Shown one piece after another: positions 1 through 64,000 of a stretch of 64,000 nucleotides of DNA (within the stretch, counting starts at the first letter, position 1; each line of letters opens with the position of its first letter). Made by a program: the position numbers and the translations under genes. This DNA is from Colwellia sp. BRX10-3 (GTDB taxonomy: Bacteria > Pseudomonadota > Gammaproteobacteria > Enterobacterales > Alteromonadaceae), in contig NZ_JACGWA010000003.1 in NCBI RefSeq assembly GCF_014077505.1, positions 1-64,000 on the forward strand, given 5' to 3'. The notes under the pieces are model-generated. The model ran no database searches and was not told the origin of the DNA. It was given only the letters and a program-made list of their open reading frames with translations.

Positions 1-1
1 G

Positions 2-91
2 GAATGGTCGGCAAGTAAAAGTAAATCAGCAATAAACAAAACAAGCCAAAGTTATTTGGATCACCTGCTCCGCCTGAAAAACGAGAAATAA
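2..91 (+). CDS. C-terminal end of a truncated gene
   Basis: An open frame enters from the left edge and ends with TAA at 89-91, giving 29 residues that end in YLDHLLRLKNEK. The charged, helix-like tail looks like a genuine protein end, and the next gene on the same strand starts about 100 bp later. The product cannot be identified from this fragment. The call rests only on the open frame and amino-acid character. Confidence 0.4.
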   Translation, partial: EWSASKSKSAINKTSQSYLDHLLRLKNEK

Positions 92-198
92 CATTTTATT
101 TATTCTATTGAATTTTTATTATTGATTATTAAGAAAAAATTTGATATTTGGTCAATTTGTCCACACTTAATAATAAAGCTTATTTAGTGAAATTTATA

Positions 199-1020
199 AT
201 GTTGTCTTATTTATTACCTGTGTTAATTGGTTTATTGCTGATGTCTTATTTGGCTGGAAAGCCCTATTGGCTTGAATATAAGCGTAGATTAATCAAAGTT
301 AAACCTTTTAAAAAGCAATGGCGAAAAATTATTCAGCAAAGAATGCCGTATTTCAGGCAAATGCCAGCTGACTTACAGTTGCAATTAAAAAAGCACATTC
401 AGGTTTTTTTGGCTGAAAAAGAATTTGTTGGTTGTAATGGCGTTGTTATTACCGACGAAATAAAAATTACCATAGCGGCTCAAGCTTGCTTGTTATTACT
501 GAATCGTAAAACTAATTATTACCCAAAGTTACGCACCATATTGGTTTATCCAAGTGCCTTTGTAAAACAGCAGCAGACACGAAGCGGTGACGGGGTATAT
601 TTTACTCAAAAAATGGTCTTAGCTGGAGAGTCTTGGGATTTTGGCAAAATAGTGTTGTCGTGGCAAGACACTTTAAAGGGGGCAAAAATTCCAGACGATG
701 GTCGCAATGTGGTGATCCATGAGTTTGCACACCAACTTGACCAAGAAGATGGCCGTGCTAATGGTGCACCAATATTATCAGCAGGGCAAAGTTATCAGTG
801 TTGGTCTGAAGTCTTTTCTAAACAGTTTGAAATACTACAAAAGCAAGCCAATGCTGGTGAACCCTCGCTGTTCGATTATTATGGTGCGACAAACCCTGCA
901 GAGTTTTTTGCGGTAGCAAGTGAAGTGTTTTTTGAGCAGTCTCGGCAATTTAGCCAACAACACCCCAAGCTTTATCAACAACTAACTCAGTATTACCATG
1001 TTGATCCGATCTATTGGTAA
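199..1020 (+). CDS. mtfA: MtfA-like zinc-dependent peptidase
   Basis: The 273-residue product resembles the MtfA (DUF980/M90) family of zinc peptidases. In E. coli, MtfA titrates the glucose repressor Mlc; whether this copy does so is unknown. The HEFAH motif at 716-730 supplies the two zinc-binding histidines and the catalytic glutamate, and the family's downstream NPAEFFAVASEVFFE segment supplies the further glutamate ligand. Residues 1-19 form a hydrophobic segment, so the protein is probably membrane-tethered. An in-frame TTG at 148 would add 17 residues, but ATG 199 is preferred because it directly precedes the hydrophobic segment. A bidirectional hairpin cluster separates it from convergent katG. 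The family assignment is firm and the start is less so. Confidence 0.85.
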   Translation: MLSYLLPVLIGLLLMSYLAGKPYWLEYKRRLIKVKPFKKQWRKIIQQRMPYFRQMPADLQLQLKKHIQVFLAEKEFVGCNGVVITDEIKITIAAQACLLLLNRKTNYYPKLRTILVYPSAFVKQQQTRSGDGVYFTQKMVLAGESWDFGKIVLSWQDTLKGAKIPDDGRNVVIHEFAHQLDQEDGRANGAPILSAGQSYQCWSEVFSKQFEILQKQANAGEPSLFDYYGATNPAEFFAVASEVFFEQSRQFSQQHPKLYQQLTQYYHVDPIYW

Positions 1021-1071
1021 CGCTTTTTTAAAATGATAAAAAAGCGAGTATTACTGTTCAGTAATACTCGC
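1021..1071. terminator. Overlapping bidirectional hairpins between mtfA and katG
   Basis: Two perfect inverted repeats share bases 1044-1046. The first pairs 1021-1030 with 1037-1046 and has A/T-rich arms that give a T run on either strand. The second pairs 1044-1056 with 1059-1071, a 13-bp arm with a 2-base centre. They lie between the stops of two convergent genes, so they probably end transcription from both sides. Because the arms overlap, only one hairpin can form at a time. Confidence 0.75.
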
Positions 1072-1101
1072 TAAACTCATTTATATTTACCTATACCAGA
1101 C

Positions 1102-3324
1102 TTACTTTAGGTCAAAGCGATCTAGCTGCATCACCTTAACCCAAGCTTTTACAAAGTCAGCGACAAACTTATTGTCAGCATCATCTGAAGCATAAACCTC
1201 GGCAATAGCGCGTAATTCAGAGCTTGATCCAAAGATTAAATCTACTGGCGTTGCCTGCCACTTTAATTTATCTGACATGCGATCATAGCCTTGATATACC
1301 CCAGATTGGGTATTGTCTTTGCGCCAAGTGGTCGACATATCGAGTAAGTTGATAAAAAAGTCATTGGTTAACACCCCTGGTGTTTTAGTCAGTACGCCTA
1401 AAGCTGAACCATCATAATTGGCATTAAGTACGCGCATACCACCGACTAAAACGGTCATTTCTGGTACATTTAAGCTCAGTAAATTTGCTTTGTCGACCAG
1501 CATTGCGGTTGGCGACATATAACTTTCTTCATCGTAATAATTACGGAATCCGTCAGCATTTGGCTTTAAATAATTAAAAGATTTCACATCAGTTTGAGCT
1601 TGAGTCGTATCAGTACGACCGGCATTAAAAGGCACGACAATATTATGTCCGGCCGCTTCAGCCGCTTGTTCAATCGCTGCAGCGCCACCTAAAACAATTA
1701 GGTCAGCTAACGAAACTTTGCTACTTGGCGATTGCTGATTAAAGCCACTTTGAATTGACTTTAATTTAGCTAACACTTTACTTAACTCAGCAGGGTTGTT
1801 TACTTGCCAGTTTTTTTGTGGCTCAAGTTGAATTCGCGCACCGTTTGCACCGCCACGCATATCGGTAACTCGATGACTGGCCGCTGACGCCCAAGCTGTT
1901 CTTACTAATGCTGAGATTGATAGGCCTGAATTAAGTAGTTGTTGTTTCAATTGAGCGATATCCGATGTCGAGACTAACGGGTCTTTAACCTCAGGGATCG
2001 GATCTTGCCATGAAAGTATTTCACTTGGGATGTCTGAACCAACATATCTAGCACGTGGCCCCATGTCACGGTGGGTTAATTTAAACCAAGCCTTAGCAAA
2101 TGCTTTGTCGAATTCTTTTGGATCAGCTCTAAAGCGTTGAACAATTTTAAGAAAACTAGGATCTTCTTTAAGTGCTAAGTCAGTAGTGAACATGATTGGC
2201 GCATTACGCTTATTAGCTATATGTGCATCAGGCACTAAATTAGCCGCTGATTCGTCACTAGGTATCCACTGAATTGCACCTGCTGGGCTTTTAGTTTGTA
2301 CCCAAGTAAAGCTCATTAAGTTATCAAGGTAGTTAGATGACCATTGTGTTGGTGTTACAGTCCAAGCGCCTTCTAAACCACTGCTAATTGTATCAGCGCC
2401 AACACCTGAGCCACATTTGTTTTTCCAGCCTAAACCTTGCTCTTCAATGCCTGCTGCGGCTGGCTCTGCGCCAACACATTTTTGTGGTTTTTTAGCACCA
2501 TGTGCTTTGCCTAAGGTATGTCCACCAGCAATTAACGCCACTATTTCTTCATCATTCATCGCCATACGTCCAAACGACATTCTAATATCGTTGGCAGCTA
2601 ATAGCGGGTCTGGATTACCATGTGGTCCAACGGGATTAACATAAATCAACCCCATTTCTACTGCGGCAAGTGGCCCTTTTAATTTACCTTTACTATCACG
2701 TCTTTTGTCATCAAGCATAGCGGTTTCTGGACCCCAGTAAACTAAATCAGGCTCCCAGTCGTCACTCCGGCCACCGGCAAAACCAAAGGTTTTAAAGCCC
2801 ATTGACTCTAATGCTACATTGCCAGAAAGTACCATTAAATCAGCCCATGAAATTTTACGACCGTATTTTTGTTTTACTGGCCATAATAAACGCCGAGCTT
2901 TATCTAAGTTAACATTATCAGGCCAGCTATTTAACGGGTCAAAACGCTGTTGTCCACCTGAGGCTCCTCCTCGGCCATCATGTACGCGATAAACGCCAGC
3001 ACTGTGCCACGCCATTCTGATCATTAATGGGCCATAATGTCCCCAATCGGCAGGCCACCAAGATTTTGAATCAGTTAATGTTGTTTCTATGTCTTTTTTT
3101 AATTGGCTTATGTCTATGGTGGAAAATTCTTTAGCATAGTTAAATTGCTCACCATATGGATTAGATTCAGCGCCGTGTTGGCGCAGCGGGCTCAAGTTTA
3201 ATTGCTCTGGCCACCAAAATTGGTTGGTTTTGGCAGCGTCAGCTCCAAGTGCTGTACTTGATAGCGTGATTGATGAAAGTGCAACTGAAATAGCGGCAGT
3301 TAATGAAAGTGTTTTTTTAAACAT
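1102..3324 (-). CDS. katG: Exported catalase-peroxidase KatG
   Basis: This 740-residue bifunctional haem enzyme disproportionates hydrogen peroxide and oxidises small donors. The distal triad R103-W106-H107 is present in RMAWHSAG, as are Y228 and M254, which with W106 form the catalytic Met-Tyr-Trp adduct, and the proximal haem ligand H269 in [11 protein letters not shown]. The degenerate C-terminal repeat domain follows. Residues 1-28 form a signal peptide with a hydrophobic core ending in ALGADA, so this is the exported rather than the cytosolic form. It is divergent from an oxyR gene across 296 bp, which suggests peroxide induction by OxyR. Length and catalytic residues are normal for the family. 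Confidence 0.97.
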
Positions 3325-3498
3325 TTTAGTTCCTCAGTATTTTATGACTGTTGATTCATTTGTGGGAATCAATGTGTTTAAGCATAGTGCTGAACAGTTT
3401 TTTTTGATAATCGATTGAATGGAAGATAGTGTTCTGTTTTTTGAATGAGTGAATTTTTTTCATTAAATCATGGTGTTGTAGGTGTTGTGCTAGAAATA

Positions 3499-3516
3499 GT
3501 TTATTTGAGCATAAAC
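3499..3516. promoter_or_regulatory. Candidate regulator site between katG and oxyR
   Basis: An inverted repeat, GTTTAT-6 bases-ATAAAC, lies in the 296-bp divergent gap between katG and oxyR. Its T-rich left and A-rich right arms fit the loose dyad preferred by LysR-type regulators. OxyR sites are degenerate, so this is only a candidate operator; no full four-box OxyR consensus is evident. Confidence 0.3.
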
Positions 3517-3620
3517 TTAGACTAACAGGATGATAAAAAACTGATTAAACTAGGTTTTATGTTCGATAATATCTATCAACTCTAACTTTTAACGATCACA
3601 GGTAACTCAAACGGAAAATT

Positions 3621-4523
3621 ATGATCTCACTAAAACAATTACATTATGCGCTTGCCGTTGAAAAAACCTTACATTTTAAAAAAGCCGCTGATGCCTGTAA
3701 TGTTTCTCAATCGGCATTAAGTACCGCCATTATTGAACTTGAAAAGCAGTTAGGTAGCACCATTTTTGAGCGTAACAATAAACAAGTGTTAATCACTAAA
3801 CATGGCCAGTTAATTTTAAATAAAGCAAAAATGATCAAGCTAGAAATTGACGAACTTTTACAAATATCACAGTCGAACAAGTTGCCATTTATTAACCCTA
3901 TGACTATTGGTGTTATTCCAACGATAGGTCCGTATCTATTACCTAAAGTATTACCCGAAGTTAGGCGACAACATCCCAGCTTTAAATTGAAAATAATAGA
4001 AGATCAATCGCAAGTATTAGTCGATATGGTCAGGCGAGGTGATATTGACGCTGCTGTGCTAGCACTGCCATTTCCTATAGAAGGTTTAATGAGCTTTAAT
4101 TTCTGGCATGAAGATTTTTATTGGGTCAGTCACAAAGATGAATGCCCCAGTCAACTAGAAGAAATAACCAGTGAAGAATTAGAAATTGACAAACTTATGC
4201 TGTTAAAAGATGGCCATTGTTTAAAAGATCACGCATTAGCGGCTTGTAGTATGCAAAATGACAAACAAGACAGCGATTTTGATTCAGCAAGTTTACATAC
4301 TTTAATTCAAATGGTAGCGGGTAAATTGGGTACGACTTTAGTTCCGCAAATGGCGCTAGATCAATTGATTTACAACGAGTCAGAAATTAGGGCGATACAT
4401 TTAAATGAACCTGGTCCGCATCGCACTATATCGTTAATTATTCGTCCTAACTATGTTAGAACTAACGAACTGACAATGTTAAGAGATATATTTAATCAAG
4501 AGTTAACTAAAAAGTGTGGTTGA
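3621..4523 (+). CDS. oxyR: OxyR-type peroxide-sensing LysR regulator
   Basis: A 300-residue LysR-family activator. An N-terminal winged helix-turn-helix spans residues 1-60 (FKKAADACNVSQSALSTAI), followed by an effector domain. The two redox cysteines of OxyR are visible at C200 and C209 within KDGHCLKDHALAAC, the same spacing as C199/C208 in E. coli OxyR. Peroxide forms a disulphide between them and switches the protein to an activator of katG-type genes. Divergent katG at 1102-3324 fits this role. The ATG at 3621 gives a normal N-terminus (MISLKQLHYALAV). Confidence 0.95.
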   Translation: MISLKQLHYALAVEKTLHFKKAADACNVSQSALSTAIIELEKQLGSTIFERNNKQVLITKHGQLILNKAKMIKLEIDELLQISQSNKLPFINPMTIGVIPTIGPYLLPKVLPEVRRQHPSFKLKIIEDQSQVLVDMVRRGDIDAAVLALPFPIEGLMSFNFWHEDFYWVSHKDECPSQLEEITSEELEIDKLMLLKDGHCLKDHALAACSMQNDKQDSDFDSASLHTLIQMVAGKLGTTLVPQMALDQLIYNESEIRAIHLNEPGPHRTISLIIRPNYVRTNELTMLRDIFNQELTKKCG

Positions 4524-4666
4524 AGCATTTAATCGTAACGGCTTAGGCACGAGGTTTGGCATTGCGATACATCTGTTTTTTAGAATGACTTTATTGATTT
4601 TATCAAATTTACTGGATTAATTAAGTGAGCAACAATGGAGGTATATATAATTAAAAGGAAGAAATA

Positions 4667-4816
4667 ATGAAAAACATAATTGTAAACATTCAAATCCTAT
4701 TGAATTTAACTAATCACCGTAATACTGACGTGAAGTCGGAGCAACAAACTGAATGTAACTACATAAATAATTACTATGGTGATCAGCAATGCCAACCCAT
4801 GCAAGTTGAACCATAA
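4667..4816 (+). CDS. Possible 49-residue peptide with two cysteines
   Basis: An ORF opens at ATG 4667, 5 bases after an AAGGAAG ribosome-binding site, and ends with TAA at 4814-4816. The product starts MKNIIVNIQILLN and then becomes polar, with C30 and C42 flanking a Tyr/Asn-rich loop (NYINNYYGD). No family is recognised. The site lies alone between oxyR and the MATE gene and its stop codon is part of a 7-bp tandem repeat. The strong ribosome-binding site is the main support; it may also be chance. Confidence 0.4.
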   Translation: MKNIIVNIQILLNLTNHRNTDVKSEQQTECNYINNYYGDQQCQPMQVEP

Positions 4817-4830
4817 ACCATAAACCATAA
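4810..4830 (+). repeat. Three tandem ACCATAA heptamers
   Basis: ACCATAA occurs three times in a row, followed by the related AGCCTAA. The first copy contains the stop codon of the small ORF at 4667-4816. The array is short and probably arose by slippage. Confidence 0.7.
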
Positions 4831-4917
4831 AGCCTAAAGCATCAAGTGGCTCTAACATACTTGTAGAGGTTGTTTATAGCGGCATTTCTGACAGCATTAA
4901 TGAGGTAGATTCAATCG

Positions 4918-6303
4918 TTAATTAAGCTGAACTATTGTTAATGGCGTTAGCTTAGTCGGCAAGCGTTTTTTAAACTCGCGGCGTAATAAATAAAAACTAA
5001 GTACTGCTTGCAAGCAAACGGTTGTGACGGAAATATACCAAAGCTGTTCAATCTTAAAGTCATCTTGGTTAGATAACCAAAGCGCAGGAAAAACGAAAGT
5101 TAGTAACCTCGCTGCTGTACTTAATAATGCGGGCCAAGTGTTACCTAACGACTGGAACATACCTGAGCAGGTAAAAACAATGCCTGAAGGAACAAAGTTC
5201 CAGCATATAATTTGTAAAAATGCCGCACTTATAACGATCACTTGCTTATCTGTGGTAAAGCCCTCTAGTAATAACTCCGCTTGCCATAAACAAACGATAG
5301 TAAGTAGTGCCATTAACGAGCAGGTCATGATCGCAGACCAAGTAAATGTTTCTCTAACCCTTTGGTAGTTTTTTGCACCAAAATTTTGTCCAGCAATAGC
5401 GGGTGCGGCAAAAGCAATAGCCATAGCGGGCAAAAATAACGACTGCATAATTCTTGAACCTAAACCAAACCCTGCTTGTGCGTCGGGACCAAACTGCTGG
5501 ATTAGCCAATAAATAGTGGCCATATAAAGAAACATTAAAAAGAACTCTCCGCCAGCCGGTAAGCCAATAGCGAATAATTTTTTGAGGCAAAGCGTATCAA
5601 CTCGCCAAAGAGAAAAGTTAACACCTACGTATTTTTCTGAGGTTTTAAAGTAGTAAATCAAGAGAATAACAGCAAAAACAACCGAAATAGAGCTCGCCAA
5701 CCCCGCGCCAGCAATACCCATTGCGTAACCGGTACCCCAACCAGCAATTAAGATAGGTGAGAGTATAATGTTAACTAAAATAGACATCATTTGGATCACC
5801 ATGGTAGGTTTAACTATCCCGGTCCCCCGAAGTGCTGCGCTGATAGAAACCATAAGAAACTGCAACGCCATACAGGGAATAAACCAATTTAAATAGTCTA
5901 AGCCCATTGCTACTGTTTCAACATCTTGAGAAACAGTATTAAGATAACTTTGAGCACCTAAATAACCGATCACGCAAACTACCACACCAATGACACTTGA
6001 GATCATCATGGATTGATTGAAAATGTTATTTGCATTTAGTTGGTCTTTTGCGCCAACAGCATGGGAGATAAGTGTTGCTGTGCCAATATTGATAATTTGT
6101 GTTAAGGCAAAAATTAAAAACATGGCATTGCCAGCTAAGCTCAAACCAGCCAATGCGGTTGCACCTAATTTACCAACAAAATATAAATCGACAAGAAAGT
6201 ATAATGTTTGCACAAACATTCCTATCATCATAGGCATTGCCATGGTGATTAAGTGTTTTGGGATTGAACCTTGTGTCAAATCTTTCATTTTGTTGAAATC
6301 CAT
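4918..6303 (-). CDS. MATE-family multidrug exporter
   Basis: A 461-residue inner-membrane transporter with about twelve hydrophobic segments in two repeated halves, typical of the MATE (NorM/DinF) fold, which exports cationic drugs and metabolites in exchange for Na+ or H+. The N-terminal segment (MAMPMMIGMFVQTLYFLVDLYFVG) and the second-half GLPAGGEFFLMFLY segment correspond to the duplicated MATE core. Length is normal. It stands alone with no adjacent regulator. Substrate cannot be deduced. ATG 6303 is the first start and gives a natural short cytosolic N-terminus. Confidence 0.93.
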   Translation of the reverse strand: MDFNKMKDLTQGSIPKHLITMAMPMMIGMFVQTLYFLVDLYFVGKLGATALAGLSLAGNAMFLIFALTQIINIGTATLISHAVGAKDQLNANNIFNQSMMISSVIGVVVCVIGYLGAQSYLNTVSQDVETVAMGLDYLNWFIPCMALQFLMVSISAALRGTGIVKPTMVIQMMSILVNIILSPILIAGWGTGYAMGIAGAGLASSISVVFAVILLIYYFKTSEKYVGVNFSLWRVDTLCLKKLFAIGLPAGGEFFLMFLYMATIYWLIQQFGPDAQAGFGLGSRIMQSLFLPAMAIAFAAPAIAGQNFGAKNYQRVRETFTWSAIMTCSLMALLTIVCLWQAELLLEGFTTDKQVIVISAAFLQIICWNFVPSGIVFTCSGMFQSLGNTWPALLSTAARLLTFVFPALWLSNQDDFKIEQLWYISVTTVCLQAVLSFYLLRREFKKRLPTKLTPLTIVQLN

Positions 6304-6469
6304 CAGAAAACTATAAATATTAGCAAGCCGAATTCTATACTTTATAGAGCCATTTTACTTTGGTTGATTAGCTTGGGGTACTGTTAAGCTTATAAATGTC
6401 TTAATAAAATTTTATTACAGCTTATTTAGAACTCAATAATTAAGTCTGATTATTGAGTGCAATGATAGA

Positions 6470-6802
6470 TTAAACATCGCTAAGGGTAGGTATTCTTAAT
6501 ATTTCACGTTTTAAAAGACGCTCTGCAACCTCAGCAGGAACTTGATAAAATTCGTTAACGTATGCTTTCGCATTTAAATATTCTCGAATTTTATTTTCGA
6601 CTTTACATGGATTTTTACATTGCAGTGAAAACACCAGAGTATAGTCTCCAGGTGTTTTAGCGGACAATGTAATTGCGTATTGTATTGGATCTATAGGGGT
6701 GCAGCCAATTTTGATTACATCGCTAAAAAATGAATGAGTCATTACATAAACATTGCCATAGGCAACATCTTTGGTATTGGTGGGTTGCTCAGTATTTTCC
6801 AT
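6470..6802 (-). CDS. Small GIY-YIG-like (T5orf172/MUG113-type) protein
   Basis: The 110-residue protein resembles the compact GIY-YIG-related domain of the T5orf172/MUG113 group. The start VYVMTHSFFSDVIKIGCT matches the usual VYVM...KIG.T opening, followed by helices and an ...EFYQVP.. strand. Canonical nuclease residues are only partly recognisable, so catalytic activity is doubtful. It is a lone gene between the MATE exporter and rhlE. A DNA-binding or processing role is inference from the family. Confidence 0.65.
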   Translation of the reverse strand: MENTEQPTNTKDVAYGNVYVMTHSFFSDVIKIGCTPIDPIQYAITLSAKTPGDYTLVFSLQCKNPCKVENKIREYLNAKAYVNEFYQVPAEVAERLLKREILRIPTLSDV

Positions 6803-6936
6803 TACATAATTAACCTAAATTGATGATCTATATGGCGGTTTCAATAATTTATTAAAAATTAAATGCCAACCATAATATCTAGCGACATATAAACGATTAT
6901 ATCAGTAACTTTAACTGGACGCTGGCGCTTTAAAAA

Positions 6937-6965
6937 TTACATTAAATCAAAGTGAATGTTATAAT
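6937..6965 (+). promoter_or_regulatory. Candidate promoter of the RNA helicase gene
   Basis: A perfect TATAAT -10 hexamer at 6960-6965 lies 67 bp before the helicase start at 7032. The -35 region (TTACAT at 6937-6942, 17-bp spacer) is weak. It is the best promoter-like element in this gap. Confidence 0.45.
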
Positions 6966-7031
6966 CGCCGCCAATTTTGAGCGGGCTTGCCTTTAGCCTT
7001 CATGCTAGCCATAGACTTAAAGAGATTTTTA

Positions 7032-8231
7032 ATGCCATTTTCCCAACTTGGGTTATCAAACCCGCTTGTAAATGCGATAGCTGATTTAGGTTATCATCAA
7101 CCCACTGATATTCAAAAACGTGCCATTCCTGTTATTTTATCGGGTAAAGATGTTATCGCTGCTGCGCAAACTGGTACAGGGAAAACCGCAAGTTTTGTTT
7201 TGCCCTTGTTAGAAAAACTTCAGGCTGCTGAAAGTGATACTGAGCGTAATTTACGTGGTAAGCGCATTCGAGTGCTAATAGTAACGCCTACTCGCGAGTT
7301 AGCGGTTCAGGTTGAAGCTAATATTGCTCAATATGGCAAATATTTAAACGTAAGCTCTATGGCGATGTATGGCGGCACAGAAATAGAGCCGCAAAAGCAG
7401 CGTTTAATTTGGGGCATTGATATATTGGTCGCAACCCCAGGTCGATTACTTGATATGGCGCATCAACGGGCGGTGTACTTTGATCAACTTGAAGCTTTCG
7501 TACTTGATGAAGCCGATAGAATGTTGGATATGGGCTTTATTGATGACATTAATAAAATTATTGAACGTTTGCCAGAACAACGCCAAAATTTATTATTCTC
7601 GGCCACTATTTCTGACGATGTCAGGGCGCTGGCTAAAAGAACACTGCATCATGCCACGGAAATTTCTATCGCTAAAAATAGTGATTCTGAACCTAAAATA
7701 GCACAATGGTTAGTTACGGTAGATAAAGGTAATAAGTCAGCCTTATTAAGTTATCTGATTAAAGAACAACAATGGCACCAAGCCCTTATTTTTATTGAAA
7801 CTAAGCATGGCGCGGCAAAACTTGTTAGCCAATTAGAAAAGCGTGGCATTAAAGCTGAGTCAATTCACAGTGGTCGAACGCAAGCAATACGCGAACAAAT
7901 TTTAAATGATTTTAAAGCGGGTAAAATTGAATTTCTAGTCGCTACGGCCATCGCAGCGCGCGGTATCGATATTGGCGAACTAGCTCGCGTGGTCAATTAT
8001 GACTTACCTGATAAAGTAGACGACTATACTCACCGTATTGGCCGTACAGGTCGTGCAGGTAAAAACGGAGAAGCGATATCTTTTGTCGCCAAAGACAACT
8101 TTAGAAACCTTTGCGCGATTGAAAGTAACTTAGGACATGTTATTGAGCGCCGGGAGTTTGATGAATTTCCGGTTAAAAAAGTGGTACCAGTGTCAATTTT
8201 AAATTATGTGCCTAAAAACAAACGTAGTTAG
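7032..8231 (+). CDS. rhlE: DEAD-box ATP-dependent RNA helicase, RhlE type
   Basis: The 399-residue helicase unwinds short RNA duplexes using ATP, in ribosome assembly or RNA decay. It carries the Q motif (YHQPTDIQKRAIP), Walker A AQTGTGKT, PTRELA, DEAD, SAT in LLFSATIS, and HRIGRTGR, in canonical order. The short basic C-terminal tail resembles RhlE rather than the long tail of DeaD or SrmB. An in-frame TTG at 6987 would add 15 residues, but ATG 7032 matches the family start MPFSQLGLSNPLV. The gene is preceded by a TATAAT box. Confidence 0.93.
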   Translation: MPFSQLGLSNPLVNAIADLGYHQPTDIQKRAIPVILSGKDVIAAAQTGTGKTASFVLPLLEKLQAAESDTERNLRGKRIRVLIVTPTRELAVQVEANIAQYGKYLNVSSMAMYGGTEIEPQKQRLIWGIDILVATPGRLLDMAHQRAVYFDQLEAFVLDEADRMLDMGFIDDINKIIERLPEQRQNLLFSATISDDVRALAKRTLHHATEISIAKNSDSEPKIAQWLVTVDKGNKSALLSYLIKEQQWHQALIFIETKHGAAKLVSQLEKRGIKAESIHSGRTQAIREQILNDFKAGKIEFLVATAIAARGIDIGELARVVNYDLPDKVDDYTHRIGRTGRAGKNGEAISFVAKDNFRNLCAIESNLGHVIERREFDEFPVKKVVPVSILNYVPKNKRS

Positions 8232-8383
8232 ATAAAATATGCGGCTCAATTCCAAAGGTATTGATCTCATTTTTACATTCAATGTAGCAATGATAGAATA
8301 AGCATAGTGTTATAGACGCTTGCTTTTAAGCTGCTAGAAAGACGAATTAAGAATCATAAACAAGTAAGAGTATAGGAAATTTA

Positions 8384-8644
8384 ATGAACCCAATTATTGC
8401 AATTTTAAAAGAACATAACGTTAGTGATGAGCAAACTAAAGCGGTATTTCAAGCGCTAACAGAAAACCCAATTATGGCTATGGCGATAGTACAGCAATTG
8501 GGTATTCCACAAGACAAGTTACAAGCATTGATGATGATGCTAATGCAAAATCCAGCTTTGATTAAAGAAGCGGTAAACGAATTAGGATTAGATTTTTCGA
8601 AAGTAGAAGCGGCTAAGTCTGCGCTAAATAAAGAAAACCCATAA
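8384..8644 (+). CDS. DUF2999 family protein
   Basis: An 86-residue helical protein matching the DUF2999 family, known mainly from Shewanella- and Colwellia-type bacteria; function unknown. It is methionine-rich in the middle (QALMMMLMQNP) and ends with a conserved LGLDFSKVEAAKSAL-type helix. No signal peptide is present, so it is probably cytosolic. It lies 150 bp after rhlE on the same strand and is followed by a hairpin. Confidence 0.85.
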   Translation: MNPIIAILKEHNVSDEQTKAVFQALTENPIMAMAIVQQLGIPQDKLQALMMMLMQNPALIKEAVNELGLDFSKVEAAKSALNKENP

Positions 8645-8655
8645 TATCAAATTAG

Positions 8656-8685
8656 CAGCAGGGCTAGGGTGACTTTACCCTGCTG
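8656..8685. terminator. Hairpin after the DUF2999 gene
   Basis: CAGCAGGG at 8656-8663 pairs with CCCTGCTG at 8678-8685 across a 14-base loop, followed by a T-rich stretch. It lies between convergent genes and could serve both. The downstream T run is imperfect. Confidence 0.55.
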
Positions 8686-8724
8686 TTAATTTAGAAAAAA
8701 TTTTGTGTCAGAAATTTAGCAAAG

Positions 8725-9387
8725 TTATTCTACGCGTATAGTCGCTTTAATAATTTTCACTTCTTTTTGTGTGCGCCCAGAACGACTGCCTAAACTTTCA
8801 ATGGCCGGCAATGTTGTCTCTAATCCCTCAACCACCTCACCAAAAATAGTATGCTTGCCATCTAACCAAGGCGTTGCTGCAAAAGTAAGAAAAAACTGGC
8901 TGCCGTCGGTATTTGGTCCTGAGTTCGCCATACTTAATAATCCAGGCTTATCGTGACTTAATGACCCTTCAAATTCACCAGCATATTTATAACCTGGATT
9001 ACCGCTACCATTACCTAACGGATCGCCTCCTTGTGCCATAAATTTATAGATCACACGATGAAAAACTAAATTATCATAAAAGCCAAGCTTGGTTAAATAA
9101 ATAGTGCTAGTGGCATGCATTGGCGCGGTTTCTGGAAATAACTTAACCACTAACTTTCCTTCAGTAGTTTCTAAATCCCAAAAATATTGCGCTTCTGGAT
9201 TAAACTCAACCAACGCTGGCTCTGCAAGTGTAGTTTTCCAGTTGCCTTGAGTTTTATCTATTTTTTGTTGCTCAATATAGGCATTTACTGCTTTTACTGC
9301 GGGATCAGGACTAAAACAACCGGTTAATGTAATTAATGAAATAATCATTATGTATGTTTTTAGTGATGAAAAATGGCTTTTCAGCAT
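8725..9387 (-). CDS. Cyclophilin-type peptidyl-prolyl isomerase lipoprotein
   Basis: A 220-residue cyclophilin that catalyses cis-trans isomerisation of prolyl bonds. An N-terminal signal with lipobox LTGC indicates a lipoprotein, so it probably helps fold envelope proteins. The cyclophilin domain shows the catalytic FHRVIYKFMAQGGDP segment, SMANSGPNTDGSQFF and WLDGKHTIFGEV. ATG 9387 is chosen over the upstream start at 9429 because an AAGGAAG ribosome-binding site lies 5 bases before it and the signal peptide starts there. Confidence 0.92.
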   Translation of the reverse strand: MLKSHFSSLKTYIMIISLITLTGCFSPDPAVKAVNAYIEQQKIDKTQGNWKTTLAEPALVEFNPEAQYFWDLETTEGKLVVKLFPETAPMHATSTIYLTKLGFYDNLVFHRVIYKFMAQGGDPLGNGSGNPGYKYAGEFEGSLSHDKPGLLSMANSGPNTDGSQFFLTFAATPWLDGKHTIFGEVVEGLETTLPAIESLGSRSGRTQKEVKIIKATIRVE

Positions 9388-10036
9388 GTAACTTCCTTTG
9401 GTGTTTATCGCGCGAGTGTTTAATAACAATAAGCGATAGATTAGTTAATTACTCGAGGTTGTTCAACTGTATTTTCAATGATTTAAAGCGGCTTTATCAA
9501 GCAAGTAATAAAATACCGGTAAAAATAGCTTTCTTTGTCGACTAAGCTTAGCTTGGTTATTTAATCTTATACTGCCATGTTTCGCCTCAGCACCTTATGA
9601 ACCTAACGGTATTAGATAATCAGCAATAGTATAATTTGCTGAAATTTGGGTGAACAAAGTGGTAAACACTTTACTGGCACTTAATTCATCAAGCTTTTTT
9701 ACTATTTTTCGTGTGCAGAGGTAGCGATTACAGCAACAAGCTTGCAGTTGTTTTAATGCTAATTCTAATGAGTAAGGCTTACCGGAATTTTTTTGTAACT
9801 AGCTTAAGCGATTATTAATGAGTGTAATTTACAATCGAAGATTTAGGTGCTTTTTAGACAAAAAATTGGTGTTATTTAGCGTTAATATGTAACAGCTGAT
9901 TGCCATAAAGGCTAGTATATAGGCTAAGTTACACTTTATAAATACTCAGTTTTCTAATGAAAGAATTTCGTGAAATAGTCTTGCTGTGTGCTATGGTTTA
10001 CGGGTGAAAGTCACCTAATAAGTTAAAGGAATATCT
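9388..10036. other. 649-bp intergenic region with a protein-like relic
   Basis: The gap contains a minus-strand open frame at 9595-9798 (separate entry) and otherwise A/T-rich sequence. The last 30 bp before the DUF2059 gene carry its ribosome-binding site (AAAGGAATATCT). Confidence 0.6.
9595..9798 (-). pseudogene. Protein-like ORF without a start codon
   Basis: The minus strand is open for 67 codons from just after a TAG to TAA at 9595-9597. The translation includes KPYSLELALKQLQ, then a CCC cluster, then RKIVKKLDELSASKVF, with amphipathic helices and composition typical of real proteins, but no ATG, GTG or TTG start. The preceding in-frame TAG could be a mutated CAG. A decayed gene remnant is the best explanation; the family was not recognised. 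Confidence 0.3.
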
Positions 10037-10861
10037 ATGAAAAACATTAATTCACTGTATTTAGTTTTATTTTTACTGGTCGCAACATTTAGTCAACTTA
10101 GTTCGGCTAAAGCCATTAGTGATAGTGATGTTGCGCAATATATGGCGCTTTCTGGCATTGACTCTGCGCTTAAAGGCATTCCAGCGCAAATGAGTGCCAT
10201 GAATCAGCAAATGCAGATGACAACTAAAGATCCTGAACAAGCTCAAAAGGTGATGGATTTATTATTAAATGCTTGGCAATTAGAGGATGTGAAACTCGTT
10301 GTTTCTGAGCATGTAAAAGACAATTTTTCTGTTGCTGAAATGCAAAAGTTACTTACATGGTTAAATAGTGACTTAGCTCGCAGAATAAAAATGGCTGAGG
10401 CAAGAGCCTCTGCACCTAGTTTCAATCAAGACTTCATGAGTTATATGGCAACACTGCAAACTACGCCGCCAACTACAGCGCGCGTTAAAGTGATTAGAAA
10501 CTTTGTAGAAGTGACAAATTTGGTCGAGCACTCGCTGAAAATTATTATGTCAGTTGCACGAGGTACCATCGAAGGTTTAATGGTGGCAAACCCAGGGCAG
10601 GGGGTTAATGAAGAGCAAATTCAAACGCAAATGACACAGATGGAAGTTATGATGCGACCAGCGTTAGAGCAGCAAATGATCATGGTTTCTTATTTCATTT
10701 ACGACCAATTAACCGAGCAAGAAATCGAACAATACACACAATTTTACCAACAACCTTTAGGTAAAAAAGAATTGACCGTAATGTATAATGGTATTGGTCA
10801 AGCGCTAAATTATTGGTCAACAACAGCGTTTGAAAATATTGCTTCAGAATTTATTGAATAA
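10037..10861 (+). CDS. Exported DUF2059-containing protein
   Basis: A 274-residue protein with a cleavable signal peptide (residues 1-24, ending SSAKA) and an all-helical body. The segment DNFSVAEMQKLLTWLNSDLARRI has the shape of a DUF2059 domain, and YDQLTEQEIEQYTQFYQQPLGKK looks like a second copy. Function unknown; likely periplasmic. An AAAGGAATATCT ribosome-binding site precedes ATG 10037. It stands alone, followed by a hairpin terminator. Confidence 0.75.
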   Translation: MKNINSLYLVLFLLVATFSQLSSAKAISDSDVAQYMALSGIDSALKGIPAQMSAMNQQMQMTTKDPEQAQKVMDLLLNAWQLEDVKLVVSEHVKDNFSVAEMQKLLTWLNSDLARRIKMAEARASAPSFNQDFMSYMATLQTTPPTTARVKVIRNFVEVTNLVEHSLKIIMSVARGTIEGLMVANPGQGVNEEQIQTQMTQMEVMMRPALEQQMIMVSYFIYDQLTEQEIEQYTQFYQQPLGKKELTVMYNGIGQALNYWSTTAFENIASEFIE

Positions 10862-10899
10862 AAATTTTTCGACCCATTTATTAAGGACTAAATATATAT

Positions 10900-10932
10900 C
10901 AACTGCATAACGATATTTGTGCAGTTGGTTTT
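10900..10932 (+). terminator. Terminator after the DUF2059 gene
   Basis: CAACTGCA at 10900-10907 pairs with TGCAGTTG at 10920-10927, followed by GTTTTAT. It lies 39 bp after the stop codon at 10861. Confidence 0.65.
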
Positions 10933-11001
10933 ATCGGTTTAGTTAGGTTTTCAGCTAACTTTTACAAAGTGTAACGAGATTAAAGCTAAGGACTCACAGG
11001 T

Positions 11002-11466
11002 ATGATAGATAGTAATATAACTAATAGTGAAATGGTCGAGATGGACGAACCTATTCAATATGTCGGTTTTTGGCCAAGAGTTATCGCAAGCCTTATTGAT
11101 ACAGTGATATTATTCATGCTTACGTCGCCTATTCTGTATTTAATTTATGGTGGCGAGTATTTTGATTCTTATGGGGCGACTCATGGTTTGACTGATTTCA
11201 TTATTAGTTACCTACTTCCTATTGCTGCCGTTATTTTATTTTGGATTTATAAGTCAGCAACACCAGGTAAAATGGCGATATCGGCAAAAATAGTTGATGG
11301 AAATACCGGTGGTAAACCAACGACTAAGCAATATATCATTCGATACCTGAGTTATTATGTGTCTTTATTTGCGCTAGGTTTAGGCTTTTTCTGGATTGCT
11401 TGGGATGAAAAAAAACAGGGCTGGCATGACAAAATAGCTGGCACTGTGGTTATTCATCGAAGATGA
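11002..11466 (+). CDS. RDD-family inner-membrane protein
   Basis: The 154-residue protein has the RDD fold: a first transmembrane helix preceded by GFWPRVIASLIDTVILF (Arg and Asp of the family name), a second around residues 70-90, the KSATPGKMA signature, and a third segment before WHDKIAGTVVI. RDD proteins are small membrane proteins, some with Na+/H+ exchange activity; the role here is unknown. The gene stands between the DUF2059 gene and an SDR gene on the same strand. Confidence 0.88.
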   Translation: MIDSNITNSEMVEMDEPIQYVGFWPRVIASLIDTVILFMLTSPILYLIYGGEYFDSYGATHGLTDFIISYLLPIAAVILFWIYKSATPGKMAISAKIVDGNTGGKPTTKQYIIRYLSYYVSLFALGLGFFWIAWDEKKQGWHDKIAGTVVIHRR

Positions 11467-11543
11467 ATTTGATAATTAATTTTAAAGGCTAACCTAATCA
11501 AGTAAGCTACTGTTTATCTGTTATTAATTCGTGATACCACTTT

Positions 11544-12371
11544 ATGTCAACAAAATCTATTTTAATTACTGGCTGTTCCAGCGGCATTGGCTTGCATGCA
11601 GCGTTAACACTTGCTGCGCGCGGTTATCAGGTATTTGCCACAGCGCGAAAAGCCCAAGATGTTGCCGATTTACAAGCCAAAGGCTTAACTGCGTTTCAGT
11701 TAGATCTCACTAAATCTGAAAGTATTACTCAAGCTGTTGTGCAAGTGCTGAAAGAAACCGGTGGACGTTTAGATTATCTTTATAATAACGCTGCTTATGG
11801 ACAACCGGGCGCGTTGGAAGATTTGCCGACAGCCGCATTAAGAGAGCAGTTTGAAACCAATGTTTTTGGCTGGCACGAACTTACCAAACAAATAATTCCT
11901 GTGATGAAGCAGCAAGGCCATGGCCGTATTATTCAATGTAGCTCAGTGCTAGGCTTTGTTTCTATGGCTTATCGTGGTGCATACAATGCCTCAAAATATG
12001 CCATTGAAGGTTTAACCGATACCTTAAGATTAGAATTAAAAAGCGCTAATATTGCGGTGGTTTTGCTAGAGCCGGGGCCAATAAATACACAGTTTAGAGC
12101 CAATGCATTAGCGGCTATTCAAGCTCATGTTGATATTGAAGCTAGCGATCATAAAGTGCAATATCAACAGCAAATTGCGCGCTTAAGCAGTGAGAAGTCT
12201 AATGCCCCTTTTACTTTAGAGCCCCTTGATGTCACAAAAGCCTTGATTCATGCATTGGAAAGTAAGCGGCCAAAATTACGTTATAGAATTACCACACCGA
12301 CAAAGCTCTTTGCAGTATTGAAACGACTATTGCCAGCACGTTGGTTGGATTATTTGCTTGCGAAAGGGTGA
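11544..12371 (+). CDS. Short-chain dehydrogenase/reductase
   Basis: A 275-residue classical SDR. The nucleotide-binding TGCSSGIG motif begins at residue 9, NNAAYG follows near residue 81, and the catalytic Ser (133 or 134) with Tyr147-x3-Lys151 in YNASK is intact. The C-terminal third (after EPGPINTQFRA) resembles the YbbO-type SDRs that act on hydrophobic alcohols, aldehydes or lipids. Cofactor and substrate are not determined. It lies 77 bp after the RDD gene; cotranscription is possible. ATG 11544 starts directly before the Rossmann strand. Confidence 0.9.
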   Translation: MSTKSILITGCSSGIGLHAALTLAARGYQVFATARKAQDVADLQAKGLTAFQLDLTKSESITQAVVQVLKETGGRLDYLYNNAAYGQPGALEDLPTAALREQFETNVFGWHELTKQIIPVMKQQGHGRIIQCSSVLGFVSMAYRGAYNASKYAIEGLTDTLRLELKSANIAVVLLEPGPINTQFRANALAAIQAHVDIEASDHKVQYQQQIARLSSEKSNAPFTLEPLDVTKALIHALESKRPKLRYRITTPTKLFAVLKRLLPARWLDYLLAKG

Positions 12372-12523
12372 TTGGTTTAATTTATTGTAATTGAAAATTA
12401 GATTGATAGGGCAAGTATTTGTGGTTGATTATATTAACTTTCCAAGGTTGTTGTTAATCATTGTCGCTCTTATAAGATAATGCATTACTCTGGGCGTTTT
12501 CAACTAACACGTTTATGAATTAA

Positions 12524-14104
12524 TTACATATGCAAGTTACCTCTTTGGGGAGAAATTAAGGGGAAATCTAAAGTAAAACATGTGTTTTTTCCTAATTCAC
12601 TATCTACTTTAATTTTGCCTCCCATTAAGCTGACTACAATATTAAAAATGATATTCAGGCCTAAACCTGAACCCCCTTCACCAAGTCTTGTCGTATAAAA
12701 AGGGTCAAAAACTTTACTAATAGACTCTTTTGATATGCCTTTACCATTATCTTCGAACTTGATAATTACTGATGAATTATTCTGTTTAGCTGAAATAGAA
12801 ATAACGCCAGAATTTGTACTGTCAAAGCCGTGGATAATGGCATTATTAAATAAATTAGTAATGATTTGACCTAAATGTCCCGGGTAGCTATCCATTTCGA
12901 TGTCTTTATCAATTAAATATTCAAATTTTATGTCAGTATTTTTTATTTTATGGTGAAGGGTGTTTACGACTTCTTCCACGACATCTGACAGGAGAAAAGT
13001 ACGCCTTGACTCACTGGTTTGGTCAACCGCCACTTGTTTGAAGCTCTGAATTAGGATTACAGCTTTATCCAAAGAAGGTAGTAAAATATTTAAGCATTCA
13101 AAAATTTCTTTATCTAATCTTTCTAAATCAGTTCGCCTAACTTTACCTGTTTTTAAAAGAGTTGAAAATTTCTGAAAATTATCTTTTATAGTACTCCCCA
13201 TGGTTATTGATATGCCTAAAGGCGTATTGATTTCATGAGACACTCCAGCAACTAAGGAACCGAGAGATGTAAGTTTCTCTGCTTGAATTAGCTTACTCTG
13301 TGTATGATATAATGACGCTATCATCTTATTAAATGCCTCAGATAATTCGGTGATTTCATCTTTACCTTCTATTTCTAGTTGTTGTAAAAGGTCACCTGAA
13401 CTTGTTAGGTTTGCTATATGGCGCTGTATGTTAAGAAGTGGTTCTAAGATAGTTCTGATTAAAAGCCAACCAATAAATAAACCTATGGTAATTAATATTG
13501 TTGTTACTAAAATAATAATTGAGCGCGAATCCTGAAAGTGTTGTTGATTGTTACTATAAAGGTTTTGGGCTCCTACAATATTAGTGTGGAGCATGCCTTC
13601 AATATTTATTTGCATGTCATCAAAAATAACGCGATATTCATCATTAGCTAGTCGGCCTGCTTCGATATCTTGGTTTTTTTGACTTAATACGATAATTCGT
13701 GCTGCTAACTCTTCGAATACTTTTAATTTAGTTTTAAATTCATAGAGTAATTTTGTTTCTTCTCCGGTATCTAATGTTTGTTCAAATTTATTCAGTGATT
13801 GATGAAAGTTGAATGATGCTTTATTAATTTGTTGTTCAGCATGCCTCATTGACTTATCGTCAGGAGAAATGATATGACTTTTTATTAAAACAAATTCTTC
13901 ATATAAATATTTTCGTGCGTCGGTTAAGTTTACAAAACTTATCAAATAATTATCATAAATTTTTTGACCGTTTTTATTAATTGTATCAGTTGAACTCATA
14001 GCTACGAGTGCTATGACTAAAGGTAAGATAATAAAAACACTGATAGCTGCGGGGATTTTTCGTGCAATTTTCATTTTACGAAAAGTATAATTAAGTATAC
14101 TCAT
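12524..14104 (-). CDS. Orphan sensor histidine kinase
   Basis: A 526-residue membrane kinase. Transmembrane helices lie around residues 17-37 and 195-217 and enclose a helical periplasmic sensor domain. A HAMP linker follows, then the phospho-acceptor H290 in GVSHEINTPLG and an ATPase domain with the N box (LFNNAIIHGF), DNGKGIS and GSGLGLNI. It would autophosphorylate and pass phosphate to a response regulator, but no regulator gene lies beside it. The helical bundle sensor is of the type found in chemoreceptors, so the signal is unknown. All catalytic boxes are intact. Confidence 0.92.
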   Translation of the reverse strand: MSILNYTFRKMKIARKIPAAISVFIILPLVIALVAMSSTDTINKNGQKIYDNYLISFVNLTDARKYLYEEFVLIKSHIISPDDKSMRHAEQQINKASFNFHQSLNKFEQTLDTGEETKLLYEFKTKLKVFEELAARIIVLSQKNQDIEAGRLANDEYRVIFDDMQINIEGMLHTNIVGAQNLYSNNQQHFQDSRSIIILVTTILITIGLFIGWLLIRTILEPLLNIQRHIANLTSSGDLLQQLEIEGKDEITELSEAFNKMIASLYHTQSKLIQAEKLTSLGSLVAGVSHEINTPLGISITMGSTIKDNFQKFSTLLKTGKVRRTDLERLDKEIFECLNILLPSLDKAVILIQSFKQVAVDQTSESRRTFLLSDVVEEVVNTLHHKIKNTDIKFEYLIDKDIEMDSYPGHLGQIITNLFNNAIIHGFDSTNSGVISISAKQNNSSVIIKFEDNGKGISKESISKVFDPFYTTRLGEGGSGLGLNIIFNIVVSLMGGKIKVDSELGKNTCFTLDFPLISPQRGNLHM

Positions 14105-14445
14105 TATATATTTATTACTGATTTTAGATATTCTATAGATTAGTTTGATTCGGATGGAATATCAATTAAATAACCTTGGTGCCGTGATGAGTACAGGTTG
14201 AATTACAACTTTTGATAAGTCATTAATTAGTAAGTTTTACCTATTTTTTTGGCACTATGCAAAACTACTTTTTGTGTAGTTATTTTTAATGTTGAACTTG
14301 CATAAACACACTCATTTAACGTTGAATGGACTAGTAATATCTGCTTTTTGAAGATAGTACAAATCAAATTAGTTTTTATTCTACTAATCTAGTGCTTTAG
14401 AGTGCGCAAATATGAGCACACTCGTAATACCTAGTTTGCTCAGTA
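14105..14445. other. 341-bp gap between two minus-strand genes
   Basis: It is A/T-rich with no convincing ORF. A small hairpin pairs AACTAC 14263-14268 with GTAGTT 14276-14281 and is followed by ATTTTT on the plus strand, away from the direction of the flanking genes, so its role is unclear. The promoter for the kinase should lie near 14110-14200. Confidence 0.4.
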
Positions 14446-16725
14446 TTATATTTTCTCAATAGAAACCGCAATTGATTTATAAGTCGGTGTGCCGCAATTA
14501 TCAGCCGTACTTTCTAACGGTACAAGCGGATTGGTTTCAGGATAATACGCCGCTACACAACCTGCAGGGATAGTATATTCAACCACTTTGAAATCGGTAA
14601 TCGAGCGCACTATATTATCGTTCGATAATGTGGTTATCTTTACTTTGTCACCATTTTTTAATTGCTGTTTCGCCATATCGTCAGCATTAACAAATACCAC
14701 TCGTCGCTCGCCATATATTCCTCGGTAGCGATCGTCCATACCGTATATTGATGTGTTGTATTGGTCGTGCGAACGTAATGTTTGCAAGGTTAAAATAGGC
14801 TTGTCGGTAAACTCTTTTGCCACTTCATGAGCTAATTTTTCAGGTAGCAGGGCACTTGAGAATGTCGCCTTTGACGTTGTCGTTTTCCATTCGCGTTGGG
14901 CAGCTCTATTTTCTAAATGAAAGCCTCTGCCTACTTTTATACGCTGGTTGTAGTCAAAAAAATCTGGCAGCACCTTACTAATGTCTTCTCGAATTAAGCC
15001 ATAGTCGTTCATTAGGTTTGTCCAATTAACGATGTGCTCACCTACTGAGGCTTTGGCTATGCCGGCAACAATGGCGGTTTCTGAACGTAAATGATGTGAT
15101 GCGGGTTCATTTTGGCCAGTTGAGCTATGCACCATACTCATCGAGTCTTCTACGGTAATGCATTGTTCTCCGCTTTGTTGACTGTCAATTTCAGTACGTC
15201 CTAAGCAAGGAAAAATTATCGCCTTTTTACCGGTAATAACATGGCTGCGATTGAGCTTAGTACTAATTTGCACAGTTAAATCACATTGTTGTAATGCTTG
15301 ATAAGCTCTAGCCGTATCGGGTGTTGCAGCGGCAAAGTTACCGCCTAGGGCAATAAACACTTTGGCTTTACCTGACAGCATAGCGTGTATCGATTCAACT
15401 GTGTTTAGACCTTGGTTGCGTGGCGTTTTAAAAGCATAGTGATTATCTAATGCATCAAGAAATTCCGTTGAGGGTTTTTCATTAATACCTACTGTTCGAT
15501 TGCCTTGCACATTCGAATGACCGCGAACAGGACAAGCGCCCGCACCAGATTTACCTATGTTGCCTCTGAGCAATAACACGTTAACCAATTCTTGAATGGT
15601 GGCGACCGAATGCTTGTGTTGGGTAATTCCCATAGCCCACGTGAAAATAACTTTTTTGTTGCTGGCATAAATATCGGTAATTTGTTCTATGTCTTGTCGG
15701 CTCAGTCCGCATTGGCTGATTATTTTTTCCCATGAGGTGGCTTCAATACTAAGCTGATATGCTTTAATTCCATGACAATGTTCAGCAATAAAATCGCTAT
15801 CAAGTACGGTTTTGTCATCTTTAAATCGTTCGAATAATGACTTGGCGACACCACGAAGAATTGCCATATCACCACCTAATCGCGGTGTGAAATAATATTG
15901 GCTAATATTGGTGCCAGTGAACAGGATCATTTCTTTCGGGCTTTGCGGATCGAGAAATTGCTGTAATCCGCGTTCTTGTAAGTTATTAATGCTGACAATG
16001 GTCGCGCCTCGTTTACTGGCTTTTCTCAAGGTACCTAACATACGAGGGTGATTAGTCCCGGGGTTCTGGCCAAATACGAAGATAGCGTCGGCTTCATCGA
16101 AATCTTCCATTGTAACTGTGCCTTTACCTGTTCCTAAACTGCTAGTCATGGCTATGCCTGAGGCTTCATGACACATGTTAGAACAATCAGGGAAGTTATT
16201 GGTACCTAACACGCGGCCAAATAATTGATATAAATAAGCCGCTTCATTACTCGCTCGGCCAGAGGTATATAACAGCGCTTCATCTGGTGATGGAAGGTTT
16301 TGTAAGTTGTCGGCAATAATACTAAAGGCGTCGTCCCAGCTTATGGCTTGGTAATGGTCACTTTTACCATCAAAATACATTGGCTGAGTTAAGCGGCCAC
16401 TTTTTTCTAGGGAATGATCATCCCATTGTTGTAACTCGCTTATGGAATATTGCTGAAAAAATTCAGCGTTAACCCTTTTACTCGTTGCTTCCCATGCGAT
16501 AGCTTTTACGCCATTTTCACAAAAATCTACTTTACCTGCGTCAGCTGAATCTCCCCACGCACAGCCTGGGCAATCAAAGCCACCTGGTTGGTTGGCGCGT
16601 AATAACGCTTTAACATTTTTGGTGGCATTTTCACTTTTGATCAAATGTTTAGCCGAGCTTTTAAGCGCTCCCCAACCACCAGCAGGTGGTGAGTATGCAG
16701 GCGATGTTTTTGTAGGTTTTGACAT
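14446..16725 (-). CDS. FdhF/YdeP-family molybdopterin oxidoreductase
   Basis: The 759-residue protein belongs to the molybdenum oxidoreductases related to formate dehydrogenase alpha subunits, specifically the YdeP branch. E. coli YdeP is linked to acid resistance; its substrate is unknown. The N-terminus has CPGCAWGD near residue 54 and later VFGQNPGTNHPRML, VRGHSNVQG and a C-terminal MopB-like domain ending in CGTPTYK. No signal peptide is present, so it is cytosolic. Catalytic selenocysteine is absent. It has no partner subunit or formate dehydrogenase maturation gene beside it. ATG 16725 follows an AAAAGAG-type ribosome-binding site. Confidence 0.9.
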   Translation of the reverse strand: MSKPTKTSPAYSPPAGGWGALKSSAKHLIKSENATKNVKALLRANQPGGFDCPGCAWGDSADAGKVDFCENGVKAIAWEATSKRVNAEFFQQYSISELQQWDDHSLEKSGRLTQPMYFDGKSDHYQAISWDDAFSIIADNLQNLPSPDEALLYTSGRASNEAAYLYQLFGRVLGTNNFPDCSNMCHEASGIAMTSSLGTGKGTVTMEDFDEADAIFVFGQNPGTNHPRMLGTLRKASKRGATIVSINNLQERGLQQFLDPQSPKEMILFTGTNISQYYFTPRLGGDMAILRGVAKSLFERFKDDKTVLDSDFIAEHCHGIKAYQLSIEATSWEKIISQCGLSRQDIEQITDIYASNKKVIFTWAMGITQHKHSVATIQELVNVLLLRGNIGKSGAGACPVRGHSNVQGNRTVGINEKPSTEFLDALDNHYAFKTPRNQGLNTVESIHAMLSGKAKVFIALGGNFAAATPDTARAYQALQQCDLTVQISTKLNRSHVITGKKAIIFPCLGRTEIDSQQSGEQCITVEDSMSMVHSSTGQNEPASHHLRSETAIVAGIAKASVGEHIVNWTNLMNDYGLIREDISKVLPDFFDYNQRIKVGRGFHLENRAAQREWKTTTSKATFSSALLPEKLAHEVAKEFTDKPILTLQTLRSHDQYNTSIYGMDDRYRGIYGERRVVFVNADDMAKQQLKNGDKVKITTLSNDNIVRSITDFKVVEYTIPAGCVAAYYPETNPLVPLESTADNCGTPTYKSIAVSIEKI

Positions 16726-17315
16726 GTAAACTCTCTTTTAAGCGAAACGTTGCAACTGAGCGTGATAGAAACTTAAAAGGGCAAGCCGTTTTAATGAGTT
16801 ACCCATACAAAAATTCGCTAGGTTGAACGTGTGTTACTCAATAGCATAGTGATAAACGATCGGCTTGTCGCCTAGTAATATATCTTGTCAGAAGCCGTTG
16901 GCTTTGTTTTATCTTAGTGATGCTACAATGAATATTTAGACTAATAATTTGGACTAGTAACCTTGACAGAGTCTTTATAACTTTGAATGATAAATCATTT
17001 TACCTCAGCTACTTTCTGTCAATGATTAATACCCTCTAGTTATGTTACGGTGATAGTTCAATTAACTATATTTAATAAAGTATATTCTGAGTGTTTTCAG
17101 ACCTTATGATCTAATAGAAGAGTCATAATTGTTGACAGCTTAGTACGTGAAAAATGCTATTTCAGCTATTGCTTACACTAGGATCCTGCAATAAAAATTA
17201 GTACGTTTGTAATAAAATGTATTAATCATGTGATTTAACTTTCACAAAAATTAAAAAACTGGCATATTGCGCATTTTTTTACTTAGCACACAAATAATGA
17301 TGAAAAGGAAGGTCC
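16726..17315. other. 590-bp divergent intergenic region
   Basis: This gap holds the upstream regions of the molybdoenzyme (minus) and the MFS gene (plus). TTGACA hexamers occur at 16963-16968, with AATGAT 17 bp later, and at 17132-17137. The Shine-Dalgarno for the MFS gene (AAAAGGAAGG) lies at 17303-17312. No small ORF or RNA is recognised. Confidence 0.4.
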
Positions 17316-18836
17316 TTGCGTAAAAAGTTTATATCTCTGTTTTCTCTATTTTTAAGTTGTTTCATCTTATTGTTAGGTATTGGCCTAATTAATGTTTTAT
17401 TGCCAGTAAGAATGAACTTAGATGGGTTGAGCACTGAATCAATCGGTATTGTTTTGTCATTATACTATGTCGGTTTATTGATAGGTGCACTTTACAGCAC
17501 TAGCTTGATCAAAAGAGCCGGGCATATCCGCATGTTTGCTGGCTGTGTTTCATTGGGCGCTGTAAGTATATTAATCTGTAGTCTTTATTCAGAAGCTGTA
17601 CTTTGGGGCTCAATGCGCATTGTGATGGGTTTTTGTATCGCTTGTGCATTTACAGCGATGGAAAGTTGGCTAAGTGATAGTTCAAGTAAAGAAACTCGTG
17701 GTCAAGTATTAGCTATATACAATGCTGTTGTATTAGCGGGGCTTTTTGGTGGGCAATTTTTTATCAATGTTGCTAACCCTCAAGATAATATGCTTTTTGT
17801 TATTGCCGGTATATTAATGTGTATAGCGGTTATTCCTGTTGTATTAAGTCGACATATTGGGCCAGTGATCGAAGAGTTTAGTTCGATGCCTCTGCGTTTG
17901 TTATATAAACGTTCGCCACTTGGCGTTGTCAGTTGTTTGATGTCAGGCATACTTTATTCTGCTGTTTTTAGCTTATTGCCAGTGTTTGCAAAAGATTATG
18001 ACATTACCGGCTTTCAACTCTCGCTTTACATGGCCGCCGCTATATTTGGGGCTTTTATCTTACAGTTTCCTGTGGGGTTTTTATCAGATCGCTTCGACAG
18101 ACGTACCGTATTATTTGTGCTTTTATTGATTTCTGCAAGTGCGGGTATCGCTGTGACTATTTTAGCGCCACTCGGGATCACATGGGCGGTATTTTTAGCA
18201 ACCGGTATTACCTGTGGCATTATTGCTTGTACTTATCCATTAAGTATTTCTGAAGCATTGGATAAGTTAAGACAAAGTGAAATGGTTTCAGCCATGTCGT
18301 CAATGATTTTAGCTTTTGCGTTAGGTGGCGTTTTAGGTCCATATTCTGCGTCACTTGTTATGGATAAGTTCGGTGGTGGCGCATTATTCTATTTTCTAGC
18401 CTTTATTCAGTTACTGTTAGCTTGTTTTGTTATTTATCGGATGACAGTTCGCGCTGCATTACCGATAGAAGAACAAGAAAATTTTGTCATGCAAGGTTCG
18501 GTAATCTCTTCTGCTGTTGAACTTGATCCTCGTACTGAGTATAACGAACCTCAACACCGACCACGTGCTGAGGTAGAAACAACACTGATGGTGGCTGAAA
18601 CTGATCCAGCGCTTGCCGTTGAATTGTCTTTAGCTATAGCAAAAGTAAATGCACAGCGGGGCATAGCTGTGGCAGAAGCTTTGGCAATATTACCTAATAT
18701 CAATGTTTTGAAAATGTATCAAACGATGAGTGAAATTATACCCGTGTATGCGGCCGAATTAAGGTTAGCCCTAGTGGCGGCTAACCCTGAACTGGCTGGT
18801 GAAATTGAGCATTCAACACCACCTAAGGTGTCTTAA
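17316..18836 (+). CDS. MFS transporter with TTG start and extended C-terminal tail
   Basis: A 506-residue major-facilitator protein with twelve predicted transmembrane segments, resembling the YcaD-type subgroup. The loop motif GFLSDRFDRRTVLF between helices is the MFS signature. Substrate is unknown. TTG 17316 is the likely start: AAGGAAGG precedes it by a few bases and no in-frame ATG lies upstream (ATGs at 17297 and 17300 are out of frame). After the last helix, about 125 residues form a soluble helical tail (PALAVELSLAIAKVNAQRG and on) that is longer than usual and may be regulatory. Confidence 0.87.
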   Translation: MRKKFISLFSLFLSCFILLLGIGLINVLLPVRMNLDGLSTESIGIVLSLYYVGLLIGALYSTSLIKRAGHIRMFAGCVSLGAVSILICSLYSEAVLWGSMRIVMGFCIACAFTAMESWLSDSSSKETRGQVLAIYNAVVLAGLFGGQFFINVANPQDNMLFVIAGILMCIAVIPVVLSRHIGPVIEEFSSMPLRLLYKRSPLGVVSCLMSGILYSAVFSLLPVFAKDYDITGFQLSLYMAAAIFGAFILQFPVGFLSDRFDRRTVLFVLLLISASAGIAVTILAPLGITWAVFLATGITCGIIACTYPLSISEALDKLRQSEMVSAMSSMILAFALGGVLGPYSASLVMDKFGGGALFYFLAFIQLLLACFVIYRMTVRAALPIEEQENFVMQGSVISSAVELDPRTEYNEPQHRPRAEVETTLMVAETDPALAVELSLAIAKVNAQRGIAVAEALAILPNINVLKMYQTMSEIIPVYAAELRLALVAANPELAGEIEHSTPPKVS

Positions 18837-18965
18837 AGCAAAATTAAACATTAAAGATCAACTGAACTGAATAGAGATAAGTAGCTTAATAAAATCGGCA
18901 GTGAAGTAATATCTGCAAAGATTAAAAATTTTCATATTGCTATATTTGGCAATATTTTGTTATTT

Positions 18966-20024
18966 TTAACCTCCTTGCGCCATATTCTGTAACAACTGTA
19001 ATCTTTGCTGTTCCTGCTTGCTGGGTTGATAAGGTATGTTACTTAAGCTAGATGTAGCAAAGTCTTTTATTTCAAATTGATTAATAGCGCTATCGCCATA
19101 CTTCGTTGGCGTACCAGGGGCTGGCGACATTAGCTCAATTGAAAACGTTGATAAATAAAATGGTGCAGTTTTACCTTGTAAAACACTTTGGTGCGCTTTT
19201 AAATCTATAGTATCGCTACCTTTGTTGAGCTTTTCTTTACTGACTAAATGAGCAATAGGTTGGTTGTTGGCATCAAATAAATTGGCACGTACGCGATATA
19301 GGCCTTTTTCTCTGGTGGTTAAATTCGCTTTTATTACCATATCAGCATCTTGATTAAATGCGGGGTCGAAGCTTTCAAGTGTGGCAACTGAATCAATATA
19401 TTTAAGTGCCAAAGCAATGCTAATATTCTTACCATTTACGCGTGCTTTTACGGTAGCTTGTAGCTGATATGGAAAGTTACGTTCGCCGTCAAATTCTGCA
19501 CTCCAAATATTATCATTTTGTTCAAATGAGCGTCTTAGTAGTGATTTTCCGCTCGCTATGTCGACAAGCACAAGTTCTGCATTATCAATATTTTCACCTG
19601 AGAGCTTGGCAAAAACCGTTTCAGGGTAGGTATAACGATATTTTGATAACTCTGCTGATATTGTAGTGCCAAGATCGTCAACCGGAATAGCTTGTGGGTT
19701 GAAATAATTGGGTTCTAATCGGTCAAAATCTTGATTGCTCAAGGGTTGTGAGTAGGGTGGGAAATTTAGTTCTCCAGCGTATGCTTTAGCCACTAATGTT
19801 GCAGAGTCGTTCGCGGTAATTTTTTGTGCTATAGCGGCGATCTCTGTATTTGCTTTAACGGGTATTTTTTTTGGGGTAGGGTTAGCAGGTTTTATTGTAG
19901 GTGTACTCACCGTTGATTTGATAACAGTGATTTGCGGCTGTGGTATTGATGGCCAAAAAAGCCAAACCGTGACAACAACAATGCTCATTACTGCTATTCG
20001 TTTTAAAAAGGGTTTGTTTTTCAT
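18966..20024 (-). CDS. Membrane-anchored protein of unknown function downstream of a lipase-like gene
   Basis: The 352-residue product has one N-terminal membrane anchor (residues 10-27), a Pro/Thr/Lys-rich linker to about residue 60 and a largely beta-type periplasmic domain, with a Q-rich C-terminal tail. It lies 165 bp downstream of, and on the same strand as, the secreted lipase-like gene. This resembles the lipase-foldase (Lif) arrangement, but the Lif signature (RxxFDY) is absent and the fold looks beta-rich, so homology is not supported. I do not recognise the family. A role in hydrolase folding or cell-surface binding is speculation. Confidence 0.6.
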   Translation of the reverse strand: MKNKPFLKRIAVMSIVVVTVWLFWPSIPQPQITVIKSTVSTPTIKPANPTPKKIPVKANTEIAAIAQKITANDSATLVAKAYAGELNFPPYSQPLSNQDFDRLEPNYFNPQAIPVDDLGTTISAELSKYRYTYPETVFAKLSGENIDNAELVLVDIASGKSLLRRSFEQNDNIWSAEFDGERNFPYQLQATVKARVNGKNISIALALKYIDSVATLESFDPAFNQDADMVIKANLTTREKGLYRVRANLFDANNQPIAHLVSKEKLNKGSDTIDLKAHQSVLQGKTAPFYLSTFSIELMSPAPGTPTKYGDSAINQFEIKDFATSSLSNIPYQPSKQEQQRLQLLQNMAQGG

Positions 20025-20096
20025 AACGGATTTTCTTACCTTTTCTGATGCTAACTTGCCTGTTTACTTAGCTTTCTATGCAATTAATTTTTAAGG

Positions 20097-20136
20097 GCTG
20101 TTTAACTTTCCTGATTAATATTGAAAGGTAAACAGC
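20097..20136 (-). terminator. Hairpin between lipase-like gene and its downstream neighbour
   Basis: 14-base arms at 20097-20110 and 20123-20136 pair with one mismatch across a 12-base loop. The hairpin lies about 54 bp after the lipase stop (minus direction) and is followed by a moderately T-rich stretch. It may attenuate or stop transcription before the membrane-anchored gene. Confidence 0.5.
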
Positions 20137-20189
20137 GCCTTTAATCAACTAAACTAAAATTACTTACTTTTAGTTAGCTTTTAACTTTA

Positions 20190-21242
20190 TTAGTTTGGAA
20201 TAGCGTCATAAATCAGTGTTGACATGCTGTCAGAAGCTGAGTTTTCTACATAAAGGTAATTGCTTTTCCAGATCCACCAGCCAGATGTTTTAGTGTAAGT
20301 ATCAAAATGAACACTTTCACCAGACAAGGTGTTTTGCTGATCGCTCGCTGCCGTTACTTTACCTGCTTGCCATGGTTCAAGTAATGAACCGTGGCTATAT
20401 TTTTCGCCCATCAGCATTGGGTAGTGATAAGGCATAAAGCCCGAAACGGCATCACCTTGGTATGAAATTTTACCGTTGAATGCCACTTGTGAGCTACAAC
20501 TGCCAAAACGAGCTTGGCGATTAGCGCCACATGAAGAATGGCTACCAACAACACCGTCGTCATTACCTTGAATAAATGGGCTAGTAACGCCTAAGTATTC
20601 ACTAGCATCGCCAACGAAGCGTAAACGTGGAATACGCGCGTCTGGTAACGGCGCAAGTTGTCTGGCGTTATTCACTTTCAAATCATGAAGTACGCCCATT
20701 TCATCGCCTAGGTCGCCACCAAGCCAAGCTTCTAAAGCGGCTTCGATGATAAAGGTCCAGCTTTCTGTACCTTGAGCAACACTAACTGCTAAGTCGGCAA
20801 GTTCACTACCACCGCCAGCGCCAGCAATATCGAATGTGGCAACAATATTAAGTGGTGCTAATCCAGCATTTTCTAACCAAGTTTCTTGATTGTCGATAAT
20901 ATAGCGAGCAACTAAATCACCCGTAGAGTGCGTGACAAATATACAACCAGGATCGCAGAAGTTACTTTCAGAGAATGATTTTAATTTTGGCCATAGGTAG
21001 TCAGTGGCTATTTTACCTTCAATTCGTTCATAAGAAGGCCAGTCAATTCTAGCGTCACTTAGATTGTTCCAGTATCCTTTCCAGTAGTCTTGTCCATCTG
21101 CCGTGACGTTACCATCAGATATTAGTTGTAGTGGCTGAAGGCCGTGAATTAGTACTATTTTGTGTTCTTTGCTGTACGCGGCAGTCGAGCAGAGCGATAG
21201 ACCGAGTGCTGCAATAGCAGCTACACTTTTGATTGTATTCAT
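20190..21242 (-). CDS. Secreted lipase-like alpha/beta hydrolase
   Basis: A 350-residue secreted hydrolase. A signal peptide ends near ATAAYS-KEH (about residue 24). The N-terminal strand KIVLIHGLQP supplies the oxyanion-hole HG, and the nucleophile serine lies in FVTHSTGDLV, a variant of the GxSxG elbow with HSTG. Cysteine pairs (CDPGC and a later pair near residues 233-243) suggest disulphides in an exported enzyme. Similar secreted lipases hydrolyse acylglycerols; the substrate here is inferred. The acid and histidine of the triad could not be assigned with certainty, though HYP and HSS segments are candidates. Confidence 0.75.
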   Translation of the reverse strand: MNTIKSVAAIAALGLSLCSTAAYSKEHKIVLIHGLQPLQLISDGNVTADGQDYWKGYWNNLSDARIDWPSYERIEGKIATDYLWPKLKSFSESNFCDPGCIFVTHSTGDLVARYIIDNQETWLENAGLAPLNIVATFDIAGAGGGSELADLAVSVAQGTESWTFIIEAALEAWLGGDLGDEMGVLHDLKVNNARQLAPLPDARIPRLRFVGDASEYLGVTSPFIQGNDDGVVGSHSSCGANRQARFGSCSSQVAFNGKISYQGDAVSGFMPYHYPMLMGEKYSHGSLLEPWQAGKVTAASDQQNTLSGESVHFDTYTKTSGWWIWKSNYLYVENSASDSMSTLIYDAIPN

Positions 21243-21567
21243 ATTTTCCCCAATTACTTTTATAGTTTTTTTTATTACGTCATATTTTTATTATATATCC
21301 ACAACTCATCGGACGTTCGACCAGTTGAGCTGATAATAGAGCAGTATTTAATTATAATCTACCCCGTACTATTTATTTCTTGTGAAAATTGCTAAAACTA
21401 ATATTTATCAACCATAATTTAAATGATGACTTGGTGGTGTTTTATTTGTTTGTTGTTATGTTTGTTTTCAGTACTGTTTACATTTGTCTCGAGCGACCTA
21501 TAATCGTGTGTCAATCATAATGATCTAAATTTTAAGATATGCATAAAAAATTTATTCAGAGGTGCCC
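21243..21567. other. 325-bp divergent gap before the first chemoreceptor
   Basis: This A/T-rich divergent region holds the start regions of the lipase-like gene (minus) and an MCP gene (plus). AGAGGTG at about 21558-21564 is the MCP ribosome-binding site. No repeat or ORF stands out. Confidence 0.4.
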
Positions 21568-23601
21568 ATGTACAACCTATCATTAACTATAAAACAAAAA
21601 ATAATAATGGGGTTCAGCACAATAGGAATTTTGTTAATTGCTAGCAGCATTTTCTTTTATAACTCATTAACGCAAATCAGCCAGGCTAATAGTAATGTTG
21701 AGTTATTGGCTGTTCCAGTACAAAAGCAAAGTAGTGCCTTGCAAATCACATTACTTAATATGATAAAAGTAGGTGCTTTGGGCTTCACCCAACAAGAATA
21801 TTCCAAATTAGTGATAAGTGAGCAAGAGTACGCGAATTTAAATCAAGAGTTTCAATCTGCTGCTAGGGTTTTAAGTAGTAAAGTGATGGACCAACCTAAA
21901 ATGTTGCAAGCCTTGAACCAGGCGCAGAATCATTTTCAAGAATACGTTGCCCAAAGCGAAAAATTTTATCTAGCGAAAAAAAATGTAGCCACAGCTAATG
22001 AAGCTTTTGTGACAGATTTTCAATCGTTTATTGAAAGTCGTAACCAAGCCAGCAATAAAATGCTTGATTTAGAATTACTTGAACTACCTGATAATGGGCA
22101 ATTACTAGAAGATATTATTGGCAATGGTACACGGATAGACGATATGTTGTTTACCCTACAAAGCACTATGTCAGGTTTAAAACAAGTTACTGACCTTGAT
22201 ATATTGGCTCAACATAAAGATGACGTAAGTTTTTTAATTGCTAATATAAATAACAACTACGACTTTATGCTGCGACTATTTTCTAGCGTAGACGATAAGA
22301 CTCTACTTGAAGAGTTTGCCATTGAATTTGCTATTTTAAATAACTTATTGGTCGAGCCAGGTAAACTTTATCAACAGAAGCAACAAGCCCTTAATGATTA
22401 TGTTAACGCTAATAGCGCTTATAATCTTTCTGTAGATAGCTTCAATGCCACTTATCAGCAATTAACCTTGCTGCTTTCCCTCGCTGAAGCACGTTTTGAT
22501 GAGTTACAGTTAACAACAAAGGCGAAAGTAAATACTGGCGTAAATTTGGCAATATATATGGCGCTTATATTTGTTGCTTTAGCTACTTTTATTGCCGTGG
22601 TAACCACCCGAATAATGTTAGGCCCTTTAGCGAAAGCGAATAAATCATTAGCCTTGATTGCGCAGGGGGATTTAACGCGAAGATTAACCATTAAGAACCA
22701 AGATGAATTTGGTGATTTATTTAACAACATCAACAAACTTAGTGATGACTTAACATCGTTGCTGAAAAATATTAGCCAAAATGCTTATTCTTTAGATGAA
22801 TCTGCAAAAGTAACTAGCGAGCAGAGCCATCGCATTGCCCAATCTACATCCGAACAAATTACCCGGGTAAATAACGCTAAACAAATTGCTGAAAAAATGT
22901 TTATCAGTTCATCAAGTGTGACTGATGAGGCAAACCTCACGGCTAATAATGTTTCAGAAGCCTCAAAGCATAGTTTTGAAGTGAGAACAATTGCAGACAA
23001 CAACAGTAATCGCATTGAATCGTTATCGACAAGTTTAAGTGACTCAGTTGAAGTGATGGCACGTTTAAGTAAACACAGCGATAGTATTGGCGGCATTTTA
23101 GATACCATTGGTAGCATTGCTGATCAAACTAATTTACTGGCATTAAATGCGGCAATTGAAGCGGCAAGAGCCGGAGAGCATGGCCGAGGTTTTGCGGTTG
23201 TTGCAGATGAAGTGAGATCGTTAGCCTCTCGCACACAGGCATCAACAGCTGAAATACAAAATATGATTAATTCACTGCAAAAAGAAACACAAACAGCAGA
23301 AGTAGCCATTTCTCAAGGGCAGAATCAAGCGGCTGAATGTGTATCTCAAAGCCAAGAATTAAGTAACGCCATCAAACAAATTGAAAGTGCACTGCATACT
23401 ATTGATAAAATGAGTAAAAGCATTAGCCTTGCTTCGAATGAACAACTTGGCTTTAGTCAAGACATCGAAGTGACAATGAATGAAGCCGCAGAAGCGGCAA
23501 CGCATAATGCAGCAGAGTCACAAGATTTATCGAACCGCAGTGATGAGGTCAATAAATTAGCTAATTCGTTAACTGATTCAGTAGCGCGATTTAAGCTCTA
23601 A
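21568..23601 (+). CDS. Methyl-accepting chemotaxis protein
   Basis: A 677-residue transmembrane chemoreceptor. TM1 lies around residues 12-33 and TM2 around 327-349, enclosing a roughly 290-residue all-helical periplasmic sensor domain. A HAMP domain ([12 protein letters not shown]) follows, then a long coiled coil with the conserved signalling tip around [21 protein letters not shown]. It signals through CheA/CheW to the flagellar motor; ligand unknown. No CheB/CheR-binding pentapeptide is seen at the C-terminus. ATG 21568 is preferred over GTG 21562 because AGAGGTG precedes it. The gene stands alone, divergent from the lipase-like gene. Confidence 0.93.
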
Positions 23602-24445
23602 CGAAACAATTAGAGGGTCCAAACAAATCTAGGGATTAGAATGATAATTTAGTTAAATTGTCACAATTATAGGATACAGCCGATTAAGCCAGGTAAAGTC
23701 ATTGCAATAATGTTTAGACTTATTAACCAGAACTGGGATGAAAAATATAAGCATATGCGACAGATTTATATCTGTCGCATAGATGCCCCCAGCTAACGTT
23801 GATTTGAAATTACAATCCGTAAACTCGTATCTAATAGCCTGTGAATAAACAGAAAAATACTTCTAAATAGTAAAAAGCTTATAATTAATCTTAGGGTTAT
23901 ATCGCTAGGGTTGTTTAAGTTATTTAAAATTAATAACTTAAAGCGCTTTTTATATAATTAACAAAACAGTTCTAGGGCACTTTCATATCTCGATTCAGAG
24001 CTTAAAATAATGCAATTACTGTCTTTAAAGTTCTCGCCGCGAGCAATCTCAGCTCAATTTATATAAATTTTTTTTAAAATTACAATTCCTTGTCATTATT
24101 TTGAATAATTTTACGACTTTATTTCGTAAGAAAACGACAAAAACACGATGAAATTCTAAAATATCGTCATTATAAATGTGCTTTATTGTATAAATATTCA
24201 ACAATCTATTTCGGTTATAGTTTCATTTTTTAATTATTTTAGATGGGTGTAGCTTTATCTTGCATGAATAAATAACTAAAATAAATGAATATATAACTAA
24301 GTTTATTGTGTGTCGGTATTGTTTTTGACAAAGGTTCAGCTTCAATCTTTACTAACCATGTCTAGCTGCTCAGCGAACAGTAGATAAGTGTTATTTCGCT
24401 TAGCAGTTCATGTATACCATTCTAATAATGATAAGAGATAACGAA
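23602..24445. other. 844-bp A/T-rich gap before the large subtilase
   Basis: This is the longest gap in the window. It contains a 12-bp hairpin at 23754-23781 (separate entry) and otherwise very A/T-rich sequence with no convincing ORF. Its length before a large secreted protease gene leaves room for an extended promoter or regulatory RNA, but none can be named. Confidence 0.4.
23754..23781. repeat. Perfect 12-bp hairpin
   Basis: ATGCGACAGAT (23755-23765, extended by T at 23754) pairs with its exact complement at 23770-23780 (plus A 23781) across loop TTAT. There is no T run after it, so it is not a typical terminator; it resembles a REP-like palindrome or an RNA stem. It lies about 150 bp after the MCP stop. 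Confidence 0.5.
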
Positions 24446-26461
24446 ATGACACATGATAAATTAGGGAAAAAAAATATACTTGCCGCAACTATAGCGAGCG
24501 TTTTAGCATTATCAATGGCAACTGCCCAAGCCATTCCAGCCAAAGGGGCTTCAAAGCTCAAGACGGTAAAGGAGGAAGAAAAAGTCCGCTATATTGTTAA
24601 ATTTAAAAAAGATAGTACATATTCTACTTTTAACGATAGTCCTTCTGCGAGCAATGGAAAAACGTTACGTGACAAAAATGCGCAACGTTTAGACAAGCAC
24701 GGCACAAAAGCTATTATTCATATGAAGCGATCTAATGCAGCCGCCGCTAGCTTAACAGCACGCCAATTAGCCTCGCTTAAAAAAGATCCTACCGTTGAAT
24801 ATGTAGAAATTGATCCTAAAAGGTACTTAATTGATACCATAACTCGTACTTTTGATGATTATCAAACGGCGGCAATTACACCTTCTGCTGAATCAACTCC
24901 TTATGGTATTACCATGGTGCAAGCAAACCAGGTAAGTGATGCTGCTACAGGTAATATGAAAGTTTGTATTACGGATACCGGTTATGAAGGTAATCACGAA
25001 GATCTTCGTCCATATACCGATGCAGGTATCACGGGTGACAATGACGACGGCTTAGGAAATAACACAGGCAACTGGTGGCAACCGGGCCATGCGCACGGTA
25101 CACATGTTGCTGGAACAATTGCTGGCTTAAGTGGGAATGGTGTTGGTGTAACAGGCGTTAACCCAAGTGGGCTGTTGGATTTACACATAATAAAAGTGTT
25201 CAATAACGCAGGTAGCTGGGGTTACGGTTCAGATATGGTTAGAGCTGTAGAACAATGTCAAGCAGCGGGTGCGAATATTATTAGTATGAGCCTTGGCGGC
25301 GGGGCATCAAGTGCGACAGAAGAAAGTGCGTTTGTCGCAGCAAAAAATGCTGGATTAATTAACATTGCAGCAGCGGGTAATGACGGTAATACCGCGCTTT
25401 CTTATCCGGCATCATATGACTCAGTTATGTCAGTGGCAGCAATTGATTCAAATAAAAATGTTGCCTCATTTTCTCAAAAAAATTCACAAGTTGAAATTTC
25501 TGCCCCAGGGGTAGCTATAACATCAACCGTCTTAAATAATGGCTATGCTACATGGGATGGAACTTCTATGGCCACACCTCATGTTGCTGGTGTTGCCGCT
25601 TTAGTATGGAGTCACTTTCCTAGCTGTACGGGTGAAGAAATTCGTAATGTAATGAATGCTACCGCTCAAGATTTGGGTACAGCAAATAGAGATAATAGTT
25701 ACGGTTACGGCTTGGTACAAGCTAAAGCTATGTATGATTCGTTAAGTGCTAACGGTTGTAATGTGGTAACTCCACCACCACCGCCGCCAGCAGAAGATGG
25801 CGTATTAGTGAATGGTGTTGCACAAACAGGTATTTCTGGCGCTCAAGGTGCAGAATTAGGTTTCAGTATGGCTGTTCCTGCTGGCGCAACAGATATTAGT
25901 TTTGCTATGAGTGGTGGTACTGGCGATGCTGATATGTACGTTCGTTTTGGCTCAATGCCAACAACTTCAACTTATGATTGTCGACCTTATCTAAATGGTA
26001 ATAATGAAAGTTGTGCTGGTACGAGTAATAACGGTACATATTATGTTTTACTTAATGGCTATTCGGCCTTTAGTGATGTTAGCTTAGTGGGTAACTTTAC
26101 TGATGAAGTCGTTACACCACCAGGTGGAGGTTCTTACACTAATGATACCAATGTTAACATCAGAAACAAACGCACAGCTATAAGCTCAATTGATGTTACG
26201 GGTAGTGGAGACTCAGGTGCTATTACGATTGATGTTGATATCAAGCACACTTACATTGGTGATCTAAAAGTAACGCTTATTGCCCCAAATGGTGCAAGTG
26301 CAGTTTTACACAACCATACTGGCGGCTCAGCTAACGATATCTTCCAAACCTACTCAATTAATGCGACAGGTATCGAGAAAAATGGTAATTGGCGATTAGA
26401 AGTGTATGACAATGCCAACGGAGATACGGGTATTATTGACTCTTGGACCATTAATTTTTAA
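24446..26461 (+). CDS. Secreted subtilisin-like serine protease with PPC-like and P domains
   Basis: A 671-residue secreted S8 endopeptidase. A signal peptide (ending MATAQA) is followed by an I9-type propeptide (about residues 50-130) with YIVKFKK and the VEYVEIDPK region. The catalytic triad is visible: Asp in CITDTGYEG, His in HGTHVAGTIAG and Ser in GTSMATPHVAG, plus oxyanion Asn in AAAGNDGN. A proline linker leads to a PPC-like domain and a P/Homo B domain (SSIDVTG..., EVYDNANGDTGIIDSWTINF). ATG 24446 is chosen because the upstream 24410 start gives an implausible leader. It probably digests extracellular protein. Confidence 0.94.
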   Translation: MTHDKLGKKNILAATIASVLALSMATAQAIPAKGASKLKTVKEEEKVRYIVKFKKDSTYSTFNDSPSASNGKTLRDKNAQRLDKHGTKAIIHMKRSNAAAASLTARQLASLKKDPTVEYVEIDPKRYLIDTITRTFDDYQTAAITPSAESTPYGITMVQANQVSDAATGNMKVCITDTGYEGNHEDLRPYTDAGITGDNDDGLGNNTGNWWQPGHAHGTHVAGTIAGLSGNGVGVTGVNPSGLLDLHIIKVFNNAGSWGYGSDMVRAVEQCQAAGANIISMSLGGGASSATEESAFVAAKNAGLINIAAAGNDGNTALSYPASYDSVMSVAAIDSNKNVASFSQKNSQVEISAPGVAITSTVLNNGYATWDGTSMATPHVAGVAALVWSHFPSCTGEEIRNVMNATAQDLGTANRDNSYGYGLVQAKAMYDSLSANGCNVVTPPPPPPAEDGVLVNGVAQTGISGAQGAELGFSMAVPAGATDISFAMSGGTGDADMYVRFGSMPTTSTYDCRPYLNGNNESCAGTSNNGTYYVLLNGYSAFSDVSLVGNFTDEVVTPPGGGSYTNDTNVNIRNKRTAISSIDVTGSGDSGAITIDVDIKHTYIGDLKVTLIAPNGASAVLHNHTGGSANDIFQTYSINATGIEKNGNWRLEVYDNANGDTGIIDSWTINF

Positions 26462-26501
26462 TTGATGACCAACCGTTTTACTAGGTTTTAAAATGGATAT
26501 C

Positions 26502-26540
26502 AAAACGCTTATTACCCTGTGTATTAAGCGTTTTATTTTA
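26502..26540 (+). terminator. Terminator after the large subtilase
   Basis: A perfect 10-bp stem, 26502-26511 (AAAACGCTTA) with 26525-26534 (TAAGCGTTTT), is followed by a T-rich tail. It lies 40 bp after the stop. Confidence 0.8.
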
Positions 26541-26839
26541 TTAGAATTAATTATGTATTCAAAACCCTCGTTAGCCAAATGTTAGCCAATAATTTAAACC
26601 CTAATAGAATAATTAAACTCCCACCCAATAACAAAAGGGTACCTTTAACGACAAAGCGACTTAGTGCATGTCGGGAAGCCAAGGTTTTAATATAAGATAA
26701 ATAGATAACTGTTGGTCAGTTTATCCTCGTTAACTTTTATGATGAGCAAAAAAATAAAATCTTTATAATTAATGGTTTAAGTGATTAACGGGCATTATTT
26801 GGTTTAGGTATTTAATGAAATTCTTAAAAAATAGAATAA

Positions 26840-27391
26840 TTACCTAGGTGCATCAGCGTAAGGATCAAATGGTTTATTTTCATCCGAACGGCTATTGACA
26901 CTATTTGGCTTTTCGCTTGACTGAGGGCGACTACTTTGACGTTTATGCTCAGGTATATATTCTTTATTATACTCTTTTTTATGCTCTTTTTTATGTTCTT
27001 TTTTATATTCAGGCTTAGAGCGATGAGTCTCTTTAAAGCTATCTTTGCTTAAGGGGATAATCGCTTCACCACGTACTAACACTTTTGGTTTTTTCGGTTT
27101 GATATGCAACGGAATAACGCGTTTGCGCGGTGGAATTTCAAATTCGTCTTCGCCGGCTTCTGGTAAGTTTTTGTAATCATAAAGGTAAAAACGTTCAAGT
27201 TTTTCTCTAGCCCACTCAGTTTTACGTAAAAACTTTAAGCTTGACGCCATACTTGGGTTACTTTTAAAGCAATGTATTCGCGTGTACTCAGCCAAAATAT
27301 CAAAGCCATAGTGAGTTACTAATTCGTTTAGTAGTGTGTCTAATTTTAATCCATGTAAAGGATTGTGTAGTTGTTCGTTTTCTTGACTCAT
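26840..27391 (-). CDS. VF530-family DNA-binding protein with low-complexity tail
   Basis: The 183-residue product begins with the VF530 (DUF2132) domain: [21 protein letters not shown], then [26 protein letters not shown], ending at about residue 75. VF530 is a small helical DNA-binding domain of unknown role. The remaining 100 residues are a charged, proline- and lysine-rich extension with a KKEH/KKEY run encoded by four 12-bp tandem units (26958-27005) that likely varies in length. ATG 27391 is used. Confidence 0.85.
26958..27005 (-). repeat. Four 12-bp tandem units inside the VF530 gene
   Basis: Four successive 12-bp units of the form T(A/G)(T/C)TCTTTTTTA-like sequence lie in frame in the VF530 gene and encode the KKEH/KKEY tetrapeptides. 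Unit length is a multiple of three, so copy-number change would keep the frame. Confidence 0.75.
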
Positions 27392-27567
27392 GGTTGACTT
27401 AGTTTGACCGACATTACTTGATATTATACACCGAAATGCTTGGGTGATAAGTGCTGATTTTACCTCTATGTTAAGTGATGTGAAATAAAGCAGTGCCTGC
27501 AGTTCTAATAAATGTTGTACACTTGCTTTAACTAAGTAGTAACTTTTGATAATAACGGATAACTCAA

Positions 27568-28131
27568 ATGAAAAAACTGATCGTACTGTTAACTATTTCA
27601 ACGTTAAGTAGCTCGGCTATCGCACAAGAAACAAGTTGGTTTGAAAGCTTGAAAAATTTGGTAGGTTTAGGTGATACAACTGAGCAAACTGTTGAAGCTA
27701 ATACTCCTGCTGTGCAAAACACTGATGGTTTGGTTGATATGTTAACGAGCTCATTAGAAGTTAATGCTGAACAAGCATCTGGCGGAATGGGAGCTATTTT
27801 TAATTATGTTAAAGATAATGTTTCAACTGAGCAATTTAGCAAACTGGCTAACTCAGTTCCCGGTGTAGAAGGACTTGTTAGTCAAATGCCTGATATTAGC
27901 AAGCTTAACTCAGGTTCAAGCGAAGGCTTTGGTGGCTTACTTGAAAAAGCGTCACAATACAGCGATTCATTAAAATCTATTAATGATGTAAAAAAGCAAT
28001 TTGAAGCTTTAGGATTAAAGCCTGAAATGATCGGTAACTTTATTTCCACTGCGCAAAACTACTTAGACACTGAACAAGGCCAACAAGCAAAACAAGTGTT
28101 AACTGACGGTTTAGGTCAACTGTTAGGTTAA
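27568..28131 (+). CDS. Exported DUF2780 (VcgC/VcgE-like) protein
   Basis: A 187-residue protein with a signal peptide (residues 1-19, ending AIAQE) and a DUF2780 domain in the C-terminal two thirds, including [20 protein letters not shown] and [19 protein letters not shown]. The domain is common in Vibrio and related bacteria; function is unknown. Helical, glycine-rich, probably periplasmic. Ends in a hairpin terminator. Confidence 0.85.
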
Positions 28132-28204
28132 GTACTTTTAGGCGTTAATTTGCTAGATGCTTATTGAGTTAGTGATAGCTAATAAGTATTGATGAAATTA
28201 GACC

Positions 28205-28243
28205 GCACTTTCTAGTAAATTACTTTGCTAGAAAGTGCTTTTT
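28205..28243 (+). terminator. Terminator after the DUF2780 gene
   Basis: GCACTTTCTAG 28205-28215 pairs exactly with CTAGAAAGTGC 28228-28238, followed by TTTTTCG. It lies 74 bp after the stop; clear rho-independent form. Confidence 0.85.
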
Positions 28244-28495
28244 CGTTTTACATAGTCAATAAAATTCGTCGCTTTATGTGAAACTAATAACAGTGTTTAT
28301 CTATTTATCCTACTTAATAATCGCTATTTAATACCTTTAATCTTGCTGTTTAAATAGCAAGAATAATTGACCAACAATTTATTATTAAAAGTGATACAAA
28401 CGCTTACATTAAAAATATATATAAAGTTGAATTCATTAAATCCTACTGCTAACTTACTAAAATAATTATAATAAAAACTAATAAAAGGATTTTTA

Positions 28496-28951
28496 ATGAA
28501 AAAATATATTTTTGCTTTATCACTTGTATCTTTGTTCAATTCGGCAGGCGAGTTTGAAACAGCGGTTGGTTTAGGCCATCAATATGGCAGTATTTTAGGC
28601 GCGCAGCTCGGCTATAAAACAGAATCTACTAAATATTATGCATCATTAGGTTACGTCGGTATTGCGACTGGCTTTCAAACAACCTTTAGTGAAAATTCAA
28701 AACATGCCTATGGCTTAGTTGCTGGAGTGGAGGCATGGGAAAGTGATCATGGATTTATCTTCGCAACATATGATTATCATTTTAATGGTTTTTCTAACCC
28801 TGGATTTGTCATTGGAACAGGCTTTGGCTTTACTCGAGGAGAGAGCTTAGGTGACACATTTGTTGATTTTTCTAGTTATGGTGAAAGTGAACCAAAAAAA
28901 CAAGAAGACATAAAAGCTGAATTCACATTAAATATTGGTTATAAGTTTTAG
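28496..28951 (+). CDS. Small barrel-like exported protein
   Basis: A 151-residue product with an N-terminal signal-like segment (MKKYIFALSLVSLFNSA) and alternating aromatic/glycine-rich strands (GAQLGYKTESTKYYASLGYV, YGLVAGVEAW, FVIGTGFGF), ending in FTLNIGYKF, a terminal phenylalanine typical of outer-membrane barrels. The size suggests a small eight-strand-like barrel. No named family is recognised. AAAAGGATTTTTA precedes ATG 28496. It is followed by a long hairpin. Confidence 0.6.
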   Translation: MKKYIFALSLVSLFNSAGEFETAVGLGHQYGSILGAQLGYKTESTKYYASLGYVGIATGFQTTFSENSKHAYGLVAGVEAWESDHGFIFATYDYHFNGFSNPGFVIGTGFGFTRGESLGDTFVDFSSYGESEPKKQEDIKAEFTLNIGYKF

Positions 28952-29007
28952 TTTTTAATCCGACTTGATGTGATTTTTAATAGAAGTAACTGACATTTAA
29001 TTTATCT

Positions 29008-29050
29008 AATACCTTAACTATTCCTGCCATTGCAGGTTAGTTAAGGTATT
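29008..29050. terminator. Long nested hairpin after the barrel-like gene
   Basis: A 13-bp perfect outer stem (29008-29020 with 29038-29050) encloses a 5-bp inner stem (29023-29027 with 29032-29036). It lies between convergent genes. T runs are weak on both sides, so a terminator or processing-site role is not certain. Confidence 0.55.
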
Positions 29051-29160
29051 AAAGTTTAATAACTTATTTAATATATACTTTTAAATCGCTATTTCATTCG
29101 TAAAACAGAGTTGTATTCATAACACTAAACTGGCGTTATCAAATACTTTCGCGCTAAGTT

Positions 29161-29580
29161 TTAAGCACCTTTTAACTCTTCCAACAACTCTTGAATTTCA
29201 ACTTTTAAATCTTTATCAGCAATTTTATTACTGTTAATTTTAGCATTTTCTAAATGCTCAATTGCACTTGTTTTATCACCTAATTCTACTTGTAGTGATG
29301 CGATTGCAAAAGCTATTGACGAGAGAAAATCTTTTGAGTTTATTGCTTGTGCTTTTACTAACGCTTTTTCATAAATAGTAACAGCTAATGCTAAATCATC
29401 TGTAAAGTCAGCAAGAGTTTCCCATTGTACGGGATGATCTTTATCACTATCTTCATTATCGTCACAGACTTGCTGTAATTCAGAATAATATTCATCAAAG
29501 AGAACTTGGTTTTTTCTCACCGAAGCTTGTAATAAGTCTTTAGCCAGAGCATGTACGTGCTTGTATATTTTTGTATTCAT
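29161..29580 (-). CDS. TPR-like small cytosolic protein
   Basis: A 139-residue all-helical acidic protein. The pattern DLALAVTIYEKALVKAQ and SAIEHLENAKI looks like two TPR-type repeat halves, a protein-interaction scaffold. No signal peptide; function unknown. Its start is supported by AAGTAAGGTAAACC before ATG 29580. Confidence 0.6.
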   Translation of the reverse strand: MNTKIYKHVHALAKDLLQASVRKNQVLFDEYYSELQQVCDDNEDSDKDHPVQWETLADFTDDLALAVTIYEKALVKAQAINSKDFLSSIAFAIASLQVELGDKTSAIEHLENAKINSNKIADKDLKVEIQELLEELKGA

Positions 29581-30040
29581 GGTTTACCTTACTTTTATTT
29601 TCCATAAAAATCTGACGATGATTATACCTATCGAATTAAATAATTGTTCACTTAGCATTAATTAAACGGCTTATAGATAGGTTATTTGCTCAAAATTGGA
29701 CTAATTACGTTTGTTTATATCAGGCGCATCACAAAATGAATAAGCCGAATATAGCTTTTAAAATTCGCAATTTGGAATCTGAATTTGGGCGATTATAATA
29801 ACACCATCAAAGGCATGAAATATACGGCTAGATTGATGTTAAAGCTAGTTTAACTCAAAAAGCAAAGCTAATAATAACTATGTATTACACATTTTGATTG
29901 CTTGACGCTCAGCGACGATATCTGTGTTATTTATATACTGTTGGTTTAAATTTTTTAAGCCAACATATAAAGATAATTTCTTTTATTTACTTTACATTGG
30001 GTTATATTAACTACACAAGTACGAAAGGGAATATGAATTT
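29581..30040. other. 460-bp gap before the second chemoreceptor
   Basis: An A/T-rich region with a TATAAT-like hexamer near 29796 and AAAGGGA shortly before ATG 30041. No ORF or repeat is convincing. Confidence 0.35.
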
Positions 30041-31663
30041 ATGTCATTTAATATTTTACGTAAATTACAGTTTATGGCTGTAACCATTATTATTCTGTTT
30101 ACTGTTGTAATTTTAATTATTCGCTCAAATAGCAATTTAGTCGCCGATGATTTTGAAACTTTTTATCAACAAAATTATAAAATATCCTCACAGTTTGAAC
30201 GCGTTAAAGAAGTGCAAATTGACACTATGGTTAATGTCCGCGGATTGCAAATTAGCTATCTGTTGTCACTCAGCGATCAAACGCCAGGCTATTTAAAATC
30301 AATTAAAAATAATAAAGCACTAACACCAAAATTACTTAATGAAATGACACCCAATTTTTCGGGCAATATAAGTGAACTAGAACAGTTAAAGAAACTCAGT
30401 ATAGACTTTCAAAACAAAGCGATTGTATTTGTTTCAGCAATGCAAGACTCGCCAGAGAACAAAGCGCCATATCCTGTATTTAAAGCCTTCATGGACTCGT
30501 ATGATGATTTAATTGCCTTCTTAAGCGAATTCAAAACCCAAGTAGATTTATCTGCCGACAAGACAAGAGATTCAGTTGTTAATAATATTGAAGATAACCG
30601 TGTGGTTTTTTATATCGGTATTATTTTTGCTGTGATTATTTCACTTATTTTAAGCTTTATTATTGCCAATAGAATAAGTACCGGCATCAGGAATGTTCGA
30701 GATACAGCAGAGAATTTAGCGAAAGGCTCTTTAGAACAAAAAGCAATAGTGAATAGTAATGATGAAGTTTTAGAACTTGCCCAAGCGCTAAATAATACTA
30801 TCTATAGCTTAAAAGAAACCATTATATCTATTAGCGAATCTGGCAAGTTAGTTGATAAAAACAGCACCAATATCCTGAAATTAAATGAAGCGATGTTAAC
30901 TAGTTCAGATTCAATTACAGATAATACTAATTTAGTGGCAACGGCTATTGAAGAAATGTCGTTAACCACTGATAGCATTGCAAAAAACACCACAGAATCA
31001 GCTTCTTTTGCCACTGAAATTCAAGCCTTAACATTACAAGGTTTGCTCTCATCTAATCAATCAGTTAAAGAAATTAGTTCGTTAATCAACTCTCTCAGTG
31101 TTTCTGCTAATGTGGTGCAACAACTAAAATCAGAGACAAGTAATATAGAGAAAATTCTTGAAGTTATTCGTGGTATTTCTGACCAAACCAATTTGCTCGC
31201 TTTAAATGCGGCAATTGAAGCCGCACGGGCGGGTGAACAAGGTCGAGGATTCGCAGTTGTAGCCGATGAAGTGCGAGGACTTGCACAACGCTCACAAGAG
31301 TCTGTTAATGAAATTGAAAGTTTATTAGGTAACTTGACTAAAGCAGGTGATGAGGCAGTTAAAAAAATGGTCGAAAGTTCTGATACGGCTAAATCCCTAC
31401 AAGAAAAAGTTGGCGAAAGTAACGGTTTAGTTGAAAAAATTCAAACCAAAGTTGATTTAGTGAATAACCAATCACATCAAATTGCCGCTGCAGCCGAAGA
31501 ACAGAGTGTTGTAGTTTTAGATTTAAGTAAAAATATGCATGAAATACAAATGCTACTCGAAGACAACGCCAAGTTAGTTAATCAATCAAATGAGCAAAGT
31601 GTTGAAATGAAAGTAGCAAGCCAGCAAGTTCAGGATCGCGTTAATTATTTTCTTGTGAAGTAA
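30041..31663 (+). CDS. Methyl-accepting chemotaxis protein
   Basis: A 540-residue chemoreceptor, smaller than the one at 21568. TM1 spans residues 9-29 and TM2 about 188-212, with a 150-residue helical periplasmic domain between. HAMP ([20 protein letters not shown]) is followed by a coiled coil and the signalling tip [21 protein letters not shown] with [13 protein letters not shown] after it. The tip is canonical; ligand unknown. ATG 30041 is the first start in frame. A hairpin terminator ends the transcription unit. Confidence 0.93.
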
Positions 31664-31800
31664 CTCATACTTAGTGATGCTAATAGAAGTGTGTGAAGGT
31701 GGATTTAGCATGGTTAAATCATACCATTTAACCCAGACCTGATGTTTTCTTCTAAATCATTAGCTAACAATTAGTAATTGTCAGTTAAGTTTTGAAAGCT

Positions 31801-31831
31801 AAAGGCCTAATTCATGGGGTAGGCCTTTTAT
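31801..31831 (+). terminator. Terminator after the second chemoreceptor
   Basis: AAGGCCTA 31802-31809 pairs with TAGGCCTT 31820-31827, followed by TTA. It lies between the MCP gene and the convergent XRE gene. Confidence 0.65.
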
Positions 31832-31878
31832 TATGCATTTTGTGTGGCATATTTAGCAGCATATAACTCATTATTGAC

Positions 31879-32073
31879 TTAGGCTTCATCCTGAAATATT
31901 TCTTCAATGCTCAGTTTAAATAACCTTGCGGCTTTAAAAGCCAATGGCAAACTGGGATCAAATTTACCTTTTTCTATCGCGTTAATGGTTTGGCGAGAAA
32001 CTTCTAATGCCTCAGCAAGTTGTGCTTGTGTCCAGTCTCTTTCAGCCCGTAGTACTTTAAGTTTATTTTTCAT
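31879..32073 (-). CDS. XRE-family regulator (64 residues)
   Basis: A minimal helix-turn-helix repressor. The core is WTQAQLAEALEVSRQTINAIEKG, with the recognition helix SRQTINAIE. It starts 4 bp inside the upstream gene (ATG overlapping its TGA: 32070-32073), so the two form a tight operon. A 3-copy repeat upstream of the operon (32523-32603) is a likely self-operator. Confidence 0.9.
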   Translation of the reverse strand: MKNKLKVLRAERDWTQAQLAEALEVSRQTINAIEKGKFDPSLPLAFKAARLFKLSIEEIFQDEA

Positions 32074-32504
32074 CGGTATTTACTCTGACCAATAAAAGTT
32101 GCCACTATGTAAGTTAACCCCATAAAAATAACCAAGTGAGAAATTTCTGCGTGATAGCTTATTAAGTTTAATACATCTAAATTTGAGTAAGTTAAACCAA
32201 CCACTAAACTCAAACCTAAGGTTATGCCCATGGCATTTAGTTGAATGCGTTGCTGCATTTCATCTAAGCCTTTTAGATGATGTATATTCGCGAATACCAT
32301 TTTCAAACCTAACGCTAAATTTAGCAACACAGCTAAAACTGTTAAGGTAAGGTTAAAGTCCCAAATAAATCGTTGGCCAAAATTTGCCAGCGCCATACTT
32401 AATACCCACGCTGCAGTCCAAAAGCCCATTTTTGCGGTATTACTTTTATTTTTTTTCTGCCACGATGTTGGTTTGCTTGTATTTTCATTGTTATTGTCTG
32501 TCAT
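32070..32504 (-). CDS. Membrane protein co-transcribed with an XRE regulator
   Basis: A 144-residue protein with about four transmembrane helices after a polar 25-residue N-terminus. The middle contains HHLKGLDEMQQRIQLNA, an amphipathic cytosolic loop. Its 3' end overlaps the XRE start by 4 bp. Similar small membrane-protein/XRE pairs are widespread; the function is unknown. It could be a metabolite-sensing or stress-related membrane protein, but nothing here decides. Confidence 0.7.
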   Translation of the reverse strand: MTDNNNENTSKPTSWQKKNKSNTAKMGFWTAAWVLSMALANFGQRFIWDFNLTLTVLAVLLNLALGLKMVFANIHHLKGLDEMQQRIQLNAMGITLGLSLVVGLTYSNLDVLNLISYHAEISHLVIFMGLTYIVATFIGQSKYR

Positions 32505-32991
32505 CAGTCTGACTCCACTGTTAATTGTACTTTACTAAAAGTTAAGTTTACTTTACATTTATTAATGTAGGTTATGCTACATCGTATGTCAAGTTTACTT
32601 TACTTTTATTGTGATTTATTGACGTTTAACTAGGTGCTAGTGGCTAAACCTATAGCTTTACTTGGCTTGTATTGACTTTGGCACTTCTGGTAACTGTAAA
32701 AATATTCGGTTTAATCATTCATGTGAGTCAACTATGAGTGATGATATTAAACAATAAATACTGGGTTATGTTGCTTAAGTTTTTATCGTGTTAATCTCAA
32801 GCTATATAATAAATAGTGTTCCACTAGGTTAAAGTAAATATATCCATTAGCGTTTGTTTATAGTCGTTATCATTTTAACTTCGAATAAATGAGCAATAAT
32901 ATACTGCACCATCATTGCTCGGTGTTGTCTTTACTTGTGGCTAAATAATTGAAGCCTGGCAATCGTGAAACAACTAAGAATAAGTAAATAT
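32505..32991. other. 487-bp gap with repeats upstream of the XRE operon
   Basis: This divergent region separates the XRE operon (minus) from the FGGY kinase (plus). The half nearest the operon holds three TTTACTTTAC-type boxes and a palindrome (separate entry). The rest is A/T-rich with no ORF. Confidence 0.5.
32523..32603. promoter_or_regulatory. Three repeated boxes upstream of the XRE operon
   Basis: AAGTTTACTTTAC occurs exactly at 32544-32556 and 32591-32603, and a variant AATTGTACTTTAC at 32523-32535. An inverted repeat ATGTA...TACAT lies at 32565-32582 between copies two and three. The boxes are 19-99 bp before the start of the membrane-protein gene. This is the arrangement expected of an autoregulatory operator for the XRE repressor at 31879-32073. 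Confidence 0.5.
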
Positions 32992-34590
32992 ATGACCCAA
33001 AGTTGTTCAACAGAAAGTACGAAAAATCACCCAAGTGACTTGATCTTAACCATAGACAACGGCACACAAAGTGTTCGTGCTTTGTTATTTGATTTACAGG
33101 GCAATTTAGTGGCTAAAAGCCGCATAGAATTAGAAGCTTACTTTTCTACAAAGCCTGGCTGGGCCGAGCAACACGCTGATTACTTTTGGCAAATGTTAGG
33201 GCAGTGTTGTCAGCAACTATGGCAACAAAAAAAGGTAATTGAAAATGATTATCGTGCAAGAGTTACAGCTGTCACCTTAACCACACAGCGTGGCACTGTT
33301 ATTAACTTGGACAAAAATGGTCAAGCCTTGCGTCCTGCAATTCTCTGGCTCGATCAACGGTTATGTAAAAGAAATAAGCCCATGCCTTGGTATTGGCGTG
33401 TCGGCTTTGCTCTTATTCGTCAGCATAAAGTGGTGGACTATTTTCGTCGTAAATCTCAAGCAAATTGGTTGGCACACTATGAACCTGAAATTTGGCAGAA
33501 AACCGATAAATTTTTATTATTATCAGGTTTTTTAACTTACCAATTAACCGGGGAGTTTAAAGACTCCGTAGGCAGTATTGCTGGTTATTTTCCGCTTAAT
33601 TACAAAAAACAAACATGGGCGAGTGCGTGGCGCTGGCAATGGCAGGCGCTACCCGTGAAAAGATCAATGCTGCCTAGCTTAGTTAAACCGGGTGAAAAAC
33701 TTGGTGGTTTGACTCCCGAAGCTGCGGCTCATATTGGCCTAAAATTAGGCACAAAGGTAATTGCTTCCGCGTCTGATAAAGCTTGTGAAGTTTTGGGCTC
33801 GGGCTGTATTAGCCCAAACATGGCAAGTTTAAGTTATGGTACAACGGCTACCATCAATACTAATAATGTAAAGTATGTTGAACCACACACTTTTATTCCA
33901 CCCTATCCCTCAGCTATTCCTAATCATTATAATAGTGAAGTGATGATCTATCGTGGCTTTTGGATGGTGAATTGGTTTAAACAAGAATTTGGACAAAATG
34001 AAATTGAAAAAGCCCAAACCTTAGGTGTCAGCGCAGAGAGTTTATTTGACCAGCTAGTTGCCCAAGTGCCGCCGGGTTCGATGGGACTAATGTTACAACC
34101 CTATTGGTCGCCGGGATTAAAAAATCTTGAAGCTAAAGGCGCCATTATTGGTTTTGGTGATGTGCATACCCGCGCCCATATTTATCGTTCAATTTTAGAG
34201 GGCTTAGCTTACGCGTTGAGAGAGGGTAAAGAGAATTTAGAAAAACGACAAAAATGTAAAATAACCAAGTTAATGGTTTCAGGTGGAGGATCGCAGTCAG
34301 ATGCGGCATTGCAACTTACCGCCGATATTTTTAATTTACCCGCGCATAGGCCACATACTTTTGAAGCATCAGGGTTAGGCGCGGCAATCAATGTCGCTGT
34401 TGGTTTGGGCTATTTTGACAACTACCAACAAGCAGCACTTGCTATGACACACATTGAAAAAACATTTATACCCAATCAGGCAAACGTGGTGCTGTATAAC
34501 AAATTATATCAGCAGGTATATTTAAAAATGTACCAACAATTAAAACCTATTTATCAAAGTATTAAGAAAATAACTGGCTATCCAGAGTAA
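32992..34590 (+). CDS. FGGY-family carbohydrate kinase
   Basis: A 532-residue FGGY kinase that phosphorylates a sugar or polyol. The ATPase fold is evident: phosphate-binding LTIDNGTQSVRALLFD near the N-terminus, LDQR in the sugar-binding region (ILWLDQRLCK), and the C-terminal VSGGGSQSDAALQLTADIF adenosine motif. Substrate cannot be deduced. ATG 32992 is favoured; GTG 32965 would add 9 residues and neither has a strong ribosome-binding site. It stands alone, without a transporter or regulator beside it. Confidence 0.88.
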   Translation: MTQSCSTESTKNHPSDLILTIDNGTQSVRALLFDLQGNLVAKSRIELEAYFSTKPGWAEQHADYFWQMLGQCCQQLWQQKKVIENDYRARVTAVTLTTQRGTVINLDKNGQALRPAILWLDQRLCKRNKPMPWYWRVGFALIRQHKVVDYFRRKSQANWLAHYEPEIWQKTDKFLLLSGFLTYQLTGEFKDSVGSIAGYFPLNYKKQTWASAWRWQWQALPVKRSMLPSLVKPGEKLGGLTPEAAAHIGLKLGTKVIASASDKACEVLGSGCISPNMASLSYGTTATINTNNVKYVEPHTFIPPYPSAIPNHYNSEVMIYRGFWMVNWFKQEFGQNEIEKAQTLGVSAESLFDQLVAQVPPGSMGLMLQPYWSPGLKNLEAKGAIIGFGDVHTRAHIYRSILEGLAYALREGKENLEKRQKCKITKLMVSGGGSQSDAALQLTADIFNLPAHRPHTFEASGLGAAINVAVGLGYFDNYQQAALAMTHIEKTFIPNQANVVLYNKLYQQVYLKMYQQLKPIYQSIKKITGYPE

Positions 34591-34646
34591 TAAAATCCAG
34601 TCGAGCTTAGTTTGGTTCAACTTAACATCTACCTCAACAGCGCTTT

Positions 34647-34787
34647 TTTACTGATAGCTTAAAACTGACAGCTTATAGCTAGATAAAGCTTTAAGTTTTG
34701 AGCTGTCAGCGATAAGTAACTCATAGGAGGCTTTTAGGTTGGCACTTGTTTTTGCTTTTACTGATAGCTTAAAACTGACAGCTTATA
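34647..34787. repeat. 31-bp direct repeat, two copies
   Basis: Identical 31-bp copies at 34647-34677 and 34757-34787 (TTTTACTGATAGC... to ...GCTTATA) are spaced by 110 bp. Between them an inverted, diverged version occurs (AGCTGTCAG at about 34701-34709, complement of CTGACAGCT in the copies). Intergenic, in the gap between the kinase and VOC genes. Two copies only, so not a CRISPR array. Confidence 0.7.
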
Positions 34788-34813
34788 TAAGCACTGAGTA
34801 TTAGGGTTTTAAG

Positions 34814-35182
34814 TTAAAGTGTATTGCTATGTAGCGCAATACGATTGCCTTCTGAGTCATGAATGATGGCGCGAAAACCATGGCCTCCAAGTGATATTTT
34901 ATCTTCTACCAGTCGGCCGCCATGCATTTCTGATTGTTTAATCGCATCGTCAAGTCGGCCATTAACATTAAAATAAATCAGTGGCCCTGAGGTGAAAATT
35001 TGTTCAGGCGGTGAGGGTACAAGGCAGCCTGAAACATTGGTTTGGGCATGCGGTAGAATGCCAACAGTGAAATGTTCAAACTCTTCCTTTTTAACAATTC
35101 CTTTAAGGGTCGCGCTATAAAACTCAATAGCGCGCGATAAATCTATAACGGGAATATCAACCCAAACAATTTGATTTTCCAT
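34814..35182 (-). CDS. Glyoxalase/bleomycin-resistance (VOC) family protein
   Basis: A 122-residue single-domain VOC protein. The opening VWVDIPVIDLSRAIEFYSATL is typical of the first beta-alpha-beta repeat, and GHGFRAIIHDSEGNRIALHSN is the closing strand. Members act as metal-dependent lyases, dioxygenases or binding proteins; the role here is unknown. Metal ligands cannot all be assigned. It is a lone gene, minus strand, divergent from sbcDC. Confidence 0.85.
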   Translation of the reverse strand: MENQIVWVDIPVIDLSRAIEFYSATLKGIVKKEEFEHFTVGILPHAQTNVSGCLVPSPPEQIFTSGPLIYFNVNGRLDDAIKQSEMHGGRLVEDKISLGGHGFRAIIHDSEGNRIALHSNTL

Positions 35183-35414
35183 AGTGCTTTCCTTCGTTGT
35201 TTATTTTGTAATTTACGGTATTAATATGGAACAAAAACAACCTTTATGTTGTTAATAAGTATAGTTGAGTAATTTAATTAGCCATATTTATAGTGTGGAC
35301 GCTTAATTTAATTATCGGACTTTTTAAAGGTTTCTATACTGGTTAGTAGTAAGCTTGCCGGAGAGTCGGTAGAATAATTGCTTTGATTTTTATAACTTTG
35401 GCGTGCACGACATT

Positions 35415-36809
35415 ATGCGAATTATTCACACTTCTGACTGGCACTTAGGCCAACATTTCTATGGGAAAAGTCGAGCACGTGAGCATCAGCAATTTTTAAA
35501 TTGGTTAATTACGCAATCTAAAAGTCAGAAAATAGACGCCATTATTGTAGCGGGTGATATTTTTGATACTGGCACGCCACCGAGTTATGCTCGCGAAATG
35601 TACTTTGATTTTATTGCTAAGTTGCATCAAACACATTGCCAGTTGGTAGTCTTAGCGGGTAATCACGACTCAGTTGCTATGTTATCTGAGTCGAAAAAGT
35701 TACTGCAGCAGTTATCAACACGGGTTATTTCAGCGGCGAGTGATGACATGGCTGAGCAAGTATTTCTCATCAAAAGCCTTAAAACTAAACAACAAGCCGT
35801 GATTTGCGCTATTCCCTTTATTCGGCCGCGCGATATTGTTAAAAGTTATGCTGGGCAATCTGCCAATGAAAAACAACGTTCGCTCCAGCAAGCAATTACA
35901 GGTCACTACCAAACTTTATTTGAACATGCACAGGTATTATCAACGGCTAATCAAGAGGAAGGGACTCGTTTGCCTATTATTGCCACGGGACATTTAACGA
36001 CCATTGGCGCATCTACTAGTGAGTCTGTGCGTGATATTTATATAGGCACTCTAGAAGCATTTCCTGCTAGTGAATTCCCCGCGGCAGACTACATTGCTTT
36101 AGGCCATATTCATCGGCCTCAAAAAGTAACCAAGAGCGAGCATATTCGTTATAGCGGCTCACCCATCGCATTAAGTTTTGATGAAGCTAATACGCAAAAG
36201 AGTATTGTTATTGCACAATTTAAGGCCGGAGAGCTTAGCAACGTTGAGCTATGCAATGTGCCATGCTTTCAACCTTTGTCGATGGTAAAAACACATTTAG
36301 AAACCTTAACTGAAGATATTTCTGCCGTTGTTAAATCTAAAACATTAGAATCAAAAAACGCAGAGTCGAGCACTGAAGAATCGAAAAATACAGACTTAAA
36401 AAATATAGGTTCACAAAATAATCGGGCTGAGAAACAAGATAAAATTTGGCTTGATATTGAAATTGAAAGTGCAGAATACTTACTAGATTTAAGCGCCAGA
36501 ATTGAGCAAATAGTAAAAGAAATGCCTGTTGAAGTGTTACTCGTTAGGCGCAGTAAAAAAGCGCGTCAACAAATGCCTAGTCATGAGAAGAAAGTCACCT
36601 TAAGTGAACTAAGTGTTCAGGAAGTATTTGAAGCACGCTTGGCATTAGAGCCTTGGCAAACCGATGAACAGCAACAGCGTAAAACTCGCTTAAATAGTTT
36701 GTACCTCAATATTGCAGAGCAAACACAACTGACCAGTTCAACAAAGCGTGCTTTAACAGAGCATAGCGAAGCTGATACTAGCTCGACTATCAAAGCGGAG
36801 GCAAAATAA
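35415..36809 (+). CDS. sbcD: SbcD nuclease subunit
   Basis: A 464-residue nuclease subunit of SbcCD (Mre11 homologue), a 3'-5' exonuclease and hairpin endonuclease that clears palindromes and protein-capped ends. Metal-binding motifs are complete: [24 protein letters not shown] and ALGHIHRPQ. It is about 60 residues longer than E. coli SbcD: a low-complexity Lys/Ser/Asn-rich insert near residues 305-345 and a longer C-terminus. ATG 35415 starts the family consensus [10 protein letters not shown]. The stop TAA overlaps the sbcC ATG by one base, so the two are translationally coupled. Confidence 0.96.
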
Positions 36810-39800
36810 TGAAAATATTATCGCTACGCTTTGAAAATATTAATTCTTTAAAAGGCCATTGGAAAATTGATTTTACTCAGTCTCCCTTTGATACCAGTGC
36901 GCTTTTTGCCATTATTGGTCCAACAGGTGCAGGTAAAACCACCATACTTGATGCTATGTGTTTGGCGCTATATCATCAAACACCAAGACTAACCATTTCA
37001 GATAAGCAAAACCAGTTAATGACTCGCCATACCGCGCATTGTTTAGCTGAAGTTGAGTTTGAAGTTAAAGGCCAAGCTTACCGTGCATTTTGGAGTCAAC
37101 GCCGAGCAAAAAATAGTATTGAAGGTAATTTACAAAAACCGACCGCCGAGTTAGCTAAAATAGTCGCTACAGGTGAAGTCAACATTGAAGGTGACAGTGA
37201 AATAGCCACTGGTGAAGCCGAAGTTATCGCGACAAAAGTTTCCGACATTCGCACAGAAATAGCACGATTAACTGGTTTAGATTTTTCTCGCTTTAGAAAA
37301 TCAATGATGCTCTCGCAAGGTGAGTTTGCTGCTTTTTTAAATGCACCAGCCAATGATCGCGCCGATTTATTAGAAGAGTTAACGGGCAGTGAAATTTATG
37401 GCGATATTTCGAAAGCGGTATTTGAACAACATAAAGAGGCCAGTAACGAGTTAAAACTATTGCACGCTAAAAGTACTGGCATGCAATTGTTATCGCCTGA
37501 GCAACAACAGCAAATTAATGAGGAACTGAACAAAGCGTCCGCAATGCAGCAACCTTTTGAAGCACAACTCGCGCATTGGCAGAAAATTAGTAGCTGGTTG
37601 ATGAATGTGCAAAGCGCTAATAAACAAAAATTACTTGCTGAGCAACAACAAGCGTCAGCACAGCAAACACAACAAGAACATGCTACAGAGCTGCAAGCGT
37701 TAGCCTTGTCAGAGCCAGCTGAAAACCTACGCGCCGAATATCAACAACTTAATTATTTTAATCAGCAACTTGTTGAGCTGAATGAGCATGCAAAGTTACT
37801 TGAAGCTGATGCTAAGCACAGTAAATTTCAGGTAGATAATGCCGAGCAATCACTCGCAGAGTTTTTGATAGCGCATGAAAAATTTGTTGCTCAACAGCAT
37901 GAAACTGAACAGTTAATTGTTGAGCAAGTTTTACCGCTTGATAGCAAAATAGCTCAGTTGAATGAGCATAAAAATCAACAAACTGCTCGAGTAAATGCTG
38001 CGAACGAAGCCTTAGTTCAAGCGACTCTGCAAAACGAGCAGTTAACCGTACAAAAGCAGTTGCAACTAGATAAAATCACCAATGCGCAAGTTATTATTCA
38101 GCAACAAGGGCACTTGGCTACATTGCCTGAACACTTGCCGTTATGGCGCAATATTCTTGCTCAAATGGTTAATGAAAAACAGCTGAGTTTTGAACTGTTC
38201 ACCCTAAATGAAAACCTACAAAAACAAGCCGAATTAGTAGCGAATGAACTTACCAAAGAGCAACAACACTTAGTAGAACTAGAAGCAGAATGTAAACAAC
38301 AACAAGTAACGCTCAACACAAAAGAAAACGATGTATCCCAGTTGTTGCAACAATATCAGTGTCAAAATGAGCAAGCGCTTAGTCAGCAATTACATGAAAT
38401 GCAATCGACTATAAACGAGCAAGCACAAGCTCTACATAATGCAGAACGTTATCAAACATTAACCACTGAATTGCAAAGTATTGATAAAACATTAGCCGCA
38501 GATAATCAACAATTAGCAAGCTTAGCAGCGCAATTAGCACCGTTGCGTGAACGCTATAAAAGCCAAAAATCTGAGTTTATTGATGTGCAGCTAATTGTAG
38601 AACAACAAAAAACCATTATGTCGCTAAGTGCGCACAGAGCCAATTTAAAAGCAGATGAAGCTTGTCCATTATGTGGTTCAGAACAGCATCCGGCGATAGC
38701 AGATTATCAGGCCCTTGGTGACAATAATTCAATTGAAAGCGAACATCAACAGCGCTTAAAACAGCTGAGTGTTGAGTTAGAACAACTTGAACTTCAAGGT
38801 AAAACCTTGTCTTCAGAGCAAGACAGACTAAAAGAAAAGCTTAATTTAACCATTGAAAATAAAGCAATAAAACAACAAGAGCAGCAACAATTATCTCAGC
38901 AATGGTCAGCACTGCGAGAGTTATTAAAAATTGATTTTGAGCTATCAGCCTTTGAGCAAATAAAAGCTGATATTCAAGCACGGAGACAACATTTTGAGCA
39001 GCTAAATAATGCTAACAACCAATTACAGCAATTAAAGCAGGGCATGCAAATACAAGTTGAATTAGTTTTAGGGCTAGAAAAGCAGTTAGTAAACTTATCT
39101 AATCAGCGCCAAAATAAAACCGTGCAGTTAAACCAGTTGCAACAACACATTGAGCAAAACAAGCAAAACCTTAATCATAAGCTTGAGCAAATATCACAAG
39201 AGTGGCAAAAGCTAAGCCTATTTATGCAAGAATGTCAGCTGGTAATGCCAGAATGTTTTAGTGTTTATCAGTTCTCTGATACTACTGAAGGGAGTGGTAT
39301 TTCGCCTAATGAATTTATTGATGTTGTGCAATTACAACAAACGTGGATAAATGAACTTGAACAACAAAGCCATGCGTATCAAACGGCCCTTAATGCAGTG
39401 GCAACCGATAATGAACAACTACAGCAAGTGCAGCAGCAACTTGCTGTAGTGCAAAGTAAAATTGAACAACTTGGGCTGTCAGAACAAACGATAAAAGCTG
39501 AGTTAACGTTAATAGAAAATCAGCACAATGAAGCTAAAGCTCAACGCCAAAAATTGTTTGCAGAGCAAGATGCTCAACAAATGCGTCAACAATTAAAGCA
39601 ACAACAACAAGCGCAAGAACAAGCGCTTGTTAAACTGCAAAATAGCGTTAATGAACAGACAAACCTTCAACAAAACATTACCGGGAAGTTAAACGGAAAT
39701 GTAGAGGCGATAAGCCGTTTAACGCCACAACAGCAAGTTGCTGAGCAAACTTGGCAAACGCAATTAACCAATAGTGACTTTGAAACTGAAGCAGACTTTA

Positions 39801-40747
39801 AAGCGGCATTATTAAGCCAAGAACAGCGTATAAGCTTAAAAGCAATACAGCAAAATATTGAGCAACAAACCCAACAAGCTAATGCACAATTACAGCAAGT
39901 GCAACAACAGTTATTGCAACTTGGACAAGATAAAAGTCAGCTTCAAAAGCAGACAAAGCAACTTGTTGCCGCTATTCACGCGAATGAAGAAAATGCCGGT
40001 AATATCGATGAACTGCTGAAAGATTTAATGTTCACTGAATCTTTTGAAATAGATGATCATTTAGATTTAGCTGAATTTGACAATAAAGCTGCTATTTGCA
40101 CGCATACCTTGAAACAATTACAAATTCGCCAAGGACAATTAAGTCAGCAAATCACTCAAGATCAACACCAGCGTAATGAACAACAAACATTACTTGCTGA
40201 AATAGTTAAACAACAAGATGAACTGGATGATCTTTCACACCTTAACGGCTTAATTGGTGCGGCTGATGGTGCAAAATTCAGACGATTTGCCCAAGGGTTA
40301 ACGCTTTCTCATCTAGTTTATTTAGCCAATCAGCAGTTAAATAAGTTGCATGGTCGTTACCAATTACAACGCCAACAATCAGACAGTTTAGCACTAGAAG
40401 TGCTAGATACTTGGCAAGCAGATAGTGTGCGTGACACTAAAACATTATCAGGTGGCGAAAGCTTTTTAGTCAGTTTAGCGTTAGCACTGGCGTTATCCGA
40501 TTTAGTCAGTGCAAAAACCAGTATTGATTCGTTATTTCTCGATGAAGGCTTTGGCACTTTAGATAACGATACTTTAGAAATCGCCTTGTCTGCGCTTGAT
40601 TCCTTAAACGCCAGTGGCAAAATGATTGGTGTTATAAGCCATGTAGATGCCTTAAAAAAACGTATTGATGTACAAATAGAAGTGAAAAAACAAAGTGGAC
40701 TTGGCGTGAGTGAATTAGCTGATTGTTATCGCTATCTTGGCAATTAG
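36809..40747 (+). CDS. sbcC: SbcC ATPase subunit
   Basis: A 1312-residue SMC-like ATPase partner of SbcD (Rad50 homologue). Walker [10 protein letters not shown] begins at residue 37, a long Gln-rich coiled coil follows, the zinc-hook CPLC sits at residues 619-622, and the C-terminal [19 protein letters not shown] signature and [10 protein letters not shown] Walker B complete the head. It is roughly 260 residues longer than E. coli SbcC, mainly in the coiled coil. The ATG overlaps the sbcD stop. A diverged copy of its last 90 bp lies at 61109-61208. Confidence 0.97.
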
Positions 40748-40788
40748 GCTTTATTGGTATTTAATTCAAACCAGCACAAATAATTGAG

Positions 40789-42261
40789 ATGCCTATGAGC
40801 CAAATAAAGCGTAATCCGTCTGTTGTAATCATTGGCGCAGGCATGACCGGCATCTTAATGACAATTAAGCTGCGCCAAGCTGGCATTACAGATATTGTCG
40901 TTTTAGAGAAAAAGGCTTCTGTGGGCGGCACATGGCGAGAGAATACCTATCCCGGTGCAGCCTGTGATGTGCCTGCTCATATGTATACATATTCATTTGA
41001 GCCTAATCCAAATTGGAGCCGTTTTTTTGCCCGTGGACCAGAAATACAGCAGTACTTTGAACACGTGGCTGACAAGTATGACGTGAAACGCGATATACGT
41101 TTTAATGAAGAAGTTACCGATGCAGAATATAACAAAGGTAAATGGACAATTAAGAGCAGTAAAAGTCAAACCTATGTAGCTGATTTTATTGTCTGTGCTA
41201 CCGGTATATTGCATCATCCAAAATTTCCAGATATCCCAGGTTTAAACGACTTTAAAGGGACTAAATTTCATACTGCTCAGTGGGATCATGATGTCAAAAT
41301 ATCTGACACTACCCGTATTGGCGTAATTGGAACCGGCTCAACCGCAGCTCAAGCCATTCCTGAGCTCATTAATACTGGTGCTAAAGTTTCTGTTTTTCAG
41401 CGCACACCTCAGTGGTTAATGCACCTGCCAGATTTTAAGTTTTCAGTAACCATGCGAAAACTTATGACCCGTTTTCCCTTAATCACAAAAATTCATCGTA
41501 ATGCTGGAAAGTTCTTTTTAGAGCATATTTTTACCAAAGCAGTAACGGGGCATTTTATACAAAAACATTTACTTAACTTTTTATGTAAAGCTAACTTAAG
41601 ATTAAGTATAAAAGACAAGGTATTACGAGATAAGCTAAAACCTAACTATCAAGTAGGCTGCAAGCGTGTAATTATCAATACAAGCTTTTATAAAGGCATT
41701 CAAAAGCCGAATGCTGAATTAGTCACCGCTGGAATTGAGCGCATCACTGAAACAGGTATTATCACTAAAGACGGCAAACTTCATGAGATAGACGTTTTAG
41801 TTTTTTCGACTGGATTTAATGCCTTTAATTTTATGCGGCCAATGAACTTAATAGGGCGTAACAATTTACATATTGATACCGCTTGGCAACATAAAATTAA
41901 AGCATACCGGTCAATGATGCTAGCCGGATACCCTAACTTCTTTTTAATGCTAGGCCCTAATACTCCCATTGGTAACTTTTCTGTTATTGCCATGAGTGAA
42001 GTTCAAACTGACTACGTTATTAAAATGATTAATAGATGGCGTGATCATGAATTTGACGAGTTTGAAGCTAAGCAAGAGGCTATTGACGATTTTAATGCTT
42101 ATGTAAAAGAAGGATTAAAAGCAACAAGTTGGGTAGGTGGATGCCAAAGCTGGTATTTAGATGCCGATGGCGACCCTATTTTATGGCCATATACATGGCA
42201 GAGATGGGTTGACGAAATGAAAAACCCACAGATGGAACACATTGATACCACTTTGTTCTAA
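40789..42261 (+). CDS. Baeyer-Villiger-type flavin monooxygenase
   Basis: A 490-residue FAD/NADPH monooxygenase. FAD-binding GAGMTG lies at 16-21, and the Baeyer-Villiger fingerprint FKGTKFHTAQW (F155, G157, H161, W165) matches FxGxxxHxxxW. A second nucleotide-binding motif, GTGSTAAQ, begins at 181. Such enzymes turn ketones into esters or lactones with O2. The esterase gene 106 bp downstream would hydrolyse the product, giving a ketone-breakdown pair. Substrate unknown; long-chain or cyclic ketones are possible. The start may be ATG 40789 or 40795. Confidence 0.93.
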   Translation: MPMSQIKRNPSVVIIGAGMTGILMTIKLRQAGITDIVVLEKKASVGGTWRENTYPGAACDVPAHMYTYSFEPNPNWSRFFARGPEIQQYFEHVADKYDVKRDIRFNEEVTDAEYNKGKWTIKSSKSQTYVADFIVCATGILHHPKFPDIPGLNDFKGTKFHTAQWDHDVKISDTTRIGVIGTGSTAAQAIPELINTGAKVSVFQRTPQWLMHLPDFKFSVTMRKLMTRFPLITKIHRNAGKFFLEHIFTKAVTGHFIQKHLLNFLCKANLRLSIKDKVLRDKLKPNYQVGCKRVIINTSFYKGIQKPNAELVTAGIERITETGIITKDGKLHEIDVLVFSTGFNAFNFMRPMNLIGRNNLHIDTAWQHKIKAYRSMMLAGYPNFFLMLGPNTPIGNFSVIAMSEVQTDYVIKMINRWRDHEFDEFEAKQEAIDDFNAYVKEGLKATSWVGGCQSWYLDADGDPILWPYTWQRWVDEMKNPQMEHIDTTLF

Positions 42262-42367
42262 CTAATTTTAATAGGCTATTTTAACTTGATATGAATCGCT
42301 AATTGATGAAGTTTCTAGGTCAATTCAGTTTGTTGTTAACCTTCGTAAAGTAAAAAGGCCCTTTATA

Positions 42368-43378
42368 ATGCACAGCACCAATAAGCAATTTATACAGTCG
42401 CAAAGCACACAACTACAAAGTAAACAGTTAGAAACCAAGCAACTAATGGCGGCGAAGTTTATGTCATACATGCTGCCTTTGCAAAAGCTACCACCGAAAC
42501 TATTTAGAGTTTTATTTTCATTTATAGACCGGGTGCTTGGCCTCAAAAAAATTGAAATGTTTCAGGTTGTCGATTTAAACATCCCTATTAGTACTCATAA
42601 CAGCGACGACACAACAATAAAAATACGCACATACTATCCTAAAATCGAAAAGCTTAAAAAAACATTAGTATATTTTCATGGTGGGGGCTGCGTAATTGGC
42701 AGTATTAATACCCATGATCGCTTTTGTCGATATTTAGCCAAGCACGGCAACATGAATATTGTGTCAGTAGATTACCGATTATCGCCAGAATATAAATTCC
42801 CCACTCCTATTTGCGATGCCATTGATGCTTGGAATTATATTAATGACCATGCTGAAAAACTTAATATTAATTCTGAATTCATTGGTGTTGGTGGCGATAG
42901 TGCAGGCGGATATCTCGCTTGTTTAATAGGATTGAATTCACTGCAAAAAGAGTTACCAGTGCAGGCCAAAGTAAAACCGAAATTTCAGTTTTTAATATAT
43001 CCAATGTTAGATTTGCAAGGTTTGACAGACTCTTATCGTTCTTTCAATAAGCATTTAATTTTAACACGCGATCTGATGGATTATTTTATCCATCATTATT
43101 TAAATGCACCAGAAGAAGTAACCCTGCCATTAGTAAGCCCACTTCAAACAAAAGATATTAGTGAGTCACCAGACAGCTATATATTAACCCTAGGATACGA
43201 TCCGTTAAGAGATGATGGTATTGCCTATGCTGAAAGACTAAAAGCGGCAGATATAAAAACTTATCATGAACATTATGATGATTGCATGCATGGTTTTATT
43301 TCAGTAACTAAACTGAGTGCTCGCGCCAAGCAGGCCACTCATAGTTTGGCTATGGCATTAAATAGCTTCAACGATTGA
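42368..43378 (+). CDS. HSL-type alpha/beta-hydrolase esterase
   Basis: A 336-residue hormone-sensitive-lipase-type esterase. The oxyanion HGGG begins at residue 104, the nucleophile S178 lies in GDSAG, and the acid/base residues are the Asp in LGYDPLRDDG and the His in MHGFIS. It hydrolyses short to medium acyl esters. It follows the Baeyer-Villiger-type gene by 106 bp on the same strand, so the two enzymes probably act in sequence on ketone-derived esters or lactones. The N-terminal 50 residues are Gln/Lys-rich. AAAGG lies before ATG 42368. Confidence 0.9.
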   Translation: MHSTNKQFIQSQSTQLQSKQLETKQLMAAKFMSYMLPLQKLPPKLFRVLFSFIDRVLGLKKIEMFQVVDLNIPISTHNSDDTTIKIRTYYPKIEKLKKTLVYFHGGGCVIGSINTHDRFCRYLAKHGNMNIVSVDYRLSPEYKFPTPICDAIDAWNYINDHAEKLNINSEFIGVGGDSAGGYLACLIGLNSLQKELPVQAKVKPKFQFLIYPMLDLQGLTDSYRSFNKHLILTRDLMDYFIHHYLNAPEEVTLPLVSPLQTKDISESPDSYILTLGYDPLRDDGIAYAERLKAADIKTYHEHYDDCMHGFISVTKLSARAKQATHSLAMALNSFND

Positions 43379-43753
43379 AAATAAATTATTAAAATAAATC
43401 AGTTTTATTGAGCGTTAACAAGCATTTTGGTCGAGTACTTTACAGCAGTTTCATTAGGGTTAAAGTATTGATGATATAATCAGCCGTCGACAACTCCGAA
43501 TAAGTTCCCGAACTTATATCCGAAAAGTCAGTAGGGTTTAATGATTAACACAAGCTTATTGTCAGGACGAGTTAGCGTTACTTGTTAAGTGGGATAGTTA
43601 AAAATGTGGTGAAACTTGCCCATTAGATACCGAATTTGTATTCTTATATTATTATTAAACTTTCGGTTTATGAAAATTTTAAGCAGTTATTTGTTCTATA
43701 TTGTCTAATCCTTTATTTCAAGCAGCCATTATTGGGCTGCTTGAAATACCGAG
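43379..43753. other. 375-bp convergent gap with two palindromes
   Basis: ATAAGTTC-CC-GAACTTAT (43500-43517) is a perfect 8-bp palindrome. A 13-bp hairpin, 43715-43727 with 43735-43747, lies directly after the stop of the minus-strand gene (separate entry). No ORF is convincing. Confidence 0.55.
43715..43747 (-). terminator. 13-bp hairpin after the exported unknown gene
   Basis: Perfect 13-bp arms with loop ATTATTG lie 7 bases beyond the stop of the minus-strand gene at 43754. The following T run is short, but the position suggests transcription termination. Confidence 0.6.
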
Positions 43754-44272
43754 TTATTTTATCGGCACCATAATATGAGCATATGGAGTATCTCCCCACA
43801 TAACATACGGTCCTCCTGATTGAGGATCTTGAGTTATTCCTTTTAACATCTCTTTAGGAACAATAATCATTAGGTGAGGACCTGTTTCTGTATAATCATC
43901 AGCGTTTTTATGATCAGGATGGTAAGGCGTTGCATTACTTACTCCTGAACCAATATCACCTTTTAACATGTATGAAATACCAATTCCATTTGCCTTGAAA
44001 TCTGATTTAGAACCAACCGCGCTCATCATTTTCATCCAAAGCGCATCATTACACATAGGTGCTTTATCTCCTGGCATTGTGTCAGGCATACAAGTCCAAT
44101 CGTTAGTTCCTTTTTGTAAAACTTTCCCATCTGAATCGACGATTGTAGCTTGTTGGCTAATGGACTGAGGTGCGGCGGCCATGGCTCGATTAATTTTGGT
44201 TTCGCTTGATTCTGCTAATACGGCAAAATTAACAGATAACAAGGATGTTATTATCAGTAATTTATACTTCAT
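43754..44272 (-). CDS. Exported protein of unknown function
   Basis: A 172-residue product with a signal peptide (residues 1-20, ending AVLAE). The middle holds paired cysteines in WTCMPDTMPGDKAPMCND, a possible disulphide, and the C-terminal part is rich in Gly/Pro/His (YHPDHKNADD, PYVMWGDTPYAHIMVPI), suggesting a ligand-binding surface. No named family is recognised. It probably acts in the periplasm. The gene is isolated and ends in a hairpin. Confidence 0.65.
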   Translation of the reverse strand: MKYKLLIITSLLSVNFAVLAESSETKINRAMAAAPQSISQQATIVDSDGKVLQKGTNDWTCMPDTMPGDKAPMCNDALWMKMMSAVGSKSDFKANGIGISYMLKGDIGSGVSNATPYHPDHKNADDYTETGPHLMIIVPKEMLKGITQDPQSGGPYVMWGDTPYAHIMVPIK

Positions 44273-44499
44273 TTAATATTCTCCTTTTATCTTTTAACGT
44301 TATAACTCAATAATCAAGTTACAAGAATTGAAGTATAGGTTAAAAATAAATTGTCGTTAATAATACCTATGATGTGCTCAGCGAAACAGTTGACCTAAAA
44401 ATCAACCAATCATTAATGAGGAGAAAAATTTTTATATTGCTCAATGCTCTGTTATTTCTTAATATGTTAAATACAACAATAAATAAGGAATAAAAAATA

Positions 44500-44775
44500 A
44501 TGAACAAAAGTGAATTGGTTGCAAAAATTGCTGAAGGTGCTGACATTACAAAAGCCTCTGCTGGCCGTGCATTAGACAGCTTAATTGAGTCTGTAACAAC
44601 TGAACTAGCTAGTGGTGGTGATGTAGCATTAGTTGGTTTTGGTACTTACAAAGTCAATGATCGTGCTGCTCGTACTGGTCGTAATCCTCAAACTGGTGCA
44701 GAAATCCAAATTTCTGCTGCAAAAGTACCTGCTTTTAAAGCTGGAAAAGCATTAAAAGACGCGGTCAACGTTTAA
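44500..44775 (+). CDS. hup: HU-family histone-like DNA-binding protein
   Basis: A 91-residue HU protein that bends and compacts DNA as a dimer. The start [22 protein letters not shown] and the [21 protein letters not shown] beta-arm region are canonical. The tip contains the Arg-Asn-Pro that intercalates into DNA. Full length. It sits alone with a ribosome-binding site AAGGAAT before ATG 44500. hupA or hupB cannot be distinguished from sequence alone. Confidence 0.95.
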
Positions 44776-44781
44776 ATATAT

Positions 44782-44828
44782 TAGGTCACAATTGTTTATT
44801 CATACAGAACCTTACAACTTGTGACCTA
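44782..44828 (+). terminator. Inverted repeat after the HU gene
   Basis: TAGGTCACAA 44782-44791 pairs with TTGTGACCTA 44819-44828 across a long 27-base loop. The long loop makes it a less certain terminator. Confidence 0.4.
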
Positions 44829-44893
44829 TTATTCTGCCAATATATAATCATAAAATAACGATTATGCCCGTTTATAATTTTACTTACCTGCGC

Positions 44894-45850
44894 TTAATAA
44901 ACTTTATTTCTACCATTATTCTTGGCTTTGTATAAAGATATATCTGCACGACTAATCCATGATTCAGGTGTATCATCAATATTATACTCAGAAACACCTA
45001 TAGATAAGGTTAATTTGATATCGTGAATAAACTTATGATTCTCAACAATATGGCGTATTTTTTCAGCAAGGTGTTTAGCGGTTTTTAAGTTCATACTCAA
45101 TGGGGCAATAATAAACTCATCACCACCGTATCTGTAAAGTGAATCCAACACCCGTGTATGCTCTTTTACTAAGTTGCATACAGATATTATAATTTGGTCT
45201 CCAATAGCGTGTCCATATTCATCATTTATGTCTTTAAAGCCATCTAAGTCCAGTAGTATTAAGCACATTGAAAATTGTTCACGGCTCTGGTTAGCAATTA
45301 CGCCCGATAGCTTTGTTTCTAATAATCGCCTATTACCTGAAGCTGTTAATGGATCTATGGTCGCAAGTAGTGCTAGTTCGCGTTGTTTATTATTGTATGC
45401 ACGAAACATTACGAAGGATAGAGATGCCGTTAAAATAGTAGTGGATAAGATTGTTATGAACTCAATCAATTCTGTATGTGGGAAAACAATGATTAGCATT
45501 ATAGACAACAGTATTGTGTTGATGATTTTTGCATGTTTTACTGGCACTAAATAGTGGATTGCAATAATGGTAGGGGCTACCCAAAGAATTTGTGATTGTC
45601 CTTTTATTGCTATACTTGTTAGGAGTGCAATAGCTAAAAAAATGGCATTTAAAATTCTTACAACAGCCGTTTTTCGGGTTATAAATATGTACGAAAAAAA
45701 AACTAATAATGTTATTGATATTATACCGTCAACAATAGCTAAAGTAATGTCACCGTAGTGCCAGCGTAATATTGCAAACGGGAATATGCATATAGAGCCA
45801 AGCAAATTGAGAAATAGCAATACTTTTTCCGATACCCCTCTTTCTATCAT
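44894..45850 (-). CDS. Membrane-bound GGDEF diguanylate cyclase
   Basis: A 318-residue protein with about six transmembrane helices (residues 10-155), followed by a GGDEF domain that makes cyclic-di-GMP from two GTP. The active-site GGDEF is in YRYGGDEFII. The I-site RVLD five residues before it would permit product inhibition. The DPLTASGN motif is a variant of the usual DxLTxLxN. Likely a sensor of membrane or chemical state. No partner gene is adjacent. Confidence 0.92.
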   Translation of the reverse strand: MIERGVSEKVLLFLNLLGSICIFPFAILRWHYGDITLAIVDGIISITLLVFFSYIFITRKTAVVRILNAIFLAIALLTSIAIKGQSQILWVAPTIIAIHYLVPVKHAKIINTILLSIMLIIVFPHTELIEFITILSTTILTASLSFVMFRAYNNKQRELALLATIDPLTASGNRRLLETKLSGVIANQSREQFSMCLILLDLDGFKDINDEYGHAIGDQIIISVCNLVKEHTRVLDSLYRYGGDEFIIAPLSMNLKTAKHLAEKIRHIVENHKFIHDIKLTLSIGVSEYNIDDTPESWISRADISLYKAKNNGRNKVY

Positions 45851-46231
45851 ACAGTTTCCTTTTCCTGATGGTTTCCAATATTTACTTAGCTTAAAATCAG
45901 AGCACTTAAGTATATTAAAGCATTAATTAAGATCTAGGTAAACTTGTCACTGAGGAATATCAATAACATGAAAAGAATGAGGTGTTGGGAAGATGTTATA
46001 GGTGAATCCCCCTCTTAACTCTCTAAGGGGACCCCTCGGTACTATTTTCTTTCGTCGGCTTTTAGCACAAAGCAATCCAATTCTAATTTGTTTTCAATAA
46101 CTGAGAATGTCCGTTTTGTGCGCATTGGAGAAGTTAGCTACTGGTTATTCTTTAGGTCAACTGATAGCCATAGCGGACATACCAGACTACTCTAAAATAT
46201 CATTTCTGGTGAGGCTCAGTGGTCAAGTCAG
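45851..46231. other. 381-bp gap with repeat-like sequence
   Basis: It contains an inverted repeat (ATGTCCG 46107-46113 with CGGACAT further on) and a segment (around 46141-46168) that resembles one upstream of the GGDEF-EAL gene at 49350-49386. Another short hairpin involves CCCC/GGGG near 46008-46030. No ORF is convincing. Confidence 0.45.
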
Positions 46232-49183
46232 TTATCCTTTATAAGCTTGCCAAGAGTCATCCGCTTTCCAGTTAGATATCCACTCAGGAATACCACTACT
46301 AGGCATGGGTCGAGCAATGCCATAACCCTGCGCCAACTCACAGCCTAGTTTCAGCAGTTCTACTCCGTGTTCGATTGTTTCGACTCCCTCTGCAATTACT
46401 TCTCGCTTGAATGCTTTAGCTAAGCCAACAACGCCTTTAACAATCGCTAGATCGTCTTCATCTTCTAACATGTCATGCACGAAGCTCTGGTCGATTTTAA
46501 TCATGTGCGCAGGTAAACGTCTAAGATAAGTGAGTGACGAATATCCCGTACCAAAGTCATCTAAGGCAAAGCCTACGCCCAGCTCATGGCAAGCATTCAT
46601 GGTCGCAGACACCTGACTGATGTCATTTAACGCACTGGTTTCCAGTATTTCCATTTCTAAATAGTGCGGGTTAACTTCGGGATGGGCTGCCAATAATGCT
46701 GATAGGCGAGTGGTGAAGTTATCTTGCTGTAATTGATAAGCACTAATGTTGACACTGATAGGCAGGTTAACGCCAATGCTTTGCCATTGGTTTATTTGGC
46801 TCAAAGCAGTGGCTATAACCCATTCACCCAGATCCAGACTAATGGCGTGACCTTCTATCGCCGGCAAGAACTCTAAAGGTGGGACTAAACCACGAACAGG
46901 ATGCTGCCAGCGAATTAACGCTTCTACGCCGATCACTTCGCCGGTGTTCATATTTACCTTGGGTTGATAGTGCAGAAAAAACTCTCGTCGATCCAAAGCT
47001 GAACGAACATCAGCTATACTTTGCCCCCGAATAATGACAGCATTATTTTGGGCGGTATCAAACAGGTGATAACGGTTCTTGCCTGCGAGCTTAGCGATAT
47101 ACATAGCTTCGTCGGCGTGACGTATGAGTTGGTCTGCGTCTGCAGCGTCTTGTGGGTAGAGGGTGACACCAATACTGGCTGAAACTTGCATTACAGCATC
47201 GCCCAAAGTAACAGGGTCAGCAGCGGCCTTTAGTAGTCGTTTTAATACAGGCTCACTATCCTTGGACTTTTCTAAATCACCCATTACTGCGATAAATTCA
47301 TCACCGCCAATACGTGCCAGCGTATCACCTTCACGTAATGCTTCTTTCATGCGATGTGCCACTTCAATGAGTAGTTCATCTCCTACATTATGGCCATGGC
47401 GGTCATTGACGGCTTTGAAGCCATCTAAATCCATAAATGCAACGGCCAATGACTTATTGCGGCGTTGACACTGCACCATGGATTGGCTCAGACGGTCAGC
47501 TAGTAATACACGGTTAGGCAGATTGGTGAGTACGTCGTAATGAGCCATTCGCTGTAGTTGCTCTTGATGCTCTGCATTTTCAATAATTTCAAGCTTGAGC
47601 TTTCGGTTCAAACGGACAAATATTAAAATGGCAATCAGCATTATAAATGAGGATATGGGAAGTACCCAAAGAAGAACGGTTGATAATTTAATACCTGTTT
47701 GTACCTTTACCGCCAACCAATTATTAGCAATCGCAGTTTTTTCTTTTTCGCTTATACTCAGAAAAACTTTATTGAGAATGCCGACCAGTGGCTCTAATTC
47801 AGTTCTCACTGCCATAGATATTTCTAAGTTATAGGGTGAAAAACCTGTGATAATGAGATCAGCAAATTGTTCTTTATTGATGGTGTAGTTGGCGCTTGAA
47901 ATCTCAGAGATAAAGGCGTCGAACTTATTATTATTTAATTTACTAAGCCCATCGGTGATTGAATCAACAGGAATTATTGTTATTTCAGGATAATCAGTCT
48001 CAATAAACTCCACTAAAGCATACCCAGAAGGAATTCCTATGGCTCGCCCTTTCAAGCTCTCTAAGGTATCTGCATGAAATCCATTTTTACGAGAAATTAG
48101 TACGGTGGGTGAAGAAAAGTATGGCTCGGTAAAAAGCATTGACTTTTCACGCTCTTGAGTTCTAACAATGGCTGACATAACGTCAATTTCATTATCTTTA
48201 ACGGCAGTGAGCAATTCAACCCAACTATAGTTTTTTTCTGCTTCAATCTTTAATGAAAGTGCCTTTGTTATATGATCAATATAATCGGAAGATAGACCTG
48301 AAAAACCACCGTTATCATCAACATATTCATAGGGATGCCCGTTGGAATTTATACCTAATCTTAGAGAAGGAAGTTGTAGCAACCATTTTCTTTCTGCCAT
48401 GGTTAAACTGGTAAGAAATGTGTTATTGCTAAAAAAAGGTTTTATGGACGGTAACCACTTCTTTTCTAATTCAATGAGTGACTGTATTGGTATATTATTG
48501 ATACCATCGTTTATTATTTTTAATAAACTAGGTTGTCCTTTAGCTAAAGCTGCATGGACAGTATTATTTAATAACACTTCGTCAGAGATGGTATATACAC
48601 CATCTAGTCTTAATATCGTTAATTCGACTTTTAGGTTGGGAATTTCTCCAACAACGGCATCAACTTCATTATTAAGTAACTTTTTAATACCTTCTGAAGT
48701 ATTTTCATACTTTACAAGCTTGAGTGACGGATATTTTTTGGCAATATAACTTTCTTGATAACTCTCAGCTTGAACAGCAACTTTTGCATCTGATAATCCT
48801 GAAAACTTAATATCTTTAGCATACTTATTGCTGAAAATGATTCCTGATTCAAGGTTATGAATAGGATTTGAAAAATCAGCCCATTGTTTTCTTTTATCAT
48901 TAATGAAGATGCCCTGAATTATTGCACCTTTATTTTTTATTGTATCCATTGCAACATCGAATGGTTGCATGACTATTTCGATGGGAATATTATTTGATTT
49001 AGACCAAAGACGCCAATATTCAAGGTAAAGTCCTGTAGTTGTGCCATCTGGAAGTGTAAAACTAAATGGACTGGAATTTTCCACACCTATAATTCTGATA
49101 CTTTCACGGGGTTCTCTTTTATCTTTAGCAGAACATAGGGATGAGAAAGAGAATATCAATAGTAAAGTAAGAATAGTCTTCAT
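46232..49183 (-). CDS. Tandem SBP-GGDEF-EAL cyclic-di-GMP protein
   Basis: A 983-residue hybrid. A signal peptide precedes two periplasmic solute-binding-protein type 3 domains (about residues 30-265 and 270-505). A transmembrane helix (about 510-530) leads to a GGDEF (RIGGDEFIAV, with I-site REGD) and an EAL domain. EAL motifs EALIRW, LEMEILETSAL, DDFGTGYSSLTYLRRLP and IAEGVET are intact, so it may both make and degrade cyclic-di-GMP. Periplasmic amino-acid or other small ligands probably control it. ATG 49183 is chosen; TTG 49195 has a closer ribosome-binding site and may be the true start. Confidence 0.93.
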   Translation of the reverse strand: MKTILTLLLIFSFSSLCSAKDKREPRESIRIIGVENSSPFSFTLPDGTTTGLYLEYWRLWSKSNNIPIEIVMQPFDVAMDTIKNKGAIIQGIFINDKRKQWADFSNPIHNLESGIIFSNKYAKDIKFSGLSDAKVAVQAESYQESYIAKKYPSLKLVKYENTSEGIKKLLNNEVDAVVGEIPNLKVELTILRLDGVYTISDEVLLNNTVHAALAKGQPSLLKIINDGINNIPIQSLIELEKKWLPSIKPFFSNNTFLTSLTMAERKWLLQLPSLRLGINSNGHPYEYVDDNGGFSGLSSDYIDHITKALSLKIEAEKNYSWVELLTAVKDNEIDVMSAIVRTQEREKSMLFTEPYFSSPTVLISRKNGFHADTLESLKGRAIGIPSGYALVEFIETDYPEITIIPVDSITDGLSKLNNNKFDAFISEISSANYTINKEQFADLIITGFSPYNLEISMAVRTELEPLVGILNKVFLSISEKEKTAIANNWLAVKVQTGIKLSTVLLWVLPISSFIMLIAILIFVRLNRKLKLEIIENAEHQEQLQRMAHYDVLTNLPNRVLLADRLSQSMVQCQRRNKSLAVAFMDLDGFKAVNDRHGHNVGDELLIEVAHRMKEALREGDTLARIGGDEFIAVMGDLEKSKDSEPVLKRLLKAAADPVTLGDAVMQVSASIGVTLYPQDAADADQLIRHADEAMYIAKLAGKNRYHLFDTAQNNAVIIRGQSIADVRSALDRREFFLHYQPKVNMNTGEVIGVEALIRWQHPVRGLVPPLEFLPAIEGHAISLDLGEWVIATALSQINQWQSIGVNLPISVNISAYQLQQDNFTTRLSALLAAHPEVNPHYLEMEILETSALNDISQVSATMNACHELGVGFALDDFGTGYSSLTYLRRLPAHMIKIDQSFVHDMLEDEDDLAIVKGVVGLAKAFKREVIAEGVETIEHGVELLKLGCELAQGYGIARPMPSSGIPEWISNWKADDSWQAYKG

Positions 49184-49470
49184 ATGACTGTGCAATATCT
49201 CTTGTAATTATTTATTTGAGGGTGTCTTCCATCATGGAACTGGTTGAGGTTAATGATGGAATTACTTTATCTTACATTAAAAAATTCTCAACATCCAAAA
49301 GCACGGGTCTCCTCAAATTCTTAATGATCGCTCCTCGAACTTTGCTGACGATAGCTGTTGATTATTCTTTGGGTCAACAAATAGCCAAAAGAAGACGTTA
49401 GCTTTTGAGTTACTAACGGCAATTCGGAGCCTACAGAAGACATAAGCGATTATAATTTAGTAAGTAGATA

Positions 49471-50367
49471 TCAACCTCCAAGTATTTGCGAGCACTTGTA
49501 TCTAAGTAATTCCCTTAATGCTATTACTGCTGGGCTGACTTGTTTTCTACTTGGGCAGATTAGGTGGAGTTCTACTGATGGTGACTGATAATCGGAAAGG
49601 ATCTGTACCAATTTTCCACTGCCTAAATCTGAAAATACATCAATATGTGCTCTATTTATTATGCCTTTTCCGCTAATAGCCCAACGTCGAACAATATCTG
49701 TATCGTTACTTACTTTATTACTCCCAACTTTGACTCTATAGTTTCCTGACTTATCCATATATTCCCAATTACTAAATAGATATCCATCTCTCTTATATAG
49801 TAAACAATTATGCTTTCTTAGATCTTCAGGTTGTGAAGGTTCACCATATTTAGATAGGTAACCCGAAGATGCACAAGTAATCCTATTCATAGTTGCAATA
49901 AGAAATGAAACCATTGTTGAGTCTTTGGGTTTACCATAACGAAGGACTACATCAACGTGATCTAGCACAAAATCTGAGAGGGAGTCACCTACATGTAAAT
50001 CTATTGATAAGCTAGGGTGAAGTTCTGCTAATTCATCAATCCAAGGAAGAACTATATTACGCCCTAAATCCGAGGAAACCGATAATCGTAATTTTCCGCT
50101 TATCTTACCTTGCATCTGATGAGCTGCTATTTTCCCTTGCTCTAAGCTATTCAACGCCTGTCGGCAATGGTGTAGAAATTGTTCTCCTTGTGGAGTAATA
50201 CGTAGTTGTCTAGTTGTTCTTATAAACAATTGAACATCTAGCTGTTTTTCTAATCGTTTAAGAGCGGAGCTGACAGCAGGAGGTGTTACACCCAACTGTT
50301 TCGCAGTTTCAGTTATGCTGCTGGTTTCAACGATTCGAATAAATAGACTTAGATCTGATATGTTCAT
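49471..50367 (-). CDS. LysR-family regulator divergent from an OYE gene
   Basis: A 298-residue regulator. N-terminal winged HTH: SSITETAKQLGVTPPAVSSALKRLEKQL. The effector domain is of standard length. It is divergent from the ene-reductase gene at 50476 with only 108 bp between starts; regulators of this kind usually control the neighbour. Effector unknown. The HTH is clear. Confidence 0.9.
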   Translation of the reverse strand: MNISDLSLFIRIVETSSITETAKQLGVTPPAVSSALKRLEKQLDVQLFIRTTRQLRITPQGEQFLHHCRQALNSLEQGKIAAHQMQGKISGKLRLSVSSDLGRNIVLPWIDELAELHPSLSIDLHVGDSLSDFVLDHVDVVLRYGKPKDSTMVSFLIATMNRITCASSGYLSKYGEPSQPEDLRKHNCLLYKRDGYLFSNWEYMDKSGNYRVKVGSNKVSNDTDIVRRWAISGKGIINRAHIDVFSDLGSGKLVQILSDYQSPSVELHLICPSRKQVSPAVIALRELLRYKCSQILGG

Positions 50368-50475
50368 TGTAAACTTATTTTTAATAGTGTCTTAAGTATT
50401 GATGTGTTTTTAGTTTATAGAAAATGGTTGATAATGTCTTAAATTCTTTATAAATATATTGATTAACAAGAGGTA

Positions 50476-51687
50476 ATGATGACTAATTCAGCTATATTTG
50501 AAAATTTGCTTAATCACTCACTACAACTACCATGTGGCGCAGTTATTAAAAATAGATTGGTAAAGTCAGCAATGTCAGATTCGCTTGCCGATGGTGAAGG
50601 TAATGCTACAAATGCTCAAGTTCGGCTTTATGAAAGATGGGCTGAGGGTGGAGTTGGGTTATCTATTATAGGAGAGGTGCAGGTAGACCACCGTTATCCT
50701 GAAAAACCAGGAAACTTAGTTTTAGAAAAGGGAATAGATCTAGATATGTTACGTACTTTAGCCTCACGGGCCTCAATTAATGGCGCTCATATATGGCCTC
50801 AGTTAGGTCATGCTGGAGGGTTGTCTCATTTACCCATAAGTAAACCCAAAGGGCCTTCCGCCCTCAATCTTGATAATTTTGAGTGTGCCGGAATGTCGGA
50901 TGTAGAAGTATCTCAGTTACCTGAAATATATGCTAAAGCAGCAATGATCGCGAAAGACGTTGGCTTCACAGGCATTCAAATCCATGCAGGTCATGGCTTT
51001 TTACTCAGTCAGTTTTTATCTCCACTATTCAATCATCGTCAAGATAAGTATGGTGGTTCTATAGTTGCACGATGCAAAATTATTGTGGAGATAATTGATA
51101 AGGTCAGAGATGCGGTTGGTGATTCATTTCCTATAGGAATTAAAATTAACTCAACAGATCAGCTGGAGGGTGGTTTAACACAAGAGGATGCGTTAGAAGT
51201 TATCCGCATTCTCGATAATACCTCGATTGACTTAATAGAATTAAGTGGGGGGTCTTATTTCCCAGGAGCAAAACCTAGTTCTGAAGGAGCTTCAAATGGG
51301 CCATATTTTATCGAATTTGCAGCAAAAGCAAGATGTCTAACGCTTATACCTTTAATGGTAACGGGAGGCTTTAAAACTTGCGATCAGGCTGTAGAATCAC
51401 TGGGAACTGGCGCTGTCGACTTTGTAGGTTTAGCGCGAGCATTAGTCATTAACCCAAACATTGCGAATGACTGGCTAACAGGCACAAATAATGAGCCTGA
51501 CTTCCCTAAATTCAAAGCGCCACCTTCTGGCGGAATAACGGCATGGTACACGATGCTTTTATCCGCAATTGGAAGTGATAACGATGGTGATTTCAACATT
51601 GAACTTTCATCCGCTATTCATCATTACGAGAGTCGTGATTATGCACGCTGTGCTCAATGGAAGGAAAAATTTTCGATTAACGAATAG
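50476..51687 (+). CDS. NADH:flavin oxidoreductase, Old Yellow Enzyme family
   Basis: A 403-residue FMN-dependent ene-reductase. The fold starts SLQLPCGAVIKNRLVKSAMSD. HAGHGFLLSQFLSPLFNHRQDKYGG is the characteristic active-site and FMN-phosphate region, and VTGGFKTCDQAVE plus VGLARALVINP are typical C-terminal strands. It reduces activated C=C bonds of enones using NAD(P)H. The start is ATG 50476 or 50479, after AAGAGGTA. It is divergent from the LysR gene, its probable regulator. Confidence 0.93.
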   Translation: MMTNSAIFENLLNHSLQLPCGAVIKNRLVKSAMSDSLADGEGNATNAQVRLYERWAEGGVGLSIIGEVQVDHRYPEKPGNLVLEKGIDLDMLRTLASRASINGAHIWPQLGHAGGLSHLPISKPKGPSALNLDNFECAGMSDVEVSQLPEIYAKAAMIAKDVGFTGIQIHAGHGFLLSQFLSPLFNHRQDKYGGSIVARCKIIVEIIDKVRDAVGDSFPIGIKINSTDQLEGGLTQEDALEVIRILDNTSIDLIELSGGSYFPGAKPSSEGASNGPYFIEFAAKARCLTLIPLMVTGGFKTCDQAVESLGTGAVDFVGLARALVINPNIANDWLTGTNNEPDFPKFKAPPSGGITAWYTMLLSAIGSDNDGDFNIELSSAIHHYESRDYARCAQWKEKFSINE

Positions 51688-52084
51688 CTAGCTATTAAGC
51701 ATTATTTAGACTAGTAATTATAAAATGAAAAAAGTCAGAGACATTTGTTATCTTCTTTTAAATAGGAAACTACAACGCCTTTGCTTAACAGAGGCGTTTT
51801 TATTTCGATAATAGTGGGCACATGTACATAGAATTAATATGTCGTTAATCGTTGTATTAACTTTTTATCGTAATAGCTGCCGTTATATAAGGTAAGGCTA
51901 GCGTCCGCTATCGTATCAAAGTGAACATAAAACGGGTTGGTTTTGACCAATGAATTAAGTCAGGTTTGTGCGCTAAGCGGAAATTAGCAGCTAGCTAATC
52001 CTAACGTCGCTTCAAGCCTCAAAGACGACTGTGGAATTTTGATTATCATAAATAAGAACGCCATCAACAGAATTAACGTTCATT
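51688..52084. other. 397-bp convergent gap with a terminator and repeat-like sequence
   Basis: Besides the terminator at 51774-51805, the region from about 51890 holds GC-richer sequence (GTCCGCT ... TTTGTGCGCTAAGCGGA) unlike its surroundings, similar in style to the repeat-like sequence near 46110. No ORF is convincing. Confidence 0.4.
51774..51805 (+). terminator. Terminator after the OYE gene
   Basis: AACGCCT 51774-51780 pairs with AGGCGTT 51792-51798, followed by TTTATTT. It lies 87 bp after the stop. Confidence 0.75.
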
Positions 52085-53734
52085 TTATATGCTAGCTATC
52101 TCGGATTCCCAAATAATATCACCGAGTAACTCACCATTTATTAATTGCATATACTTTTGTTCAATAGCGTTTCGTTTAATTTTTAACGTGGGTGTTAATA
52201 GCCCGTTATCTATATCCCATACCTCAGAACAAACGAGAATGTAATCTAATTTTTGGTGACTTTCCAATTTATTATTTACATCTGTTAATATGTTTTTTAA
52301 TCTTTCAACGGCCTCAGAATTTTCTTTTGAAATTGAATTATTTAACACCACGATTGCTACAGGTTGCTTTAAGCCTGATCCCATCACACAAACCTGATCT
52401 ATATCGGTATTGGCGCTTAGCATACTTTCAATCGGTACGGGCGTTACATATTTTCCTTTGCTCGTTTTAAATTTATCTTTTATTCGGCCGACAATTTTAA
52501 ATGCACCAGTGGCAGTATTTTCACCACAATCACCCGTGTGAAACCAACCATCGGTAAACGATTCTAAGGTGGTTTCAGTATCTCGATAATATTCACTAAA
52601 TACGGCATCACCTTTAATTAAAATTTCACCTTCTTCAGAAAGTTTCATCGTTACGCAACTAATTGGCTTACCAATTGTTCCTAAGTCCCTTTTGACAAAG
52701 GGTAGGTTAATACAAGACATGCTGGACGACTCTGACATGCCCCATGCTTCACTAATATTAATTCCTAATTTTTCATACCAATGTAATAAAGAAAGAGGTA
52801 TTGGAGCTGTACCTGAAGCAAAGTACCTTGCACATTCCAATCCTAATTTTGTTCTTATTTTTTTAGCTATAATTTTGTTAATAATTGGGATTGAGATTAA
52901 AAAGTTTAACTTTTTTTCAGGAATGTTTTTCAATATTTGGCTTTGGAATTTTGTCCATAGTCTTGGTACTGAACCAAAAACGGTTGGCTTACCGTAATTT
53001 AGGTCTTCAATAAACGTTTCAAGAGATTCAACAAAATAGATTTCATATCCTATGAAAAGTGATGACGCTTCTAAACTTCGCTCAACCACGTGCGCTAAAG
53101 GAAGATAAGACATTTGGCGATCATTCGACGTCATATTAAATTTTAATGCTGTGCTTTGTGCAGCCGACATCCAGTTTTTATAGGTTAATACAACACCCTT
53201 CGGCTCGCCCGTTGAACCAGACGTATAAAGTATGGTGGCGGTATCATCTATCGACGCTTGATGAACGTTTTCAATAGGCGGATATTTGCTTAACCAAGAC
53301 GTAAATGATTCTGTAGTTGAAGCGGTAGGGTAAGGAAAAGCTATACGCAGTACATCGCTATTAATTGCTGATTCGGCTGCGCTTGTGTCGTCTAATTTAC
53401 CTACGAATATGGCTTTCAAGTCTGCGTGTTTAATTACAAAGCTTATTGTGTTGTGGTGCGCAGTTGAAAAAATTGCTACAGGTATATAGCCAGCCATCAT
53501 TATCGCTAAATCGCTGATAATCCAATGGGCACAGTTTTTTGATAAAATACCTATTCGCGAACCTTTTTCATATCCCTGCGATTGTAAGCCCTTTGCAATA
53601 CAACGTGCTTGATGCTCTACCTCTGCCCAAGTGAACTTTTGCCAATGCCTTTCAATGGGTTGGTGCAAATAAACCTTGTCTGGATTATTTTTACTCTGCT
53701 TTAGTAAGTTTTGAACAGGAGTTGTATATGTCAT
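52085..53734 (-). CDS. AMP-binding acyl-CoA ligase
   Basis: A 549-residue adenylate-forming ligase of the long-chain acyl-CoA synthetase type. The P-loop-like motif LYTSGSTGEPKGV, the A5-type motif AWGMSESSS and the adenylate motif GWFHTGDCGE with KDKFKTSKGKYVTP (A8/A10 region) are intact. It activates a fatty or similar acid as acyl-AMP and transfers it to CoA. The start at ATG 53734 follows AAGGATA; GTG 53776 is less likely. It stands alone. Substrate unknown. Confidence 0.92.
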   Translation of the reverse strand: MTYTTPVQNLLKQSKNNPDKVYLHQPIERHWQKFTWAEVEHQARCIAKGLQSQGYEKGSRIGILSKNCAHWIISDLAIMMAGYIPVAIFSTAHHNTISFVIKHADLKAIFVGKLDDTSAAESAINSDVLRIAFPYPTASTTESFTSWLSKYPPIENVHQASIDDTATILYTSGSTGEPKGVVLTYKNWMSAAQSTALKFNMTSNDRQMSYLPLAHVVERSLEASSLFIGYEIYFVESLETFIEDLNYGKPTVFGSVPRLWTKFQSQILKNIPEKKLNFLISIPIINKIIAKKIRTKLGLECARYFASGTAPIPLSLLHWYEKLGINISEAWGMSESSSMSCINLPFVKRDLGTIGKPISCVTMKLSEEGEILIKGDAVFSEYYRDTETTLESFTDGWFHTGDCGENTATGAFKIVGRIKDKFKTSKGKYVTPVPIESMLSANTDIDQVCVMGSGLKQPVAIVVLNNSISKENSEAVERLKNILTDVNNKLESHQKLDYILVCSEVWDIDNGLLTPTLKIKRNAIEQKYMQLINGELLGDIIWESEIASI

Positions 53735-54272
53735 GGGTAGCACAATATCCTTATAGAAAGTTAGACCTGTTATCACGCTTGAGTATTGTTTAAATTAATA
53801 CTCATAGTTAATACGTGAGGTAGGAGCATCAAATGAGTGCATCAGCGTATAATTTATACAGGTTATTATATAATCATGAGTAAATCAGAATAGCTATTAA
53901 TTCAAGGTGTTTTACCGATAGGTTTATTCTTTACCTCGTTTGAAAAATGTATAAAAATAGGATTTTCACTCTTCAAAAGGGTTTATGAAATGATATTTTT
54001 CATGGCTTTTTAATATGAAATTTTCACCAAGCAGTCATCACATTTCAACTTAATGACTGATGGCAATGGTAGCTGAACATACTATTTATTGTGATAAATA
54101 CGTGTCTAAATTAGGTCGGCTTTCTCAATAAACTTGTCATAAGGAATAACCAAGGACTACGTCGTCTTTAAAGCTCAAAGTTACCGTTAATATAATCTCT
54201 TTGAATGTTAACTATGAGCCTGTTTTTCGTCTCACGTAGTGTGTACCAATTTAGAAGTATAGCTACCGATTT
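53735..54272. other. 538-bp gap without a convincing gene
   Basis: A/T-rich sequence with no ORF of protein-like character and no hairpin with a T run that I could find. The promoter of the acyl-CoA ligase lies in its left part. Confidence 0.4.
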
Positions 54273-54593
54273 CTATGATTGGTGCTTATCGGTTATTCTA
54301 AATAACTCGTCGATTACTCTTTGAGACTCGGGGTTCTTAACTAACTCCGATTTATAAAGAATAATCGCTTCTTTGATCGCATCGTTATCTGAATAAAATT
54401 TCCCTATTTTCATTATAAAACCAGTGGAGTAATTTTTACCTTCAATAAAGCCATCAAATTCAGAAATTAGCATATTGAAGGAATTGAAATCACCTTCATT
54501 TATCGACTGGTTCAGCAAATAATGGTTAGTTTCATAATGTATATCGGTACTAATCTGATAATTTAAATTTTCGAAGTTGAGGTTGGAAAGCAT
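54273..54593 (-). CDS. Small helical protein of unknown function
   Basis: A 106-residue acidic, mainly helical protein with no signal peptide. The sequence (FNMLISEFDGFIEGK, AIKEAIILYKSELVKNPES) is compatible with a TPR-like half, but no family is recognised. The ribosome-binding site is weak, so it could be a minor or decaying gene. It is isolated between the acyl-CoA ligase and the second subtilase. Confidence 0.5.
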   Translation of the reverse strand: MLSNLNFENLNYQISTDIHYETNHYLLNQSINEGDFNSFNMLISEFDGFIEGKNYSTGFIMKIGKFYSDNDAIKEAIILYKSELVKNPESQRVIDELFRITDKHQS

Positions 54594-54686
54594 ATGTAAC
54601 TTTAATTATTCCTACTGATAAAAAAACACGGATTGTAGAAAAATAGTTGGCTACAATATTGAAGTAACCGTTTTAAGTGACTGCCT

Positions 54687-54730
54687 CCCTAAAAATTAAA
54701 AAAGTCCTAACGAGTTAACGTTAGGACTTT
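54687..54730 (-). terminator. Terminator after the second subtilase
   Basis: AAAGTCCTAAC 54701-54711 pairs exactly with GTTAGGACTTT 54720-54730, and on the minus strand a long T run (TTTTTTAATTTTT) follows. It lies 28 bases beyond the subtilase stop; a strong rho-independent terminator. Confidence 0.9.
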
Positions 54731-54758
54731 ACTATAAGTTTTGTTAACTAACTAAAAA

Positions 54759-56045
54759 TTATAGATTATTTGCATCTAGAAAATCTTCTGTGTGCGGGTC
54801 GCCTGAAGTATTGCTAAAGCCATTTGTACTTTCAGCTGATTGTAATAAAGCAGCACGCGTATTTACAAAAGCACTGCCATTTGCTGCTTGTGGGTTGCTT
54901 GCTAAATAAAGAGCCGCCGCACCTGCAACATGTGGAGATGCCATAGACGTTCCACTCATTGTTGTTGTTCCACCGCCTTTACGAAGTGATAAAATGCTAC
55001 CACCTGGTGCCGCAATAGCTACCGGTGCAGAATTATTACTAGTCCAGCTTGCACTTTGAATCCCCCAGTTTGAGAAGCTATTCCAATCGTCGCCTTCTTT
55101 GGCTGAACTAACTGTTACTACAGTATCAGCGTAACCAGCAGGAGTGTAATTTTCAGCATTATCACTGTCGTTGCCAGCGGCAACAACTACAACAACACCA
55201 GCATTACGAGCATTACAAATCGCTTCATGATATGAATCAATACCAGTAAAACCATTATTAGTACAGGTACCTGTTACACTTCCGCCGCCACCAATAGACA
55301 TATTAACAACAGCGGCTTCGCCACGTGCTGTTACTTCAGATGTAACCCAATCAAGCGCAGCAATTGTACTTGAATTAGGACATGAGCCACGGCTTGAACA
55401 GATTTTACCAGCATGTAATGTAACACCTGGAGCCATACCGACAACATCTTGACTGTTATCAATTGCGCCTATCGTTCCACCAACATGAGTTCCGTGACCA
55501 TGATCGTCATCCCATGGTTGACTACAGTCTTTACCTTTACAGTTTTCAAAAGCCATACCGTTGCCAATATTGCCAGCTAAGTCTGCATGATCGGAATCAA
55601 GACCTGTATCTAGTACATAAACATGTACGCCAGCACCGTTATTACTATTGGAGTCTGCGCCAGTACGCGAAATGCCCCAAGGCATCACTTGTGGGGAAGG
55701 AGTACCGCCACCAGAACCAGGCTTTCCTTTGTTAATGCTTTTTTCACCATCAAATTCAACTGAGGCAACATTAGGATTATTACGCAAAGCGTTCAAACGA
55801 CCTTCAGTAACTGAAGCGGCAAAACCAAAAAATGCCGAGCCATATGAAAATTTAACTGCTCCTACGCCCATACCAGCAGCAATATTTTTGGCATTGCTTT
55901 TGTTTGACTCGTGACCAGACACTGCTAAGTTAGCATTCAACTTCACGATTACATCTAGCTTTGATGTTGGGTTACCCGCTTGAGCAGCTGTTGTACTCAA
56001 TGCTAATATTGTTGCTGCAGCAACATATTTTAATTTAAATTTCAT
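54759..56045 (-). CDS. Secreted subtilisin-like serine protease
   Basis: A 428-residue S8 endopeptidase with a signal peptide (ending AAQA), an I9-like propeptide (to about residue 115) and a catalytic domain without accessory modules. The triad is clear: Asp in VYVLDTGLDSDH, His in HGHGTHVGGTIG and Ser in SGTSMASPHVAG, with oxyanion Asn in VAAGNDSDN. Cysteines in FENCKGKDC and CSSRGSC suggest disulphides. It probably digests protein outside the cell, complementing the multidomain protease at 24446. A strong terminator follows. Confidence 0.95.
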   Translation of the reverse strand: MKFKLKYVAAATILALSTTAAQAGNPTSKLDVIVKLNANLAVSGHESNKSNAKNIAAGMGVGAVKFSYGSAFFGFAASVTEGRLNALRNNPNVASVEFDGEKSINKGKPGSGGGTPSPQVMPWGISRTGADSNSNNGAGVHVYVLDTGLDSDHADLAGNIGNGMAFENCKGKDCSQPWDDDHGHGTHVGGTIGAIDNSQDVVGMAPGVTLHAGKICSSRGSCPNSSTIAALDWVTSEVTARGEAAVVNMSIGGGGSVTGTCTNNGFTGIDSYHEAICNARNAGVVVVVAAGNDSDNAENYTPAGYADTVVTVSSAKEGDDWNSFSNWGIQSASWTSNNSAPVAIAAPGGSILSLRKGGGTTTMSGTSMASPHVAGAAALYLASNPQAANGSAFVNTRAALLQSAESTNGFSNTSGDPHTEDFLDANNL

Positions 56046-56767
56046 TATTTACCCTTCATTATTATTGTTTAGTTTAAACCGTTTGCAGTTACTTCTTAGC
56101 AAATCTACAATAAGGCTAAATTAGGATGGCTGGTAAAAATAGTAAAAAAGCGACCATTATTGATAATATAACGTCATAATAAAATAAAATTTAAATAGCA
56201 CTAACAAATAATAGAAGCTTAGTAGCCTTGGTTAATACTACTGGTTCTGCTACTGATTTACTGATCATTATAACTCGGTCCCATTAAGACATGACAATGG
56301 TGCAGGTATTGCTGAACATGTGATTAAGATGATTTCTGTACCCTTTTTACCACCAAGGAACAAGGTTCAAATTAGTTTGAGCCATCAAGTTGAGGCTCAT
56401 GAATAAATTGTCACGACTGAAAAACCTTAGCGTTCACTTTGTTAAGGTTTTGAGATACCAGCTAATGCACAAAACCTATCAACAACTCATCATCACATGG
56501 CAGATGTCTAAAAGCTTACAATGAGAAAACCGCAGGAATTTAATTCGGTGCTATGGGGATTACTTAATTCTCTTTTGCTCTGGATGGATGAAACGCTTTA
56601 TAGGTACTAATGTACGCAACGTAAGTAATTATCAAGCCACTCATAATAATTTATAAAACTGAATGTCTGCAAAGCGGATAAAGCCACAAAGATGAATAAG
56701 TCTGATTGAAGCTTCAGATGATTTTTCGTTGTAAACACTAAATTTTACCACAAAACAGAACCACCAC
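56046..56767. other. 722-bp gap with a decayed histidine-kinase fragment
   Basis: The central part holds a plus-strand open frame with HATPase-like motifs (56257-56406, separate entry) and a terminator-like hairpin just after it (56421-56431 with 56441-56451). The remainder has no ORF of protein-like character. Confidence 0.5.
56257..56406 (+). pseudogene. Decayed histidine-kinase ATPase fragment
   Basis: The plus-strand frame between TGA 56254-56256 and TAA 56404-56406 encodes DNGAGIAEHVIKMISVPFL, then ISLSHQVEAHE. This follows the HATPase order DNGxGI..PF..GLGLS..IVExH, with the GxGLGL part degenerate. There is no start codon or upstream phospho-acceptor. An approximate terminator hairpin (56421-56451) follows at the natural end of a gene. 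It looks like the remnant of a lost sensor kinase. Confidence 0.5.
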
Positions 56768-57694
56768 TTACGAACCAGGCTGAATTATAAGTAACTTTTG
56801 TTTCATAAAGTCGATAAAAACGCGATTTTTATTAGGTAGGTATTTACTTTGCACATACTGCAAACAAATATCACCTTGATAATTTCCTTGTAACTGCCAG
56901 TCCTCTAACAATGGAATGAGTTTCCCTGTTTCAATACCCTGTTGCGCGATATAATCTGGTAAAGAACCAACACCAAAGCCCTGTTCAATAGCATCTCGGC
57001 GCATTTCACTGTGATTAATTAGATATGACCCTGTCACTTGTACCGTAGTTTGTTGATTTTTATTACTAAATCGCCAACGACTATCAGCCATATTTTCGCC
57101 TAAGCATATGCATGCTAAATTTTTTAAATCATCGGGGTGTAATGGTAGCGTGTGTTTGGATAGAAAATCAGGGCTAGCACACACAACATGTTCAACATGG
57201 CCAAGTTTGACGTTTACCAAGGCTTCAATGGGGGTGTTATTAATATGAATCAAAAAATCTACACCGTCATGAATAGGATCTAAAATACGGTCGGATACCT
57301 TTAAATGCAACTGGATATCGGGATAGCATTTCAAAAACTCAACAAACAGTGGTCTTAATACTTTATTGGCTAGTGATTTTGGTGCCGCTACTCTCAATAA
57401 TCCACTAACTGTCGATGTTGCAGAGCGGCTAGCATTAACAGCTTGATCAGCAGATTCTACCATTTGCTTACAATAATTAAATGTTATTTTCCCTGACTCC
57501 GTTAATGCCAGTTGTCGTGTAGTTCGCTGTAATAATTTGATGCCTAATGCATCTTCTAATCGGCTAATTTGACGGCTCACTGCTGAAGGTGTGACCCCAA
57601 GTTTTTTTGCCGCCTTGCTAAAGTTTCCTTGCTCGACCACAGAAACAAAAATAGCCATATCAGATAATAAAGGGATTAATTTATTTGTGTCCAT
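56768..57694 (-). CDS. LysR-family regulator divergent from a LysE-type exporter
   Basis: A 308-residue regulator. N-terminal HTH: FSKAAKKLGVTPSAVSRQISRLE. The substrate-binding domain has normal length. ATG 57694 is preferred; an upstream TTG at 57715 would add seven residues, and AAAGGAC precedes the ATG. It is divergent from the LysE-family gene at 57808 (113 bp), likely its target; such pairs control amino-acid export. Confidence 0.92.
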   Translation of the reverse strand: MDTNKLIPLLSDMAIFVSVVEQGNFSKAAKKLGVTPSAVSRQISRLEDALGIKLLQRTTRQLALTESGKITFNYCKQMVESADQAVNASRSATSTVSGLLRVAAPKSLANKVLRPLFVEFLKCYPDIQLHLKVSDRILDPIHDGVDFLIHINNTPIEALVNVKLGHVEHVVCASPDFLSKHTLPLHPDDLKNLACICLGENMADSRWRFSNKNQQTTVQVTGSYLINHSEMRRDAIEQGFGVGSLPDYIAQQGIETGKLIPLLEDWQLQGNYQGDICLQYVQSKYLPNKNRVFIDFMKQKLLIIQPGS

Positions 57695-57807
57695 GAAGCA
57701 CAAGTCCTTTTCCAATTAAGTGTATTGTTTAAAATAGCTCATATATTAACATAGTTGCAGTGAATAAATGAGTTGCTGCGAGCATACTTAAAATTGTAGA
57801 GGTAAAT

Positions 57808-58449
57808 ATGGAATTGTTAATAAATACTTATATGGCAGAAATTATAGCGGTGAGCACAATTGCTATTTTTATGGCTATGTTACCCGGTGCTGATTTTGTG
57901 ATGGTGACGCGTACGAGCATCAACAATGGCCGTTTGGCAGGTTTATATATGAGCTTAGGTATGTGTTTATCTGTTTGTATTCATGCTAGCTATTCTATTG
58001 CCGGATTAGCAGTATTGATAGCAAATTCGCCATGGTTATTTTCAGCAATTAAATTTCTAGGAGCGGCTTATCTTATTTATATTGCTTGGCAGTTATTAAC
58101 AACACGCGAGAGTTTAAATAAAAATCAAAGTAACCCTACGACTCAAATGTCACCTTTTATGGCATTCCGTTTAGGCTTTACTTGCAATATATTAAACCCT
58201 AAAACATCTATTTTCTTCTTAAGTATTTTTACGCAAGTTGTGTCGATAGATACTCCGTTAATAATGCAAGTAAGTTATGGTTTGATCATTATGTTGGCAC
58301 ATTTTATTTGGTATGGCGGTGTGGTTTTATTGTTATCACATCCAAGTATATTGCCTCGTTTCAATCGACAAAAGAAAAAAGTTGATAAAGTATCAGGATT
58401 TGTATTGATGCTAATTGCTATAAAGCTCAGCTTAGTTAGTTCTGTTTAA
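57808..58449 (+). CDS. LysE/RhtB-family amino-acid exporter
   Basis: A 213-residue membrane protein with about six helices. MLPGADFVMVTRTSINNGRLAGL is the conserved LysE/RhtB segment near the start and GFTCNILNPKTSIFFLSIF the second. These proteins export amino acids or their analogues by proton motive force. The regulator gene is divergent at 56768-57694. Substrate unknown. AGAGGTAAAT precedes ATG 57808. Confidence 0.93.
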   Translation: MELLINTYMAEIIAVSTIAIFMAMLPGADFVMVTRTSINNGRLAGLYMSLGMCLSVCIHASYSIAGLAVLIANSPWLFSAIKFLGAAYLIYIAWQLLTTRESLNKNQSNPTTQMSPFMAFRLGFTCNILNPKTSIFFLSIFTQVVSIDTPLIMQVSYGLIIMLAHFIWYGGVVLLLSHPSILPRFNRQKKKVDKVSGFVLMLIAIKLSLVSSV

Positions 58450-58818
58450 GTAAAAATGGCTGATATGTTGATTGTGATAAGCCATTTATAACCGTTTTGT
58501 TCATTTTAAAGTCATGCTTTTGAAGTATTGTGTCTAACTGCTGTGTTGGCTTAGTTGTCTATCAGGGCAAAGGTAGCTCTACATCTTTTGAGCATTGAAA
58601 AGTCACAAAAATCAATTGATGCGAACGATCGCTGTGTCGGAGCTGTTAACCTTGATGAACGTCGCTAAAGCGTCAGTCATGGGCACAGACCAAGCTATAT
58701 TGAGATTAAATTTATCTCGCTTTGTGCCACAGAGCGAGATAAATTTAGCATTACTATTGCAACTTACCATCATCAAGATTCACCTGCATAAGGGCAACTT
58801 TGAATACGTAATAGTAAA
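58450..58818. other. 369-bp convergent gap with a long hairpin
   Basis: A perfect 15-bp hairpin lies at 58707-58747 (separate entry). A minus-strand open stretch around 58618-58730 translates to protein-like sequence (MTDALATFIKVNSSD), but its ends are not gene-like; a decayed fragment is possible. Confidence 0.4.
58707..58747. repeat. Perfect 15-bp hairpin
   Basis: TAAATTTATCTCGCT 58707-58721 pairs exactly with 58733-58747 across an 11-base loop. It lies about 70 bp beyond the stop of the minus-strand DUF885-like gene. The following sequence is not T-rich on either strand, so the role may be termination, RNA stability or a mobile-element relic. Confidence 0.65.
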
Positions 58819-60462
58819 TTACAGTTGCTCTTTTGCAACAGCCTCAACTTCCGCTAGAAAAGCGGGTTTATTGTTGGTCATTTCCCACATTCCTAAAGTG
58901 ATTGGTATTCCTCCTATGCTATTCAATTCGTCAAAGAATTGCTTAAAAGCAAAGCTGCGACCCTGTTCCTCGACTAACTTTGCTTTTTGCGCTATTGCAG
59001 TATCTAGCAAAGCTTTACCCGTAACATAACTGGTACCATAACCCGGTTGACGTAGATAAAGATGTTGTTCAAAAATAAGTAATTCAGGTTCTGTTTTCAT
59101 CCATCCTCTAGGGGTGTAGTTCATATGGATTTTACCTGCCTGTTCCATCGTCATTTGATTGGCGTGAGCGTACAGTGAACCAAGCCCTCGAGCTGCTCTC
59201 TGAGCAAGCATAATCCAAACAATTTCCCGTGTTCTGGGATTGTGATCATACAAACCAGCATGCATAAATATTTCCTCCACAGCAGTGGCAGTGCCTTCGT
59301 TACGCGTATCGAATATATTATACAGCAGGGCATTTTTTCTCATGGTTCTTGGATTAGGTTCGTTTTCAATTATAGCTAGCTCAAACCAGTGATAAAAATG
59401 CGAATACAAGGGGGTTGGATCAAGGTGGCTGCCGATGTAGAAAAAGTTTCGTGTTGCTTCGGGCACAAAGTTACCTAAGCGTTCGTAAAGGGCAGGTGCA
59501 AAGTAATCAGCTACTGTTAGGATATTTTTTTCATGCAAAAATTTAAGAAAAAACGCAGCTGAACGATTTGCTAATAGATCATACTCTGCAGAATTTTTGA
59601 CCGGCTTCAAAGGGGGGAGGTCTTTATTTCTTTGTTCCTCTAACTTTAATGAAGACCAAGCCCTATCAAGCTCACGGCGTAAAAGTCTTTCTTCATCTTT
59701 CCATGTCATAGGCAATAAATGTACGTGCTTTTGATACCAACTATACTGGGCCATTCCAAGTCCTGAAGGCCCGGTTTTATCTGTACTTTGCTGCTGTAAC
59801 CAAACAACGAATTGGCGGGTTGATTGCAGTGCTTCTTTATGCTCTTTTATGAGCCGAGCATTATTCGTACTATCAATTTGTGGCTGAAGAGTTAACAGTG
59901 ATTTGTGCTGCTCTTGAATATCACGTATACCCGCTATCCAGAGTTCTTTGGCGTTGCCTGTTAAGTTCTCTTTAGCTTGAATATGAAAAGGCTTTATGCG
60001 AGATAGGTCGTTGCTAAGCCTATTCTGCTCGCTTGCAGTCAGTGGAAATGAATAGCTCCATAGTTCAGTAACATAATGGGGAGTAGGTCCCTCGTGAGCA
60101 GGCACATCACTTTTATATGTCCATACCTGCTTGTAAAACGCTGGGTCTCTTTGCCATGGTTTTAGCACTGTCTCATTAAATTCATAGCCATTAAGTTCTG
60201 CTAACATTACAAACCAGTCGACTTGTTGTGCAACGGTCCATGCTGATTTATCAAAGGCTAATAATTGCTGTTTAAATTGCGCCCATTTTACATGACGTTT
60301 TTCGAAAGTATTTTTACGATAGTCAGGTGCAAGCTCGTGCAACGGCGCTACCTCAAAAGTACGCCACTGAATAAAAAGCGTCTCTAATTGGCTAAAATCT
60401 GCAGATGATTTTACGCCAAACGAAAAAAATAATAGTGCTATTACTATATATTTCATTGTCAT
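58819..60462 (-). CDS. Exported DUF885-like protein with atypical metal site
   Basis: A 547-residue protein with a signal peptide (residues 1-21). The second half resembles DUF885 (a metallopeptidase-like helical family): NEGTATAVEEIFMHAGLYD matches the EGxAxYxE segment and RQPGYGTSYVTGKALL the PGQAxxYxxG segment. The usual HExxPGHH stretch is not recognisable; HFYHWFELAIIE may take its place. It may therefore be an inactive or altered member. Function unknown, probably periplasmic. Length is close to other DUF885 proteins. The family call is moderate. Confidence 0.65.
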   Translation of the reverse strand: MTMKYIVIALLFFSFGVKSSADFSQLETLFIQWRTFEVAPLHELAPDYRKNTFEKRHVKWAQFKQQLLAFDKSAWTVAQQVDWFVMLAELNGYEFNETVLKPWQRDPAFYKQVWTYKSDVPAHEGPTPHYVTELWSYSFPLTASEQNRLSNDLSRIKPFHIQAKENLTGNAKELWIAGIRDIQEQHKSLLTLQPQIDSTNNARLIKEHKEALQSTRQFVVWLQQQSTDKTGPSGLGMAQYSWYQKHVHLLPMTWKDEERLLRRELDRAWSSLKLEEQRNKDLPPLKPVKNSAEYDLLANRSAAFFLKFLHEKNILTVADYFAPALYERLGNFVPEATRNFFYIGSHLDPTPLYSHFYHWFELAIIENEPNPRTMRKNALLYNIFDTRNEGTATAVEEIFMHAGLYDHNPRTREIVWIMLAQRAARGLGSLYAHANQMTMEQAGKIHMNYTPRGWMKTEPELLIFEQHLYLRQPGYGTSYVTGKALLDTAIAQKAKLVEEQGRSFAFKQFFDELNSIGGIPITLGMWEMTNNKPAFLAEVEAVAKEQL

Positions 60463-61108
60463 GTTCCTATCCTTGAAAAGAGTCTATGTAATGTAACAGG
60501 GCACGCACTGATAAATCTATTAACAATATACGAAATATAAAGGCAAGGTTTGAATAAATTTTCTAATATTAGCGACTATGAGTAGGCCTGACAATCGTCT
60601 GTTTTTTGAACACAATGTCGGGTTTGGGGAATAACCCAAACATGGCACTTTATTTACTTACCGTTTTTCGATTGCTAATCGTATCTGCCTGGAGAAAATA
60701 GGTACGTATCTTGCCAATTCTCCCAAGTGAAGAATGACTTGATAAGTTGATGATTTTGACATGCTTTATTTACTGTAACTTTCAGAAAATTCTCCGTTGT
60801 TGTTATGTGAAATTAACATTGTAATGACTTGAGGGGCAATATCTAATCCGACAGTGCCTATCATAGCTGCTCATCGAACTTTTGAGACGAAACTGGATGT
60901 CTTTTTTTTCGGAGCCGTTGCTGTTAACTCTAATATTTATAACGACTACTTTCGTATAGATACGAGGATCAATTCCTGACAACTTATTGCCCAATCTAAA
61001 TAATATTCATTGGTGGAGTTAAATGTTATCACTGTGAAGGTATCTAACGGTTGGTGCAGTCTAAGCAGATGCTAGAAGGTTCTGCTTACTTCGTAGGCGA
61101 TTTAAATC
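60463..61108. other. 646-bp gap upstream of the sbcC relic
   Basis: This is the left part of the 740-bp gap. It contains a TCGGAGC-type segment near 60909, similar to ones at about 49425 and 58636, but no ORF with protein-like character. An sbcC-like relic begins at 61109. Confidence 0.4.
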
Positions 61109-61208
61109 TAAAACGTATATAGGTACAAATAGAAGTGAAGAAACAAAGTGGACTTGTAGTGAGTGAGTTAGCTGCCGTTATCGCTATCTTGATAGTTAAG
61201 TTTTATTC
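61109..61208 (+). pseudogene. Diverged fragment of the sbcC 3' end
   Basis: About 97 bp match the last 90 coding bases of sbcC plus its first downstream bases (40657-40754) at roughly 85 percent identity by eye. GTACAAATAGAAGTGAA and AACAAAGTGGACTTG are shared exactly. An in-frame TAG, a 1-base deletion and several changes disrupt the frame, so it is a pseudogene tail. Matching continues past the sbcC stop (TTTATT), so the copied segment included non-coding flank. It overlaps the last six bases of the binding-protein gene. Confidence 0.75.
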
Positions 61209-62021
61209 ATTGTATAGCATTGGTCTATAGGCGTTAATTTTCGGCAATAGACTAACCGCTGATAACGTTGCGGCGCTTGCTGCAGTTACCTGATATTTGT
61301 TGGCGGTATTTTCTAAAAAACCGTTATCTTTAAGTTGCTTCAACGAAAGTTCAAGTTTCGGTATTAATGCCGCGTGTTTTTCATTGAGATAGGTAAAAAG
61401 ATGAAATGAAAGTACTGCAGGGCTTTGTATCATTAATTGTTTATTTAATTCAGGAAACTGGTTTAATAGATTTTTTGCAACTGATGCAAACATGATGGCC
61501 GAATTTACTCGTTTTTTCGCGACCATTTCTAACACTTGCTTATTGGAAGAAACTGCAACACGATTTTCTATTTTGAGATACTTTCTTATCGTTTTCGAGC
61601 CACGCAGAAATGATACTTTACCTTGGTTGATAGATTCCCATGTAATCGGGCGGGTGATCTTTTTTTGCGCCAAGGTAATCATTACAATTTCAGTTAATAC
61701 GATAGGTTCGTTAACCAGTACGTAGTTAGAAGTGTCGGCATCTGAAATATCTTTAAAATTTATAACTCGAGATAGATCCCCATCAACATAACCATTGTTT
61801 ACTTGGGAAATAACTCTGCTACCCGGCATTTCAATTACGTTTATTTCAATCGAATAAGGTTTTAGCGCTTCTTGAATAACTTCTTTTAGATATAAACTTA
61901 AGGGAGGTCTAGCATGAGTGGCAAATACAAGTTTTTCTTCTGCTAATAGAGGCACGGAAATTAGGATCAAAAAAAAGGTATAAATACTTATCAAAAAAAT
62001 CCTTATTTTTGGCCGTTTCAT
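61203..62021 (-). CDS. Periplasmic solute-binding protein, type 3-like
   Basis: A 272-residue secreted protein with a signal peptide (ending VPLLAE) and a type 3 binding fold (ARPPLSLYLKEVIQEALKPYSIEINVIEMPGSR...). Similar proteins bind amino acids or organic acids. No transporter partner is beside it, so it may serve as a sensor or orphan binding protein. The 3' end overlaps the sbcC relic by six bases, so part of its current stop region may derive from that relic. Confidence 0.8.
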   Translation of the reverse strand: MKRPKIRIFLISIYTFFLILISVPLLAEEKLVFATHARPPLSLYLKEVIQEALKPYSIEINVIEMPGSRVISQVNNGYVDGDLSRVINFKDISDADTSNYVLVNEPIVLTEIVMITLAQKKITRPITWESINQGKVSFLRGSKTIRKYLKIENRVAVSSNKQVLEMVAKKRVNSAIMFASVAKNLLNQFPELNKQLMIQSPAVLSFHLFTYLNEKHAALIPKLELSLKQLKDNGFLENTANKYQVTAASAATLSAVSLLPKINAYRPMLYNE

Positions 62022-62406
62022 ATATCTCTTATCCTTAAGTATTGAAATTATACGAGGTCATATTTTTTAATGTCTTAACTTCCGATTTGTTAGACAGCTG
62101 GCGAAGCTATTGATACTAAACTTATCGTAAATGCCTATACACAGTATCGTAAATGTAAAGTGTTTAAAATACAAACAAGTATAGCTTATGTGTTTATTTT
62201 ATCTACTATAACTACACCACTTCAAACTGCTATTACTCAAAACTAATACCCAACGATTATGAAAATATATTATGGTGTGAATATTTTCCTTGGGGAAATT
62301 TAAGTTGACCACTACATACAGAAGCATATATTGTTTTAAGTACATTAAGACTGAATATATTAACAGTTTATTTTGTGATGTTAAATTGCATAAATAGGAG
62401 AAAGAG
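62022..62406. other. 385-bp divergent gap
   Basis: This region holds the starts of the binding-protein gene (minus) and the HDOD gene (plus). TAGGAGAAAGAG before ATG 62407 is a strong ribosome-binding site. A small TTTCC/GGAAA hairpin lies near 62285-62300. No ORF. Confidence 0.4.
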
Positions 62407-63246
62407 ATGTTAACGACAGCGCTTGAATATGCAGAAAAAGCAGAGAAACTCTGTGTTTTACCCGATGTTTATTTACGCTTAAAAGAGATGATGGATGACG
62501 AGCAATCAACTTTGGTAGATATTGCCAATATCATTGCACTAGATCCTGCGTTATCTTCTAAACTCCTAAACGTTGCAAATAGTGCGCTATTTAATTTTCC
62601 TCGAGAAATAGACAGCATTTCAAGAGCAATATCTATTCTTGGTACTGATGAAGTTCACAATTTAATTAACACCTATGGTGCAACCACGGCTTTTTCAGCG
62701 ATTGATACTAGTATTATTGATATGGATAGGTTTTGGGAAATTAGTGTTGATTGTGCATTGTTGTGTAAGTTCTTAGCGCAGAAAAAAGGCATTAAGAATG
62801 CTAAAGGTTTATTTGTTTCGGGCTTACTTCATAACATTGGTGAATTAGTCGTTATGCAATCTGATCCTAAGAAGGCTCAATATTGTCAAGGCTATGATAA
62901 AAATGAAACCCCATGGCAAAGGCAAAAAGATGTTTTTGGTTTTACCTATGCCGACTGTAGTGCGCAATTATTAAATTTATGGCAACTTCCACAAAGTATA
63001 ATTTCTCCAATTGAACAATATCATCAAGCTTATAATGAAGATAAAGATGAGGCGGTTTCACTACTTTATATCTGTACTAGGCTGGCCTTACTAAATTCTC
63101 ACCCAGGTATGTATTCAAAAAAATCATTCGTTGGTCAACATGTTATGGAAGATCTTGGTATTACTTTAGCTGATTTAGATGAAGCGGTGAATTTTTGTAA
63201 TATCGAAGGTATGGCTATTATTTCAGCATTGAAGTTAAAAACGTAG
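62407..63246 (+). CDS. HDOD-domain protein
   Basis: A 279-residue HDOD protein. The helical HDOD core begins LPDVYLRLKEMMDDEQSTLVDIANIIALDPALSSKLLNVANSALF, followed by ISRAISILGTDEVHNL and GLLHNIGELVV. HDOD proteins act as signalling modules linked to cyclic-di-GMP or chemotaxis networks. Catalytic HD metal ligands are not intact, as is usual for the family. It stands alone; the strong ribosome-binding site supports the start. Confidence 0.92.
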   Translation: MLTTALEYAEKAEKLCVLPDVYLRLKEMMDDEQSTLVDIANIIALDPALSSKLLNVANSALFNFPREIDSISRAISILGTDEVHNLINTYGATTAFSAIDTSIIDMDRFWEISVDCALLCKFLAQKKGIKNAKGLFVSGLLHNIGELVVMQSDPKKAQYCQGYDKNETPWQRQKDVFGFTYADCSAQLLNLWQLPQSIISPIEQYHQAYNEDKDEAVSLLYICTRLALLNSHPGMYSKKSFVGQHVMEDLGITLADLDEAVNFCNIEGMAIISALKLKT

Positions 63247-63561
63247 CGGCTAATGTTTTAAAATTAAATTATGCCGCTATTAATAAGATAAATTAAAATA
63301 AAAGTTTACTTTGTCAATTGTTGGGGATATAGTGCAGTCGTTAATTATTCCTATCTAGTTTATTTAGCCGATTGTTTAAAAAATCGTGTTATGCCTTTCC
63401 CTTTCACAGTTAGTCATCACTTAATTTATTAAGCTTAAATTATTGTCTGATTTTTCGAGTTTTTTTCGTAAATATTTTTTATTTTTCACATATAAAAAGA
63501 ACAACTACACAATAATATAGCTTTTGTTCATGCGTTATTACGCACATTAAAAGAGTTTATT
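63247..63561. other. 315-bp gap before a small gene
   Basis: A/T-rich sequence with a T run near 63440-63490. AAGAG just before ATG 63562 is the ribosome-binding site of the small gene. No repeat or RNA recognised. Confidence 0.35.
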
Positions 63562-63729
63562 ATGTCTTATACATACCAAGGTACGATCTATTCGATCGCC
63601 TCACCCGTTCAATCAATTTCTGTTAACAAAAATAATGTTGCAGTGACAGATAAAAACGGCACAAAATTAATCTCATTTACTAATGTAAATGAGTCAAAAT
63701 CGTTTCTAGCTTGGATTTACCAAAGCTAA
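63562..63729 (+). CDS. 55-residue conserved-looking small protein
   Basis: An ORF from ATG 63562 to TAA 63729 with AAGAG seven bases upstream. The sequence (MSYTYQGTIYSIASPVQSISVN..., SFLAWIYQS) alternates hydrophobic and polar residues, suggesting a small beta-sheet protein. No family is recognised. No signal peptide or membrane helix. The ribosome-binding site and protein-like composition support coding. Confidence 0.55.
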   Translation: MSYTYQGTIYSIASPVQSISVNKNNVAVTDKNGTKLISFTNVNESKSFLAWIYQS

Positions 63730-63793
63730 AAACCAAACCCTAGCTATTACAAGTTACTTTAAAAACGCTTAGTTAAGCTTTAGATTAGTTACT

Positions 63794-64000
63794 TTATTGA
63801 TTTAATAGCACCCGTTTGAGTTTTGTTTTGACTGAACGCCAATGTGTCGCAGGTTTAGTTGGTGCTATCGCTATCAACTGTTGCCATTGCTGTTCAGTTA
63901 ATTGAACTTTTGCACCATGTGCTAAAAGTACAGACTCAACATTCAACGCCTTAATTTTTTTTAACGACTCAATATAGCGATTAGGGTAAAAAACCGGGTA
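63794..64000 (-). CDS. C-terminal end of a probable MBL-fold-like hydrolase
   Basis: The last 68 codons of a gene entering from the right edge. ESLKKIKALNVESVLLAHG resembles the SLxxLxxLxxDxxLPGHG segment near the C-terminus of metallo-beta-lactamase-fold hydrolases. It ends in a basic tail (KTKLKRVLLNQ). The identification rests on one motif and is tentative; most of the gene lies outside the window. Confidence 0.55.
   Translation of the reverse strand, partial: YPVFYPNRYIESLKKIKALNVESVLLAHGAKVQLTEQQWQQLIAIAPTKPATHWRSVKTKLKRVLLNQ

Follow-up and report, generated by a model that had tools for sequence, protein, structure and literature searches.

The window analysed here, a stretch of 64,000 nucleotides from Colwellia sp. 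BRX10-3, carries an intact sbcDC pair, a patchwork of accessory genes downstream of it, and a degraded piece of the 3' end of sbcC that runs into the end of a putative solute-binding protein gene (Table 1). The flavin monooxygenase-like and alpha/beta hydrolase genes that follow sbcC are referred to as set B, and the binding-protein and HDOD-domain genes beyond the relic as set A. The locus was compared with those of 16 genomes of the same genus (Colwellia/Cognaticolwellia), which together with the window genome (G000) makes 17.

Table 1. Features of the sbcC locus in the window; G numbers denote genomes used for comparison
Feature	Coordinates	Strand	Remarks
sbcD, intact	35403-36809	+	NCBIfam SbcD model, 553 (cut-off 450)
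sbcC, intact	36809-40747	+	NCBIfam SbcC model, 755.6 (cut-off 750)
Flavin monooxygenase-like gene (set B)	40789-42261	+	Directly after sbcC also in G007 and G011
Alpha/beta hydrolase gene (set B)	42368-43378	+	Same set in G007 and G011; decayed in G012
Patchwork	43379-61109		Several patches similar to loci elsewhere in other species
Relic of sbcC 3' end	61110-61207	+	Final 91 columns of an sbcC, then 8 bp of 3' flank
Putative solute-binding protein gene (set A)	61203-62021	-	SBP_bac_3, E 0.12 (weak, below cut-off)
HDOD-domain gene (set A)	62407-63246	+	Adjoins the binding-protein gene in G009 too
Right anchor of the hotspot	63328-64000		Conserved in 17/17 genus genomes

Results

Extent and decay of the sbcC relic

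Within the window, blastn aligned the relic with 40657-40755, the tail of the intact sbcC and 8 bp of its flank, at 84.8% identity over 99 columns with one gap (E 1.8e-25). The portion of sbcC represented is its final 91 bp, stop codon included. A sequence-only reading of the window had reported a match of about 85% to the end of sbcC and its 3' flank, interrupted by an in-frame TAG and a single-base deletion; the match was confirmed with its coordinates shifted by one base at each end, and both lesions are present. The overlap with the end of the neighbouring binding-protein gene, which the same reading had pointed out, comes to five bases, the last five of the match also being the end of that ORF. 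Apart from providing those five bases, the relic is probably without a coding function.

The resemblance exceeds chance, as the local alignment score of relic and sbcC tail was 122 and the best of 100 dinucleotide shuffles reached 36. Genome-wide, the only other strong match to the relic was sbcC itself (E 1.6e-24; next best 0.24), and no third copy was found in the whole-genome search. A DNA profile of sbcC, built from the window and the 16 relatives and run over 58800-62100 with all filters off, recovered only the relic (E 2.8e-19). More diverged sbcC sequence upstream of the relic, which the earlier reading had envisaged, was not found by this search in any part of 58800-62100 left of 61110. 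By eye, the bases left of the relic as far as about 61096 are possibly homologous as well. The presumed non-homologous joint would lie at about 61110, where sbcC homology ends, with an edge that may be blurred by later change. A loose alignment between sbcC and the entire stretch proved to be a product of permissive gap costs and was discarded. The origin of 60463-61105 was sought among 60 genomes, which returned one 31-base match (G017, E 0.004), taken as chance.

The position of the intact sbcDC genes

A single SbcC match was found in the genome. Upstream of sbcD, a glyoxalase-like gene is in place in six of seven relatives (G005, G008, G009, G007, G011 and G012), G014 being the exception. 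The gene preceding it is found upstream of sbcD in all seven, although the match in G008 covers just its last 35 residues. With these upstream neighbours conserved, sbcDC appears to have kept its place, and nothing in the gene order suggests a move. The gene that has been displaced is the binding-protein gene, now separated from sbcC.

The sequence-only reading had seen in the relic the mark of an old duplication, rearrangement or replacement of the sbcDC locus, in which either a second sbcDC may once have stood at 61 kb or the intact genes may have moved. Of this, the derivation from sbcC and a record of rearrangement or replacement hold; a whole second sbcDC is not supported, given the lack of sbcC sequence upstream of 61110 in the profile search and the single SbcC match in the genome, and neither is a move, given the conserved neighbours in close relatives.

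A hotspot of gene turnover between sbcC and a conserved anchor

Both flanks of the interval, sbcC on the left and the anchor on the right, are present in all 17 genus genomes, while the contents between them differ widely. From the end of sbcC to the right anchor, the distance is 124-4910 bp in all 16 relatives and 22,581 bp in the window. The comparison shows that the sbcC-anchor interval is a hotspot of gene turnover in the genus. In G005 and G008, it is filled by the binding-protein gene and a further ORF, which from the look of its sequence we take to be desulfhydrase-like; in G009, by the binding-protein and HDOD genes; in G007 and G011, by the monooxygenase and hydrolase genes, which are decayed in G012. 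Large single ORFs occupy the interval in G001, G002, G003 and G015, and other ORFs in G004, G010, G013 and G016, while G006 and G014 have no ORF of 90 aa there. G001 has, immediately behind sbcC, a broken piece of the binding-protein gene that is 57 residues long and 44% identical. One of the two sets stands directly after sbcC in six of the 16 relatives, three for each set, and no relative has both. The window alone among the 17 holds both sets, 17.7 kb apart.

The search for relatives with sbcC beside the binding-protein gene, which the earlier reading had recommended, found them in three of the 16 same-genus genomes. In G005, G008 and G009, the orthologue (83%, 83% and 70% identical, respectively) follows sbcC directly in opposite orientation, and the stretch from the relic into the binding-protein gene is colinear with each of the three in one unbroken blastn match of 939-1091 columns. 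Since the two genes stand tail to tail in these relatives, they show the relic to be the surviving sbcC half of an old sbcC/binding-protein junction. On the other side of the locus, the distance from sbcC to the start of the monooxygenase gene is about equal in the window, G007 and G011, and the 3' flank of the intact sbcC resembles, by eye, that of the relatives with set B. No second sbcC tail follows set B in G007 or G011 within the DNA examined.

In a genome of another family (G040, locus L169), monooxygenase and hydrolase genes also lie close to each other with one ORF between them, at 80 and 73% DNA identity to 40779-43378. Their proximity in so different a host suggests that the pair is a travelling gene set.

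The patchwork between set B and the relic

The DNA between set B and the relic is made up in part of segments with matches at other loci; these were scored among the best eight candidates per genome, so that further matches may exist. Two segments match separate loci of G003, 46165-49430 at 98% identity (3.3 kb) and 54659-58456 at 94% (3.8 kb). A third, 44876-46116, is 94% identical (1.2 kb) to a G009 locus elsewhere, and 43685-44368 and 58826-60475 are 88% identical to G011 and 76% identical to G018, a member of another genus, respectively. Since sbcC itself is only about 71-83% identical between the window and G003, depending on the segment, the patches at 94-98% look like recent transfers. 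The two G003-like patches, both probable recent transfers, correspond to a GGDEF-EAL receptor gene and to a subtilase-LysR-LysE block. The segment 56675-58461 is 82-91% identical also to other loci of G005, G001, G015, G011, G007 and G012, and its presence in several relatives indicates that it may be relocated native DNA rather than foreign. In the corresponding interval of the relatives, the regulator and GGDEF genes of the patchwork gave weak matches only, in G013 and G003 (28-38% at the protein level).

Thirteen ORFs in 43757-60462 were scanned for protein families, leaving out seven ORFs, each at least 80 aa long, that overlap on the opposite strand; some of the 13 were additionally scanned with NCBIfam, PADLOC and PHROGs. 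They include an HU-like protein, GGDEF and GGDEF-EAL proteins, LysR regulators, a flavin oxidoreductase, an AMP-binding enzyme, a subtilase and a LysE transporter, and four have no Pfam family. No integrase or transposase was found among these 13 ORFs, set A and set B, and neither a tRNA nor an Rfam family was found in the window. The last ORF, 58819-60462, encodes a 547-aa protein with no family above cut-off in Pfam, NCBIfam, PADLOC or PHROGs; its homologues are 81% identical in G018, of another genus, and 64, 62 and 52% identical in G010, G007 and G048.

Short stretches of about 65-100 bp at patch borders (46112-46180, 49340-49430 and 51878-51970) recur at other loci of several relatives with 79-89% identity, and in the eight loci examined they lie outside ORFs of 90 aa or more. 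The first two are partly alike by eye and form the two ends of the 98% G003 patch. These border stretches might be seams used for recombination. Four short repeats at patch borders were folded as DNA, and none was clearly more stable than its shuffles.

Placement and age of the relic

In a tree of sbcC, the relic was best placed next to G008, followed by G005 or the stem of G005 and G008. As sister of the intact copy it was 1.1 log units worse, on the G014 stem 1.7 and on the stem of the G007 group 2.0, and the AU test excluded none of these. Positions within the G007 group or beside G009 were 7 to 10 log units worse. At a difference of 1.1 log units, the tree does not tell whether the relic is a duplicate of the resident tail or an import.

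The alignment used for the clock has 99 columns, 15 of which differ; one of these differences lies just beyond the match. Under a neutral clock, which uses few columns and input distances of our own choosing and assumes the absence of gene conversion, the relic is too little diverged for a duplication as old as the split from G007 (P 2e-5), and marginally so even for the split from G005 and G008 (P 0.048). This clock puts the cut tail after the G007 split and probably also after that from G005/G008. The decayed set-B copy of G012 has lost about 14% identity relative to G011, while fourfold-degenerate sites of sbcC differ by just 0.14 between the two, which indicates that relics at this locus decay fast.

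The fourfold-site divergence of set B from G007 and G011 is 0.41-0.47, compared with 0.48 for sbcC. Being so close to that of sbcC, it does not mark set B as newly arrived, and set B was either inherited or obtained from an equally distant donor. For the binding-protein gene, fourfold sites lie nearer to G009, with a relative distance of 0.77 (0.59-0.95) against 1.02 (0.99-1.06) for nine flanking genes taken together, a comparison based on about 80 sites each and made without a tenth flanking gene (32965-34590), which was not obtained from all four genomes. First and second codon positions showed no shift (0.96 against 0.95 for the flanking genes). Import of set A from a donor nearer to G009 is therefore indicated by the fourfold sites and not by the other codon positions. 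The genes to the right of the anchor have ordinary distances.

Along the intact sbcC, sliding identity revealed no clear donor tract. In a few internal windows, identity to G007 is as high as that to G005 or slightly higher (for example 0.85 compared with 0.84, and 0.90 compared with 0.89), and the last 122 columns are 94% identical to G005 and G008 as against 86-88% to the G007 group. A breakpoint inside the intact gene with a G007-like tail was considered and was not seen, its final 122 columns being of the G005/G008 kind.

Discussion

We consider it probable that two alternative fillings of the hotspot were joined end to end by one-sided, or homology-facilitated illegitimate, recombination, and that the cut sbcC tail is what this event left behind. 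In the older state, sbcC would have stood tail to tail with the binding-protein gene. One end of the incoming DNA would have paired with a conserved flank, either sbcC or the anchor, and the other would have been joined without homology, severing an sbcC so that its final 91 bp, stop codon included, were left. This tail would then have decayed through the TAG and the frameshift, and further genes, some of them clearly foreign, would have piled up patch by patch in the space from set B to the relic. Exchange in both flanks would swap one set for another without leaving a scar, and the state of the window suggests one homologous and one non-homologous joint.

Such an event could have run in two directions. 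DNA carrying an sbcC tail, set A and the anchor may have joined a chromosome with set B, with homology at the anchor and the cut in the donor sbcC. Alternatively, DNA carrying sbcC, set B and more may have joined a chromosome with set A, with homology in sbcC and the cut in the resident tail. We lean slightly towards the former, in which set A came second, because set B starts as it does in G007 and G011, sbcC has no clear donor tract, and set A carries the fourfold-site signal described above, although this evidence does not decide the matter.

An older origin of the arrangement is unlikely. It would place sbcC, set B, an sbcC tail, set A and the anchor, in this order, already in the common ancestor of the window genome, G005, G008, G007, G011 and G012, after which G005 and G008 would have lost set B, perhaps through recombination between the tails, and G007, G011 and G012 would have lost set A. 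Vertical descent of this kind would agree with a set-B divergence close to that of sbcC, with the first and second codon positions of the binding-protein gene and with the shared start of the monooxygenase gene after sbcC in the window, G007 and G011. It would, however, predict about 34 differences in the relic where 15 are seen, a deficit for which gene conversion from the intact tail could account; it also sits poorly with the fast decay of relics at this locus, as in the set-B copy of G012, and the fourfold sites of the binding-protein gene misfit simple descent. The joined state, which is known from one genome, could be ancestral if gene conversion or constraint had kept the relic young.

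We regard it as quite improbable that a whole copy of sbcDC, acquired by an old transfer or duplication, once stood beside the binding-protein gene and was deleted except for its tail. The relic is genuine sbcC sequence, as this would require, yet 58800-62100 holds no other sbcC sequence, the genome has its single SbcC match, and the adjacency of sbcC and the binding-protein gene in relatives accounts for a tail without any second copy. Similarly small is the chance that a 20.4-kb block was inserted at a staggered break whose filled-in ends duplicated some 99 bp of the resident sbcC tail, one copy on either side. The intact tail is indeed that of the resident lineage up to its end, and the repeats stop 8 bases beyond the sbcC stop codon; but set B already follows sbcC in G007 and G011, so that its junction with sbcC was not made by the insertion unless it was transferred, and fill-in of 99 bp at a staggered break is unusual. 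Hardly any probability attaches to an integrative element of 20.4 kb at the sbcC 3' end, with the two repeats as its attL and attR and with G005 and G008 as the empty site, even though direct repeats at a gene 3' end do flank the extra DNA with a start-to-start spacing of 20,453 and the empty order of sbcC followed by the binding-protein gene is seen in G005, G008 and G009. The 13 scanned ORFs, four of which lack a Pfam family, and the two set-B genes include no integrase or transposase, the repeats are 85% alike rather than nearly identical and one of them is frameshifted and degraded, the content is a patchwork resembling separate loci of several species, and set B follows sbcC in G007 and G011 without a second tail in the DNA examined.

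One-sided joining of two fillings, the reading that we prefer, has parallels in known systems. Many hotspots of gene turnover between conserved core genes are reported to lack mobile elements (Oliveira et al. 2017, PMC5635113). The sbcC-anchor interval resembles the hotspots described there in its fixed flanks, its fast turnover of content and the lack of a recognisable integrase in the window, and differs from that description in having two fillings side by side instead of a replacement, together with a cut piece of a flanking core gene. In Vibrio cholerae, modules of type VI secretion system (T6SS) effector and immunity genes have been displaced, which left immunity genes as orphans and, in one case, moved the 3' end of an effector gene away; the authors suggest homology-facilitated illegitimate recombination for them (PMC5361080). 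There, as here, newcomers behind a conserved gene displace the old downstream gene, in one instance with a remnant 3' end; unlike in the T6SS case, the remnant in the window is the tail of the repair gene sbcC, the genes concerned are mostly metabolic or signalling genes, and about 20 kb separate the parts. The process itself, with homology at one end of the incoming DNA and non-homologous joining at the other, has been observed experimentally (PMC3240628), whereas in the window it is deduced from one old product. The scar is a single clear example of an already known kind of process. In the titles and abstract openings of the papers retrieved on Colwellia with sbcC, and on Colwellia with islands and hotspots, nothing concerned this locus.

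The locus can be read as a fossil of how accessory genes accumulate at a chromosomal hotspot at which no mobile element was found. With both fillings still in place beside a severed bit of the flanking gene, the joint can be pinned down to nearly single-base precision and a rough age can be given for it. The locus also serves as a warning that a gene fragment far from the intact copy need not imply that the intact gene has moved or been duplicated. A broader proposition, to which we assign a very low probability, is that the sbcC 3' end is a recurrent, integrase-independent landing site for foreign DNA in Colwellia, with sets added behind sbcC and its end rebuilt each time; were it true, one could read insertions and their dates from displaced sbcC tails.

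A conserved ORF leader within the anchor

At the right edge of the window, a leader of about 230 nt precedes a 55-aa ORF (63562-63729; whole region 63330-63729), and parts of this leader are nearly invariant in all 17 genus genomes. The ORF has no Pfam family above cut-off, and the region gave no Rfam match, even at E 1. The region 63330-63729 possibly holds a conserved leader RNA or a regulated small protein.
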